From Heliocidaris erythrogramma (Eukaryota > Echinodermata > Echinoidea > Camarodonta > Echinometridae): a DNA stretch of 64,000 bases. The DNA lies in NCBI GenBank assembly GCA_025617745.1, contig CM046864.1, positions 29,445,162 through 29,509,161 on the forward strand. The letters are read 5' to 3'. The translations under genes and the position numbers were made by a program. Below are positions 1 to 64,000 of this stretch, in pieces (position 1 is the first letter of the stretch; each line of letters starts with the position of its first letter). Under the pieces are notes generated by a model. That model searched no databases and was not told where the DNA came from. It saw nothing but the letters and a program-made list of their open reading frames with translations.

Positions 1-29
1 ATAAATCAAAAAGTGAAAAATAGATGGTA

Positions 30-195
30 ACTACCTAAGGACCCGGGTTCGAATCCAAGTGGATGTGAAACAGTGAAAGTGTCCTTTGGTAAGGCATTAA
101 TCCTCATTACCAAGTCTCTCTGAGAGGACTGTTGGTCTCCTGGTTGCTTACTTCCAAGTGTACACATAATTTCTTAGCAGTCAGATAAAATAAAC
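30..195 (+). repeat. tRNA-derived SINE fragment
   Basis: Contains a B-box-like GGGTTCGAATCC followed by the kind of tail (GTGTCCTTTGGTAAGGCATT..) common to tRNA-related SINEs of marine deuterostomes. The 5' part is missing. Family recognition is from memory. Confidence 0.55.
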
Positions 196-1004
196 CATCA
201 AACCTTTTTTCAAACCTCTTCATTACAGCAATATTGACACACCGGAAGGATTGTTAAACACACCAGGATGCACTACCACACGTGTAACAAATCTTTTCAC
301 TGATGGAAACGACACTGCAACATATTCTCTACCTCCATGGGGCTTTGAAGATTACAAGTATCCGATCCTTACGGACGCAGCAATCTGTAAATATCTTTGT
401 CATTGATGCGTGACATTGCAACAACCTTGACATGCCTGTGAAGATTATGCAATGCTTACGAGTGCAGTACTATACATTCGCTATTCTGTCATCAATGGAC
501 GTTCTACACTTGTTTTTCTACCTACATGCGGCTAGATTGGAAGATTATCCAATCCACATGGATGCAGTACTTTATCTTGACATTGCACCATACATAACTG
601 TTACACACTCATTTCATTGCATTCAAGTACATGTATCATACCCCTAAATATTGCAATTACTAAAACTATTAAAATTGTAAATATTCAGATTACAACAAAA
701 ACTACAAGCTGTACTATGAAATCAAGTTAAAAATCAATACAAACTTGCATGGCATTAGTAGACAAACCATGTGAGAACAGAATGACATCCATTGGTCATT
801 AAATATACATATGAATCCATTCACATCAAGCTCAATATTTCTGCTTCTTTTTTGTGGCCAAGTCAAAGAAGAATGATGATTAATTGAACCACCATATCGC
901 CAGTTTTCAACCAAAACGGTGATGCCTGCATTCAACATGTATAATATTCTGGATTCATATGGTGCTTAATACATCTACGATGTACATATATGTATGATTA
1001 CCTG
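195..1004. other. intergenic, nothing recognised
   Basis: AT-rich sequence downstream of GNPTAB. Only short open frames without recognisable similarity. Confidence 0.5.
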
Positions 1005-1200
1005 GTCATCAGATTCATGGCTTGCCCCCACACAATGTATGCGCCTTCTCCACTCCCTGGGGAGCATTCCAGCCAGGCGCCTTGTGCGGACGCTCACAAT
1101 GCTGATCAAACCACAATCAATTTTGCATCCTACCGGGAACCCATTTAACACCTGGGTGGAGAGGAGCAATGTATATAAAATGCCTTGCTCTAGGGCATAA
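1005..1200 (-). repeat. SINE tail fragment, reverse orientation
   Basis: On the minus strand it reads CTCTCCACCCAGGTGTTAAA then GGGTTCCCGGTAGGATG, the recurrent SINE tail motif of the same type as the element at 30-195. It continues into a CG-richer part with unknown affinity. Confidence 0.5.
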
Positions 1201-1804
1201 ATGTACCACTCTATTCAAGTCTCTTAGTATACTATGTTTATGTTTTCTCTACATGCACAGCTAGAAAGTACAAAAGGGGGTCATCTTTAAAAAACAAAAA
1301 CAAAACAAAAAACAAAACAAAAAACAAAACAAAAAAGAAAAACAGTAATCAATTATGTCTGCTACAATTCTTAAAATTTGCAGGCAGCCGTGATCTGAGT
1401 TAGTTGTACAAATATAGAATACAAACGTCAGTCCAAGAATACATTTGGTCTCAAAGAAAACAACTGTATTCATCAGATCTCATAAAGAATTTTCAATGTT
1501 ACGCTGTACATCAACATGTCATGAAATTCAGTCATAACGATGCATCTCGGGAATCACTTTGTTATTGGGTTCTTTGACATATGCTCCATGGATAAATGAT
1601 TTGCTCTGCGATCAATTCCTAAAACTAAACAAATTCCCAGCTTCTACCTTGGACCCAAAACTCTACCTTACCGTTCTTCTAACCCTAAACTTAATATAAA
1701 AACCCAATCACCACAAATAACGCTAACCCTACACCATCGTTGAAACAGAGCCGAGAGCATATGTCGAATAAACTGTCATTCAGCAAAAAAGTATGCACGT
1801 GTGA
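1201..1804. other. intergenic, nothing recognised beyond an A-rich tract
   Basis: AAAAACAAAAC repeats at about 1288-1345; otherwise plain AT-rich sequence. Confidence 0.5.
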
Positions 1805-1997
1805 TACAGTCCAACCTGCTTCAGTGAACCGCCTGTTTGGAAAGACCACCTGTCTATAAAGACCACAATTTTAAGTGTTTCACATTGAAACATGTATTAA
1901 AGAAATCTGTACTATTGTAAAAAAAAAAAAACACCTGCTTATAAAGACCACTTTTCTAGTGTCCCTCAAGTGGTTTTTATGTACAAGTTTAACTGTA
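1805..1997. mobile_element. foldback element, TACAGT-AACCTG family (copy 1)
   Basis: Termini TACAGTCCAACCTG and its inverted counterpart AAGTTTAACTGTA enclose inverted ACCACCTGTCTATAAAGACC motifs. One of seven copies in the window; no coding capacity. Confidence 0.75.
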
Positions 1998-2203
1998 CAA
2001 TGTGCATGACAGCTCATATATTACGTATTAACCCTTCATGATACACACACATATATTGCTTCCTTCGTACATGTACAAGCAAAATAGTGATCAAGAGCTC
2101 GACGAAATCTTAAATACAAAATTTAAAAAGAACCGATGAGGATATCAATCGTTTTGGAACAGCAGCAGCATACAAAACATCATTTGCTTTTCACGAACAT
2201 AAA

Positions 2204-2368
2204 TACAGTCAAACCTGTCTTAGTGGCCACCTGTCTATAGTGGTCACTTATACTGCCTCCCTGTAGCAAGAAATATGTGCTTTAGAACCTGTCTATAAAG
2301 GCCACCTGTCTACAGTGGCCACTTTTTCTGTTTCCCTTGGGTGGCCTTAATAGACAGGTTTGACTGTA
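2204..2368. mobile_element. foldback element, TACAGT-AACCTG family (copy 2)
   Basis: TACAGTCAAACCTGTCTTAG at one end, inverted GACAGGTTTGACTGTA at the other; inner GTGGCCAC palindromes. GGCCAC subfamily. Confidence 0.8.
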
Positions 2369-4041
2369 TATGATTATCTAGCAGAAACAAAGCAATTTCA
2401 TCTCCAAAGTACACAGTATAACAACTCTGTTAACATGTTATGTACCACTAAATGATTTCCGGTGCAATATTCAGCCACGAAATAACCAATATACATGTAC
2501 AGGTTTTTTTTCAATAAATTATCAAGCCCATGATAGAGTTTCTATGAGAATCATAGAGTAAGAAAATATACATAATTATAATATATCAGAACAGAAGAAA
2601 ACTTGCAAGGCGAAAATGAGGAAAAATGCTTTGATTGTACATGTATCTTTAATATCTATTTTTCAAAATACTTTTATATACATGTATGCATCTTAAAAAA
2701 TATTTGGAATTTTCAAAGGCATATATATGTATGGAAAATAAAAGCACATTTACTTTTCTGTTTTATTTTTCTTCACTTTAACCCAATCAGGACCAAAGTC
2801 AACAACACTATTTACAAAGTGAATAGTATTTTAGTCTTGTGGTAACGAGAGGGTTAATGTGTATGTTAACTGCTAGATGGTTTTGGAGTGCTTTGAGTAT
2901 AAGCTAGCGGATCAGTGAGGAACTACATTTATCACATATTCCAAAATATGAAATATGTAAATGAATTAACTTCAGATCCAGGATTGTATGGGGAGGGGGG
3001 TTGTTTGAAAACCACAAGAGTCCAAAATATGCAGCGTAATATACATCAGCAGCACCTCTGGACATTTAATATTCGGGGAGGGTGGGGCAATTATTTCCTG
3101 TGTAGATCCGCCGATATTACATGTACATCTATTATGCTGGAAATAAACATCATTTTCACACCACAATGCCCGACTTTGAAAAATCGAATTACAAATTAGT
3201 GCAGAATTCGATTAAATACTGGCTTGAGCCACAATGCACAGTATGTAAATCGCGATTGTCTACTGGTTCAATTTCTGTACGTACCGGTACACAAAAAGTT
3301 TTGCTGAAATCGCTTGCTTACAAGACATAAGCTAAGCTTATAAGCTTACACCAAAGCAGATTGATAAGTATGATGCTGGCTATATCCTAGGCACTAATGT
3401 GGTATCATCTATAAATAGGAATACATTGCTAAAAAGTGTACACATACAAACTTGGTAGGCAAACTCTGCTGATTTACATGACTGTATCACAACGTGACAG
3501 GCAAATGGATACATGGGACTAAATAGTGAATATTTAGCTCAATAAGAAACTCTGCTGGGTGATGACAACAAGACGGGAGAGTAAACACTCAGGACTACAG
3601 ACAGGACATTAAACCTGAATGAAGTGAACGAGTGAGCCATCCGAGCCTCTGTATCGAAATAGTTTGTCGTTGCCAAAAACATTTTGCTTATTAGCAAATT
3701 TTGAAGGTTGATGACAAAATGACACAGGAATGTTCATATAGGACTACAAAGAGAACACTGATACAGAACCAGAGAACGCAAGCTGCCATCAAAGCGGAAA
3801 AGTTAGTGGCCACATGACACGGAGACATGGTGGAGAGAGGGAAGAGATCTACATAGAAACAGCCTGGGAGTGCATCAGAAAGGAAAACACAAAAAGATGA
3901 GAAAGAAAAGGAGAAAGAGAAAAATATTAAATTATCCACAGAAATGAGCATTAGCAAAACTTCCATCCACTCATACATGCTGTCACTAGCTGTTATTTCA
4001 AAGGCACGTGAAATTACAACCTCAAAACTATGTAAGATACG
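2369..4041. other. intergenic, nothing recognised
   Basis: Downstream flank of GNPTAB. Short open frames in several phases carry no recognisable domain; low-complexity translations only. Confidence 0.5.
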
Positions 4042-4047
4042 TTTATT
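4042..4047 (-). promoter_or_regulatory. candidate polyadenylation signal AATAAA
   Basis: AATAAA on the minus strand about 200 bases past the GNPTAB stop codon. It is the first canonical hexamer downstream; use is not demonstrated and the real 3' end could be further away. Confidence 0.35.
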
Positions 4048-4243
4048 CACCCTGACATATTAAATAAAAATGTTTTTACTGCAGCTTATCATGACTAAGT
4101 ACATCATTTGTGACTGCATTTACAGTATGTATTTTAAGGCATTTTTAAGTCCATGTTGTTGAAGAGTATAAGCATAAATCTGAACATGAGCAGTAAGAGA
4201 ATTTTTAATGCTAAAGATTAACTACACATTGGTGAGCCTACTG

Positions 4244-4324
4244 TTATACATGCTGTACCGTTTCCGCTACTCCGCTTCCCCTCCATCGACGCCTGCCGAA
4301 ACACCGCCTCTTCAATGCCAACAG
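4244..4324 (-). CDS. GNPTAB: GNPTAB exon 28: basic cytosolic tail and stop
   Basis: Residues 1937-1962 and TAA at 4246-4244. [16 protein letters not shown] matches vertebrate LIALKRKIFPRRRIHK; both end in a short tail with a final valine. Acceptor ATTCAG. Confidence 0.93.
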   Translation of the reverse strand: MLALKRRCFGRRRWRGSGVAETVQHV

Positions 4325-7300
4325 CTGAATGGTATGGAGAGAAAATAGGGTATTACAATACCAGATGATGTAACTTGACAATTTTCTCATCATCATCATC
4401 ATCATCATCATCACCGTTATTACCAACATCACCATCATCATCGACTTCATCCTTGAGATCAACATCACCTAATCATCATCACTATAAATGTCACTTTACT
4501 CTCCTGTTTTACTTTAAAGGGAAGGGTGATCGAGATCTGGGAAAGGTTAAAATTAATTTCTGAGCTTTCTCATTCATTTTATATCTGTTTGGAAGAACAT
4601 CATAGCAGAAATATCCCCTGAAAAGGAGTGCTCCTCAAATGCCCTCATATTCGAAATATGACGGGGAAATAGCTGAAGTGTTCGGGCCGAACTTTCATGC
4701 CACATGTGTGTGCAGTCCCATATACCCATTTCTGCGTGCACTGCATGTGCTTTTCAGTGAGATTGGGTCAATTTCCTATCATTTTGATGATTCCAAAACC
4801 TATCAGTATGCACCAAAACCTATCAGACATGATCAATCTTTCCCAATTGCTTCGAGACAGTTTTTTTCACAATTAATCGCATGACCAGAACTCAACTTTA
4901 TCTTTATGACTTTATATCATATTATAATCTTTCTTCCAATTATCTTCAAGATTGTGGCTACCATGCCTAAATAAATATTGCCAAGAAGAATCAACAGTGA
5001 AAGAATCAGACTGGTATACTTACATGACTTGAGCAAAAGGACACAGCACTAAACGTGATAAGAGCTCCTAGTGATAGATGAGTCCAGAACCGTAACCAGT
5101 CTCTGTATTTCCTCCTATAACACAAGAAAGGGAGATAACATATGGATAATATTCAAGGGGATGAGAGCTTCTGTACGCAGGGTGTCACAGTTCATAGACT
5201 CCACAGATTTTCCATTTAATGCATACTTTTTGCACAAAACTGATGGGACATCATCGAAATTAGGATCACTTGGAGCATGACCTATTAGAGATCAGAGAAT
5301 GTTTGGTGGGGGAGAAAATTTCTCAAAGTTGTCATTGTTGGTACGGTGAAACCTGTCTATAAAGACCACTCAAGGGAGACGAGAAAAGCGGTCTTTATGA
5401 GCAGGTGGTCTTTACGTACAGGTTCCTTTAATACATGTTTCAATAAAGAAACACTTCTCAAGGAACGAAAATTATGGTCTTTATAGACAGGTGGTCTTTC
5501 TATACAGGTGGTCTTTCTATACAGGTGGTCGCTGAAGCAGGTTTCACTGTATCTACTTTCATAATCAGAACTCATCTTGACCTTAAAATGTTGTGTAATG
5601 TATGAACTTACCATTCTCTAAGCTCATCTATGTGGAGGAACCTGTTTCGGTATTCCCGCGGCAGTTCAAACTGGGACGGGATAGGGAACAGAGACTCGTA
5701 GAAGTCTTGGAGAACCGCTTTCACCATATACGCATCAGAACTCTTGTGGTCAATATTGTCATTGAGGCAGACAAATTTCCTAAAAGATGGCAAGAAAAGT
5801 ATTTTGTGTTTAAGGGCATATTGAGTACGAAAAAATAACCTTAATCTTGTGTTCTTGTAATGAAACTGAAGTAAGCAGAACTTGTAACTCTAAATTGTAC
5901 ATAACATGCAGTAGACAGGCTTGTTTGGGCCAACAAAACTTGACCCAACTATTAAACAGAAACATGCTGTAAATCGAATTCACCGAATATATATAATCGT
6001 TTCTCAGTATCTGAATTCATCTTTGGATAGATTAACTAAAATTAAATTCCTATTCATCGCATTCCAACAACAGTACAACATAATAATCAATACGGCATAC
6101 AGAGCCAAAAGAGGCGAATTCCCCAAAATGAAGCTTGTGTTGGGAATGCCTGGGACAAATAAAATTAAGTTACTTAAAGATCACCATATGATTACTTATA
6201 TATGTTTCCCCTGCATATTCAAAATAAGGTAATTAAGGATAGGAAAGAGGACAAAGCATATGTGAATAGTAGAAAGGAGGTAGTGGTATATATCACTTTA
6301 AATCAGAGAGTATGTTACAGTGTACAGGTAGTTAAAAGAGAGGGTTGAGTTCTGAAGGAGGTAAAAAAAATAATTTGTGAGGTTTTTTTGTTCTTTTCTG
6401 TCAGTTTGGAAGAATATCACAGAAGAAATATTCCCTGAAAAGGATTACTCTTTTTCATGCCCTCATACTCGAAATATGACAAGAAACAGCTTAAATGCTT
6501 GGACCAAAAGTCCAAAACGTTTACGCCACATGTGTGTGCATTCCCGTATACCCATTTCTGTGTGCAGTGCATGAGGCTTTCAGCAAGATCAAGTCAATAT
6601 CTTCTTATTTTTGTGATTCCAAAACCTTGGAGTATGCACAAATTCTTGCATACTACATAACCAGCCTTTCCCCATTGCTTCCGGACAGTTTCTACAACAA
6701 TGTAATCACATAAGAGCTACAATTTATCTCTAATAATGATTACTTTGTGAAGTTTAGTTTATTGATGGAACAAGACCTACTACCTAAATCACAACTGTAG
6801 AGGGCGTGATCAACTTACTTTGGGTTTTTGCGAATATCGTCCAGTTGACCTATGACCTGTGACACGTTTGTTTGAATCATCTTGAAGGCTATCTCCTCCT
6901 CTCCCATGATTTCATATCTAAAACAAAATATTTGAGAAAACAGAAAAATAGTATTTTTTAAAAATTCACTGTTATACTCCGAAGACGTTGGAAAATGAGA
7001 AGCACCAGGTTATTCCATGAGTTTAGGGAAATATATGATAAAGTCCATGTAACTCTAAACATGAGACCTTCTATTAAACACAATATATTACAGGTAAATC
7101 ACTGGCTGCAGATTTTTCAATACAACTTTAGTTGCCAAAACCATCTGTTTCAGTGTGGATGATAGTTGCTGTCATACCAATTTCTTTTCTTTTACCAATG
7201 TTACATGAGCATCACATTTAAGTAACACTACACTGACTATTGGATCAAAAGTTTCTAAATAATTACCAGTTTTTCATACAAACTGGCATTTTACAAAAAC

Positions 7301-8436
7301 TTCTCTCCCTATCTATATTCTCCTCTGATGTACATAAGAATTTTCATTAGAAAAATTTTGCAATAGACAAAAAATTACAAGTTACAAAGATACAAGTTAC
7401 ATTACGAGTTACAAAGATTGGAAGAAGGAAAAGCTGATTAAATTTGCCCCTAAAAAATCCCTTAGGGAGAAATGAGTTGGTCTAGTGGTACTTTCAACGC
7501 TATAACCCTTATAAAAAAATACCATGGTAATACTACATATTTCATGGTACTACCACCATAATACCACGAAAACATGGTAAATCCGTGGTACACATCGTAT
7601 TGCCACAGTATTACTACGAAAAACATTTGTATATTCATAGTATTTGCATCGTGTACCATGACAAGTATGGTACATTCATAGTATTTTCATCTTGACAATG
7701 GGTAACGCGGTAAATTCATGGTACTTTCACAGTAATACCGTCCCAATTTACCGCGGTATTACCATGGTATTACCATGGTACTTTTTTGTAAGGGAAGGTC
7801 AGCTCTCGGTCTTCCCCAACAATCTGACCCTGATCTGACCCTGGTTCAAAACGTCTTTCAGATGGTGGCGTGAAAGGTCATTCACCAGGGGAGCATTTCA
7901 TCAAGCGTTTTGTCAGTGATTTTTACCGACAACTGTTATAAGCTACTAAAATCCTTGCATCAGATTGGCTGAAAGCACATTTGTCAGTAAAAATCACTGA
8001 CAAAACGCTTGATGAAACGCTCCCCAGATGTAAATAACATGATGTGATTGATACATGTCTGTAAAAACCCAATTACACACCTGTTCTGACAGGGTTCAAT
8101 GGGTCAAGGGGTCAAATAGTGGTACTCACTTGTACATTGTTTGACCTTTGACACTTCCTTGCATCTTGTCAATCAATGGAGGGCAGTGCATCAGGAGGTC
8201 CTTGGTGACTTGAGGCTGTAGCACATGAAATAATGAGAGAGAAAGAGAGAAAAAGAGAGAATGTGAGTGAGAAGGAGAAAGTAGGAGAGAGGAGAGAGGA
8301 GAGAGAAGGAAAGAAGGAGAGAGGAGAGATGAGAGAAAACGAAAGAAAGAGGAGAAAGTAAGAGAGAGTAGGGGAAATAGACAGAGAGGAGAAAATGAGA
8401 GGAGAGAAAATGAGAAAGAGAGAAGAGAGGAGAGAA

Positions 8437-8525
<89 letters not shown>

Positions 8526-11500
8526 GTGAGAGTAGAGAGAAGAATATAAAATGCCAGAGGAAAATTGAGGGAGGAGATAGAAAATGACAGAGAAAAGATG
8601 TGTGAATAGGTATATGTGACAATATGATCAATAAAACCACCCACAGTTATCATGGGATTGTATTTAACATGCATGAAAATACAGATACACAAGAGCACAG
8701 TCAAGAAAGAAAATACAATATAGGCATCCTGCCCACTTCTACCTAGTTTTACAAATAATTTGAAATATAATTGAAAAGTGGATTACACAGATAGCAAGAT
8801 TTTCTTTCACACAAGGCACAGGCTTGGAATGCCTGCAGCAAACTGCACCCACTTTGGCAATTTAATGTCTCACTATTTAAAGCCCGGCTCTAACAAGGGT
8901 CATACATGTATGCTGACGTTAGCACCGCATCAGTGAATTGTCGGGTCTTTTGCACGTCCAGAAAGAGTGATATCATTTACAAATGATTGTAAAATGAAAA
9001 GTGCATGTAATACTAATAGTATCTGGGGTATGGGTGCATTGCCTTCTCATGCTTGATAGGCACAGGTACTGACCCAATCGTAATGATGCCTCATGTGAGC
9101 CGGGTTTAAGTAACAAACTACAAGTATCTTTTTTTTAGAGCCTGTGTGGAAAGCTGTATGTAGCTGAAACCTGGAAGCTGAAAAAAGATCTACAGGATTG
9201 GCTTGGTAAATATCAGATTGGTGTCAAATTCCCCAAGATAATCCAAGATATTGTGTCTTTAATATAAAGCTTAAAATGGGTGATAAAACATAATACCAAA
9301 TGATAGGCTCACCATTTTCTCTTCATAGTACTTTTCTATTGCGCCCTCAGCTGGTGGGATGAGCTTAGTGGACACATTCTCCGCACAACGGATAATCATT
9401 CCTTCCAGAGTAGTCAAAGTCTTCAGATCTAGGGGTAGCTCGTACAGTCGCGTTGCCAATGTGCGGATCTCACGATCCGAAAGCACCCTGTATCAATAGA
9501 GGTTAGAAGGCAAAGGATGAGAATTACGAGATATACAGTCAAACCTGTCTATAGCGGCCACCAAAGGGAAACGGAAAAAGTGGCCGCTATAGACAGGTCG
9601 GCGGCCATTTTTAATTTTTGCACATACACGCAACATCACTTCTAGTATAGGCCTACATGTATCCATATATATCACTTAGGAAAACAAGCTATAGATCTAC
9701 AGATTTGACGTATATAACATGTCATGCCAAACTAATGTGCTTTGTTGTCAATAAATGAGAAAAACAATAGGCCTAGATATACGAGCAATCTCTGTAAAAT
9801 TAATTACGGTACCACTACCACGTACGTAGTCGCCCCGCGGTTGTTGCTGTTCTTGATTTTTATAGTCTAAAAACGATGTATAATCATGCTTTTGCTTCTT
9901 GTCAAAAATTACAATAATGAATTTTGAATAAAATCATGCAATCAATTTTCATTCAATAAATATTTGCCTTTTGAATGGTTTAAAAGAAGCTTTAACTGTT
10001 TTTGAGAACAGGCGATAGAAGGTGCTCGCTTGATTCGTCGAAAGTGCGAACGTCGACAATGCAATGGATCGCTGGCCTGGTGGACGAGTTTTCCTGCTGT
10101 TTTTCAGCAGGCAATTTCGTACATGAAATCGTTATTATTGATCCTTTAAAAAATAATAGCTGGGTAGTATTTTATTAATTTCACTTTCTAAAAAAAACAT
10201 CACTCTTTTATTATTTTTTTCGATAGCTATAACCCTTTAAATTTCTTTTGGATAAATCTTTTAAAAAATAAAAATTAATATTGAAGTGTACGAGCCTGTG
10301 CTATTTCGCAATGGCGATCGCTATCAATGCCGACCGTGATAGCTTTAGGAGAACAATACAGGTGCCCGAGATCGCAGCTGGATGGTGCGAAGATTACGTA
10401 AACGAACAATACTAGTGCTTAATTCTTACTAAAAAGACTTTTAATCTCTAATTAGTCGGCAATGTGGTAAAACTTTTAGATCTTCTTGGCCATTGTAGAA
10501 TCTATTCACGACGTTTGTGTGAGAGTGTGACTGAGCTAGGACTCGGTAAACACATCGCGGCTTTATTATGCCTAACTTTTTATGGCAAAAACTACTTTTT
10601 GTGCATGAAGCTACGGCTCGACTCGATATTGGTGGCCGCTATACGCGGTCAGATATTGACCGAGGGATACATTATGGGTGGCCGCTGGCCACGTTAGGCA
10701 GGTGACCGCTATATGCAGGGTCTACAACACAGTAATATCCTGCGGGGGATTTTTTGGTGGCCGCTATAGACAGGTGGCCGCTAAGCCAGGTTTGACTGTA
10801 CATGTAAGATATTACTAAGCTGCTGTGAATTTCCTTTTTTCTTTTTTAATATGACAGAAATGAGAGGGAGAAAAAAAAATATGACCTGGGATGTAAATTC
10901 ACGTATGTTAGACGTGTGTGTAACATGTAACTAACAGAGAGCCATGCATGCGCACTAATTGTACACACCCCAGTAAAACCCAGCTCTCACGACACGTTGG
11001 TTCACTAGCGTCGATCACTTCATCATCTGTAAACTTACCCTGAGCTATCTGTATCAAACTCATCAAAGACCTCCGTCACGTTGACGATCTTAGGCGTTCC
11101 CATGAGGTAGTAGAAGTAGGAGAAAGCATGCTGCATATCCAGAGAATGACGCAGACGATGAGAAGACGTGATGTCATACTCTAGCGCAAACCTTCAAAAA
11201 ATGAAATGGTTGCGTCATGACAATACATATATATGTATATGAGAGAATCAATATAAGTGTCCATAAGTAAGTACATGTACTACATTTTTATGATGATGGA
11301 AAAAACTTTAGAAGTCAACAAGTAAATTTGCCTACTTTATGCTCCATTGATACAAGAATGGCAGGCAAATGTAAATTTCAAATTTACATTTTACCTATTA
11401 AATAGATTTTCTTGAAAGAAAAATATTACCAAAGGAGGTTACGAGGACAATCAAGGATCTTTTGAGCATAGTGTTATAGGGAAAGTCTGCCTTTATTAAA

Positions 11501-12789
11501 ATAAACTAATTATCAGGGTGGACTTCCTCTTTGAGTTACATGTACTGTACACTCTTGACATGATGAGGACACATCTGGAGTTCTAGTATAACACTATCCC
11601 CTAATTACCGTAGCTCCACAAAAGGCCTTCACTTTACTCTGCCTGAAGGTCAGTCAACACTACATGTATATCCGTTAGTTACACAAATGACCTTGACAAA
11701 TTAAGTCTGAAGGTCATTTAACACTAGACACTCGTGAGCTACACATATGACCTTCACAAACTCCGTCTGAAGGTCAATTAACACTATCCACTCGTTGACT
11801 AAATCAATGACCTTGACTTACTCTGCTTGAAGGTCGCTCATGATGCCGACGTCCACCATGTGGGGCATGTGAGCGGGTACCTTCCTGGCCTGGTAACCAA
11901 ACTTCTTGTTGAAGAGCTTGTTGACATGCCTGAGGGAGTCCCCGAAGGTGTCCAGGAGACGGCGTTGGGTACCACTCTGCACAGAGTACTGCTGCATGGT
12001 GTCCTGTCGCTCCAAGAGCTGAGGTGAAATCAGAGATAACTTAACCCTTTAAATACTGCCATTACATTTTACGCAACAAAGAACATTGTTATGGTGCTCC
12101 GACATATGCTTCGTCAACAATTGCTCCAGGCTTTAGTTTGTCAAAGATGTAGCTTTAGGGTGAGGGTTAGGGTGGAAGTTTGGTTGAAGTTTAGAATTTG
12201 GTTAGTGCACAAAATGACTGTGGTGCAACTGTCGCTAGAGCATGAGTCGTACAACCCACAGACATGCGTGTTACAAGAAAAGTACAATGTATGAAATGGG
12301 TTAAAACTTCTAGACAACATGTTCGCACACACAGATATATTCAACAAATGGCATTAGACTGCTCCTTATGAGGTATTTCGTCTCTCCTGAAGCACAGAGT
12401 ATAAATATAACTGTTCAAATTTATGCAGATTTATGGATGCTTCTTGCCCAAGAGCCTAGTGAAGAACTCTTGCACTCCCACCTTTTCCAATTATTGCATC
12501 TCGTCTGTTGAGAGCCAGCAGGGCGTTAACACTGTACTAAAGTATACGATTTAACACCCTTCTGGCTCCAGACAATTTCAATAGTCAGAATGCACTTTGT
12601 ACACATTACCTATTGCTATAGGTACATGTAAAAGCAAGTGGCAAGCTTTAGGGTCATCACTAGTAAGAATTGTTGTGGAGGCATGAAAAAACATATACTG
12701 CAACATATACATATACATGTATGTACATTCAAACTTGTCTTAGTGGCCACCTGCCTACAGGGGCCATCTTAATTGTCTCCCTAATAGAA

Positions 12790-12833
<44 letters not shown>

Positions 12834-15800
12834 TCGAGAACCCGTCTACAAAGCCACCTATCCACACTGGCCAATTTTTGTGTTTCCCTTGGGTGGCCTT
12901 AATAGACAGGTTTGATTGTATGTGTACTGGTCTTTTGCAGGACGAGTGGCCAGAGGGATTGCCTTCATAGTACATACCTCTACAGATTAAATTCTTGCAA
13001 AGAACAAGCCTCCATTTCAAGAATTTTGTGCGTGATGGATGCTAATTGGCATATTTGGTTCTGGTAATGCAAGGCATGAACACTGAAGAAAGCTTCTTAT
13101 AAATCCTGGGTATTCAAATGTCAACACCCATTATTGAAGCCATTATTACACTGTACTTCACTTGTACTATACCTTTATTACAAGTGGAAAGGCCAGGATG
13201 CAAATTAATCAAAAGTCCAATTGAACCAACATGTAGCATTAATTTCAGAGTGAATACAAAATCTAGCAACATTTTATTTTTGTATAAGAATGCCAAAGCA
13301 TACCTTGGTGAGATTATTGAAGCTGTCGGTGCGTTCCCATGGTAGGAAGCTGCTCTTCCGATCCTGCTCCTCCTTTTTTCTCAAAGCATCATCCTCAGCA
13401 ACAGCATTATCTTCTCTAACAGGCAGAGGGTTCTCTACCACTTCACCAGTCCACTTCTTTATCTCATGATCAGTTAAGACTTCTTGCTTGGTTGTCACGT
13501 CCATTGAGACAACCTTCTTCTTTAACTCATGATCAAGGAAACCACTTGCAATTCTCATCACAACCTGCTTCGTCCTTGTGACCCAAGCAGTCTTGCTCCT
13601 GAGGATATCCCCAGCATCACCGAGGACACCTTGATTGACTTCGCTGTCTTGAGGAACCTTCGCTTTGTCAGTAATTGTCAACAGTTTCCTGAAGCCTCTG
13701 TTATTTCTTTGGATACCACCTGCATCGCCCTGAGGATTCTGTCCTGCACCATCTCCAAGGACATTTCCTTGATCATCCTCAAAGGCCACTTCAGCTGCAT
13801 CTGGAAGCTGGAAAGGAAGGTTGTTCTGTTCCTTCAACAGATTTCCAATGTTGTTGTTGTCCATGAAGTCGTTCTCATTTCCTGGATTTACATCTGCCAC
13901 ATCCTTGTTCTGCAACTGATCTTGTGCTTGTTGGCCATCATTGTCTTCCTTCAGGTTATTGCCATTCTGGAATTGGTCTTTAATGGCGTCCTGGACGATC
14001 ACTGGATCATTGACTCCCTGGAAGCCAACTGGTGGGTTGAGAATTTCCTCTTTTCTTATCTGCGGATTTTGATCAATACTTTTTCCAAATCCTTGGTTTG
14101 GGTTAACCTGGTATACTTTAGGTGGATTTGGGTCAGCCGGGTTACCTATTTGTGGATTAAAATCTGCTGCTGGTTCAAGATCCTGGCCAACCCCAGCTAA
14201 TGGTTTAGCATCAAACACAACCTGCTGATTGAAACCGTCGATTCCATCCTGCCTTCCCATTGGTTGATTAAATGCATTCTCCTTTCCCTGGCCAACCATA
14301 CCATCAGCCACACCTTGGTCTTTTGAGATCTTGTTGCTTTTGTATGTCTCAAACTTGTCAGCAATGTGTTTGTACTTTTCTCTTGTCTCTTGTAGGTTAG
14401 GATCTTGTTTTTTCATACTTATACCTTGTTTAAGTCCTAACAGATCATCCTCACGCAGGTTCTCAAAAGCACCATCCTGACCCATCCCTCCACCCTCTTC
14501 AAGATCCTTCTCCTCCATTGGCATTCCATTTTGATTAATTTGACCAAACTTATCCGGAACCTGTCCCAAAGGCACCTCTGCTTGTCCCAGATCAAGTCGC
14601 TGTCCAAACTGCTGTTTACCCAGCCCTAGACCTCTGTGCAAACCTTGCCCAGCTACAAGCTGGTCTCCCGTATTCCCATCTGGTAGCTGTACTCCTGCTG
14701 CTTGTTGTTCCTGTCCAAGATTCAGACCAAGATTCAGACCTCCCACACCTGGACCTTGCTTTGGACCATTCCCTTCTGCGGCTTGTAATCCTCCACCTTG
14801 AACAGGTTGCCAGGCTTTCTCTAGTCCTTGTTGAATACCTTGTCCTGGTTGACCACCCTGTCCAGCATCACCCATGTTTTGTTGCATTTGGATTCCTTTG
14901 TCAAAGGCCTGACCGGGAGCAATGCCAAGATTATCTTTGTCTCCTTCTCCGACCGCCTGTCCTAAGTTAAGATTCTTCCCTGCATTATGTGCATTGCCTC
15001 CAAACATGATATCATCAAAAGCATCGGCTTCCTTTTTCAAGGCTTCTGCATTAGCCCCTAACCTCTTGCCATTACTTCCTAAATTCTGACCAAAAGCCTG
15101 CTTCCCTCCATTCTGCAAAACAGGCTGGTCCCCATTAGCATCAAGTCCTTGCTGAATCCCGCCAAAGGCATTGTCTAAAGGAAGTTTGCCACCAGTTTCT
15201 ACGGGCATTTGCTGCTGTGCTGGATTAACCACCTGGCGCGGTTCTTTGGCCAGCCTATCTTGAAATATCCCCTGACGAGCTTGATCTCTAAAACCTTGAC
15301 TGCCCTGTGGCTGCACTGGCATTTGCCCTGGCATCTGTCCCTGCATGATACCCCCTTGTTGTACAGGAGCTTGTCCAAAGGATAGCTGCCCCAATCCCAA
15401 CCCCCCATTTTGTGCTTGCCCAGCTTGAGCAAATGGCAACTGCCTGTTCCCTGCTGGCAATCCTTGTCCCACCTGTTGACCAACAACTTGTCCCTGTCCA
15501 AAACCTTGTCCTACCAACCCTACCACTGGCTGCTGAATCTGACCCTGTCCCACGTTCAGCTGCCTTGGTATTTGATCCACATCTGTGTCCTTGAATACTG
15601 CTTGTCCTTGTCCAAGTGGTTTTCCTGCTAGCCCTTTCTCCAGCTGTCCTCTGAAACCTTTCCCAGCCTGTCCAGTCTTTCCAAACTGTGGGACGACCTG
15701 CTGGTTGATAGCTCCCTGCCCAAGCTGCCCTGCTTGCCCAGCAAAGACTCCCTGCAGCTGACCTTGACCAAGAACTTGACCTTGTCCCTGACCTTGTATT

Positions 15801-18800
15801 TGACCTTGTCCACCTGTCCGTTGCACTATCTCAGGAACCCTTCCAAATTCCACCCCGTTGTCAATGATGGGTTGTTTGCCTCCATCCTGGTGAAGGCCCT
15901 GGGCAACTTCTCTCCTGCGCTTGGTATACTCTGGCGATAGCATGTACTGGGCAAGTATTTGGGATCTTAGCCGGTCATGTCCTCTCTGCGTTATATCACC
16001 TGTTTAAAAGTAATAAAAAAATTTTTAAAACGTGAATACTTACATGAGAATCAAGAACAACTATGACCTAGTATAGAGTACATCCCTTTGGACTAGTACA
16101 CCCTTGAAAGTTACTTTCTTAGGCAATTTACTACATCATGACTGAGCAGGGCATAAAAGGTGCTTTCATTAGTATACATATATTAAAATCAGTGAGGGCA
16201 TTGGTATGGGTTATCATCACAAGGTAACTTTGGAACAGTCTGATAGCCAAGGGTGCTTGGACTGTTTCGAAGTTACCGAGGGTGAATAATTATACTTATG
16301 CCCGAAAATTATGATGTGTATTGTTAGTTGTATAAAATGTTGAGGTGGATCCTTGTTGTTCTGTACAAGTGCGAAACATACTTAAGCAATGCCAAGTTTG
16401 AGTGCGCGCATTGAAATTCCTATGAAGCAAAAATGTGCGGTGAAGTACACATGTTAATGCGCCCGGTATTGCATGAAGAGTATTATAATGACTAAAGACC
16501 AGCCACTACCAAAATTACACGTTAGGCAAAATACATGCCTGGTCACGCGTACGCTCTTAGCCAACCATTTGATTACGATCTACTTCACCATTTTATATAT
16601 ACGTAGTAACTCTTGCTACAATTCTTATATCCACTTAGAATTTCACTCTTGGCACTATTTCTTACCATCCTGCAACTGCTGGGCTAATTCTTTCAGCTGA
16701 CTTGCAATAACTTCTGTTAGCTCCTCCTCTTTCGGTTCAAATGACACAGACACTTCCTTTTCTCTGGCTAGGGGTACTTTAGGACGTCTACAAGATTAAA
16801 GAAATTAGAATATACACACATTTCTTGAAATAATAAACATGCAAAAATTGGCAAATAAGGGGGGCACAACTGCTTTTAAAACCCAATGCAGCATACCTAA
16901 GAACACATAAGAAAACTATCCCCTCATCCATTGTGTTATTTACCCCCCCCCCTAAAATTTTCAACCCAAAATGACCCTTAAAAATCAGAATTTATTTTTT
17001 TATTTGCTTGTCCGAAATTTGGGAAAGTCCAAGCTATTTAGTCCCATTCATTGCCAACTACATGTACATCTAAGATAGTATTTCTGGGTCCCGTTTCATA
17101 AAACCAATATCAATGACAAGTTACGATAGTTGTTATAAGCTACTAAAATCATTGAATCTGATTGGCTAAGAACAAATTTGTCATAGTTCTGGATCAGTTG
17201 TTGTCGGTAATAAGTTTTATGAAACAGGATCCTGCTGATTGTACTAAGAAAATAGCTCTACTAGAGCTGGTATCTCTATGAAATATGAAGTAACATGATA
17301 CCTTTGATGTTAGTATACCTCCATAACTCCATAATACTTCTAATCATTGGGGATCAAAATGACCAAATATTTTTGGACTTGCCCATTTACACAATCCTGG
17401 ATTTATCCCCGCATGAACCAAAGCAGAGAGACAGAGAGAGAGAGTACATGTAGGAAGCAAGAAAGCAATCTTTATTCAAAGCCATAACAAAATGATTGAC
17501 CTCTCAAGATAAACTTACCTTCTCTCGCGCGAAATGTCGTCAAAATCAAACACTGGTTCCACTTTCTCCTCTTCCACCTTCTTGGTTTTGTTTTCTTCCT
17601 TCTCTCCATCAGGACGTTTCAAGGCAAGCAATTCCTGTTCTAGATCCTTATTCTCTTTGGTATTCACTGTCACATTGAAAGTCACCTGAAGATTCAACCA
17701 TTAAGAAATGAAATTATTCAGTTTCGAATAATACACATGACACAAGTTGCTGGAGAAATGGAAGAGCAAAAGTCACAGCATAAACTGAGTCCATTTTCTA
17801 GTCATATTCAGGAAAGCATTTTTTCTATGAGCTAAATTGATCATTTTTTCTTCTTCACATTGGCAACATGGGTATTTTATTTTAGAGCTATTTTTTTCTA
17901 ACAAAAATTCAAGTACATGTATGGACGAGTCCAAGCTAGTTTGTCCCATGCGTTACAGACAGATTTTAGTTTATCCCATGACTGCTTCAAGCTGATAGAC
18001 CCCTAGAGCTTGAATCATACTAAAGATCAAGTAAAATTATGTTTTTATGTCAGTTTATGTTCAAGATTCCATAACACAATCCCATAACACTTGGTAACGT
18101 ACAGGACAAAACTTGGACTAGGTATCTAAAAAGAATATACATTAAAGGAGTACTCCGGCCTGAAATCAATATGAATTGAATAAATAGAGTAAAATTAAAC
18201 AAATGAATAACTGAAAATTTCATCGAAATCGGATGAAAAATAATGAAGTTATGGAAATTTTAAGCTTTGCATTATTTTGGTAAAACAGTTATGTGCACGT
18301 AATCATGAATATGCATCGAGTGTGCTGATGTCATATCCCCACTTTTTCTTTTGTATTTTATTATATGAAATTTCAATTATTCAAATTTTCTGCTCCAAGC
18401 CTATAGCTACAAGGACTGACTCCTTATTTAATGTGTAAGTTCATCATTGCTGTAACTTATTTTGTTGCAAGGGAGATATTTTTTATAGACATGTATGAAA
18501 AAATGAAATAATGAAGATTTCATATAATATAGTTAAAAAAGGAAAGTGGGGACGTGACATCATCAGCTCACTCATTACATATTCATGATGACATGCATAG
18601 AACTGTTTCCCAAAATAATGCAAAACTTAAAAATTCAATAACTTCGTTATTTTTTATCGGATTTCGATGAAATTTTCAGCGTTTTGCTTGTTTAATTTTA
18701 CTCTATTTATTCAATTAATATTATTTTCAGGCCGGAGTACCCCTTTAACAAAAACTAAGTTGAAGAGACTAATGAAACTGACTGATTACGTAGTACAAGA

Positions 18801-21800
18801 CAGGAACAACTGCATCATAAAATGTTCAGGGATTATCACAACTGGAACAAACTGACGACGTCTTTACCGGAAATCACAATCGTTGAAAAGCCATGTACAC
18901 AGATACAAGTACATGGGACTACACAAATATTTTGGCATTGAAATGAGAGAGCTAACATATTATTTCTCATATTTACCTGGTCACTGGCTTATAGAGTACC
19001 GAAGTGCTGACGTCATATTCGCTCGTCGTCCAGGATACTGGTTCCAAACAACAGAGCCTGCGCATGAGGTTCACCGCGAAGTCATTCGAGCAACGGGCTG
19101 GAGCAGGGCAATTTCTGTGTTTGGCGCTGGTGTGATCACCACGCCATTGTTTAGCACAAAATTGTTTAGAACCAGCAACCTTGACAACGTGGCCGGTATG
19201 ACGTCACACATCGGTACTCTATAAAGAGTTGCGATTCATCTGAATCAATTACAAATCAAGTCCTCCAATCAATCGGAAATTAACAGTCTCTCATCTCTTA
19301 CGTACAGAGTTATATCAAATTAATATGCACTTAATCACAACTCTTTATAAGATGGGCCAAGAACTCAACATTCTTGATTATCTTTATTAACTGCACTTAC
19401 ATTGAGGGGGCTGTCGTCTTTACTCTTGCCTGCAAGATGAAAGGTCAACGCACTTTCTGACATGTTCTTGTAGAGGAGCACATGAATTGTCTTGAATTTC
19501 TGAGCGATGGTAGCGGTCCGGACGATGTCCTTGTTGTCATACTTTCCCTCCGTGATAGTCGATCCCTCTTCGAAGATCGGGGTGGCGTTGAAGTAAGCCA
19601 CCAATAGGCCTGGGTAGAAAATCAAATCAGTTTCAGACGTTAACCCAATGGAGAGAATCGTATTTTCCTTGAACATGCATTTCCCATCCGTTTTATGCCC
19701 ATGTTATCTTGGCAACCTGGGGAGCGTTTCATCAAGAGTTTTGTAAGTGATTTCTTCCCACCAACTGTTATAAGCTACTGAAATCCTTGCATCTGATTGG
19801 CTGAGAGCAAATTTGTCAGTAAAAATCACTGACAAAGACACTTGATGAAACGCTCCCCTGTTTTTTTGCCTAATAATGTAAATGTAAGACATTTTTCACT
19901 TATTTTTTGTTTTTCTTTTAGTACTAGTAATGTAAACAGAGCCCTGCGGAAGACAAGCTTTTTATATGTGTTTTATAGGTTTACTTTTATCACAAATCAC
20001 TGTATTTCTATTCCTTACATTTTAATAATTTTTATGTTTGTTGCTGAACAGACTAATATTAGTTTAGTATCATTTCATGCGCACCCCCGATCCTGACTCA
20101 TTTTACTCCACACTAGTAGTGTTGAGTTGTACCAATCTAGGACTGTTTCATAAAACTTGTTATTGATAACAAGGTACAATTATTGTCATAAGGTAGAGAG
20201 AATTTGTTGCATTTTATTGGCTGTATAGCAAATTTATCATAGAAATAAGGCTACTCTGTGTAAAGACAATTCTGTGTAAAGATTCTGTGTATAAAGTTAA
20301 CGTGATTTAGATATTAAAGGAATTGATCTACTTTGCCCAGGATTGAAAAAAAAATCACTGTTCCAGCTAATGCTGTAATCATAATTGCAAACCTTTAGGT
20401 CAGACAGGAATCGCCTGAGTTTTATAAGCTGATCGGTCGTTTATATAATATCAAGATATTTACAATTGAACATTGATGTCGGGATAGAGTACCACCGAAC
20501 TCTAAAGAACTCTTACGGTTGGCATACCTCGCTCTATCACAGAATACCGTACGGGCCGGAAACCCGCTCTGATATCGCCAAGAACTGGAGCTTGGTTTTT
20601 GTGATACAGCGAAGCGAAGAAGCCAAGCGACTTGCACTAGCGATCGACTCACGATTTTCTCTGTTTTAGGATAGTAAGCGGGTTCCATTTTCTCTCATAC
20701 ACTGTATGTAGTTAGAGGACTGCACACAATTTACTGGCATTTGAGCGGATTTCACAATTTCAAATTTTCACAAAGTTAATCAATCCCTTTAAATAAATAC
20801 CTGTAATTGTGTTCATGAAGGTGATACAGAAAAAAGGATGTTTTACCTTTTGGTAGAGTGACATGCATTCCAGGGCCTGTGATGAGCACAGAGTAGATGT
20901 TATGTAGATTGGCTTTGCCACAATCACCGGCATCAAAACCACACTGGGGTACATTACAGGCCTGGTATGAGGAGATGACGAAGAAGAAGAGGAAGGGGAA
21001 ATGGACGAGGGAGAGGAAGATGGAGAGGAAAAAGAAGACAAAGAAAAGGAAGAATAAGAAAAAGAAGGGAGAAGAGAAAGCGAAGAGGCGAGAAAGAAGA
21101 AGAATAAACGAGATAGAAAAAAGAGGGAAGAAAAGAGGGAGGAAAAAGAGAAAAATAAGAAAAGGCGGAAGTAGACAATGAAGATGAAGAGAGGAAGCAG
21201 AAGATGTAATAGAAGGAAAGAAGGAAGAATAAGAGGAACAAGACAGAGGAAAAAAGAGAAGTGAGATGAAGAAATAGAAGGGAAAAAATTAATTAATGTT
21301 GCATCATACAAAGTATCCAAGAGCTGAGAGAAAGGGAGAGACCATTTCAGACAAAATATGTACCTACACGTGTTAAAAATCACTGTGTTAAAAACTGCAA
21401 TCTCCAGATCTTTTATTACAAAACAATCTAATTCGCCCCAATATAATACAAGACTGACATTTGATCGGTGCCTCTACTGAATACATACAACAACAAGAAA
21501 GTGTGTGTGTGGGGGTGGGGGGGGGGGGGGACATAGAGAAATTGGTAGTGTAGCGTAAAGAAACTCACCTGATCACAGTACTTGTCAGCTATCCAGCCGT
21601 TAGCACAACCGGTATTACAGTACACTGTAACACAAACACGAGATTCCCAATGCATGTTCAGTTAAAAGTAATTCATTAAATTTTAGACTTAATAGCATGG
21701 AGGGTATTTTAAGCAAAGTTTGACAGATAAGCAGAAAATTTGTCTGGAAACTTGATATATGAAAAGCACTGAATGACATTTACTAACTCTGTTGCATATT

Positions 21801-24800
21801 TGTCTAAAGCTAAAAAGAGACCAATCGTAAGGAAACAAAGCGATTTCAATTTTTAACGTAAAGCCAACTGGAGGATCTTCATGTTTATTTTTCTACTAAA
21901 AACTCCTAGCATCTAGTGCCATATGCTTATGCAATGAAAACGAACACACAGAGTGCAGCAGGAATATTTAATCTTTCTTTTCATGGTAAATGTATATTTT
22001 GAATAAAATTTAAAAATATTGAGATACACATGTGAACCACAAAATGCGGGTAATGAGCCAACTAACGTGGCTGGCAAAGACTGAGATTGAAGACGGTGAA
22101 TGGTATTACTTACTCTGTTCCATATTAGATCCTCCTCCCTGTACACCACCAATGGCACCACCCTGGGCTGATACACCTGGGGGAAGGGATGAGGACAATA
22201 AATGTTTAAAGGTAGAGGTTTGCATGGTGGTACTGATAACGTGGAGTAGGTTTTATGGTTCACCATGTGGTTAGACCTGAAAAGGACTATTGAGTAAGAA
22301 GAAGAAAGTGGAGAAAAGTTGAGAGGAGAAGAAAAGGAAAGGCGAGATAGAAATTCAGAGGGTGCAGAAGTAATCTTTCTTGAAAGTGTGAAGTCCTGAA
22401 AAGGACCGTAAACCAGATTCCACTTTCTTCTTCTTACTCAATAGTCCTTTTCAGGACTAACCACATGGTGAACCGTAAACCTTCTCCACGTTAATAAAGG
22501 TTTTAATTACCTGCTGAAAAATGAAGAATGTACAAAACTCTACTGTTTGGCTAGATATTTGTGCTCTTAACGACTTCCTAGACACTAGATTTACCAACAA
22601 TTACCATCACAGGAAAACGTTCTGATTAGAGTTTAGGGGTATATGCGTCAGAGGTTAAAGGTCAAAAGGGTCTATTTCCATGAAACTACAGGTCTTTAAT
22701 GGCCTCATTATCGTGATATCTTGAAAACCGTTTGAGGTATAAACTCCAAACTTGGTGATAGTATGTATCACCATAAGTAGACTGATGGGTTTTGTGGATA
22801 GGTAGGTCAAAGGTCAATGAACTTTCAACCATCAAATATTGAATTTTCATTCGTGTAATTGTTGGATGAGGGGAAAACATAACCTCCCAAGGGAATAATC
22901 TTTAAAATACGTGTACATGTTTCAGTTTCTCGGTGAAAGAACACCCGATTCTAAGCCCAAACGTCAAGTTCATCATTCAAATTCTTAGGCGGGATTCGCT
23001 GCCCATGGCAAAGAAGGGTTAAGATGGACCCCAAATATTTGTCTTGCTGCAATCTCATAGTCAGTCGAAACAAACTTTGTTCAATTGCTAATAATAGCCC
23101 CTAGTGCTTCCAGACTAAGGCGCAAAGGTTTTTACTACAGTGGCTGACATCTTACATGTCACATTAAATGGGAAGTCCATCCTCAGATTTAGGTGGTCTT
23201 AAAATCATAACAGTTTGAGCAAAATCCGATAAAAAATGAGAAAGTTATAAATTCTAGAAGTTGTCGTCGATCAAACACATTTGGCATCTCTGCGAAATAT
23301 CTTTCAAGGTCGTCCTCCATTTGAACTGAAAATTTTCAAAAAATTCCAATTTCTTAGTTGTTGATGAAGGAATAGATTTGTTCATACAGGGGCTGTGTAA
23401 AAACATATTTGCAATGATTATATCAAGGATGCATGTCCGATTAAACATTCCCTCTGGAGAAGATAAAAATTTATAATTTTTTTTTTAGTACAGGGTGAAT
23501 GGAAGAGAACCTCACGAGATACGTCAGCGTTGCCAATTTGTGTTTGATCGATTACAACTTCAAAAATTAACTTTCTTATTTTCCATCGGATTTTGCTCAA
23601 ACTTTCACTGGTCCATTTTTAAAAAAATTCTGCTTCCATTCGAACCAGCTTAATATCAGGGTGGACTTCTCTTTAAGGTTTAACAGGTTATAATTGTCTT
23701 ACCTTCACAATCGCCACCATCCCATTCACATTCTGAATTGTTGCACGCCTTGTCGCAGTAATTATCCTTGATCCATGACGATGGACACCCCTCAGCACAA
23801 TTTGGAACAGGCCATGTCAAATATACCTGGATACAAAATAACCAGGGCACATCTAATATCACTGTCACACCGCCAAACCGACAGATTCTTGGCCATTGGT
23901 GGCAATGCAATGTTTTGTTCGGTCTGTTGTCGGTCTGACGTCGGTTTGACTGTGGTATAACGATCCTCCTTTTCAGAAAACTCTTTATGGCATTTATTAT
24001 TATTAATATAATTATCATATTAGTAGTATATTATTAGAGTACATTATGAGTGGTACATGCACATGTATGACATCATTCTCTACAAAGATCAATATATATC
24101 ATTAAAAGTATTATCATTACTACTTCTATTAATATCGATTTTGTTTTTATCATAGTGATATTTAAAATCATCATCATCGTAATCATCATCATCGTTACCT
24201 TTTGCCCCGAGGCATGTGAGTAGAAATCATCCGGCCAGATATCCTTTCCAAACATGGTGTCGTCATTGAGGTAAATAAATTTCTTGGACAGTCCTGGAAT
24301 CCGATGGATATGAGATTCAATGGCAGGGGAACTGAAGGTGGGAAGGTGGGACATATTTAGGAATATCTCCTGCAATTCAAGACAAAATACAATTACATGT
24401 AAATAAAAAGGAAATGAGTTACAATGGTTTCCTTCAATCATAATGACAGTATCTGAAACGTAGCTTAAAGAGAATTGACCCAATTTGCCGAAAAGCACAT
24501 GCTCTGCACACAGAAATGGATACATGGTACTGCACACTGTCAAGTGGCATGAATGGGCGGCCCAAAGTATTCCTGCTATTTCTCGTCATATTTCGAATAT
24601 GATGGAATTTGAAGAGCAATCTTTTTTTAGGGATGTTTCTACTATGATGTTCTTTCAAACCGACATAAAAGGAATGAGATGGTTGACAAATTATTTTTTA
24701 TCTTTCCCAGAACTCAACCTTCCCTTTAACTTAGTCCACTACAACCACCCCAACCCAAGTCATAAGTTTAAAGAAAGGTAGAGTACTGGCAAAGTTTAAA

Positions 24801-27800
24801 ACCAACTTGTGTGCTTTCTCATTCATTTTACTCACATAGGGAGGAAAATTACATAATAAATCTAACATGAAAAGAATTGCTTTGAAATGCCTTCGTATTC
24901 AAAAACACAACTGATAATAGTTTTAATGTTTGGACCAAACTTGATGCCACATGCGTGTGTAGCGTCATATCCTATAATTTGTGTGCAGTGCATTTCACCG
25001 TAGGTGACCTTCAGCTAGATGAGTTAATTTCCTATTATTTTGATGATTCAAAACCTCAAAATACATGATTATTTCTATGAACTACCGGTACATGTACATG
25101 TAATATAATCAACCTTTCCAAATGTTTTTTCCTCAACAGTTTCTCTCACAATGGAATCACACGACTAGAACTAAATTTATCTTTAACCCTTTCGTGACAA
25201 CACTCCTCATTTTGTGGTTGGCTCAATAACTTTTGATTCAGAGCCCTAAAATATATACTACATGCACAAGGAGGAAAAGCAAAAATTTCTGCACACACTA
25301 TGTCCACTGTTGCCGCATGACCATATTACGTTTGATGCCAGGAATTTAAAAAAAAACGAGAATAAGCTTTAAAATTCTTAAATTGGCAATACATTGAGAG
25401 GTTCAAAATCATGGTTTTTCATCAAATTTGGCAATTTTTTCAACTTTTCGACTGAATTCCTAACCATGTAAATTGTTTTCAAAGACATTACATTTTATTA
25501 GAACCATTTAGCACTAAAAGAGAAAAATTATTGTTGCCAATTTGAAAAACAAAATGTGATCAATTTAGCCCTTAAATAATTCCTGTCCTGAAAGGGTTAA
25601 TCTTATCAGGGTCAAGAAACACAGAATTGCTCTTACATGTACATGTATATCATCAGATTCTATCACTATTCACAAATTGTTCAAATTCAACCAGATTGGC
25701 AACTCTTTAATATTGTAGAGTTCCATGGTAACAACACAGCACTTACATCATGAGAAACTACCACCAGTCTTGGGTTGTCCAAATTCAACCAGGAAGGTAT
25801 CTGACCATTGGTGACAACGTACACACGACGTATCCAAGGGGCGTGTTTCTCCAAAGAACGTAGCGAATATCTTAATTCCTGGAAAATGAACAAGAAAAAC
25901 GTCATGTTCTTACACATATTGGGATACTACCAAGCTGGTGTATGCCTATAAATCTACAAGATAAAAAAAATTAAATTCTCTTTTTAACAGTGGTAAAATC
26001 ATTCCAAAATTAGATAAAGGCAATACCTCAAATAAGCTCTATTAACAAGAATGCACTGAAAACAATATACAATGTACAGTCATGTACTTACAATGTGGTA
26101 ATAATAATTTTACATAATTATATCATGTAAAAATGGTGACAAAACAATTCATTCATGCCTTTACCCTAACATAACTGACCAAAGTTGAACAATTCTAAAT
26201 ACTTCATAGTCTTCAAATATTTTAGGCGAATAAATTAATGAAAATTAAAGAATTTCAAAATGGTACCTCGTTATCTTCAAATCTGTTGGGTGCATAATCT
26301 TCATCTGGTTTTGATTCCTCCTACAAAACAAAACAAAAATTAAGATATTCCGTAATGATAAAATTGGCCCAATTTCACAATGATGGTTTAAATCTGATCT
26401 ATGATTTACGAGTGAACACACTTTCATCCGGCAAAATTTCTTAGGTCCACCCAAACCATCCCCTGTGATGCCGCAAGTCCATACATGTACATGTAAATGT
26501 ATATCACTCAATTTTGACCAATGAACAGACTTTCATCCTGCAAAATTGCTTTGGGTCTTTCAACCTACCCCTTGGAATACCACAAGGCCATATATCACTC
26601 AATCTGGGACCAATGAACACACTTTTATCCTGCAAAATTGCTTTGGCCTCCCAAACCACCCCCTTGGAATGCCACAAGGCCATATATCACTCAATCTGGG
26701 ACCAATGAACACACTTTTATCCTGCAAAATTGCTTTGGGTCTTTCAACCCACCCCTTGGAATACCACAAGTCCTTATATCACTCAATCTGGGACCAATGA
26801 ACACACTTTTATCCTGCAAAAAATTGCTTTGGGTCTTTCAACCCACCCCTTGGAATACCACAAGTCCTTATATCACTCAATCTGGGACCAATGAACACAC
26901 TTTTATCCTGCAAAAAATTGCTTTGGGTCTTTCACCAGCCTGGAATGCACCAAGGCCATATTTCTTTCAGTTTGTATCAAGGGCAAACAACTTTCTACCA
27001 AGAATTCTGTACACATGCATACCATTATTCTCCCTTGAACATTGTCAAGGTTATCTTATCATCTACTTCTTGTCTTCCTCTAAAATAAATCACATCTTAA
27101 ACTAGAATATCACTGAAGGTGATTAATACCCCCGCCCCAATGTGTGTGCCAAATTTCCTGAGCATTGCTCCAAAAATGAGGAAGTGGTTTGATCTGCAAT
27201 ATTTTCCCGTTTTGTTGCCATATGTTGTTACCATGGCAATGCATTTTCCACACATTGAAACAATGTGTCTTGCATGACTTTCCAAGCACAATGTGTGTGC
27301 CTAATTTCAGGAGCATTGCTTGAAAAAGTGAGGAAGTTGTTTGATCCGCAATATTTTCCCACCGATTTATTGACATAATATGCTGTTACCATGGCAACGC
27401 AGTTTCTGACACATTCACAAAATATGTCTTGCACATCTTCATTACAAGACCAATGTGTGTGCCGAATTTCACAAGCATTGCTCGTAAAATGAGGAAGTAG
27501 TTTGATCCACAATATATCCCACTGATTTATTGCCATAATATGCCGTTTCCATGCCATTACCATGGCAATGCAGTTTCCGACACATTCAAAAAATATGTCT
27601 TGCACATCTCCATCCCAAGACAAATGTGTGTGCCAAATTTCATGTGCATTGCTCGAAAAATGAGGAAGTAGTTTGATCCGCAATATTTCAACCTGATTTA
27701 TTGCCATAATATGCTGTTACCATGGCAAAGCAGTTTCCGACACATAAAAAAAATATGTCTTGCACATCTTCATCCCAAGACCAATGTGTGTGGCGAATTT

Positions 27801-30800
27801 CACAAGCATTGCTCAAAAAATGAAGAAGTAGTTCGATGCGCAAGATTTGCAACAGACCGACCGTACGTTGATTCATACATTAAGTTGAGTTCTGGTCATG
27901 CGATTGCAACATTGGGAAAGAAACTATCTGGAAGCGAATGCGCAAGGTTGAATACATGTATGTCATACATAAGAATTGGTACATGTACATTAATGAAGTG
28001 AAATTGTCTTATTCTTACTGAAAGATACATGCACTGCCCACAGGAATTAGTGTATAGGACTACAAACACATGTAGCATGAAAGATTAGTCCAGACTTATT
28101 AGCCCGTATTCTGAACTTCGGTTTAACCCTAATAGAGCCGGGTTATTTAGACCCATCTCACAGCCGGGGGGGGGGGGGGCTGATTCCGCCCCCCCCTAAG
28201 ATCTCGGCCGTCCACCGCGCATTCGCAACGAAAATCGGCACACACGTCGCCGACCACGTAATCTACAAAACTGTATAGTCAATTTCTCCAAAAAATGTCA
28301 CAACTAATTAATTATGCTAATTTATGCATAAAATTAATGGTTTGCTCTAATTAATTAAATAAAGCCCCAAAACTGCTAATTTTTTGTATAGAGACTCTTT
28401 GTCAGATTCTGATCAAATAAACCAAAAAAAAAATTCGGTAAAATCCTTTTTTTCTTATGTATTTTATTGTTTTTTTAATTTCTTATGTATTTCTTTGTTT
28501 TTCGACTTTTTGTTTTTTATTGTTTTTTTCGATGGAATTCGTCGGCGATACTATTTTAATCATAAACAACATAAAATTAATTGTTTTTAAAAAGTAAAAG
28601 TAAAAATAATGAAACATTTATGAATTTTAGCTGGAAACACAATTTGCATTGGATTTGTACACAAAATCACGTTTTTGAGCAATTTTGGGTCTGACATGCA
28701 CTTACGAAATGTTGCGTAACTCCGGAACCGCACGCGCAGACATCACAAATTTGGTCTCAAAAGTTGCGCAAGACTTGAAAGAAAAAAGTAGTGAAGCGGC
28801 GTGGTGACTGCTTTTCGCGATGCGAACATATTACGCGAAATGTCGAGGGGGGGGGCGGAATCCGCCCCCCCCGGTCCTATTAGGGTTAACTTAAACCGCA
28901 GTCTAAGTGTGGCATAAACCTGCCCTTTAAAACAGTTTTAGAAAATCACATTCTGAAATCCAGTTTAACTTAAACTCCAGTCTAGTATGGCTTTAATTGG
29001 TACAAAAAGTTAGACCGGGATGGACGGTTTCAGTCAGTTTTAATTAAAGCTCTGGTTAAACTTAGACTGGAGTTTAAATTAAAGCAGAGTTCAGAATACG
29101 GGCCATAAAGTTTTTCTAGTCATATTTTGAGAGCTCTCCTTTTCAGGGGACATTTCTTTTATGTTATTTTTCCAAAATGATCGGGATAAAAAACTTAGAA
29201 AGCTCATAAATTATTGTTGACCTTTAGCAGAACTCAACCAATCTCTTTTAATCTAAATCTTACATGTTCCATATTCCACACGAGATAAGCCTTGCTGACT
29301 TTAAGAGGACTGCTCGTGTTTGTCTTCTCTGCCTGTGAGTGAAAAGGAGAAATATAATCACATACATGTTTTGGTACTTGGGAAGTGGCATATACATACA
29401 AAAATTTACAAAAATTATTTTAAAAACTACATTTCACCCAATAGCATTGTGCTCCGACATATGCTACAACGACAATTGATATGATGCAATATCTCAGTTA
29501 TAACTAGAATTGCCAGTTTGTGTACTATGTTGATCTTGAGGAGATATTTCAAAAGTTTATTCAGAAAATTATGAATAGTGACCCAAACCACACTTGGTTT
29601 CTTAATTATTTCTTGTTATTAGAAATATAAGACCATTTTATTTGACATTGCTAGGATGATATCCCTCTAGGGCCCCGTTTCATAAAACTTGTTATCAATA
29701 ACAACTGCCTCATTTCTATGACAAATTGGCTCTCAGCCAATCAGAGTCAAGGATTCCAGTAGCTTATAACAATTATTGTAACTTGTTCCTAACAACAAGT
29801 TTCATGAAACAGGGCCCAGTTCAAAAATGAGTGAGCTCACAAATTATTTTTCACCTTTAAAAGAATCCAGATTTTCGGTTCACCATGTGGTTAGTCCTGA
29901 AAAGGACTATTGAGTAATTCCCGGCACCTACTCACTCCTGATGATGGACAGTCAACCTGTCCGAAATGTCAAGTCTTCTCCACTCTCAGCCTTCTCATCT
30001 GGTCTACAGTCCTTTTCAAGACTTCACACTTTCAAGAAAGATTACTTCTACACTCTCTGCATTTCTATCTCGCCTTTCCTTTTCTTCTCCTCTCAACTTT
30101 TCTCCACTTTCTTCTTCTTACTCAATAGTCCTTTTCAGGACTAACCACATGGTGAACCGTAAACCTTCTCCACGTTATCAGTACCACCATGCAAACCTCT
30201 ACCTTCAAAGATCATCCAATCCAGATTTTCTTTTACTTACGTCTGATATAAGGTCGTTGATGACGTCAGGATCTGTGATGAAAACGATGGCAAGACCAGC
30301 TACATTCTCTACCAGTACCTAGGAGAGAAAAAACAAGCCAGTGTAATGAACCTGTTCAGCGCTCCTACTGCAATTTCACAACACCCTACAAAATTTTGAT
30401 GTTTACACTCAAAAGACAATGTGAGACCTCAGTCAAGAAGAATTTGCAATTCAAAATTTCTGTATCGAAACATACATTCCAATTTCTTTCAAAATCATGT
30501 CGTTAATGGGGTACAGTGGTCTTTATTACCCACGCAGGGTTATGTAAAGTGCTCCGTATGTTTGTTTCTTTGTTTGTGTACAAGATAACTAGAGAACGGG
30601 AGAACGGATTTGCACCAAATTTTCAGGGAATGTTCGGATAGTGACAGGAAAGAATTGATTAGATTTTGGTGATGATCGGTTGACCCCTGCAAATTCTGTG
30701 TGAAGTTTTGACCCCATACTAACCCATAGGAACTTTGAACTTACCTCTCCAATTTTCTCCTGGTATGATAGTCCTATCCTAAGTTTGACCGCTTCCTCTG

Positions 30801-33800
30801 TCGTATCTTTCTCCACACCGGTAATAAGTACTCTGTCATTCAAGGCAACGCTCCCCGTTACTGCCCAATCAGACGTCTATCAAAACAATAAGGATATAAT
30901 TAAACATGAATTAGACAGGAAAGCAAGGGTATATAAATATTATTATTATATATAAATTATTATATATATATATATATATAACAGTTAAGTAGATAATGTA
31001 CTATGAGGGTTCGTTCACATATGCCGCAGTGAACTGCCTTTCAGGACAGGAATTATTCAAGGGCTGAATTGATCACATTTCGTTCTTCAAATTGGTAACA
31101 ATAATTTTTTTCTTTTAGTGCTACATGGTTCTAATAAGGTGTAACGTCTTTGAAAACGATATACATGGTCAGAGATTTTGCCAATTTTGATGAAAATTAA
31201 TGATTTTGAGCCTCTCAATATGTTGACAATGTTGCTTCATATCTGTCTCGAGTAATGTACATGTAGTTCTGAAAATATTTATATGATATGTAAAAATACT
31301 GAAAAATGCTAGAGTAAGCTTTGATAAAAGACCTGAAGGCTCAAAAACTACCACACAGGGAAACGTGGGTCACATCTGTCCGATAACGATAATGATAACA
31401 AGAATTTTCAATACAGGTACACCTCTAGAGCTGCCCTAATTTTAACCCTAATAGAGCCGGGTTATTTAGACCCATCTCACAGCCGGGGGGGGGGCTGATT
31501 CCGCCCCCCCTAAGATCTCGGCCGTCCAACGCGCATTCGCAACGAAAATCGGCACACACGTCGCCGACCACGTAATCTACAAAACTGTATAGTCAATTTC
31601 TCCGAAAAATGTCACAACTAATTAATTATGCTAATTTATGCATAAAATTAATGATTTGCTCTAATTAATTAAATAAAGCCCCAAAACTGCTAATTTTTTG
31701 TATAGAGACTCTTTGTCAGATTCTGATCAAATAAACCAAAAAAAAAATTCGGTAAAATGCTTTTTTTCTTATGTATTTTATTGTTTTTTTTAATTTCTTA
31801 TGTATTTCTTTGTTTTTCGACTTTTTGTTTTTTATTGTTTTTTCGATGGAATTCGTCGGCGACACTATTTTAATCATAAACAACATAAAATTAATTGTTT
31901 TTAAACAGTAAAAGTAAAAATAATGAAACATTTATGAATTTTAGCTGGAAACACAATTTGCATTGGATTTGTACACAAAATCACGTTTTTGAGCAATTTT
32001 GGGTCTGACATGCACTTACGAAATGTTGCGTAACTCCGGAACCGCACGCGCGGACATCACAAATTTGGTCTCAAAAGTTGCGCAAGACTTGAAAGAAAAA
32101 AGTAGTGAAGCGGCGTGGTGACTGCTTTTCGCGATGCGAACATATTACGCGAAACGTCGAGGGGGGGCGGAATCCGCCCCCCCCCCCCGGTCCTATCGCA
32201 GATTGTGGACAGTTTTTATACCGCGAGAGGGCACTGTGTTCGTTACCCGATTCGAACAGACTAGTCGCTGCACAACATGCACGCTCCACCTGAGCTCGAG
32301 CTCTCGTGCCAAGCTTGTGCGAGATTTGGTCGGCTTCGTGCAGTCCGAAATATAATCCCACTAGTCCAACGGACGCGTTCGATGCACAAACTTTGTGTAT
32401 GAGTGAATGGGGCTTACGCAATCCTGACTTTCCCCACAGCCGCCTGGTGGCGTATCCCTTTAACAGACACAAGCATACTCACGTGTGCACACCATATAGC
32501 ACGGTGTACCTTTAATTGAAGAATTTTGTCATCACTATCATTATCGGATAAATGTTAGGTTTAGGATTAAGGTTAGGGTCAGCTTTAGCGTTCGGATCAG
32601 GGTTGAAGTTAGCCATTTGGTTAGTGTAGGAGCTTGACCATGGAGAAATTGTCGCTGGAGCAGGTTTCGTATAACCCCAAAAGCAGAACAAATGGCAGAA
32701 AAGGGTGATTTTTTTGTTGGTACAAATGTTGGAGTAAAAGACATGGATTAAAATACAAGTGTTGTCATTGGAAAGCTTGGCATCTCTAGTTCCAGAAAAT
32801 ACACAAGACATAAGAATGAACCCCAATGACATGGTTGTTTCGAGGTGATATGTCATGAACTTTGGTATCACATTTGGATACTGTAGAAGATGTTATTTTA
32901 GTGCATTTTGAGAATCACTCACCGATCGCGAATCTGGTAACATGCGCACATATTCCCACCTCTGCATTTCAGACAGAGAAAATATCTGGAACCTGTAATT
33001 TGGGAAAATATCTCTAAGCGAAAATATTGGCTTAAACAGTAGACAAATAATGATCTCAGTTTTTTTGAATACTTACAATATATCCTTTTGATAAGGTGTA
33101 GTTCTTATTACCCAAGGTGAGGGATTGTATTGCTTTCATTACGGCATCAACTGAAATGAGATGAAATTTTAAAAATTAAAATAAGAACAAAAAACAAGAT
33201 ATTTTACTAGCAAACAGACAAAATCACAGCTAAACGGGACTTGAAAATAAACCACAGTTCTTGCATTAAAAAAAAAAATTCTTTGGCATACAGTCGATGG
33301 GTTGTTCAGACCAACAAAATATAAAAAAATAAGTAAATAACCCCCCCCCCCAAAAAAAAAAAAAAAAAAAAAAACTGCTAAACGCTTGCATGAAATCCCA
33401 TTCATAGATTATAAGTAAAACTCTGTTAGACCAGGGCCCTGTTTCGTAAAACTTGTTATTAATAAAATGTTGCAATAACTGTTATAAGCTACTGAAATCC
33501 TTGCATTTGATTGGCTGAGACCAAATTTGTCATAGAAATGTAGCAGTTGTTTATACTGACAACAGGTTTTATCAAAAGGGGCCCAGGTGGTACATGTACA
33601 GCCATGGAAATAATTATTAGACCAAGAATGGTTACTGATAGTGTTATTTTTGTGGTAAGAAGGAAATAAAATATCATGAAAGCAAGGTATAATTGCTGGA
33701 ATTTGGTTTTCATTCAATGAAATACAAAGACAAATCATTTTTATAATTTTGTTTGCATATTATAGTATCCTTATTACAGAAGCTTGGTCTAATAATTTTT

Positions 33801-36800
33801 TCCAGGGCTGCAGAGCTCGAATTACCCGGTCGGCAAAAGGCAATTTGCCGCAATGCCCCTTCAACTTGCCGCGATGCCCCTCTAAAAATACGATACTTAC
33901 GGCAACTTGTGGCTGCCCCTTTTTTTATTTTGCCGTGATGCCCTTTCACCCGAAACATACACAAACAATAGCTTGTTGAGGAACTCACTACACGAGTGAA
34001 TTTTTTACACCAAAATGACATTATTACCTTCCACAGTCCACACGCACTCATAGAAATGTACAAAATGTCATTGCATGACGACGAACTGCAACTTTTTAAC
34101 ATCGCTCGATTAATCTCTGCGCGGCCGCGTTCTCTGCTGCCCGCCAGGCAAGTTGCAGCTACCCAGGTAACGTAGCTGGCTGGTGGGCATAGCCGGGCGC
34201 GCCGGCCAGAGGCAGCAGGGAGCGAGGCCGCGCGGAGCAGTATGTACTGAGCATAGAGTTACATGTAACTCTATGGTACTGAGTCTGACATGCACACCCA
34301 GTGATGGCACGGTCAGTCTTTTCTCTCAGCTCACGCACATGTGTACGTATCCAAGGTGCGTCGCTTGTATTTAAGCTGAGCATGCGATGATGCGACACAC
34401 ATAACAAATCCCTATTAAAAATTAGATCGACTAATAAAAAATAAATAAAAAATGCCGAAAGCCAATCGCAGGAAAGCGATTAAAGAGTGTGAGCTGAAGA
34501 ACGCGGCGGCTCAATGCCGAACGCTCGACTTCTTTATTCAAAGGTAAGGTTATCATAGAATGAATGCTATTCCCGTACAAAAAAGTACCATGAATTTACC
34601 GCGTTACCCATTGTCAAGATGAAAATGCTATGAATTTACCAGGCTTTTCATGGTACACGATGTAAATACTATGAATATACAATGTTTTTCGTAGTAATAC
34701 TGTGGCAATACGATGTGTACCACGGATTTACCATGTTTTCGTGGTATTATGGCGGTAATACCATGAAATACGTAGTATAACCATGGTATTTTTTTATAAG
34801 GGTTGCCTATAAAATATATTGAAGATGTGAAACAACCGTTTACTTATATTTACAGTCCCATGTACACTGTAATGTATCATATTACGCAGGGCCCCTCCTT
34901 GTTTTTTTTGCGTATAGTGGTGTATTGTATTACCGGACACTTAAGAGTTTCGTAGACTGGAAACTACCTTCAAAATTGCTTCCCAATACGATGTTCATAA
35001 AGGGAGTGATGATGAATCCAAATATGAAATCCGTTTTGCAAATGATGATCGTTGTCTCGAGATATAAGTTCCGAAACACGACCTCGCAAAATTTCTGTTA
35101 TTTTTGACGCACGCAAAACGAACTGGTATTACCGGATTACGTGTATTGTCTATGGGGAAATGACATTTCTGCTGTCAACACACCTCCCCGCGATTTTGCG
35201 TGTGTTATCAATGGAGCGGCGTGCGAGCGCGGATGTTCGATCTTGCAAGTCGATCTTTCGTCGCTCGCTGTGAGCGAATTCAAAGCTTTCAAAATCTGAT
35301 TTTCACACCATATTATCTTTACAATATTTCCAACCCGATCACGAAAAATATATAAAATTTAGACGATTTTTGATTTATTTTTTATTTTTTGCCTTGGTGC
35401 CCCACTGACTTGCCTTGCTGCCCCTAAAAAAATATTGAAAGAGACTGCCCCCAAAACCAGAAATTGCCTGCCCCTAAAATTGCCGACTTTCGAGGCCTGG
35501 GGCTGTATGTGTATGCACGTGAGTCAGAATTTCTAGCTCCATGGGCTAGAGGAAGGAGGTCCTTCTTGCAAGAAAATGCTTCCCCACTCTACCTACATGT
35601 ATTACTTGTTTGAGCCTCAAGAATTTGCCAGTTCATAAAATTACAATTTGGGCATGTGCAGACAAAAGGGTACAATTGACCTTTATACACTATCATTTTG
35701 TACACACCATGATGCGCGCACTAGTATGATTTTCCATGTAAAAGAGGTAGCGCTTCCACCAAAACAAATGTGCGCGCGCGTACAAATTTGGGTCATTTCA
35801 GTCACATTTGTACCATGAAATAATTACAAACTGGCTTTTAAAGTTAATTAATTAATTATTGTTCTTATCAAGCATTTGCTTGAGCTTTTGCTTGTTTTTT
35901 AGATACAGCTCAAAATCCCAACATCTCTTTACTCATACATGTAATACTCAGCTGTTATAGAATTTTTATATCAAATCAGGTGGCAGACAATATTAATTTG
36001 TAACCTTGAACATTTGATTTAACTTGCAGTGCTTTTTATCTTTAATATGAGGATTTATTTTCCAAATCTAGATTAATTGTAAATCAATATCTGCAACTCT
36101 TTCTTAATATATTTCTTTCTTTCCCTATCTCGCTCTCTCTCTCTCTCTTCTTATTTGTCATTTTCTCTGTCAGTCCCTGGCAGGGGGGCAAATGAATTTG
36201 CTCACTAACGGCAAAAACATCTGTGTGACAACCTGAAATGCAGTGGCGTATCTAGGGATTATTAAGGCGCCGGGGCAAAAAGTGAAAGTGTGCCCCCGGC
36301 CCCCCCCCCCCCCTCCCCTCCCAAACTAATATGTTACTGTACAAGCGAGGGAGCAAAGAAACCACTCATTAGATTTTTTTCTTTAACATTTTTAACCCTC
36401 AAATTGTAATTTCTTATGCATTTCACCAGCAGGAAAACTGCATTGAGTGGTACAATGTTAAATGTTGAAGATTAATGCACACATTTCTCTTCTCTACTTA
36501 CTAAAATGGGGCAAAATATAGTTGAGAGATTTAGCAAGGCAACTGAAAGTTAAGATTTCTTTCAAATGTTGAATTCTTTAAAGTACTATTTTATTCACTT
36601 TATTTTTAGTCAGGAGTGCGGAATGAATTTTAATTCTATAATAGGGAGGAAAGCAAGGAGAATTATATTTTTCCTTCACATTTTGAACCATTTAAAAACG
36701 CTATTTATAAACAATATCCTATTGGGGAGCTGAATTATGAGATCCTGAAATTCTATTATATATGAGCTGCAGAAAAGGGACAGAGCTTTTGAAAATTCTG

Positions 36801-39800
36801 TGTTTTAAATCCTCAAAAACTAATGCACTGCGGATAGGGGCGCATAATCCTTTAGGCTCACTCTTTCTACCTTTTCTCCTCTTTCTCTTTCTCTCTCTCT
36901 CTGCATTTTTTGTTCCCCCTTCAAGTGGCACTTGGGGCACATGCTCCCCCCACCCACCCTCCTAGATACGCCACTGCCAAAATGACAACAATCTATTCAT
37001 AACTCACCCTCCTCTCGTTTGGAAAACTGCAACATGGTATTTGTTTTGCCCCCTTCCTTTGTAATATTTAAAATCTTGCTAATTCTGAGAAGAGAGCCCT
37101 CTATAACTCCGAGCTGGTTAACAGTAACTGATCTATCCAGTAAGGGGCGTGTGATGATGACCGCCCCGGCTATGCAGTCTTTTAACCTGCACTGGAATGA
37201 ACTGGGAATGAAGGAAGATAAGAGAAAACAGTGAATGTGATGCAATTATCCTACTTTGCAAAAACAAAAATTTGATATATCTCCACAATAGATAATAAAC
37301 AAGATGAATGCAACTGCGTCTCCTATATGCTTCCGCCTAAATTCATTTAAGTTTATGGCTCAAGGTGTTCTTGAAATATTGTGATAACCAGAAGAATAAG
37401 ACTACATTTACTTGTTAACTGACCTCTGACCTACATGTACATACCACAAAATATTCCTATGGTGATACATACTAGCACCAAGTTTGAAATTCATACCTCA
37501 AATGGTTCTTGTGATATAGCAGCGTTACTAAGGCTAACACCTGAAACGTCAGAATTGACCTCTATGACCTTTGACCTACATACCCCAAAATCTTATCAGA
37601 TCATCTTCCTATGGTGAAACATACTACCAACAAGTTTGAAGTTTATACATGTACCTCAAATGTTTCTTGAGATATCGTGAGGACGAGGCTAAACATTCGG
37701 TGGGCAGAGGCATAAAAAGGCCCGAAAGAGGTTTATCTTTACCCAAGGTTTAAACCTCCATATTAGCGTAGTACGAGCATATCCTCATGTCCAATGGGCG
37801 GCAGTGATATGTGCTAATATACGCTCATTTACACTTTTTTTGGTCTATGGTGGAGGTTTAACCATGGGTTAAATTAAATGTCCTTCATGAATTCAAGCTA
37901 AAGAGTCTTGGCTATGCATGATAAAGTGAAACCTGCTTTAGCGACCACCCATATAGAAAGACCACCTGTCTATAAAGACCACATTTTCTGTTTCCCTTGA
38001 AAAGTATTTCGCATAGATACGTGTACCAAAGAACACTGGCGTAAATCCGTGCATTCCTTCTTTTCATCGGGGGGGGGGATGGCTTTGTTCTCCATGAATG
38101 GTCATCCCCCCAGTTGAAAAGAAGTTATTACAGATTTACGCCCATGCAAAAGAAACCTATACATAAAGACCATTAGCCTTTATTCTTTTCTTGTCTCCTC
38201 TGAGCAGTCTTTATATACAGGTTTCACTGTACTAACCTTGTACTATTATCAGGAGTCTGGGCTGTGCTCGACTCCAGCTCTCTTTTGACCCTATCCAGGT
38301 CCCGTAGAAGCTTGGCATCCGACCCATTAACCCACGTATACACGGCATCGATGGGTATAGGAAGACACATCCTACAAGCAAAGAGATAAAAAGTTACATA
38401 TTTTACAATTTCAAATGATGCTGTGTAAGATACAGGCCAGCTTTTAAAGAGATACGGTAAAAGTGACCGCAGTACATTTGTACTGTACTGTACACAGAAA
38501 GCTTCAAGTTCTCCAATAATTTATAACGAGATAGCCATTAGGACAGGCTTGACTGGGCAATAGCCAAAAATAATTCAGAGAAAAGCACCAAAAAAAAAAG
38601 AAGAAAAAGAAACAAAAATACAGACAAACAAACAAATATTTATTTCACTCTTCTAAGGTGGCTCTTTACTGTAAAATTCCAGAACAAGCAAAATTAAATG
38701 ACCTCTCTGGCCCTATATTGCTGGCTTGCTGCATATTCATAGAAGTGGTAATTAGGACAAGTTTGACTGGGCACAAGCCCCAAAAATCTGCCACAAGCAA
38801 AAAAACAAACAAACAAACAAAATATATAAAACATTTCACTTTTCTAAGGTGCCTCTTTCCTAAAAAATTCCACACCAAGCAAAAAAAATGACTTTTAGGG
38901 TCCTAAATTGCTGGTGGCGGCACATTCACACTGATTTGATACCAAATTGATTTTTGCCCCAAGACCCCCACTGATAAGGATCCAATCACATACACACACA
39001 CACATCTATGTTTTCTATTGTTCAAATTTCAACCGATGACTCCACTATTGAATTGCGTCACAAAATTCATTGACGGAATAAACCTCACCAATTGTTGACA
39101 CCCGATGACCTATTGAATTACTACCGATGACCCATTGTTCTCTTTGTTCGATGTCATCGGTTTGAATGCGTAAACATGTACATGTACACACACACACACA
39201 CAAATCAAACTGATTGCAATAATCTTACCTATTTTCAAAGGCTTTGTTTGCGATGTTGTCATGGTAAATGTTGAACAGTCTGGAATATCTATCCTGACTC
39301 CACTCAATTGCAACCTGTAACAAATAGAATTTTTTCAAAAGTGCATTTGTTTCATACATGTAATTCATTGATTCAGGACACCAATCGCTAAGGGCTAAAT
39401 TGATCAGTTTTTTTCACACTGACAACACTATTTTTCTCTTTCATGGCTACATTTTTTTCTAATAAAATAAAAGTCATACATCTGAACACTTGGACAAAAA
39501 CTACAGGTTGTTGAAAACTTACAAATTTGTGTTGAAAACACTTGTGGTTTTGAACTGTTCAATGTGTTGCTAATTTAGAGATTAGAATGCCTACTTTCCC
39601 TTTTAAAAAGGTTTCTGGTGTCAAATTGTGTATGTAATTGGTAAAGCAGCAACAACAACAAATCAGACACAAAATTGTGCACAAATTTGTGCACTTTTCT
39701 CCTCCTATATATATCTGGTGTACTATTTTTAAAACGATATGAATTAAATAGTGAGCCAAACCACGAAATGTGGCCACTTTTCTTGAAATATAATAATAAT

Positions 39801-42118
39801 AATAACAATATGTCCATTTTGTATAGCGCAACTACTATACTCTACTGCGCTTAATACAAAGTATTATATTATTACCCTGGCATTTGCCAAGCTGCCATGT
39901 AGGCACTAAAGCATTCAAGGATCCATCAATCTCATAAAAGGAGACAAGAAAAATAAATCTGTTTTTATACAGCATCACCAGGTGGTTTTTACACAATGAG
40001 CCTGAAGGGAAATAATGAATCTAAAAGAAAAAAAACCTGAACAAGATCAATAACTCTCCATGGGATGTACAAACACAGCAAAAATTTTGCCAAATAATAG
40101 CCAAAGGAACAGCCCTCACCTGGTATTTCTAATGCTCTCAATTGATTAAAGCACCGTTCACACATGACGTGGAAAAAACCCGAGCATAAAACCGCCATGG
40201 TAAAAATACAATGACAGTACAGTAACATACATGTACATGTATAAAGCACATTTACATGTACATGCAAATATACATAATAGACATGTACATGTAGGCCTAC
40301 TACAGTGTATTTATAGGTAGTTAAGTCTAATGGGGTGTTGCAAGAAAGTTGCGATTGATTGCAAGTTGCAACTGATCGGTACTGACCAATCAAAATCATT
40401 GTTGCAAGCGCATCTTCTTGAATGACCCTAAACCATTCAGAATGGTTGTTCTAATTTGCTTTACAATTTGCAATCGATTGCAACTTTCTTGCAACACCCC
40501 ATTAGTTTTGCAGAGATCACATTCTTTTATTTTCATCTCCACTTGCTATTAATTTACTTGTAAAAGGATAGTCATTTTTTTGTGGCAGTTTTCTGACGTG
40601 TAATAAACAAAAAGGTGACTTGTGCGTTGTGAGTAGACTTCTAGGATTTGTCATTGTATTTTCTTTGTAAATCAGCCATCATTTTCAAATGCGTGATTAT
40701 AATCTGTTTTATCATATTGATCCAGATTAAATCTCAAAATAAAACAGAGATTTGTAGAAATAAAAAGCAATCGAATACATAAGAAAAGAAATGAAATAAA
40801 ATTGAAATGGAAATGAATGACTTGCTTTAACAGTCTACAATACACCTGTACGTTAAGTCAAGTGTTAATTTACAGTACTTCGAATATCTTGCCCTGAAAG
40901 CTATTAGCTATAAACTGTACATTACATTTACTCTAACTTCCTTTTAAATACAAGCTATATTTGCTGAATTATAAATGTAAATAATTTATCAATACAAACT
41001 GCATAATTGTGTCCCCTCCCCCCCCCCCCCCTTCCACAAATTTTGTGATTACTTTCAGAGTTTTGAAGATGTCGCCCGCCACTCTGTGACTTTTTTCTTT
41101 AGAGTCTTGTGCATCTTTTGATAACAAATTTGTTACGTGTTACGTACAATTTAAACATCACGTCAATAAAACATGACCGATTTGTATTAGTTTACATGTA
41201 CATGTATGCGTATGCGTAAAACGCAAAGGGTTTTGGAGGATTCTAATGTGTTATTAATATTATTATTATTATTTTATTTGGCATATATATACATGTACAG
41301 TGAAACCTGTCTATAAAGACCACTCATGGGAAACAAGAAAAGTGGTCTTTATGTACAGGTTCCTTTAATACATGTTTCAATGAGAAACACTTTTCAAGGG
41401 AAACAAAAATTAGTCTTTATAGACAGGTGGTCTTTCTATACAGGTGGTCGCTATAAAAGCAGGTTTCACTGTATCAATAGATAAACATGAACAATAAAAT
41501 TGACACTGAAAATAAAATTTTTATAAAACAGTTGTAATAAAACAATAAAACAATAATATAATTATGTTTCCTGAGCAATCTCCTCAAAACATGTACATGA
41601 ATGTGGGAAAAAAAATTGCACAGCTGTGCAAGTAAATGAGGAGAATCAATCAATGTTGAAAGCCTAGAGTTACATGTAGTGTCATAAATGTGCATTTCTG
41701 ATTATGTGTATTTCAGGGCAGAAGCCATTCTGTACTGTGTCAATATTAACATCAAATCTCTTCCTTTCACTCGTAAGCAGTCATGTTTTGTCAGATTTCC
41801 AAAATGAGCATCACAGCAAGAATTCCACATGTATACATGTACAGTGATATTCTCTTTATAGTTATGAGGGCTCTTTTCACTAATTCTGGGATTCTAGTTT
41901 GTTTGACCTAATTGTCTTTTGGAGATCCTTTACATTCTGTACAAGGGGTAATAATAAATAACATTGTAGAACACATTAAAGTATTCACATAATGTGCTAT
42001 ATTATTAGGTGGTCTGTCATTTATGACAGACCTCCTTTTAATTTTGTCAAGATTTTCTTTATTTTTAGGTGATCTGTCATTTGACAGATCACTTCTTAAT
42101 TTCGTCAGAATTTTCTTT

Positions 42119-42149
<31 letters not shown>

Positions 42150-45100
42150 TTTTCCACCTTTTTTTGTTTCCACGAAATCTCAAAAACTTTTCATTCAAAT
42201 TCCATGACATTTCCGTCAGTTATCATGTCATATAAGGTCAAGCTTAAAAATCATTTTCAAGGTCATGACGTCATCATGACGTCATCCAGGCGCCATTTTG
42301 TGAAATCACATTATCAATCATATCTTCATAACGAATCATCAAAATTGAGCCATATTTGACATACATTAACTTCACGTCAAGGGTCAACATAAAATGTCAT
42401 CAAAATCCGCGCACGCATCATGACGCGCACGTAACAAATAAGAGTACCCTTCAGGACATTTTAAGCATTTCAAAAATTTCCGTCCGTGCGCGTCCGTGTG
42501 CGCGTTATGCGCGCGCGCAGCGCGTACATAACGTAAAAACGCTGTTTTTTCACATGTTTTGTCTTCCTGACACTATTCTTGACAATTTCCAACTATTTAC
42601 AGTCATTCTCGACCTTCCATAATGTCGTACGCGCGCGTCAAACTTTCAAATTCGTGCGCACATCAATGGGCATTCTAATGTAAAAAGTGGTAAAAACATG
42701 CCCATCTAAAATCCTCCATAGCTCGTCAGAATGCACGGAAATCCCCCAATTTCTTTACATATTCTGAAAGCCTGTGAGTTGTAGATTTGAATTCATGCAG
42801 AATTTATGCCAATCGCATGATCTGACATCATCATATTTGCATATGAACTCAAAAATATGATTTTGAAAAAATTACGTCATCATTTTTGTATTTATTTGAT
42901 AATAATACAGTAGTAGGTTGTCCATTTTCTCCCAAATTTTGATATGTTATAGCTGAGATAATTCTCTACAAGATCAGTAACCACGGTTTTTCATTTTGAT
43001 GGCGTCATCACAGTGAAATTTTCAATTAAAAACGACATGTCAGAATTTCCCCTATTTGCGTGTTATCTCTATGGAAGATGATTTTTTTTCGAATCATGAA
43101 TCTACATGACATCGTTCTCTGAGCAGTATTTCAGTTATTTTTGGCCTATTTCCTTCCAGATTTTAATATGTTGTAGCTGAGACTATAAGCTTTTACAAGT
43201 GTGGTCTCCAATTTTTGATCAGATGTCGGCATCATGCCCAATTTTTAAGTACAAAATGTGATTTGAGAATCCCGTTTTTCGTGTACGTGTTATCTCTATG
43301 GGAAATGTTTTGGTCTATTGGTTAAAGCACTTGCCTCCCATGCAGGTGACCCAGGTTCGATCCCCGTGGGTCCATAATTTTTTTATTTTTTTTGCTTGTT
43401 TTTGCTTGTCATTTTACCATCCTCTTCGACTATTATAACATAAACAATCACAAATCATGTAATAAACTGCCTTATTTTCCATGTTATGTCTATTAGAACG
43501 TAATGTGCAGTAGTTTGTGTACAACCCTATGGAAATTTTGATTCCCTGTCGTGTATTAGAGCTATGGGGTTTATCTCCCAAGTATCCTGCAATATCAAAT
43601 CGTCCTATTTGATATCACAATTTCTCAAAATTGGCTTAGTCAATTATCTTCACATTTTTGTCAGTCATCAGTCCTAATAAGGTCAAGTTCCCGCATCTTG
43701 ATCGTATCTTCTTCACGAAATGTCATCTTTCTTTCATATTTGGCATGGCTAAGGTCAATGTCATTTCAGTCATGGTCATCACCATTATCATTATCATCAT
43801 CATGATTATCATCAACATCATTATCATCATCACTATGATGATATTCATGATGATGATGATTATCATCACCATCATCATCACCATCAATCATCATCATTAT
43901 CATCATCATCACCATCAATCATCATCATTATCATCATCATCACCATGATTATCATCGTTATCATCACCATCATCATCATGATTATCATCAACATCACAGT
44001 ATCACCATCACTGTCATAATATTCATGATGATGATGGTAATGATTATCGTCCACATTATCATCATCACTGTCATGATGATATAATGATCATTATCATCAA
44101 CATCATTCTCATCATCACTGTCATGATGATATTCATGATGATGATGATTATCATCCACATCATTATCATCACTGTCATGATATAATCATTATCATGATTA
44201 TCAACATCATTATCATTACTGTCATGATGATATTCATGATGATGATGATGATTATCATCAACATCATTATCATCATTGTCATGATATCCACGAATCATCC
44301 AAAATTCATGTTCACACACTTTATGTCCCATTGAAACAAAGGGGGTGCTATTTCACTAATAATGTAGTAGCTAGAGCCTACGAATTGAAAATGCTAGGAA
44401 AGGGCTGAAATCATTAAAATCTTGATTAGATTCATTATAATTAATGTCCTCGTGATATCAACGTCATCTTTCACATTATCATTTTGTCATTCGTCTTCGT
44501 CAAAAATATCAAGATCAAGACAGATCACCTAATTACAAATGTTTGTTCCCACCAAATCTCAAAATCGGCCAGGTCAATATCATCGAGTTTCATGTCATGT
44601 ATGAGGTCAATCATGGACATGGTCCATTAAGCTTTTTGAGGTCATGAGATCATCGTGACGTCATCAAGACGCCATTTTGTAAATTTACAAGATCGATTAT
44701 ATCTTCATAATCGATCATCACAAATCAACTATATTCACATCACATAAACTTCACATGACGGGTCATCAAATGATGTCCTCACAGGTCATCTAGAGGTCAT
44801 GACGTGCGCGTACGCGCGCGTCAAAATTTAAAAATGCTCAAAATCACGTAGGATCAAGTCTGCACACGTTTCAGGTCATTTTGAGCATTTCAAAAATGTC
44901 CGTGCGTAAGCGTCCGCGCGCGCGTTTTACGCGCGTGCAAGTCGTAAATAACGTTAAAACGCTGTTTTTTCGATTGATTTTCAATCCTGACACTTTTCTT
45001 CATCATTTCCATCAACTTGGAATCAATTTCAATCAATAATAAGGTCGTACGGGCGCGTGAAATTTCAAAATCCGTGCGCGCGTCTATGGCCAAAATAACG

Positions 45101-48100
45101 TAAAAACGTGTAAAAACATGCCTCTACAAAATTAACTCTAGCTCTTGAAATAGTCCACAAACCCGCAAATTTTTTGTCATCTTTGGGTAGGGGAGGAATC
45201 ACAGATATGATTTCATGTATCATACGACCCTCATAAACATTATGACGTCATCAAAATGGCGCCAGAATTCAAAATTTCCGTTTTTCATGTTTTCACGTCA
45301 TCACATTTATGCAAATTTGGCTCTAGATTCGTAATTATTAGTTGTTTTTCGCCCAGATTTTAATATGTTGTAGCTGAGGCAATTTCCTACGAAATCAGTG
45401 ACCACCATTTTTCATTTTGATGACGTCATCACAGTGAAATTTTCAATTAAAGATGCCATGTCAGAATTTTCCCTATTTGCGTGTTATGTCTATGGAAGAT
45501 GATTTTTTTTTCGAATTATGAATCTACATGACATTGTTCTCTGAGCCCTATCTCAGTTGTTTTTAGTCTATTTTCTTCCAGATTTTAGTATGTTATAGCT
45601 GAGACTATAAGCTTTTATAAGTGTGGTCTCCAATTTTTGATCAGATGTCGGGATCATGCCCAATTTTGAACGACAAAATGGGATTTGAGAATCCCGTTTT
45701 TCGTTTACGTGTTATCTCTATGGGAAATATTTTGGTATATTGGTCAAAGCACTTGCCTCTCACTCCGGTGACCCAGGTTCGATCCCCGGTGGGTCCATTA
45801 AAAAAAATTTTTTTTTGCTTCCTTTTGCCTGTCATTTTACCATCTTGTTCGACTATTTTAACATAAGAAATCACAAACCAAGTAATAAAATGCCTGATTT
45901 TGCATGTTATGTCTATTGGAAAGTAGTGTCCAGTAGTTTGTGTACAATCCTATGGAAATTGTGATTGCCTGTCGTGTATTAAAGCTATTGGCCCGTATTC
46001 TGAACTCTGGTTTAACTTAAACCATGGTCGAAATATGTGGTTGAACTATGGGCAGCCAAATGTGACACAAATCTGAAACAGTAGATATTCAATTTATCAG
46101 CATTTTTGGTACTGAAGCTTTTAAAAACTGTCTGGGAATGATAAGTAGAATATTTTTCTTGACCATTAAAGCACGAGACCAGTATCCAGAAAACATAAGG
46201 AACATACAGTGTAAACACAGTTTTGACATTTTTGGCTACCCATAGTTAAACCACAGATTTAAACCATGGTTTAAGTTAAACCGGAGTTCAGAATACGGGC
46301 CATTGGGTTTATCTCCAAAGTATCCTACACTGTCAAATAGTGCTATTTGATATCACAATTTCTCACAATGGGCTTAGTCAATTATCTTCAAATTTTCGTC
46401 AGTCATCAGTCCCAATAAGGTCAAGTCCCCGCATCTTTTTCAAGGTCATCAGATTATCGTGACGTCATCCAGGCGCCATTTTGTAAAAATCAACTTATGG
46501 TCGTATCTTCATAACAAAATGTGATTTCTATTTCATATTTGGCATTGTTAAGGTCACTGTCATTGCAGTCATGGTCAACACCATTATCCCCATCATCACC
46601 ATCATCATTATATCGTCATCTTCATATTCACCATCACCATAATCATTACCATTATCACATCAATAATCATCACCGTTATGATCATCATCCCTATTATTAT
46701 ATCATCACCATCATTATATCCCTGATAGCAGAAAGTGTTAAAAATTACGTGATATTTACGTCGTGGTTTTCGTCTTTTTTACGTCCTGTAATTACGTCAA
46801 TAAGACGACAAGAGATGAAGCTATTAAATCTATATACTGTTGCTCTTACTCTGTTAATTTCTGAAGAAATATCAATAAAAACAGAAAGAAAAAAAATAAG
46901 ACGACAAGAGGACCTCTTATTTTGACGTCATCTGTACACTGTAAAAACTGAAGTGCTGTATATAGCACTTTTTGTGGGCATGCATTGGGACTGCACTCAG
47001 AGTGCTATTGAATGCACACAGCGTGCTATTTGAGCACTTTCACGGTAGCTGGACCGGCTCCTTAAACTGCTAAACATTCATTTAAAAAAATTATTTGGGC
47101 GAGCCAGGGTCCGCTGATCGAGAATTGCTGGCATTACCGCTAGACTAACTCACATTGTACGATTTAGAGCAGATCATATTGTTACATAGAGAATTTACGA
47201 CACCACATAGTTCATGTTATCTACTTGACTCCCATGACTAAAGTGGATTGCAAGAAGCATTCGTTAGTCCATCGGTAACGTCAGCGCCTCTCAATCAGCG
47301 GAACCTGGTTCGAGGCTCGCCACGGTCACGTTTTTTTTTTGCTGGTAAATTAGCACACTACAAGTGCTATAAACAGCATTTCAGGTGCAGTCACTATATA
47401 TGCCCCGAAAAGTAGCACTTTAGTTTTTATAGTATACAAGACGTAGAGATGACGTCAAAATAAGACGTCCTCTTGATGTCTTGCGTTGGTGCAAGTTGTC
47501 GTCTTATTGACGTAATTACAGGACGTAAAAAAGACGAAAACCACGACGTAAATATCACGTCATTTTTAACATTTTCTGCTATCAGGGATCATCATAATCA
47601 TTATAACCATCATCATAATCATCACCATTATCATATTTGGCATTGTTAAGGTCACTGTCATTGCAGTCATGGTCAACACCATTATCCCCACCATTACCAT
47701 CATCATCACCATCATCATCATTATATCATCATCTTCATAATCACCATTACCATAATCATCACAATTATCACATCATCAATAATCATCATTATCACCTTCA
47801 TCATCATGATTATCATCACCATCATAATCATCATTACATCATCATCATCATCATCATCATGATTATCACCAACATCAACATCATCATTATTATTATCACC
47901 GTTATGATCATCATCGCTATTATTATTATATCATCACCATCATCATAATATCAATCTAATCATTATAACCATCATCATTATATCATTATAATCATCACCA
48001 TTATCATCATCACCATAATCATTTTACAATGACCGTTTCCCACATTTTGTTACATTCCTGTCCTCAAGAAGCATCTCCATTCATGGCATTCTTGACTTCC

Positions 48101-51100
48101 TATCTTCAGTTTAGCATTTCCCCATTGTTATGATCATCCTGATTACAATCATGATCATACAAATTGAAAGACAGACCACCTAATTCGTCGTCATGACGAA
48201 TTAAATATCTAGTTAGTTTATTATTAGGTGGTCTGTCATTTATGACAGACCTCCTTTTAATTTTGTCAAGATTTTTCTTTATTTATTTATTTATTTCTTT
48301 TTATTACAAATTTTTGTTCCCACCAAATCTCAAAATCGGTCAGGCCAATATCATCGAGTTTCATGTCATGTATGAGGTCAATCATGGACATGGTCAACTA
48401 AGCTTTTGAAGGTTATCAGGTCATCGTGACGTCATCAAGACGCCATTTTGTAAATTTACAAGATCGATTATATCTTCATAATCGATCATCAAAAATCAAC
48501 TATATTCACATCACATAAACTTCACATGACGGGTCATCAAGTCATGTCCTCACAGGTCATCTAGAGGTCAGGACGTGCGCGTACGCGCGCGTCAAAATTT
48601 TAAAATGCTCAGAATCACGCAGGATCAAGTCTGCACACTTTTCACGTCATTTTGAGCATTTAAAAAATGTCCGTGCGTAAGCGTCCGCGCGCGCGTTTTA
48701 CGCGCCCGTAAGTCGTAAATAAACTTAAAACGCTGTTTTTTCGATTGATTTGCAATCCTGACACTTTTCTTCATCATTTCCATCAACTTGGAATCAATTT
48801 CAATCAATAATAAGGTCGTACGGGCGCGTCAAAGTTCAAAATCTGTGCGCGCGTCTATGGCGAAAATAACGTCAAAACGTGCAAAAACATGCCTCCACAA
48901 AATTAACTCTAGCTCTTTAAATAGTCCACAAACTCCCCAATTTTTTGTCATCTTTGGGTAGGGGAGGAATGACAGATATGATTTCATGTATCATATGACC
49001 CTTATAAACATTATGACGTCATCAAAATGGCGCCAGAAGTCAAAATTTCCATTTTTCATGTTTTCACGTCATCACATTTACGCAAATTTGGCTCTAGATT
49101 CGTAATTATTGGTCGTTTTTTACCCAGATTTTAATATGTTGTAGCTGAGGCAATTTCCTACAAAATCGGTCATCACCATTTTTCATTTTGATGACGTCGT
49201 CACAGTGAAATTTTCAATTAAATGTGCCATGTCAGAATTTTCCCTATTTGCGTGTTATGTCTATGGAAGATGATTTTTTTTCGAATCATGAATCTACATG
49301 ACATTGTTCTCTGAGCTGTATCTCAGTTGTTTTTAGTCCATTTTCTTCCAGATTTTAGTATGTTATAGCTGGGAATATACGCTTTTACAAGTGTGGTCTC
49401 CAATTTTTGATCAGATGTCGGGATCATGCCCAATTTTTCACTACAAAATGGGATTTGAGAATCCCGTTTTTCGTTTACGTGTTATCTCTATGGGAAATAT
49501 TTTGGTCTATTGGTTATAGCACTTGCCTCTCATTCCGGTGACCCAGGTTCGATCCCCGGTGGGTCCATATTTTTTTTTTTTTTGCTTCTTTTTGCCTTTC
49601 ATTTTACCATCTTCTTCGACTATTATATCATATACAATCACAAACCATGTACTAAACTGCCTTATTTTGCGTGTTTTGTCTATTGGAAAGTAGTGTGCAG
49701 TAGTTTGTGTACAACCCTATGGAAATTGTGATTCCCTGTCGTGTATTAAAGCTATTGGGTTTATCTCCCAAGTATCCTGCAATGTCAAATAGTGCTAGTG
49801 TTCTTTCGTCAGTCATCAGTCCTAATAAGGTCAAGTTCCCGCAACTTTTTCAAGGTCATCAGATTGTTGTGACGTCATCCAGGCGCCTTTTTGTAAAAAT
49901 CAACTTATGGTCGTAACAAAATGTGATTTCTCTTTTATATTTGGCATAGTTAAGGTCACTGTCATTGCAGTCATGGTCATTATCATTATCCCCATCATCA
50001 TCATCATTATTACCATCATCATCATTATATCATCATCACTGTCATCATATTCATGATGATGATGATGATAATGATGATTAACATCAACATCATTATCATC
50101 ATTACTGTCATGATGATATAATGATCATCATCATGATTATCATCAACATCATTATCATCATCACTGTCATGATATTCATGATGATGATGATGATTAACAT
50201 CAAAATCATTATCATCACTGTCATGATGATCATTATAATGATCATCATGATTATCATCAACATCATTATCATCATCACTGTCATGATATAATGATCATCA
50301 TCATGATTATATCATCACCATCATTATCATCACTGTCATGATATTTTTGATGATGATTATCATCAACATCATTATCATCATCACTGTCATGATATTCATG
50401 ATGATGCTGATGATTATGAACTTCATTATCATCATCACCTTTATGATGATATAATGATCATCATCATGATTATCATCAACATCATTATCATCATCAATGT
50501 CATGATGATATTCATGATGATGACTATCATCAACATTATTATCATCATTACTGTCATGATATTCATGATGATCATGATGATGATTAACATCAAAATCAGT
50601 ATTATCATCACTGTCATGATAATTATAATCGTCATCATCATGATTATCATCAACATCATTATCATCACTGTCATGATGATCATTATAATGATCATCATGA
50701 TTATCATCAACATCATTATCATCATCACTGTCATGATATAATGATCATCATCATGATTATATCATCACCATAATGATCATCACTGTCATATTTTTGATGA
50801 TGATTATCATCAACATCATTATCATCATCACTGTCATATTCATGATGATGCTGATGATTATGAACTTCTTTATCATCATCACCTTTATGATGATATAATG
50901 ATCATTATCATGATTATCATCAACATCATTATCATCATCAATGTTATGATATTCATGATGATCATGATGATGAGTAACATCAAAATCAGTATTATCATCA
51001 CTGTCATGATATAATCGTCATCATCATGATTATCATCAACATCATTATCATCATCACTGTCATGATATTCATCATGATGATTATCATCAACATCATCACA

Positions 51101-54100
51101 TCTTCCAATGACTGTTTCACACATTTTTCTACATTCCTGTCCTCAAGAAGCATCTCCATGCGTCGCATTCTTGACTTCCTACATGTATCTTCAGTCTAGC
51201 ATTATGATCACCCTGATTACAATCATGATCATACAAATTGAAAGACAGACCACCTAATTCGTCCTCATGACGAATTAAACTCTAGTTATTATTATTATTA
51301 TTATTATTAATTATGATTATTATTATTATTATTAAAATTTAAGAAGCATGAAAAGTGGCATCCCAGAGTAAATACTTCAGAATGAAAAAAAAATTGTTTT
51401 TTTTATATCATTTTATTTTAAATCCCAATCCGAAGAGGAAACTTTGAGCAAAAAAATGTATTTCTTGAAGAAATGAACTTTGTATAAATTAGTAAAGACC
51501 ATTTGGTTTTAAAGACATACAGGTATAGTCGTCTATTTCCATAGTGTGCATACATCAGACTTTAATAGTGAAATTAATAGTGGAATTACTAGTAGCAGTT
51601 GTTGTCTGTACATATCTCGAATGCAAATGCAGTAAAATTTGTCCAACAGAAAAATTGCTGCAAGAGAAGTTTGGAAAGCAATCTTTCTGTCATTTTTCAG
51701 ATTCAGAACTTATGATGGCTTTTCCTTACGAGTACATGTAGTTCTATTGAAATGGGTGGCAAGAGCATGCATTACCCAAGTCCCATTTGATGTAGAAGTG
51801 AAGTCTACTCTTTAACACCCGTTATCAGGTAAAAAGCCGAAGGGTGTTAAATTCCCCCACAAGAACCCACGTCTGCGTGTCTATGTTTCAACTCAGAAAC
51901 AATTAACTGCATTTTGCCAATATTTCCATTAGTAACTCCAGAATGGTGCCACATCATGTATTTTGTACTAAACACACATGCTATGTACATGTACATTTTA
52001 TAAAGAAAGTGCAAAAAACAAATAAAGGAGTGATGATTGATTGACATGTAGCACTGAAAAAGTTCTGGAAGCCTTTGAAAAAAAACCTCTGGTAAAAATT
52101 TTTTTTTAGAATACAAAGAGCAATGGAGCCTTGCCGTAGAGCAAATGTAAAGATATGCTCCATTTACTAAAAAGTAAACCGGTATTTTCAAAGAATACTT
52201 CCACCTGTGTATCATGGAGTGCACTGCTTGTTCATAAATGAATAATGATTACATAACTTTCATGAGCATGTGTCCAGTATTTTTTTTTTTAACTAGAAAT
52301 ATCACTGAAGATGATGATTAATACCCCCGCCCCGTGAGAACAGCCTTTCTTGACTTTTGGTCGAAAACTGAGGAAGTAGTTCAATCCGCAAGATTTTTCC
52401 CTGATTTACTGCCATAGATATGCCGTTTCCATGGCAACGCAGCTTCCGACACATCAAAAAAATATGTTGTACACATCTTCCCAGTAAGACCAATGTGTGT
52501 ACCAAATTTCATGACTTTCGGTCAAAAACTGAGGAAGTAGTTCGATCCGCAAGGCGTTTCCTTGATTTTCTGCCATAAATATGCCGTTACCATGGCAACG
52601 CAGATTCCGACTCATCCGAAAAATATGTCTTGCACATCTTCCCATCAAGACCAATGTGTGTACCAAATTTCATGACTTTCGGTCAAAAACTGAGGAAGTA
52701 GTTTGATCCGCAATGTGTTTCCTTGATTTTCTGCCATAAATATGCCTCTGCCATAAATATGCCGTTACCATGGCAACGCAGATTCCGACTCATCCGAAAA
52801 ATATGTCTTGCACATCTTCCCACCAAGACCAATGTGTGTACCAAATTTCATGACTTTCGGTCAAAAACTGAGAAAGTAGTTCGATCCGCAATGTGTTTCC
52901 TTGATTTTCTGCCGTAAATATGCCGTTACCATGGCAACGCAGATTCCGACTCATCTGAAAAATATGTCTTGCACATCTTCCCACCAAGACCAATGTGTGT
53001 ACCAAATTTCATGACTTTCGGTCAAAAACTGAGGAAGTAGTTCGATCCGCAAGCTGTTTTCCTTGATTTTCTGCCATAAATATGCCGTTACCATGGCAAC
53101 GCAGATTCCGACTGATCCGAAAAATATGTCTTGCACATCTTCCCACCAAGACCAATGTGTGTACCAAATTTCATGACTTTCGGTCAAAAACTGAGGAAGT
53201 AGTTCGATCCGCAAGATTTGCAACGGACCGACTGACCGCCCGCCCGACCGCCCAACCAGTATTTCAGTGATTCCAGTATACCTCCTTCAAACTTCGTTTG
53301 GCGGGGGTATAATAAAATACTATTGTGAACAATAGCCCATGAGGATAGACCAGAAAAGTCCTGAACTAATAAAGACACAAGGGTACTATAAAAGAATCCA
53401 CATGGCCCAATCAGTGGTTCAATGTATTTTACAATTTGGTCTGCAATGACCTTTATCTGCTCAGGCGCAGACTGTAACCATGAACTGGCTTATTCTGAAC
53501 TTCAACACTGGACCAAACACTACACCTACATGCAATTGCATACCTAACAAAGGGAAAGTCCACCCGGGTATTAAAGTTGATTTGAATAAAGGAACAAAAA
53601 TGAGAGAAACAGATTTAATAGTGACAGTTTGAGCAAAATCTGAAAAAAAGAAATAAGAAAGTCTTGAACTTTTGAAGTTCTAATCAATAAAATACATATT
53701 GGCAACTCCATGACATATCGTGCGAGCTCCTCTCCCATTTGCTCAGTACAGAAAATCTCATACAATTTTCACTTTCTTAGTTTTTGATGAAGGAATAGAT
53801 TTGTTTCCTACATGTTTTGTGTAAAAACATATCAGCAATGATTATATCAAGGTGCACGTATGACTGAATATTTTCTTTACAGAAAACGGAAATTAATGAT
53901 TTGTGGGGTACATGGCAAACGGGAGAGGAGCTCGCAAGATACGTCACAGAGTTGCAAAATTGTGTTTGATTGACTACAACTTCAAAAATTCATAGCTTTC
54001 TTATTTCTTATCGTATTTTGCTCAAACCTTCACTGATTTGTTTTTTTTATTTTTCTGCTTCTTTTAAAACCAACTTGTAATCAGGGTGAACTTGCCCTTT

Positions 54101-54364
54101 AAACCTAACCTAAAACCCAATTGCAACCTTAAAGCTAACCCTTATTAAACTTTGACGAAATAAAGCATATAATATCACTGGCTAATGCTTGACCCACTGC
54201 AAATAGCAGACGCTTTAATGAAAAGCGGGCCAACATTCTAAATTTCTTACCTCTCCAAACTGAAACGCTGAGACGATGACTAGGACGATACCACTGAAGA
54301 TGAGGAGAATACCATAGCGATGAGAGAGGAATGTATACGTCTGCTTCTGAACTATCTTGAACAT
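4244..54364 (-). CDS. GNPTAB: GlcNAc-1-phosphotransferase alpha/beta precursor, 28 coding exons
   Basis: Product: Golgi type III membrane precursor that transfers GlcNAc-1-phosphate from UDP-GlcNAc to mannose on lysosomal hydrolases; with a gamma subunit (GNPTG, not in this window) it forms the alpha2beta2gamma2 enzyme. Exons join in frame to 1,962 residues. Seen: N-terminal anchor about 17-34; Stealth CR1 with [10 protein letters not shown] at 74-83; CR2 about 329-429; LNR modules about 439-469 and 494-524; DMAP1-binding-like segment about 695-735; Gln/Gly/Asn-rich insert about 777-1580; RRLL|D site-1-protease site at 1635/1636; CR3 with [10 protein letters not shown] at 1658-1667; EF-hand loop 1725-1736; CR4 about 1856-1890; C-terminal anchor about 1914-1934; basic tail. 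Residues reported essential in human (E389, D408, H956, R986) align with E390, D409, H1663, R1693. Human is about 1,256 residues; the excess is exon 20. Identity is certain; individual splice sites were read by eye. Confidence 0.95.
4384..4445. repeat. ATC/TCA microsatellite in intron 27
   Basis: (TCA)n run close to exon 28. It creates a spurious polymethionine frame that reads into exon 28. Confidence 0.85.
4512..4906. mobile_element. about 390 bp foldback repeat, family R (copy 1)
   Basis: Shares TTGGAAGAACATCATAGCAG, TCGAAATATGAC and CCACATGTGTGTGCAGT blocks with copies at 6331-6735, 24395-24736, 24768-25182 and the interrupted copy 27877-29253. Ends carry inverted TTGAGTTCT-type motifs. 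No protein. Confidence 0.7.
5024..5114 (-). CDS. GNPTAB: GNPTAB exon 27: C-terminal membrane anchor
   Basis: Residues 1906-1936. [18 protein letters not shown] then a hydrophobic stretch, matching vertebrate RAYRDKLKFWTHCVLATL. Acceptor TTATAG, donor GTAAGT, phase 0. Confidence 0.93.
5341..5552. mobile_element. foldback element, TACAGT-AACCTG family (copy 3)
   Basis: GGTGAAACCTGTCTATAAAG at the left and CAGGTTTCACTGTA at the right, with internal AAAGACCAC/GTGGTCTTT inversions. In intron 26, 60 bases from the exon 26 donor. Confidence 0.8.
5612..5779 (-). CDS. GNPTAB: GNPTAB exon 26: Stealth CR4
   Basis: Residues 1850-1906. [16 protein letters not shown] followed by [19 protein letters not shown] is almost invariant against vertebrates and is Stealth CR4. 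Acceptor TTTTAG, donor GTAAGT, phase 2 with W1906 split. Confidence 0.97.
6331..6735. mobile_element. family R foldback repeat (copy 2)
   Basis: In intron 25. Same block order as copy 1, same orientation. Confidence 0.7.
6819..6917 (-). CDS. GNPTAB: GNPTAB exon 25
   Basis: Residues 1817-1850. [20 protein letters not shown] and [13 protein letters not shown] match vertebrate [19 protein letters not shown] and [13 protein letters not shown]. Acceptor TTTTAG, donor GTAAGT, phase 2. Confidence 0.97.
7506..7794. mobile_element. MITE with CCCTTATAAAAAAATACC ends (copy 1)
   Basis: 289 bp in intron 24. Ends CCCTTATAAAAAAATACCAT and inverted ATGGTACTTTTTTGTAAGGG; interior full of ATGGTA/TACCAT. A second copy in opposite orientation is at 34572-34802. 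Confidence 0.8.
7888..8025. mobile_element. 138 bp perfect-ended foldback MITE (GGGGAGC family)
   Basis: GGGGAGCATTTCATCAAGCG left, CGCTTGATGAAACGCTCCCC right; TTTTTACCGACA/TTGTCAGTAAAAA inner inversion, ATTGGCTGA core. In intron 24, about 105 bases before the exon 24 donor. Confidence 0.88.
8130..8215 (-). CDS. GNPTAB: GNPTAB exon 24
   Basis: Residues 1789-1817. [18 protein letters not shown] matches vertebrate PPVTKSLVTNCKPVTDKI. Acceptor CTACAG, donor GTGAGT, phase 2. A long purine (GA) tract lies immediately upstream in the intron. Confidence 0.95.
8222..8545. repeat. GA-rich purine tract in intron 23
   Basis: Strand-asymmetric AGAGAG/GAGAAAG run of about 320 bases next to exon 24; on the minus strand it is a very long polypyrimidine tract directly in front of the exon 24 acceptor. 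Produces serine/leucine shadow frames. Confidence 0.85.
9313..9487 (-). CDS. GNPTAB: GNPTAB exon 23: EF-hand end
   Basis: Residues 1730-1788. [18 protein letters not shown] is nearly identical to vertebrates and completes a canonical 12-residue EF loop (D1725, D1727, S1729, E1736). Ends with KYYEEKM. Donor GTGAGC. Confidence 0.97.
9534..10800. mobile_element. long member (1.27 kb) of the TACAGT-AACCTG family
   Basis: Starts TACAGTCAAACCTGTCTATA and ends CCAGGTTTGACTGTA, with GGCCGC palindromes at both ends. Unlike the roughly 200 bp copies it has a 1.1 kb unique interior with no convincing protein. Lies in intron 22, 47 bases from exon 23. Confidence 0.75.
11039..11191 (-). CDS. GNPTAB: GNPTAB exon 22: CR3 end and EF-hand start
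   Basis: Residues 1679-1730. [19 protein letters not shown] matches vertebrate [19 protein letters not shown] (R1693 = human R986). [10 protein letters not shown] starts the EF-hand loop. Acceptor GAAG is weak upstream (T-rich tract then GAAG); donor GTAAGT. Confidence 0.95.
11600..11835. repeat. four-copy 60 bp tandem repeat that includes the exon 21 donor
   Basis: GAAGGTC occurs at 11645, 11709, 11769 and 11829 (spacing 64, 60, 60). Copies share TGACCTT..AC.AA/TT...CTGAAGGTCA..CAACACT. The last copy is the real exon 21/intron 21 boundary. Confidence 0.8.
11822..12018 (-). CDS. GNPTAB: GNPTAB exon 21: alpha/beta cleavage site and Stealth CR3
   Basis: Residues 1614-1679. Contains [22 protein letters not shown] is a strong site-1-protease (MBTPS1) motif at the exact position of the human K928|D929 cleavage, so the beta subunit would start at D1636. 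CR3 follows with [10 protein letters not shown] (H1663 = human H956). Acceptor CTCAG, donor GTAAGT, phase 2. The donor region is repeated in the next intron. Confidence 0.97.
12724..12920. mobile_element. foldback element, TACAGT-AACCTG family (copy 5), with TA microsatellite
   Basis: TACATTCAAACTTGTCTTAG left, GACAGGTTTGATTGTA right; interrupted by a (TA)n run at about 12794-12826. In intron 20. Confidence 0.7.
13304..15999 (-). CDS. GNPTAB: GNPTAB exon 20: giant Gln/Gly/Asn-rich exon
   Basis: Residues 715-1613 from one exon of 2,696 bases, open throughout. It starts [14 protein letters not shown] (end of the DMAP1-binding-like segment). From about residue 777 to 1215 it is an imperfect Gly-Gln repeat (GQGQ, LGQG, AGQ), then a more Asn/Asp/Gln/Pro-rich part with a lysine-rich block near 1240. 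After about residue 1440 it regains ordinary composition (FRKLL..., HELKKK) and ends [17 protein letters not shown], matching vertebrate GFLPWEKKKYFQDLL. The vertebrate counterpart between the same two anchors is only roughly 100 residues long. The DNA repeat is a degenerate CAAGGN/CAGGGN hexamer, so slippage is a likely origin. Topology puts it in the Golgi lumen, at the C-terminal end of the alpha subunit. Confidence 0.93.
16000..16665. other. intron 19, nothing recognised
   Basis: Plain intronic sequence with one imperfect inverted segment near 16220-16280 (GGTAACTTTGGAACAGTC / GACTGTTTCGAAGTTACC). Confidence 0.5.
16666..16787 (-). CDS. GNPTAB: GNPTAB exon 19: start of DMAP1-binding-like segment
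   Basis: Residues 674-714. Acidic region with [18 protein letters not shown] leading into GDIT of exon 20, equivalent to vertebrate LQLEHGDITLKGYNLSKS in the DMAP1-binding region. Acceptor TTGTAG, donor GTAAGA, phase 1. Confidence 0.9.
17096..17232. mobile_element. foldback MITE, GTTTCATAAAAC subfamily (copy 1)
   Basis: GGGTCCCGTTTCATAAAACC left and GTTTTATGAAACAGGATCC right, with the same GTTATAAGCTACT...ATTGGCT core as the GGGGAGC family. In intron 18. Confidence 0.8.
17519..17685 (-). CDS. GNPTAB: GNPTAB exon 18: charged segment
   Basis: Residues 619-674. Starts [14 protein letters not shown] (compare MQITVEVDT in vertebrates), continues as a Lys/Glu-rich run and ends [13 protein letters not shown] (compare ILFEDIPKEKRF). 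Donor GTAAGT, phase 2. Confidence 0.92.
18142..18748. mobile_element. 607 bp foldback MITE with about 200 bp inverted arms
   Basis: Ends TTAAAGGAGTACTCCGGCCT and its inverse AGGCCGGAGTACCCCTTTAA. Arms remain complementary through ATTTCATCGAAATCGGATG and a GTGGGGA...TCATGA region. Intron 17. Confidence 0.88.
19401..19609 (-). CDS. GNPTAB: GNPTAB exon 17
   Basis: Residues 549-618. [15 protein letters not shown]... and [16 protein letters not shown] match vertebrate YFSFAEVAKRG and HASIANKWKTIHLIMH. Two sequons (NAT, NMS) are visible. Acceptor ACCCAG, donor GTAAGT. Confidence 0.94.
19719..19858. mobile_element. foldback MITE, GGGGAGC family (copy 2)
   Basis: GGGGAGCGTTTCATCAAGAG / CTTGATGAAACGCTCCCC, same core as 7888-8025. 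Intron 16. Confidence 0.88.
20137..20280. mobile_element. partial GTTTCATAAAAC foldback MITE
   Basis: Left end ACTGTTTCATAAAACTTGTT and the ATTGGCTGTATAGCAAAT core are present; the right end is missing or decayed. Confidence 0.5.
20847..20961 (-). CDS. GNPTAB: GNPTAB exon 16: LNR module 2, second half
   Basis: Residues 511-548. [15 protein letters not shown] completes the second LNR (C512, C517, C524), followed by a beta-rich segment. Acceptor ACCAG, donor GTAAAA, phase 1. A purine-rich tract fills the intron upstream. Confidence 0.96.
20965..21285. repeat. purine-rich GA tract in intron 15
   Basis: GAGGAAGAAGAAAAG-type sequence of about 320 bases directly upstream of the exon 16 acceptor; pyrimidine-rich on the coding strand. 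Confidence 0.8.
21569..21624 (-). CDS. GNPTAB: GNPTAB exon 15: LNR module 2, first half
   Basis: Residues 492-510. [18 protein letters not shown] closely matches vertebrate YCNQGCANSWLADKFCDQ. Acceptor TTACAG, donor GTGAGT. Confidence 0.96.
22114..22176 (-). CDS. GNPTAB: GNPTAB exon 14: glycine-rich linker between LNRs
   Basis: Residues 471-491, [20 protein letters not shown], equivalent to the Gly-rich linker of vertebrate GNPTAB. Acceptor CCCCAG, donor GTAAGT. Phase 1 at both ends. Confidence 0.92.
22196..22497. mobile_element. foldback repeat with CACGTTA ends (copy 1)
   Basis: Inverted arms include GGTTCACCATGTGGTTAG and CTGAAAAGGACTATTGAGTA. A second copy at 29876-30215 is in the opposite orientation and extends the match through CATGCAAACCTCTACCTT. 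Intron 13. Confidence 0.75.
23165..23676. mobile_element. 512 bp foldback MITE, AGTCCA family (copy 1)
   Basis: TGGGAAGTCCATCCT left versus AGGGTGGACTTCTCTTTAA right; shared inner AGTTTGAGCAAAATCCGAT and GATTACAACTTC arms. Same family as 53549-54102. Ends 26 bases from exon 13. Confidence 0.8.
23703..23826 (-). CDS. GNPTAB: GNPTAB exon 13: LNR (Notch-like) module 1
   Basis: Residues 430-470. [15 protein letters not shown] then a six-cysteine LNR (C439, C443, C453, C457, C462, C469) with [13 protein letters not shown]. LNRs bind calcium and in this enzyme help recognise lysosomal substrates. Donor GTAAGA, phase 1. Confidence 0.97.
24199..24369 (-). CDS. GNPTAB: GNPTAB exon 12: Stealth CR2, second half
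   Basis: Residues 373-429. Contains [16 protein letters not shown] and [13 protein letters not shown] followed by WPDDF. E390 and D409 align with human E389 and D408, reported as needed for catalysis. Acceptor TTGCAG, donor GTAACG. Confidence 0.97.
24395..24736. mobile_element. family R foldback repeat (copy 3, reverse)
   Basis: Reverse orientation; carries CATATTTCGAATATG and TGTCAAGTGGCATGAATG blocks. In intron 11, close to the exon 12 acceptor. Confidence 0.65.
24768..25182. mobile_element. family R foldback repeat (copy 4)
   Basis: Forward copy, more diverged, ending AGAACTAAATTTATC; immediately followed by the TTAA-flanked repeat at 25183-25600. Confidence 0.6.
25183..25600. mobile_element. 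MITE-like repeat with TTAACCCTTTC ends
   Basis: TTAACCCTTTCGTGACA left, TCCTGAAAGGGTTAA right. CCC ends inside TTAA suggest a piggyBac-type non-autonomous element. Related diverged sequence at 31030-31345 (reverse) and 39360-39585. Confidence 0.6.
25747..25878 (-). CDS. GNPTAB: GNPTAB exon 11: Stealth CR2, first half
   Basis: Residues 329-372. [15 protein letters not shown] and [16 protein letters not shown] are near-identical to vertebrate GNPTAB and diagnostic of Stealth CR2. Acceptor TTCCAG, donor GTAAGT. Confidence 0.97.
26267..26320 (-). CDS. GNPTAB: GNPTAB exon 10
   Basis: Residues 311-328, 18 codons. Ends NRFEDNE, matching vertebrate SRFEDNE just before the CR2 block. Acceptor TTGTAG, donor GTACCA (weak after the GT). 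Confidence 0.92.
26505..26960. repeat. tandem repeat, about 92 bp unit, five copies
   Basis: Unit contains TCACTCAATCTGGGACCAAT, ACTTTTATCCTGCAAAATTG and CACCCCTTGGAATACCACAA. Copies begin near 26505, 26597, 26690, 26784 and 26877; the last is diverged. Intron 9. Confidence 0.85.
27101..27870. repeat. tandem-repeat element, CCATGGCAA family (copy 1)
   Basis: About 160 bp unit repeated four times (CCATGGCAATGCAGTTTCC, AATATGTCTTGCACATCT, CCAATGTGTGTGCC, GAGGAAGTAGTTTGATCCGC). Left end CTAGAATATCACTGAAGG...ATACCCCCGCCCC. The right end is truncated at CAACAGACCGACCG. Same family as 52292-53316. Confidence 0.85.
28102..29103. mobile_element. GGCCCGTATTCTGAAC MITE, interrupted copy
   Basis: Ends GCCCGTATTCTGAACTTCGG and GAGTTCAGAATACGGGC. 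Intact sister at 45990-46301. Interrupted at its TTAA by the element 28127-28885. Confidence 0.85.
28127..28885. mobile_element. piggyBac-like non-autonomous element (copy A)
   Basis: Starts CCCTAATAG and ends CTATTAGGG, flanked on both sides by TTAA (28123-28126, 28886-28889). The uninterrupted sister MITE shows a single TTAA there, so TTAA is the target duplication. Subterminal GC hairpins (GGGCGGAATCCGCCC). No transposase. 97-99% like copy B by eye. Confidence 0.85.
29264..29332 (-). CDS. GNPTAB: GNPTAB exon 9: spacer, KAYLVWNM motif
   Basis: Residues 288-310. [14 protein letters not shown] matches vertebrate LTISPAYLLWDLSA. Acceptor CTCACAG, donor GTAAGA, phase 0. Confidence 0.92.
29670..29817. 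mobile_element. foldback MITE, GTTTCATAAAAC subfamily (copy 2)
   Basis: GGGCCCCGTTTCATAAAACT left, TTTCATGAAACAGGGCCC right; ATTGGCTCTCAGCCAAT core. Intron 8. Confidence 0.85.
29876..30215. mobile_element. foldback repeat with CACGTTA ends (copy 2, inverted)
   Basis: GGTTCACCATGTGGTTAG left, inverted CTAACCACATGGTGAACC right, then CCACGTTATCAGTACCACCA. Ends about 25 bases from the exon 8 donor. Confidence 0.75.
30241..30318 (-). CDS. GNPTAB: GNPTAB exon 8: spacer
   Basis: Residues 262-287, [19 protein letters not shown]..., similar in layout to vertebrate SEASVALLKLNNPKDFQEL. Consensus CCTAG acceptor and GTAAGT donor, phase 0 at both ends. Confidence 0.87.
30745..30876 (-). CDS. GNPTAB: GNPTAB exon 7: spacer
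   Basis: Residues 218-261 ([20 protein letters not shown]...SYQEKIGE). Acceptor GATAG, donor GTAAGT, phase 0 at both ends. It fits the poorly conserved vertebrate spacer before CR2; assignment rests on phase, position and the neighbouring exons. Confidence 0.85.
31446..32196. mobile_element. piggyBac-like non-autonomous element (copy B, 3' truncated)
   Basis: Same sequence as 28127-28885, preceded by TTAA (31442-31445), but stops at GGTCCTAT without the terminal TAGGGTTAA, so the right end has been lost. Intron 6. Confidence 0.85.
32197..32922. other. intron 6 remainder, nothing firm
   Basis: GC-richer segment 32197-32480 follows the truncated TTAA element, then plain sequence up to exon 6. 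No domain seen in any frame. Confidence 0.45.
32923..32985 (-). CDS. GNPTAB: GNPTAB exon 6: spacer
   Basis: Residues 197-217, [21 protein letters not shown]. Two acceptors seven bases apart are possible (ACAG and TTCCAG). Only the downstream one keeps the frame: the upstream one reads into TGA within eight codons. Donor GTGAGT. Confidence 0.78.
33077..33150 (-). CDS. GNPTAB: GNPTAB exon 5: spacer
   Basis: Residues 172-196 ([19 protein letters not shown]...KGYI). Aligns loosely with vertebrate DVEDAHSGLLKG...RGYL. Acceptor TTTCAG, donor GTAAGT. Ends in phase 0 and is followed by an unusually short intron of 91 bases. Confidence 0.85.
33434..33584. mobile_element. foldback MITE, GTTTCATAAAAC subfamily (copy 3)
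   Basis: GGGCCCTGTTTCGTAAAACT left, GTTTTATCAAAAGGGGCCC right; GTTATAAGCTACTGAAATCC and ATTGGCTGA core. Intron 4. Confidence 0.85.
34452..34543 (+). pseudogene. exon-like N-terminus inside the degenerate transposon
   Basis: ATG followed by 30 codons ([16 protein letters not shown] ... TLDFFIQ) ending at a consensus donor AG|GTAAGG. The xTLDFF ending resembles the start of some hAT or zinc-finger transposases, but the continuation cannot be found in the remaining sequence, so this is at best a remnant. Confidence 0.35.
34572..34802. mobile_element. MITE with CCCTTATAAAAAAATACC ends (copy 2, inverted, nested)
   Basis: CCCGTACAAAAAAGTACCAT left, ATGGTATTTTTTTATAAGGG right; same family as 7506-7794 in the opposite orientation, inserted into the transposon at 33803-35504. 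Confidence 0.8.
36241..36976. mobile_element. 736 bp element with CAGTGGCGTATCTAGG ends
   Basis: CAGTGGCGTATCTAGG left and CCTAGATACGCCACTG right, a 16 bp inverted repeat typical of non-autonomous hAT-like elements. Flanking octamers CTGAAATG and CCAAAATG agree at six of eight positions. Ends 31 bases from the exon 4 donor. Confidence 0.78.
37008..37186 (-). CDS. GNPTAB: GNPTAB exon 4: spacer after CR1
   Basis: Residues 112-171, starting [14 protein letters not shown] and ending with a lysine/glutamate-rich stretch. It corresponds to the vertebrate spacer around LECLLTHCIKVPML. Sequence similarity is low, but length, cysteine position and reading phase (2 in, 1 out) fit. Contains a NIT sequon. 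Confidence 0.85.
37924..38231. mobile_element. TACAGT-AACCTG foldback abutting the exon 3 donor, with nested foldback
   Basis: AAGTGAAACCTGCTTTAGCG left; AGGTTTCACTGTA right. The right end overlaps position +6 of intron 3. A second small foldback is nested at about 38038-38142 (GGCGTAAATCC...GGATTTACGCC-type arms). Confidence 0.8.
38237..38371 (-). CDS. GNPTAB: GNPTAB exon 3: Stealth CR1
   Basis: Residues 67-111. Contains [17 protein letters not shown], the Stealth conserved region 1 signature, followed by a charged spacer ending DNST (a sequon). The donor is GTTAGT; a foldback element begins six bases into the intron (see 37924-38231). Confidence 0.95.
38532..38950. repeat. tandem duplication of about 210 bp in intron 2
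   Basis: Two diverged copies share TTAGGACA.GTTTGACTGGGCA, ACAAACAAACAAA, TTTCACTTTTCTAAGGTG and AATTGCTGG blocks. Confidence 0.75.
39229..39314 (-). CDS. GNPTAB: GNPTAB exon 2: juxtamembrane segment
   Basis: Residues 39-67, [15 protein letters not shown]... matching vertebrate VVLEWSRDQYHVLFD. Acceptor TTACAG and donor GTAAGA are both consensus. It lies 14.9 kb downstream of exon 1. Ends in phase 2. Confidence 0.94.
39315..40327. other. first part of intron 1 (3' end), repeat fragments only
   Basis: Contains a diverged copy of the CCTTTC/TTAA repeat (39360-39585), an ATAATAATAA-GTATAGCGC SINE-like fragment (39790-39900) and CATGTACATG runs. Confidence 0.5.
40328..40504. mobile_element. 177 bp foldback MITE, TAATGGGGTGTTGC ends
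   Basis: A perfect inverted repeat of about 25 bases (starts TAATGGGGTGTTGCAAG, ends CTTGCAACACCCCATTA) around a TTGCAACTGATCGG-type core. Confidence 0.9.
41296..41473. mobile_element. foldback element, TACAGT-AACCTG family (copy 7)
   Basis: TACAGTGAAACCTGTCTATA left, AGCAGGTTTCACTGTA right, AAAGACCAC subfamily; very similar to 5341-5552. Confidence 0.85.
43304..43374 (+). repeat. tRNA-like module 1 (in unit A)
   Basis: A-box TGGTCTATTGG, anticodon arm CACTTGC-CTCCCAT-GCAGGTG (loop would give CCC), B-box GGTTCGATCCC, 3' end GGGTCCA then a T-run. No matching 5' acceptor strand, so not a functional tRNA gene. Confidence 0.7.
43770..44290. repeat. ATC/ATG microsatellite field (unit A)
   Basis: Interrupted (ATC)n and its complement (GAT)n blocks, with CACTGTCATGATGATATTCA repeated as a higher-order unit. 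Confidence 0.9.
45731..45797 (+). repeat. tRNA-like module 2 (in unit B)
   Basis: TGGTATATTGGTCAAAGC, GGTTCGATCCCCGG and GGGTCCA; anticodon arm degraded. Followed by A/T-run. Confidence 0.65.
45990..46301. mobile_element. GGCCCGTATTCTGAAC MITE, intact copy
   Basis: 312 bp with inverted ends of about 38 bases (GGCCCGTATTCTGAACTC..). Flanked by ATT on both sides (45987-45989, 46302-46304). Unit C at about 49750 has the empty site AGCTATTGGG. Confidence 0.92.
46720..47587. mobile_element. 868 bp foldback element with nested tRNA-like element
   Basis: CCCTGATAGCAGAAAGTG left, ACATTTTCTGCTATCAGGG right; arms of about 200 bases with TTTACGTCGTGGTTTTCGTC and TTGACGT.AATTACAGGACG. A further element (46935-47436) is nested at the centre. 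Confidence 0.85.
46935..47436. mobile_element. inner element with an inverted pair of tRNA-like sequences
   Basis: Ends TACACTGTAAAAACTGAAGT and inverse ACTTTAGTTTTTATAGTATA. Internal tRNA-like sequences at 47098-47152 (minus; A-box TAGTCTAGCGG) and 47263-47330 (plus; A-box TAGTCCATCGG, B-box GGTTCGAGGCT, T10). Confidence 0.7.
49501..49567 (+). repeat. tRNA-like module 3 (in unit C)
   Basis: TGGTCTATTGGTTATAGC, GGTTCGATCCCCGG, GGGTCCA followed by T14. Same context as modules 1 and 2. Confidence 0.68.
49965..51110. repeat. ATC/ATG microsatellite field (unit C)
   Basis: About 1.1 kb of higher-order repeats built of ATGATTATCATCAACATC, ATTATCATCATCACTGTC and ATGATATTCATGATGATG. Confidence 0.9.
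51287..52291. other. intron 1 segment, nothing recognised
   Basis: Begins with a (TAT)n run (51286-51345), then plain AT-rich sequence. Confidence 0.5.
52292..53316. repeat. tandem-repeat element, CCATGGCAA family (copy 2)
   Basis: Five units of 161-178 bp (CCATGGCAACGCAGATTCC at about 52430, 52590, 52770, 52930, 53100). Left end ATATCACTGAAG...ATACCCCCGCCCC, right end TTTCAGTGATTCC...GGCGGGGGTATAAT, giving inverted termini around a tandem core. Confidence 0.85.
53549..54102. mobile_element. 554 bp foldback MITE, AGTCCA family (copy 2)
   Basis: AAAGGGAAAGTCCACCCGGG left, CAGGGTGAACTTGCCCTTT right; arms share AGTTTGAGCAAAATC and TACAACTTCAAAAATTC. Lies 149 bases inside the exon 1 donor. Confidence 0.85.
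54251..54364 (-). CDS. GNPTAB: GNPTAB exon 1: start codon and N-terminal membrane anchor
   Basis: Residues 1-38, from ATG at 54364-54362 to the donor GTAAGA. The protein begins [18 protein letters not shown], matching the cytosolic start of vertebrate GNPTAB, then a hydrophobic segment (about 17-34) and AFQFGE. An in-frame TAG lies three codons upstream of the ATG, which fixes the start. Phase 0 end. Confidence 0.95.
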
Positions 54365-56396
54365 CTTGCTCTACAAGAGCTTTTATCTGCCTGTGAAAAA
54401 AATAATAATATAGCTACATTTATATTGCGCACATACATGTACATGTATCCGTCCAAGGGGATGCTCAAGGCACGTACAAAGGGTCATTTACCCTGGCTTT
54501 TTTACCTCTTCAACTTTATAGAGGTTGTGACTGCCGCCGAAATTGACACAGCCCCACTCACGGAACCAATGTAATCAGCAAAATTTTGAGAAAATACTTC
54601 CTTCTACATCTTAGGATGATCTGATTTCATGCCAGATTCTTTAATAGGATCTTTACCATCTTGATCAAGTGAAATTTTCAGGCTGTTTTTGGCCGGCGAT
54701 CATGCTCCTTTCCAGCACACATGTGCTAGAGATCTCACACTTGCTATGGGAGGCAATTCTACGCCGCCGACAATAACACTGCATATGCTTGAGTGACACA
54801 GCCCGCATAGTGATGGTTCCATGAGTGGTATGAGTGACCAAAATGAAACAATTCTGTAATTTCCATCCAATAGGCCAGTTTCGGCGATGCGAGCGCCATG
54901 ACGGAATGCCTGGTAATAGTAACCAGGTTGGCCAAGCTTTGACATACCGCCATATTGGATTAGTGCTTTTGATATTGCTCCGCGCCGATTTCTGTTACCT
55001 TCTATTTTTATTTCATTCGTATTTTAGTCTACGATTACCTTGCTCAACTTTTGATTTTGTTTTGAGGGCTTCCTTATTGTCTTTTGACAAGTTTAGTGTG
55101 GAGAATTTACAAGATTTCCTTCGAGAAAGAGGAGATTATACCGTAGGATACAACAGAGACTTGTTATCTATCATCCACTTCGTTTTCACAATTATTCTAT
55201 AATTAAATAATGAAATGTTTATAGAATTACTTTGGTAGAAAGATGTGATATCTTGAGCTTGTTGAGCATGATTTGGATGGTGGTGGAATCGAATGGGCCT
55301 AAAACACAGTTCATGTGGCATCACAACTTTTACCCTTGCAATAAAAAAAATTGTCAGATTTCACAATGAAAGACGACAACTCGGCCCCTGCCAGTGCCAG
55401 TGCCAGGCCAGGGGCCGAGATATGACCACAAAGTTTATTGTTCATTAGATGACAAACGCATAAATTCATACTTTGTTGTTACTTTTATTTGATTCAAGAT
55501 TCTAAAATCACACATATTCCTACTAGTTTTAGAATTGATAAAATGTGAGTTTCAAGCAAATTAGTACCTGACTTCTGTGCAGTGTCTGTCCCCGAGATTG
55601 CAGAAAAATGACGTAATCGTCACTTCACGCACACTTTGTAAATTTGCGGATTTTAAAAACATTTTTTAGCGATTACACTTGAAAATACAATACAATTAAA
55701 TGCAATACAGAACGATATCGAAAATCCACCATCCCTCACCTTGCCAGAATCATGAAATAAACTCCCCCCCCCCCCACGCTTTGCATCCCAAACATTTTCA
55801 CTTCTCAGATTCCATGCCTAGATGTAATGACTCATTTTACATGGTTATGGCTTTCTAACTTGGTTATATTTATGTATTGCTCCCAAATCTTCTCCTTTCT
55901 ATCTATCTCCTTCTTTCTTTCTCTTCCCTTTTTCTTTCTTTCTCTCACTTTTCACACTTGTTATCTTATTATTTGTGTAGCGTAAATCTTAGTATTTTCG
56001 TTTTGCTTCCGTTCCAATTATGTATCTTTTTATATATTTGATGCGATTCTATTGTATATATATATGCACATATATATCTGATTGTAAATTGACCCCTTCA
56101 GCCCCTGTGCTGCTGGTCAATCATCATATACCATAATAAATAAATTAATTAATTAATTAAAAAAACACGAGTATGGTATTAGATTTATACTAAATTGCAA
56201 CAGTTGAAATGAAATCACAGTGGAAAACATTGTAATTAATTTGCATTCAACACAAACATTCCTCAACATTTCCTCAACAGGTTCGCGACACAATCTTTGA
56301 TCGATTCACACCCCTCTGGCTAACTCGGCACCTAATTTTCGGTGGGGCCGAGTTGTCCAAAGTGCCGAGTTAGCTGGCACCCGGTCGGGCTAGCCA
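54365..56396. other. upstream flank of GNPTAB, promoter not resolved
   Basis: Should contain the 5' UTR and promoter. Seen: an ATAATAATA..TATTGCGC SINE-like fragment (54400-54480) just upstream of the ATG, and a short hairpin at 55379-55421. No TATA box or CpG-rich promoter is evident. Confidence 0.4.
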
Positions 56397-57839
56397 GGCC
56401 CACCGGCTTGTCTCGAATTGGTGGGTTGCGGGAGCGGGATGGGAGCGGGAACGGGCACACCCTTTCGAGACAAGCCCCCCCGGTTATCTCGAATGGACGC
56501 GTTCCCAGCGAGAAGTTCAATGAACGCGCCACTTCGAGACAACCGGGGGGCTTTCCTCGAATGGGTGTGTTGAGTAGACTTTTGTAACAGACGTTTTAGA
56601 CATTTTTGAAAAATGTACTATTGCTGGTTTTTTCGTTTTTCTTTTGTCTAAGAAGTAGAAAATATAACAAAACAGTATCTAAAAAAAGCTATTGACAAGG
56701 AAATCATTATTTGTCCAAAATAAATAGGAGAATTGAATAATTATGCATTAAAACACGGGGACGAAAGGGCAAGTGGCGTAGCTAGGATTTTTTATTTATT
56801 TATTTTTATTTTTTTTGGCGTGACCTGTTAAATATTGTGAAATTGTGTTACAGACATGTGCTGACATAAGCCAAGGTGTGTTTATCATCTTTCCAAAGTT
56901 AGAAACACCTTTTAATGCCACTATCATTCTATCAATACCCACTATCAAAAGTCAAAACGCATATCAAAAGGTCGTTTGTACCCGGCCCCCCAACTCCCCA
57001 TACAAGGGGTAGGCCTATGCTCGTACCTCCTTTTCAAAAGTGACCCCCTATCCCGGAAAAGTTGGAATTTGTTTTACCCCCCTATCCCGGGGAATTTTCT
57101 GAGATATTGGACCCCCTATCCAGGCAATTTAGGAAATTAACCCCCCCCCCCCCCCCCCTCCTATCCCGGGGAGGAAACCACCAGTCTGCGAAAATTGACC
57201 CCTATTTACATTTTCCCGGGCATATTTTTTCATCTTCCTCACTCATCTTCCTATTTTCTTACTCACCCACCAATAAGGGGTGGGGCATGACCATCTTGTG
57301 CCCCCCCTTAAAAAATAATACGCCGCAGTGAATTAACATTCTATTCTGGACTGTCTGCCCGACCAGACCTTTGAATTTTAAATGAACATTCCATTATGAA
57401 TTCATGCAACCTCATACATTCATTTGATTCAAACCAAAAACAAAGACTAACAAGATATTTGCTAATGTGTGTGTGTAATTGGGTTTTTACAGACGTGTAT
57501 CAATCAGATATGATTATTTACGTCTGGGACCGACCTTTAACGTCACCATCCGAAAGACGTGAATCAGTCTCGAACCTGGGTCCGCTGAATCAGTTTATAA
57601 CTTCCACTGGTAGCTGGATTACAGGCGCACGCCACAACGCCCAGTTCTTCTTCTTTCGTTGTATGGTATCGGCAATCAGTCAAATTTGACTATTGTTGCC
57701 CACTCCCGGGTACATTTCTGTAAAATAGTTGGTATTTTCTGTCGCATGTACTAAAGGTATGGGGGGAAAAATAAGATAAATATTTTAAATACTTGCTTTC
57801 AAATTCAGCCCTTAAAAATCTCACTCCTACCTCAAATGG

Positions 57840-58225
57840 CCGTTAGGAAGAACTTTTGATATTTTCAGCAAAATCCAAAGTCAAAATCTTGTCCAAAACC
57901 GGAGAAATCCCCGCCGATTTGTTTCGCGATCGCGTGTTGTTTACAAACTGCCGATGTCTTAGACTAAAATCGGCCAATATAATTTTTGTCCACGAAGAAA
58001 CTCGGGATCGCAAGCGCACGATCGCGCACACAGAAAATCGGAACTTTTCCGTCTACGCCATAGGGACCGAATTTTTGAGGACAAAACTCTTTTGGGGAGA
58101 TGTCAGCGCCCGCGGCGACCAGGAAATGTACACAATGACTCCGATAGCTCGTTTCGCGAGAATCAACAGTAAATTACGGATTTCATTTTTGGAAATATCT
58201 TTTCCAACATTGGTGAGTTGAATTT
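57840..58225. other. CG-richer unassigned segment inside the inverted arms
   Basis: Open in two opposing frames with many CGATCGCG-type motifs and a possible donor GTGAGT at about 58212. No domain recognised; could be a promoter-like or exon-like part of the composite element. Confidence 0.3.
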
Positions 58226-59332
58226 ATTGTATTTCTTGGATATTTTGGGGTCAGTTTTTGAAAATTAAATGCCGATTTTGAGTGAATATTGGTGACTTTT
58301 GTGCAGTGGTGTTTTAAAAAGATGAGGTGTATGACTGCCTACATTATACACACGAAGTATAGGAATGTAGCTATGAGTGATTGTTGCCAATGACGTTATA
58401 CATGTAATTCAAATTCAGTATTTCTGACTCCTTCTCTCTTTTAATTTACATTTAGAATCAAGTAAACATTTAATACTGTATTTAATCTGTATTTAAAGCT
58501 TAATAAGAAAAAAAAAAAAAAAAACCCACATGCTTCAGCTCAGTTCCAACGAGCGCTTGCCTAGCCCTTTCATAGATGCAATCTTACCGATACGGAGCGG
58601 TACTTTGCGCCGTTTTTTCGGACATGCCTAGGTAACTCATGCATAGACATAGGGGCGCTGTTGTACCTGTGCTTACTGATGGGTTGAACATGTATTTTGG
58701 ATAATTATCAAGTAATGAGATGAAAACACTTGTGGGCTAAGTTAGTAGAAAATGGGGCTTCTAAATGCACATAATTGTGTGTGCGTGCATCATTTATACA
58801 TTAAGACATAACTTTTATAATATACACAAAGGAAGAAAATCTGTATCTGTATCTGTTGAATACTGCAAGCAAACTCCACTAACGGGATATACTGTTGCAG
58901 GCGCGTTTGCGGCTAGTGGAGTAGACTTAATACGTGTAATGGGCCCCGCGAATGAAAAAAGTTAAGTCCATGCATTTAGCATTGAAACTCAGACCTACAT
59001 GAAATACAAAATACTAGTATTCCTCACTATGTACACGACAACAAAAGAGAGCGGGCAAAATAGACAACCCCCCACCGCACCCCCACAACCGCTCCGGCAG
59101 ACAAAAGAACACCCCCTCATCGCCATTATGCAAAACAAGCGGAACAGGTGAAAATGCATGTGGCTCCTGTTCCACATAAAAAATTATATTCACATTACAG
59201 CAACGAAGGGACTCTCCTCCGTCCACCAGAGAAAATGCGGGAAGCACAGCGAGGAGCCGTATACCCCGTCCGCTTCCTTGCCTGGTTCATGTAGTGCCTA
59301 GTTCTTCTTTACTGAGAAAGGAGGGTTAAAGC

Positions 59333-59971
59333 CTACCTTCCCCGAAAAACGCTTCGTTCGCAGAACGAAACGTGTAATAGCCCTTTGTATTTGGGATCAC
59401 TACTTTTCAAATACTCAATTATTTTTCTTTCATTGGTTTCATTCAGTTCAGACAGGAGCATCGCTCTCTCGATAATATATTTTGGGCAATCTATAAGGTA
59501 ATGGCCGACAGTTTCAACCTGTTGACATCTGTCACAGAAACCAGTTGGATGCATACCTAGTCTTAATAGATCATGGTTGAGACCTATCACTCCAACTCAA
59601 AGACGATGGAGTATAATTTCTTGTTGTCTACCTAGGTTACAAGTGTAAGTGGATGTAACTGATGACTGCAGCTCTTTTAAACTGGAATTTGATTGATTCC
59701 ATCTTTCTTGCCAGAGTACTTTGGAACTCTGAACTATAAGTTGTTTTATTTCTGAAAGTGTTATTTTGTTATATATTTCAATATTTTTGGATAGAGCAGC
59801 TTTTGCGCACGAGTCTACTATTTCATTGCCCGTGATTCCACAGTGTCCTGGGATCCATTCCAAATATATATCTATTCCTTTGTACTTAAGCCTCGTACTA
59901 ATTGTTAGAATTTCATTAATAGTTGGTTCATGTATTTTGTATGGTGTCTGTGAATGTCCTGTTGAGTACAA
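59333..59971 (-). mobile_element. non-LTR retrotransposon 3' fragment, RNase H domain
   Basis: Minus-strand frame with YLEWIPGHCGITGNEIVDSC (RNase HI of I/jockey-type LINEs), then LGRQQEIILHRL, an in-frame TGA at 59597-59599, and VIGLNHDLLRLGMHPTGFC with a CxxC...HxxxxC finger. The TGA replaces the arginine usual in HRLR. 5' truncated, dead copy. Confidence 0.85.
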
Positions 59972-60483
59972 TTACAACGACAAACAAAACGATGGGAAAC
60001 ATTTGTCCATGTTTTATTCAGAAACAGCTTGAGGGTGTATGTATGCAAAAATTAATAACGATCGATCGCTATGAATCAAGCTCTAATAGCGTTTGATTGA
60101 AGGGGGGGGGGCTTTGTGTTACGGATTTTAGCGATTGATTGCCATTAGCGCTTGATCGGAGTTTAGCGATTAATCGCTAAACACTCTTTATGTTACGGGG
60201 CCCAGGTCACGCCAAACAAAAATAATAATAAATAAATAAATACAAAAATCCTAGCTACGCCACTTGCCCTTTCGTCCCCGTGTTTTAATGCATAATTATT
60301 CAATTCTCCTATTTATTTTGCACAAATAATGATTTCCTTGTCAAAAGCTTTCTTTAGATACTGTTTTATTATATTTTCTACATCGAAACGAAAAAACCAG
60401 CAAGAGTACATTTTTCAAAAATTTCTAAAACGTCTGTTACAAAAGTCTACCCAACACACCCATTCGAGGAAACCCCCCCCCAG

Positions 60484-60515
<32 letters not shown>

Positions 60516-61439
60516 TGTCTCGAAGTGGCGCGTTCATTGAACTTCTCGCTGGGAACGGGTCCATTCGAGATAACCGGAGGGGGGGCTCGTCTCGAAAGGG
60601 TGTGCCCGTTCCCGCTCCCATCCCGCTCCCGCAACCCACCCATTCGAGACAAGCCGGCCCACCCATGGTTAATTGAACACGTACAATCAGACGGGAGGCT
60701 ATTTCTGATTACACCAACTACTACACGTGGGACTTCACAGGCTACCTTGCGAAACAAATCGCGTCCCTATTTACCCTGCTTGACACTTCACTACACAATA
60801 ATGACAATATGAATTATGCATTTGTCATTTCACAAACACAATCAAACAATATGTCTAATATCTCATTAAGATTATCAAGGCGCTCACCTAATGAGGAAAT
60901 ATTTAACTCTGGCTACCCCGGTTGAATTTTCACTTTTAGATTTTCAGCATGCAATCTATGATGTGGACCTTGTGTTGCCAATTTGCTATTATATTGCTAG
61001 CTAGCTATAGCCAAAGATTCACGATAGCTATCGCGATCGCTTACCCGTAAAATATATCAATTAATAAAAAATATATTCATTTTTTTTTATTGGTAGGAAT
61101 CCCGGGCAGGATTATTAGAGGCGGGCCAAATGTACCAACCGCGTACCAGGATTTCATTTTTTTTTTTTTTTTTTTGGGGGGGGGTGGGTGCAGAGAGGGA
61201 GTTCCCCCCCCCCCCCCTTCTCGCGGGAAGTGCGAAAACTTTGACGTTTTAGCAAATTTTGAGAGAAAGATAACGGCTCTTAGCGCCTTTTTCTCTCACT
61301 TCCCCCCGCATTTTCGCTCTCGCTTTTTTTTTCAGTTGGCGCTTTGGGGGGCGACCGCCACCCCCCTGAAATGCACCAAATAAGATGATAAAGATTGATT
61401 CAATCTCATTTATACAAAAAAAACCAAGGATAGCATCAT

Positions 61440-62450
61440 TCAATGTATAGCTAATTTGGGTGTCACACCCTTAAAAATTTGTCGGCAAATTTGGGTGTCA
61501 CAAAGCACCCCCCCCCCCCCCCACCCACACACACACACTCACATACACACTCAAAACTGCTGTTGAAAATGCGCCGCCTCTGTCGGTAAAAAAAAAAGGA
61601 GGGGGAGAGGGAAGAGGAAAGGGAAAAGGAGAAAAGAGAAAGGAGAAGAAAAAAAAAGCAAAGAAGGAAAGGAAAAGGGAAGGGGGAAAAAAGAAGGAAA
61701 AGCTGCCATATTTGTTGGGCTTGCTCGCTTCACTCGCTCGCAAAAACACTGGAAAGTTCACCCGGGGTCGACTACTGAATTCTTCAACTCTCATATATGA
61801 TGCTTAGCAGCACAGGAGCCACCCGCTTTCCGTAGTCTATGGGTTAATATTCGGGCAAAAGGCGTCCCCCTTCGGCAAAAAGCGTCAGCCCCCTCCTTGC
61901 AAAAATGGACCTGTATGATCAAGACCTCTACAACTGTGAATTTCTTTTATCATTATTTGTGGGGGAGGGGGATTATATAGGGTGCAGCATTTTTGTCGGC
62001 AAATTTGGGTGTCATACCCCCCCCCCCAATTCAAAATGTTCTAGCGACGCCCCTGTTGTGTATTGCCACCACTAGAGGGGGAGGTGGGGGTATCAACCCA
62101 TTCCCCCCCCCCCCCCCACACACACACACACCGTACACGCTCAAAATTGCTGTCGGGAAATACGCCACCTCTGTCGGAAAAAAGGGGGAAGGGAGAGGGA
62201 AGAGGAAAGGGAAAAGGAGACAAGAGAAAGGAGAAGAAAAAAAAAGGAAAAAAAAGAAAAGGGAAAGGAAAGGAAAGGAAAACAAAAACAGAAAGAAAAG
62301 AGGGAAAAGAAAAAGGAAGGAAAGAAAAAGAAGGAAAAGCTGGCAATTATTTTGCTCGCTTGCTCGCTTCGATCACTCGCAAAAACACTGGGAAGTTAAT
62401 ATTTGGGCAAAAGGCGACCCCCTTCGGCAATAGGATTGCAGCCCCCCCCC
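61440..62450. repeat. diverged tandem duplication of about 550 bp
   Basis: GGCAAATTTGGGTGTCA, a C-run, (CA)n, CTCAAAA.TGCTGT, CGCC.CCTCTGTCGG and a purine tract GAGGGAAGAGGAAAGGGAAA occur in the same order at 61480-61740 and 62000-62400. Low-complexity frames here are not genes. Confidence 0.75.
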
Positions 62451-62654
62451 CCCCCCTCCCCCAGGTTTTCAAAGTTCTGATATTGGGACAACCACCACTT
62501 CATATTCGGGCAACGAATTGAGGTGTACATTTTTTCTACAAAAACATATTTTAAAAAATTGCGAGCGAGCCAAAAGTTGATATTCAGGCAATGGGCTGCA
62601 GCCCCTCTCCCCCAATGATTTTCAAAGTTCCGATATTCGGGCAACCATTCACAC

Positions 62655-64000
62655 TTCATATAACTATTTTTGTGAAAGATGTTAGTTCCATAGAAAAGCT
62701 AAAAATGATTTTGGAAGACTTTGAAAATGTCAGTGGTTTAAAGGTCAGCAAGGAAAAAACAATCTTTATTAGGTTATAGGTTATGAGAGGTAGAACCTTG
62801 TTCACTTTTATTTTGACATAGTGTGGAGGAAATAAAAATCTAGGGAGTTCATTTTTCAAGAAATGTTAAAAGAAAGAATGAAGTGAATTATAAAGAAATA
62901 CTAAGTTGAATAAAGCGTCTGGTTGGCTGGTGGAAGCAACGGGATCTCACTATTTTGGGGAGAATTCAGTTGTTAAAAAAGTATGTTCTTTCAAAAATTA
63001 ATTATATCTCCACCTTAATAGTGGTCCCACATGATATTTTTAGGGAGGTTGAAAGAATATCGTTTGAATTCGTGTGGGGAGGGATAATTTGATAGAATAT
63101 AAAAAGGAAAGTATTGTACAAAGATTATCAATTCGGAGGGTTGAGAATGAATAATTTTGGAATTTTCGCTAAAAGTCAACGATTAATGTGGTTGAAGCGT
63201 TTACTGAATGAGGAAGAGTTGTCAGGATGAAAGACAATATTTGGTTTTTTGTTGTTCAAAGATGGGAGGTCGTTTTGTGTTTTTATGTAACTATGATACT
63301 GGTAAAATGGATCTTAAGAACATACCCCCTTTCTATATAGAACTTTTATGAGTTTGGCAAGAAATGAAAAATGTAGATTTTATGAAGAAGGTAGACATAA
63401 CCTTATATACACTGTAAAAATTATCTGTATATTTACAGGGGAAAAAATACAGATTAGTTCTGTATTTATACTCATAACAGCTAATCTGATGTTATTTGTA
63501 CATCAATGTCATAGGAAAAAGTAACAACAGGCTAATCTGTATTTTTACATCAGAAGTTATGGTGACTCTGCTGACACCAGATTTGCTGTAAAATTACAAA
63601 CAATTTTTTTTTTACAGTGATACAGATGTGTGTGTATATAAGAAATAAAACGTTTTATGATGAAGATTTGTTTAAAAAGGGAATATGCATGTTTTGGGAT
63701 GTTATGGACAATAGAATATTAAACCGTATACTCATTTTTGGAATATGGGAATTAAAGGTAATAGCTTGTTAAAATTACATGACATATGTTCAGTTATTCC
63801 AGATAAATATAAGGAGGAAATTTTATGTATATTGATACTTCTAAAAACGATATACTTTCAGAAAATGTTGAACCATTGTCTGCATGGATTGAAATCAAGA
63901 AAAGTTTATAATTACTTTATAAAGCAGCTGCAGAATGATTTTGTTCTACAGGTAAGGGATGGACATAGTCAGTTTAGTTTCACGCCATGGAACTGAGAGA
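62655..64000 (+). mobile_element. decayed L1-like LINE ORF2, 5' truncated, runs off the window
   Basis: Conceptual frames give KDVSSIEKLKMILEDF...SGLKVSKEKT (RT palm/thumb), then with frameshifts KVLYKDYQFGGLRMNNF and SQRLMWLKRLLNEEE, and after the MITE FYDEDLFKKGICMFWDV. This order is the RT C-terminal and post-RT part of L1/Tx1-type ORF2. Multiple stops and frameshifts. Confidence 0.8.
63410..63619. mobile_element. 210 bp MITE inserted in the LINE
   Basis: CACTGTAAAAATTATCTGTA left, TTTTTTTTTTACAGTG right; flanked by ATA on both sides. The LINE reading resumes after it. Confidence 0.85.

What the first reader, a model, noticed from the sequence alone, without database searches (positions are those of the whole stretch)
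13304..15999. GNPTAB with an enormous Gly-Gln/Asn-rich lumenal insert in one exon
Seen: a single exon of 2,696 bases, open for 899 codons, with both ends matching vertebrate GNPTAB and phase-correct splice sites. Between these anchors vertebrates have roughly 100 residues; here there are over 800, mostly imperfect GQ/LGQG/NQ repeats. Known: this region lies between the DMAP1-binding region and the alpha/beta cleavage site, in the Golgi lumen. Inference: a lineage-specific disordered, possibly condensing or substrate-tethering domain in the enzyme that starts lysosomal targeting. I know of no description of it.
Basis: partly seen in the sequence, partly recalled or inferred. Interest (0 to 1): 0.82.

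Follow-up and report, generated by a model that had tools for sequence, protein, structure and literature searches.

The report
GNPTAB with giant glycine-glutamine insert
In what is most likely a sea urchin, the enzyme that tags digestive enzymes for delivery to the lysosome carries an extra stretch of about 700 residues, rich in glycine and glutamine, inside a region that in humans helps recognise those enzymes; the stretch looks real and old, but what it does is unknown.

Summary
On the minus strand, window 13304-15999 is one 2,696-base exon of an otherwise normal GNPTAB gene: 25 exons splice without an internal stop, and two upstream exons give 1,946 residues. Between the flanking homologies human GNPTAB has 97 residues; here there are 815. 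The mitochondrial contig points to an echinoderm, most likely a sea urchin.

New points. (1) The insert lies inside the Pfam DMAP-binding domain: the first half is kept; the second, detectable in human, is not found. (2) Its first 208 residues keep a two-residue Gly/Gln alternation, suggesting an old (GGN-CAR)n expansion. (3) Exact DNA repeats barely exceed synonymous shuffles, so it is old. (4) Residues 693-1392 have 14 Ser/Thr in 700, no Cys and no N-glycosylation sequon. (5) NQ is not enriched. (6) Two queries covering residues 633-1525 find only this locus in the genome.

Most likely a long, unglycosylated, flexible alpha-subunit tail. Condensation or tethering is possible but untested. 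No echinoderm relative could be searched, so lineage specificity is open.

The parts
13304..15999 (-). Giant exon (19th coding exon of 27 in my model); codes for model residues 633-1530 (full-length about 700-1597)
   Evidence: open over 898 complete codons, splice sites in phase, spliced model without internal stop
16666..16787 (-). Preceding exon, coding for the first part of the retained DMAP_binding match
15920..15997 (-). Remainder of the retained DMAP_binding match (profile 11-50; model residues 633-658)
15194..15817 (-). Gly-X / Gly-Gln region with two-residue periodicity (model residues 693-900)
   Evidence: G-G z 5.2 (2 of 2000), G-Q z -5.8 (0 of 2000), Q-Q z 5.4 (0 of 2000)
14564..15193 (-). 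Gly/Gln-rich region with weak remaining alternation (901-1110)
   Evidence: (tested as 900-1110): only G-G keeps a signal, z 2.7, 18 of 2000; one control region outside the exon reaches z 2.4
14204..14563 (-). Charged linker (1111-1230), K/D/E-rich with Gly and Gln
13694..14203 (-). Asn/Gln/Gly/Asp/Pro-rich acidic region (1231-1400)
13304..13693 (-). K/V/T-rich end of the exon (1401-1530), re-entering homology with human at KKWTG...FLPWE
   Evidence: BLASTP E 8e-13 for a stretch that continues into the next exon
13454..13535 (-). Direct duplication 63 bases apart (DHELKKK / DHEIKKW), 18 of 19 bases identical in the matched core
   Evidence: family D4
11953..11964 (-). RRLL before DTF (model 1549-1552): site-1-protease-like cleavage motif, in the exon after the giant one
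   Evidence: aligned to the human alpha/beta junction; motif preference recalled
24199..24369 (-). Exon with the catalytic NDD motif (FIYLNDD)
   Evidence: NDD role from PMC11418123 passages
11822..12018 (-). Exon with the alpha/beta junction and the VPAHMPHM histidine (position of human His-956)
4244..4324 (-). Last coding exon and stop codon
39229..39314 (-). Second coding exon ([14 protein letters not shown]...)
54251..54364 (-). First coding exon ([18 protein letters not shown]...), N-terminal membrane anchor
   Evidence: tblastn E 2e-14 with the human N-terminus typed from recall

Best explanation
This is the real GNPTAB orthologue of an echinoderm, most likely a sea urchin. Its alpha subunit has a low-complexity tail of about 700 residues grown inside the exon that follows the DMAP hairpin. 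Shown: the open coding exon, the flanking homology, absence of a detectable second half of the DMAP domain, Ser/Thr/Cys depletion, and the residual Gly/Gln two-residue periodicity. Inferred: the tail began as a hexanucleotide (GGN-CAR)n expansion coding for (Gly-Gln)n. It then diversified over a long time at a site where catalysis is not disturbed. After cleavage at the RRLL site it stays as a long, flexible, unglycosylated alpha-subunit tail in the Golgi lumen, acting mainly as a spacer. Substrate choice then rests on the Notch repeats, the DMAP hairpin and the gamma subunit.
For: Open frame and phases. Flanks, catalytic motifs and S1P-like site retained. Insert boundary by Pfam: human halves score 63.7 and 31.9 bits, the window keeps only profile 11-50. 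Alternation in 693-1110 survives a first-order Markov control at lags 3-12 (G-G 4 of 2000, G-Q 17 of 2000, Q-Q 5 of 2000). Identical 9-mer pairs 88 against a mean of 71.6 in synonymous shuffles (95 of 1000 reach it), and no identical 15-mer: old, not a live satellite. Ser+Thr 14 of 700 against 127 of 981 elsewhere, Fisher p 7e-18 (region limits chosen after seeing the sequence); Cys 0; sequons 0 against 15. The 3' intron falls at the same place as that of human exon 13, which is the longest human exon at 1,103 bp (PMC5035076 passages; position computed). [quoted passage not shown] Pathway partners exist in the genome: GNPTG, CD-MPR-like, CI-MPR-like.
Against: No transcript, no protein data and no second species. 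Disorder rests on composition; FoldIndex is positive (+0.07, +0.15) in two of the Gly/Gln-richest windows. The same truncated human construct loses some substrate specificity, so change in this region need not be harmless. The strong loss of Ser/Thr/Cys and the maintained Gly/Gln content could mean selection for a property beyond spacing. The period-2 pattern is also what a beta-strand-forming silk-like sequence would show.
Confidence: 0.55

Rival explanations
1. The insert is a functional self-associating or substrate-tethering domain. Gly-X alternation gives silk-like beta pairing or weak Gln/Asn contacts that concentrate the enzyme or its hydrolase substrates in the Golgi, taking over part of the role of the lost DMAP half.
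For: Two-residue alternation over 208 residues; Gly/Gln composition kept although DNA repeats have eroded; no N-glycan sequons and few Ser/Thr to interfere; positive FoldIndex in two of the Gly/Gln-richest windows; it replaces half of a domain described as substrate-recognising (PMC11418123 passages).
Against: No experiment. Q+N reaches only 27 per 80 residues. The G-Q and Q-Q alternation is confined to 693-900. No match in PDB sequences, Pfam or NCBIfam (residues 809-1525 only).
Confidence: 0.15
2. Most of the insert is an exitron: it is spliced out in most transcripts, leaving a short tail like the human one.
For: In-frame GT-AG pairs exist; the best removes 1,962 bases (offsets 237 to 2199), with an acceptor score of 9.1 against a leave-one-out median of 8.1 for the gene's real acceptors. 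The exon's own donor is weak (5.1). The best pair of any frame scores 16.1 (91 bases, out of frame), above the weakest real intron.
Against: The best in-frame pair scores 15.2, under all 24 modelled introns (15.7 to 28.0, in-sample), and 107 of 200 synonymous shuffles do as well or better. The best internal donor (7.0) is matched or beaten by 192 of 200 shuffles. No internal pair has both sites above the lower quartiles of real sites.
Confidence: 0.1
3. The insert came from another gene or mobile element.
For: None found.
Against: Two queries covering model residues 633-831 and 809-1525 find only their own locus in the 1.06-Gb genome; the tool skips simple repeats, so low-complexity copies could be missed. 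No family match. Composition and periodicity point to growth in place.
Confidence: 0.03
4. Assembly artefact or decayed gene.
For: No reads were available to check.
Against: 25 exons splice without an internal stop. The repeats are too degenerate for a typical misassembly: TRF (minimum score 40) finds in the exon only arrays of 2 to 8.3 short units, and there is no identical 15-mer pair.
Confidence: 0.03

Closest known systems
Human GNPTAB (GlcNAc-1-phosphotransferase alpha/beta, PDB 7s05)
   Same: Aligns over both flanks; the window protein has Stealth CR1-CR4, two Notch repeats and GlcNAc-1_reg, the NDD motif and His-956 position, the cleavage-site position, and the same 3' intron position of the large exon
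   Different: 815 instead of 97 residues between the flanks; second half of the DMAP domain not detectable; insert poor in Ser/Thr (2%) against 18% in human 752-848
Drosophila GNPTAB homologue (7dxi, FI02838p)
   Same: Catalytic core aligns
   Different: Lacks the DMAP domain and the S1P sequence and did not act in vivo on the two lysosomal hydrolases tested (PMC11418123 passages)
Gly-X silk-like or glycine-rich repeat proteins (recalled)
   Same: Gly at alternate positions beyond chance in the strongest part
   Different: X is mostly Gln/Leu/Val/Ala; irregular; embedded in a Golgi enzyme; beta structure not shown
Q/N-rich prion-like domains (recalled)
   Same: Gln/Asn enrichment, low complexity
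   Different: Gly is the commonest residue; 27 Q+N per 80 at most; in the secretory lumen, not the cytosol

Membership tests
GNPTAB | Stealth CR1, CR2, CR3, CR4 | tested here: met
   44.9, 152, 53.1 and 82.2 bits, all over the cut-offs
GNPTAB | Two Notch (LNR) repeats | tested here: met
   two stretches, 56.2 bits
GNPTAB | Complete DMAP_binding domain | tested here: not met
   only profile 11-50 of 111; 25.6 bits in the whole protein (cut-off 27), 30.7 in the isolated segment. The Drosophila homologue lacks the domain too, so I do not treat it as required
GNPTAB | EF-hand region | tested here: inconclusive
   five EF-hand models match within 1634-1660 at E 0.016 to 0.24, all under their cut-offs; the stretch aligns to human
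GNPTAB | Catalytic NDD and His-956 | tested here: met
   roles from PMC11418123 passages
GNPTAB | S1P cleavage between alpha and beta | tested here: inconclusive
   RRLL|DTF aligned at the junction; cleavage itself not testable
Prion-like Q/N-rich domain | At least 30 Q+N in 80 residues (recalled criterion) | tested here: not met
   maximum 27
Gly-X silk-like repeat | Gly at alternate positions beyond chance | tested here: met
   residues 693-900 for G-G, G-Q and Q-Q; 900-1110 only G-G, weakly
Gly-X silk-like repeat | Beta-sheet assembly | not testable with these tools
   Structure prediction switched off
Collagen-like | Gly every third residue | tested here: not met
   Gly 35, 27, 34 in the three phases of 693-1110

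The most novel reading that the evidence does not exclude
In this echinoderm the phosphotransferase has traded the second half of its DMAP substrate-recognition domain for a long, glycan-free, silk-like Gly-X tail that self-associates in the Golgi lumen and concentrates the enzyme with its hydrolase substrates: a scaffold built into the enzyme that starts lysosomal sorting.
Probability: 0.12. Interest if true: 0.78.

Novelty: new variant of a known kind. Interest (0 to 1): 0.42.

Why it matters
How the phosphotransferase picks lysosomal hydrolases out of many glycoproteins is attributed to its Notch, DMAP and gamma parts (PMC11418123 passages). A natural enzyme from a genome that has GNPTG and both receptor types, but without a detectable second DMAP half, gives a direct test of which part of DMAP matters. 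In human the missing half holds S782, and S782F was reported in three mucolipidosis III patients. If the tail assembles, it would be a built-in scaffold for a Golgi enzyme.

Tried and rejected
Collagen-like repeat: rejected, no three-residue Gly phase. Prion-like by Q/N count: not met. Captured domain or paralogous source: none found in the genome for residues 633-1525. Recent satellite expansion: rejected, though near 12-mer matches are raised (22 of 500 synonymous shuffles reach it) and near 9-mers slightly (51 and 53 of 500), as expected if traces of the old repeat remain. Noncoding open frame: rejected. Structure-based search: not possible. Exon 13 skipping in human c.2715+1G>A as evidence that the region is dispensable: dropped on checking, because 1,103 bases is not a multiple of three, so skipping shifts the frame, and the allele also occurs in mucolipidosis II. 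My confidence in the best explanation went from 0.6 to 0.55 for this and for the FoldIndex windows. Relatives in genome contigs and viral contigs: one scan each with the beta-subunit region. In the first, 21 stretches matched a pattern and none was confirmed; in the second, none matched. Both collections are the wrong kind for animals, so this says nothing about echinoderms. Rfam over the window: no match.

Literature, all ten searches, open-licence papers only. GNPTAB with insertion, invertebrate and DMAP: 0. GlcNAc-1-phosphotransferase with DMAP, spacer and GNPTAB: 3. GNPTAB with sea urchin: 1, unrelated by its listing. Phosphotransferase with echinoderm and sorting terms: 0. Hockey stick with GlcNAc-1-phosphotransferase: 1. 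GNPTAB with cryo-EM terms: 4. c.2715+1G with GNPTAB and exon 13: 2. Low-complexity Golgi condensates: 0. Sea urchin with 1.06 Gb: 1, unrelated by its listing. N-acetylglucosamine-1-phosphotransferase with Strongylocentrotus: 2, one seen as 12 of 22 passages with no mention of an insert in those, the other only in the listing. Seen as passages: PMC11418123, PMC5035076 (12 of 16 places), PMC6994554. No other paper was opened.
Full report
What is there. The gene lies on the minus strand. I located 25 exons from the Stealth CR1 exon to the stop and spliced them in a script. One frame runs 1,879 residues to the final stop; the other two have 127 and 82 stops. Two more exons upstream (54251-54364 and 39229-39314) complete an N-terminus like the human one, for 1,946 residues in all. 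Residue numbers below are those of the 1,879-residue model; add 67 for full length. Pfam finds Stealth CR1-CR4, two Notch repeats, GlcNAc-1_reg and a partial DMAP_binding; EF-hand models match within 1634-1660 only weakly (E 0.016 or worse, under the cut-offs). PDB phmmer puts human GNPTAB first (E 2.4e-293). The NDD motif and the His-956 position named in PMC11418123 (passages) are present.

The exon. Of the 25 exons in the script model, 24 are 54 to 209 bases and one is 2,696. Its frame has no stop in 898 codons; the other five frames have 37, 62, 20, 34 and 33, and the longest open run over 300 dinucleotide shuffles is 228 codons. GC at third positions is 0.405 against 0.518 in the other exons. 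Its 3' end falls ten residues after FLPWE in phase 0. In human the matching place is codon 905, the end of exon 13 (c.2715+1; passages). That human exon is the longest of the gene at 1,103 bp, so the intron position is shared while the length is not.

Where the insert sits. The human segment 692-962 carries a DMAP_binding match over profile 2-110 (100.5 bits). Cut in two, the halves score 63.7 (profile 2-50) and 31.9 bits (49-110), both over the cut-off of 27. The window protein matches only 11-50, at 25.6 bits in the whole protein and 30.7 in the isolated segment. The last 141 residues of the exon match no Pfam family. So the insert starts inside the Pfam domain, after the GDIT hairpin, and the second half is lost, replaced or beyond recognition. 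In human that half holds S782; S782F was reported in three mucolipidosis III patients. The homology resumes at KKWTG...FLPWE (BLASTP E 8e-13 for a stretch that continues into the next exon).

What it is made of. Residues 693-1110: Gly 23%, Gln 20%, then Leu, Ala, Val, Pro. Residues 1110-1230: Gly 14%, Gln 11%, and many charged residues. Residues 1230-1400: Asn 15%, Gln 12%, Gly 11%, Asp 11%, Pro 9%. Residues 1400-1531: Lys, Val, Leu, Asp, Thr, more ordinary. Ser+Thr are 14 of 700 in 693-1392 against 127 of 981 in the model outside the exon (Fisher p 7e-18; limits chosen after seeing the sequence). There is no Cys and no NxS/T in that stretch, against 15 sequons outside the exon; one sequon lies at the exon's end, at 1527. 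Part of the Thr shortage would follow from descent from Gly and Gln codons, but Ser is one transition from GGY, as Asp is, and Asp is common, so descent alone does not explain it (inference). FoldIndex is -0.02 for the exon against 0.10 for the rest. By 75-residue windows it runs from -0.30 to +0.15, with +0.07 and +0.15 at 708-782 and 783-857, so it does not mark that Gly/Gln-rich part as disordered.

Origin. In 693-900 Gly-Gly pairs favour even distances and Gly-Gln odd ones: z 5.2, -5.8, and Gln-Gln 5.4. The signal for 693-1110 remains at lags 3 to 12 against shuffles (0, 0 and 1 of 2000) and against first-order Markov chains (4, 17 and 5 of 2000). In 900-1110 only Gly-Gly is left (z 2.7, 18 of 2000); in 1110-1400 there is none. 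As controls outside the exon, 1-632 shows nothing and 1532-1879 shows a Gly-Gly z of 2.4 (54 of 2000), so the 900-1110 value is not strong. A two-residue period is a six-base period, and TRF still sees a six-base array at 15759-15808. The simplest origin is a (GGN-CAR)n expansion. It is old: Gln codons split 49:51, Gly uses all four codons, identical 9-mer pairs are 88 against 71.6 in synonymous shuffles (95 of 1000 reach it), and there is no identical 15-mer pair. Near 12-mer matches are raised (22 of 500) and near 9-mers slightly (51 and 53 of 500), traces of the old repeat.

Is it spliced out? With matrices from this gene's own splice sites, the best in-frame internal pair scores 15.2; the 24 modelled introns score 15.7 to 28.0 in-sample, and 107 of 200 synonymous shuffles score at least as high. 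The best internal donor (7.0) is reached by 192 of 200 shuffles. Against this reading: the best internal acceptor (9.1; 32 of 200 shuffles reach it) is as good as real ones, the exon's own donor is weak (5.1), and the best pair of any frame, 91 bases and out of frame, scores 16.1. Splicing out is therefore not expected but not excluded.

The animal and its pathway. The window lies in a 1.064-Gb assembly of 26 contigs. On contig C24 COX1 reads with the echinoderm code: AAA gives Asn at positions where animals have Asn (recalled). The frames on that contig, named by eye, follow the order nad2, cox1, nad4L, cox2, atp6, cox3, nad3, nad4, nad5. Order and COX1 resemble sea urchins from recall; sea cucumbers share the order, so 'sea urchin' is likely, not proven. 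The genome also has GNPTG: three exon matches on C5, and in the fetched locus further weaker matches (E 0.009 and 2e-4) that include a DMAP-like hairpin. The CD-MPR profile gives 10 matches: three on C13 within 6.3 kb, taken as the CD-MPR-like gene, six on C18 and one on C17 with stops, not followed. The CIMR profile gives 12 matches, all on C6 over about 50 kb. In the CD-MPR-like exons the Arg, Glu and Tyr of M6P binding appear kept and the Gln is not evident; this is a by-eye comparison with recalled human sequence. The insert has no second copy that the search could find: residues 633-831 and 809-1525 each match only this locus, with the reservation that the tool skips simple repeats.

How it most likely works. 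I commit to a long flexible alpha-subunit tail that is tolerated because the region is not needed for catalysis. [quoted passage not shown] With no sequons, no Cys and few Ser/Thr, the tail would pass the secretory route with little modification. Whether it does more (clustering, tethering) is open.

Limits. One genome, no transcripts, no reads, no related species, no structure prediction. 'Lineage-specific' is therefore not shown: among the PDB matches only human spans this region.

Verdict. Interest 0.42: low-complexity growth in a permissive region is common in animal proteins (general knowledge), but the loss of half a substrate-recognition domain in an animal that seems to keep the pathway is worth testing.

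Noticed in passing
window 9531-10803: A 1.27-kb element in a GNPTAB intron with inverted ends (arms 9531-9550 and 10784-10803, 90% over 20 nt, plus a 23-nt perfect pair); similar ends recur in other introns by eye (about 1.8-2.4, 5.3-5.5, 12.9 and 38 kb). It recalls a pogo/Tigger-like nonautonomous transposon (recalled, not tested).
   Followed up: partly
window 28171-28807 and 31485-32121: Two copies of a repeat (two 300-nt blocks each, 96% and 97% identical, same 3,314-base spacing) with G- and C-rich ends, inside introns of the same gene.
   Followed up: partly
window 13454-13472 and 13517-13535: Direct duplication 63 bases apart near the exon end (DHELKKK.../DHEIKKW...), 18 of 19 bases identical and so probably younger than the Gly/Gln repeats.
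   Followed up: no
L004 (G000 C13): CD-MPR-like exons keep residues that look like the Arg, Glu and Tyr of the M6P site; the Gln is not evident (by eye against recalled human sequence).
   Followed up: partly
G000 C18, six places, and C17: Further matches to the Man-6-P_recep profile (29.9 to 34.3 bits), outside the CD-MPR-like gene; the six on C18 cover about the same profile part (169-213).
   Followed up: no
G000 C5:7491101-7497573 (L019): GNPTG orthologue with up to 69% identity to the recalled human sequence in one exon and a DMAP-like hairpin downstream (E 0.009 and 2e-4).
   Followed up: partly
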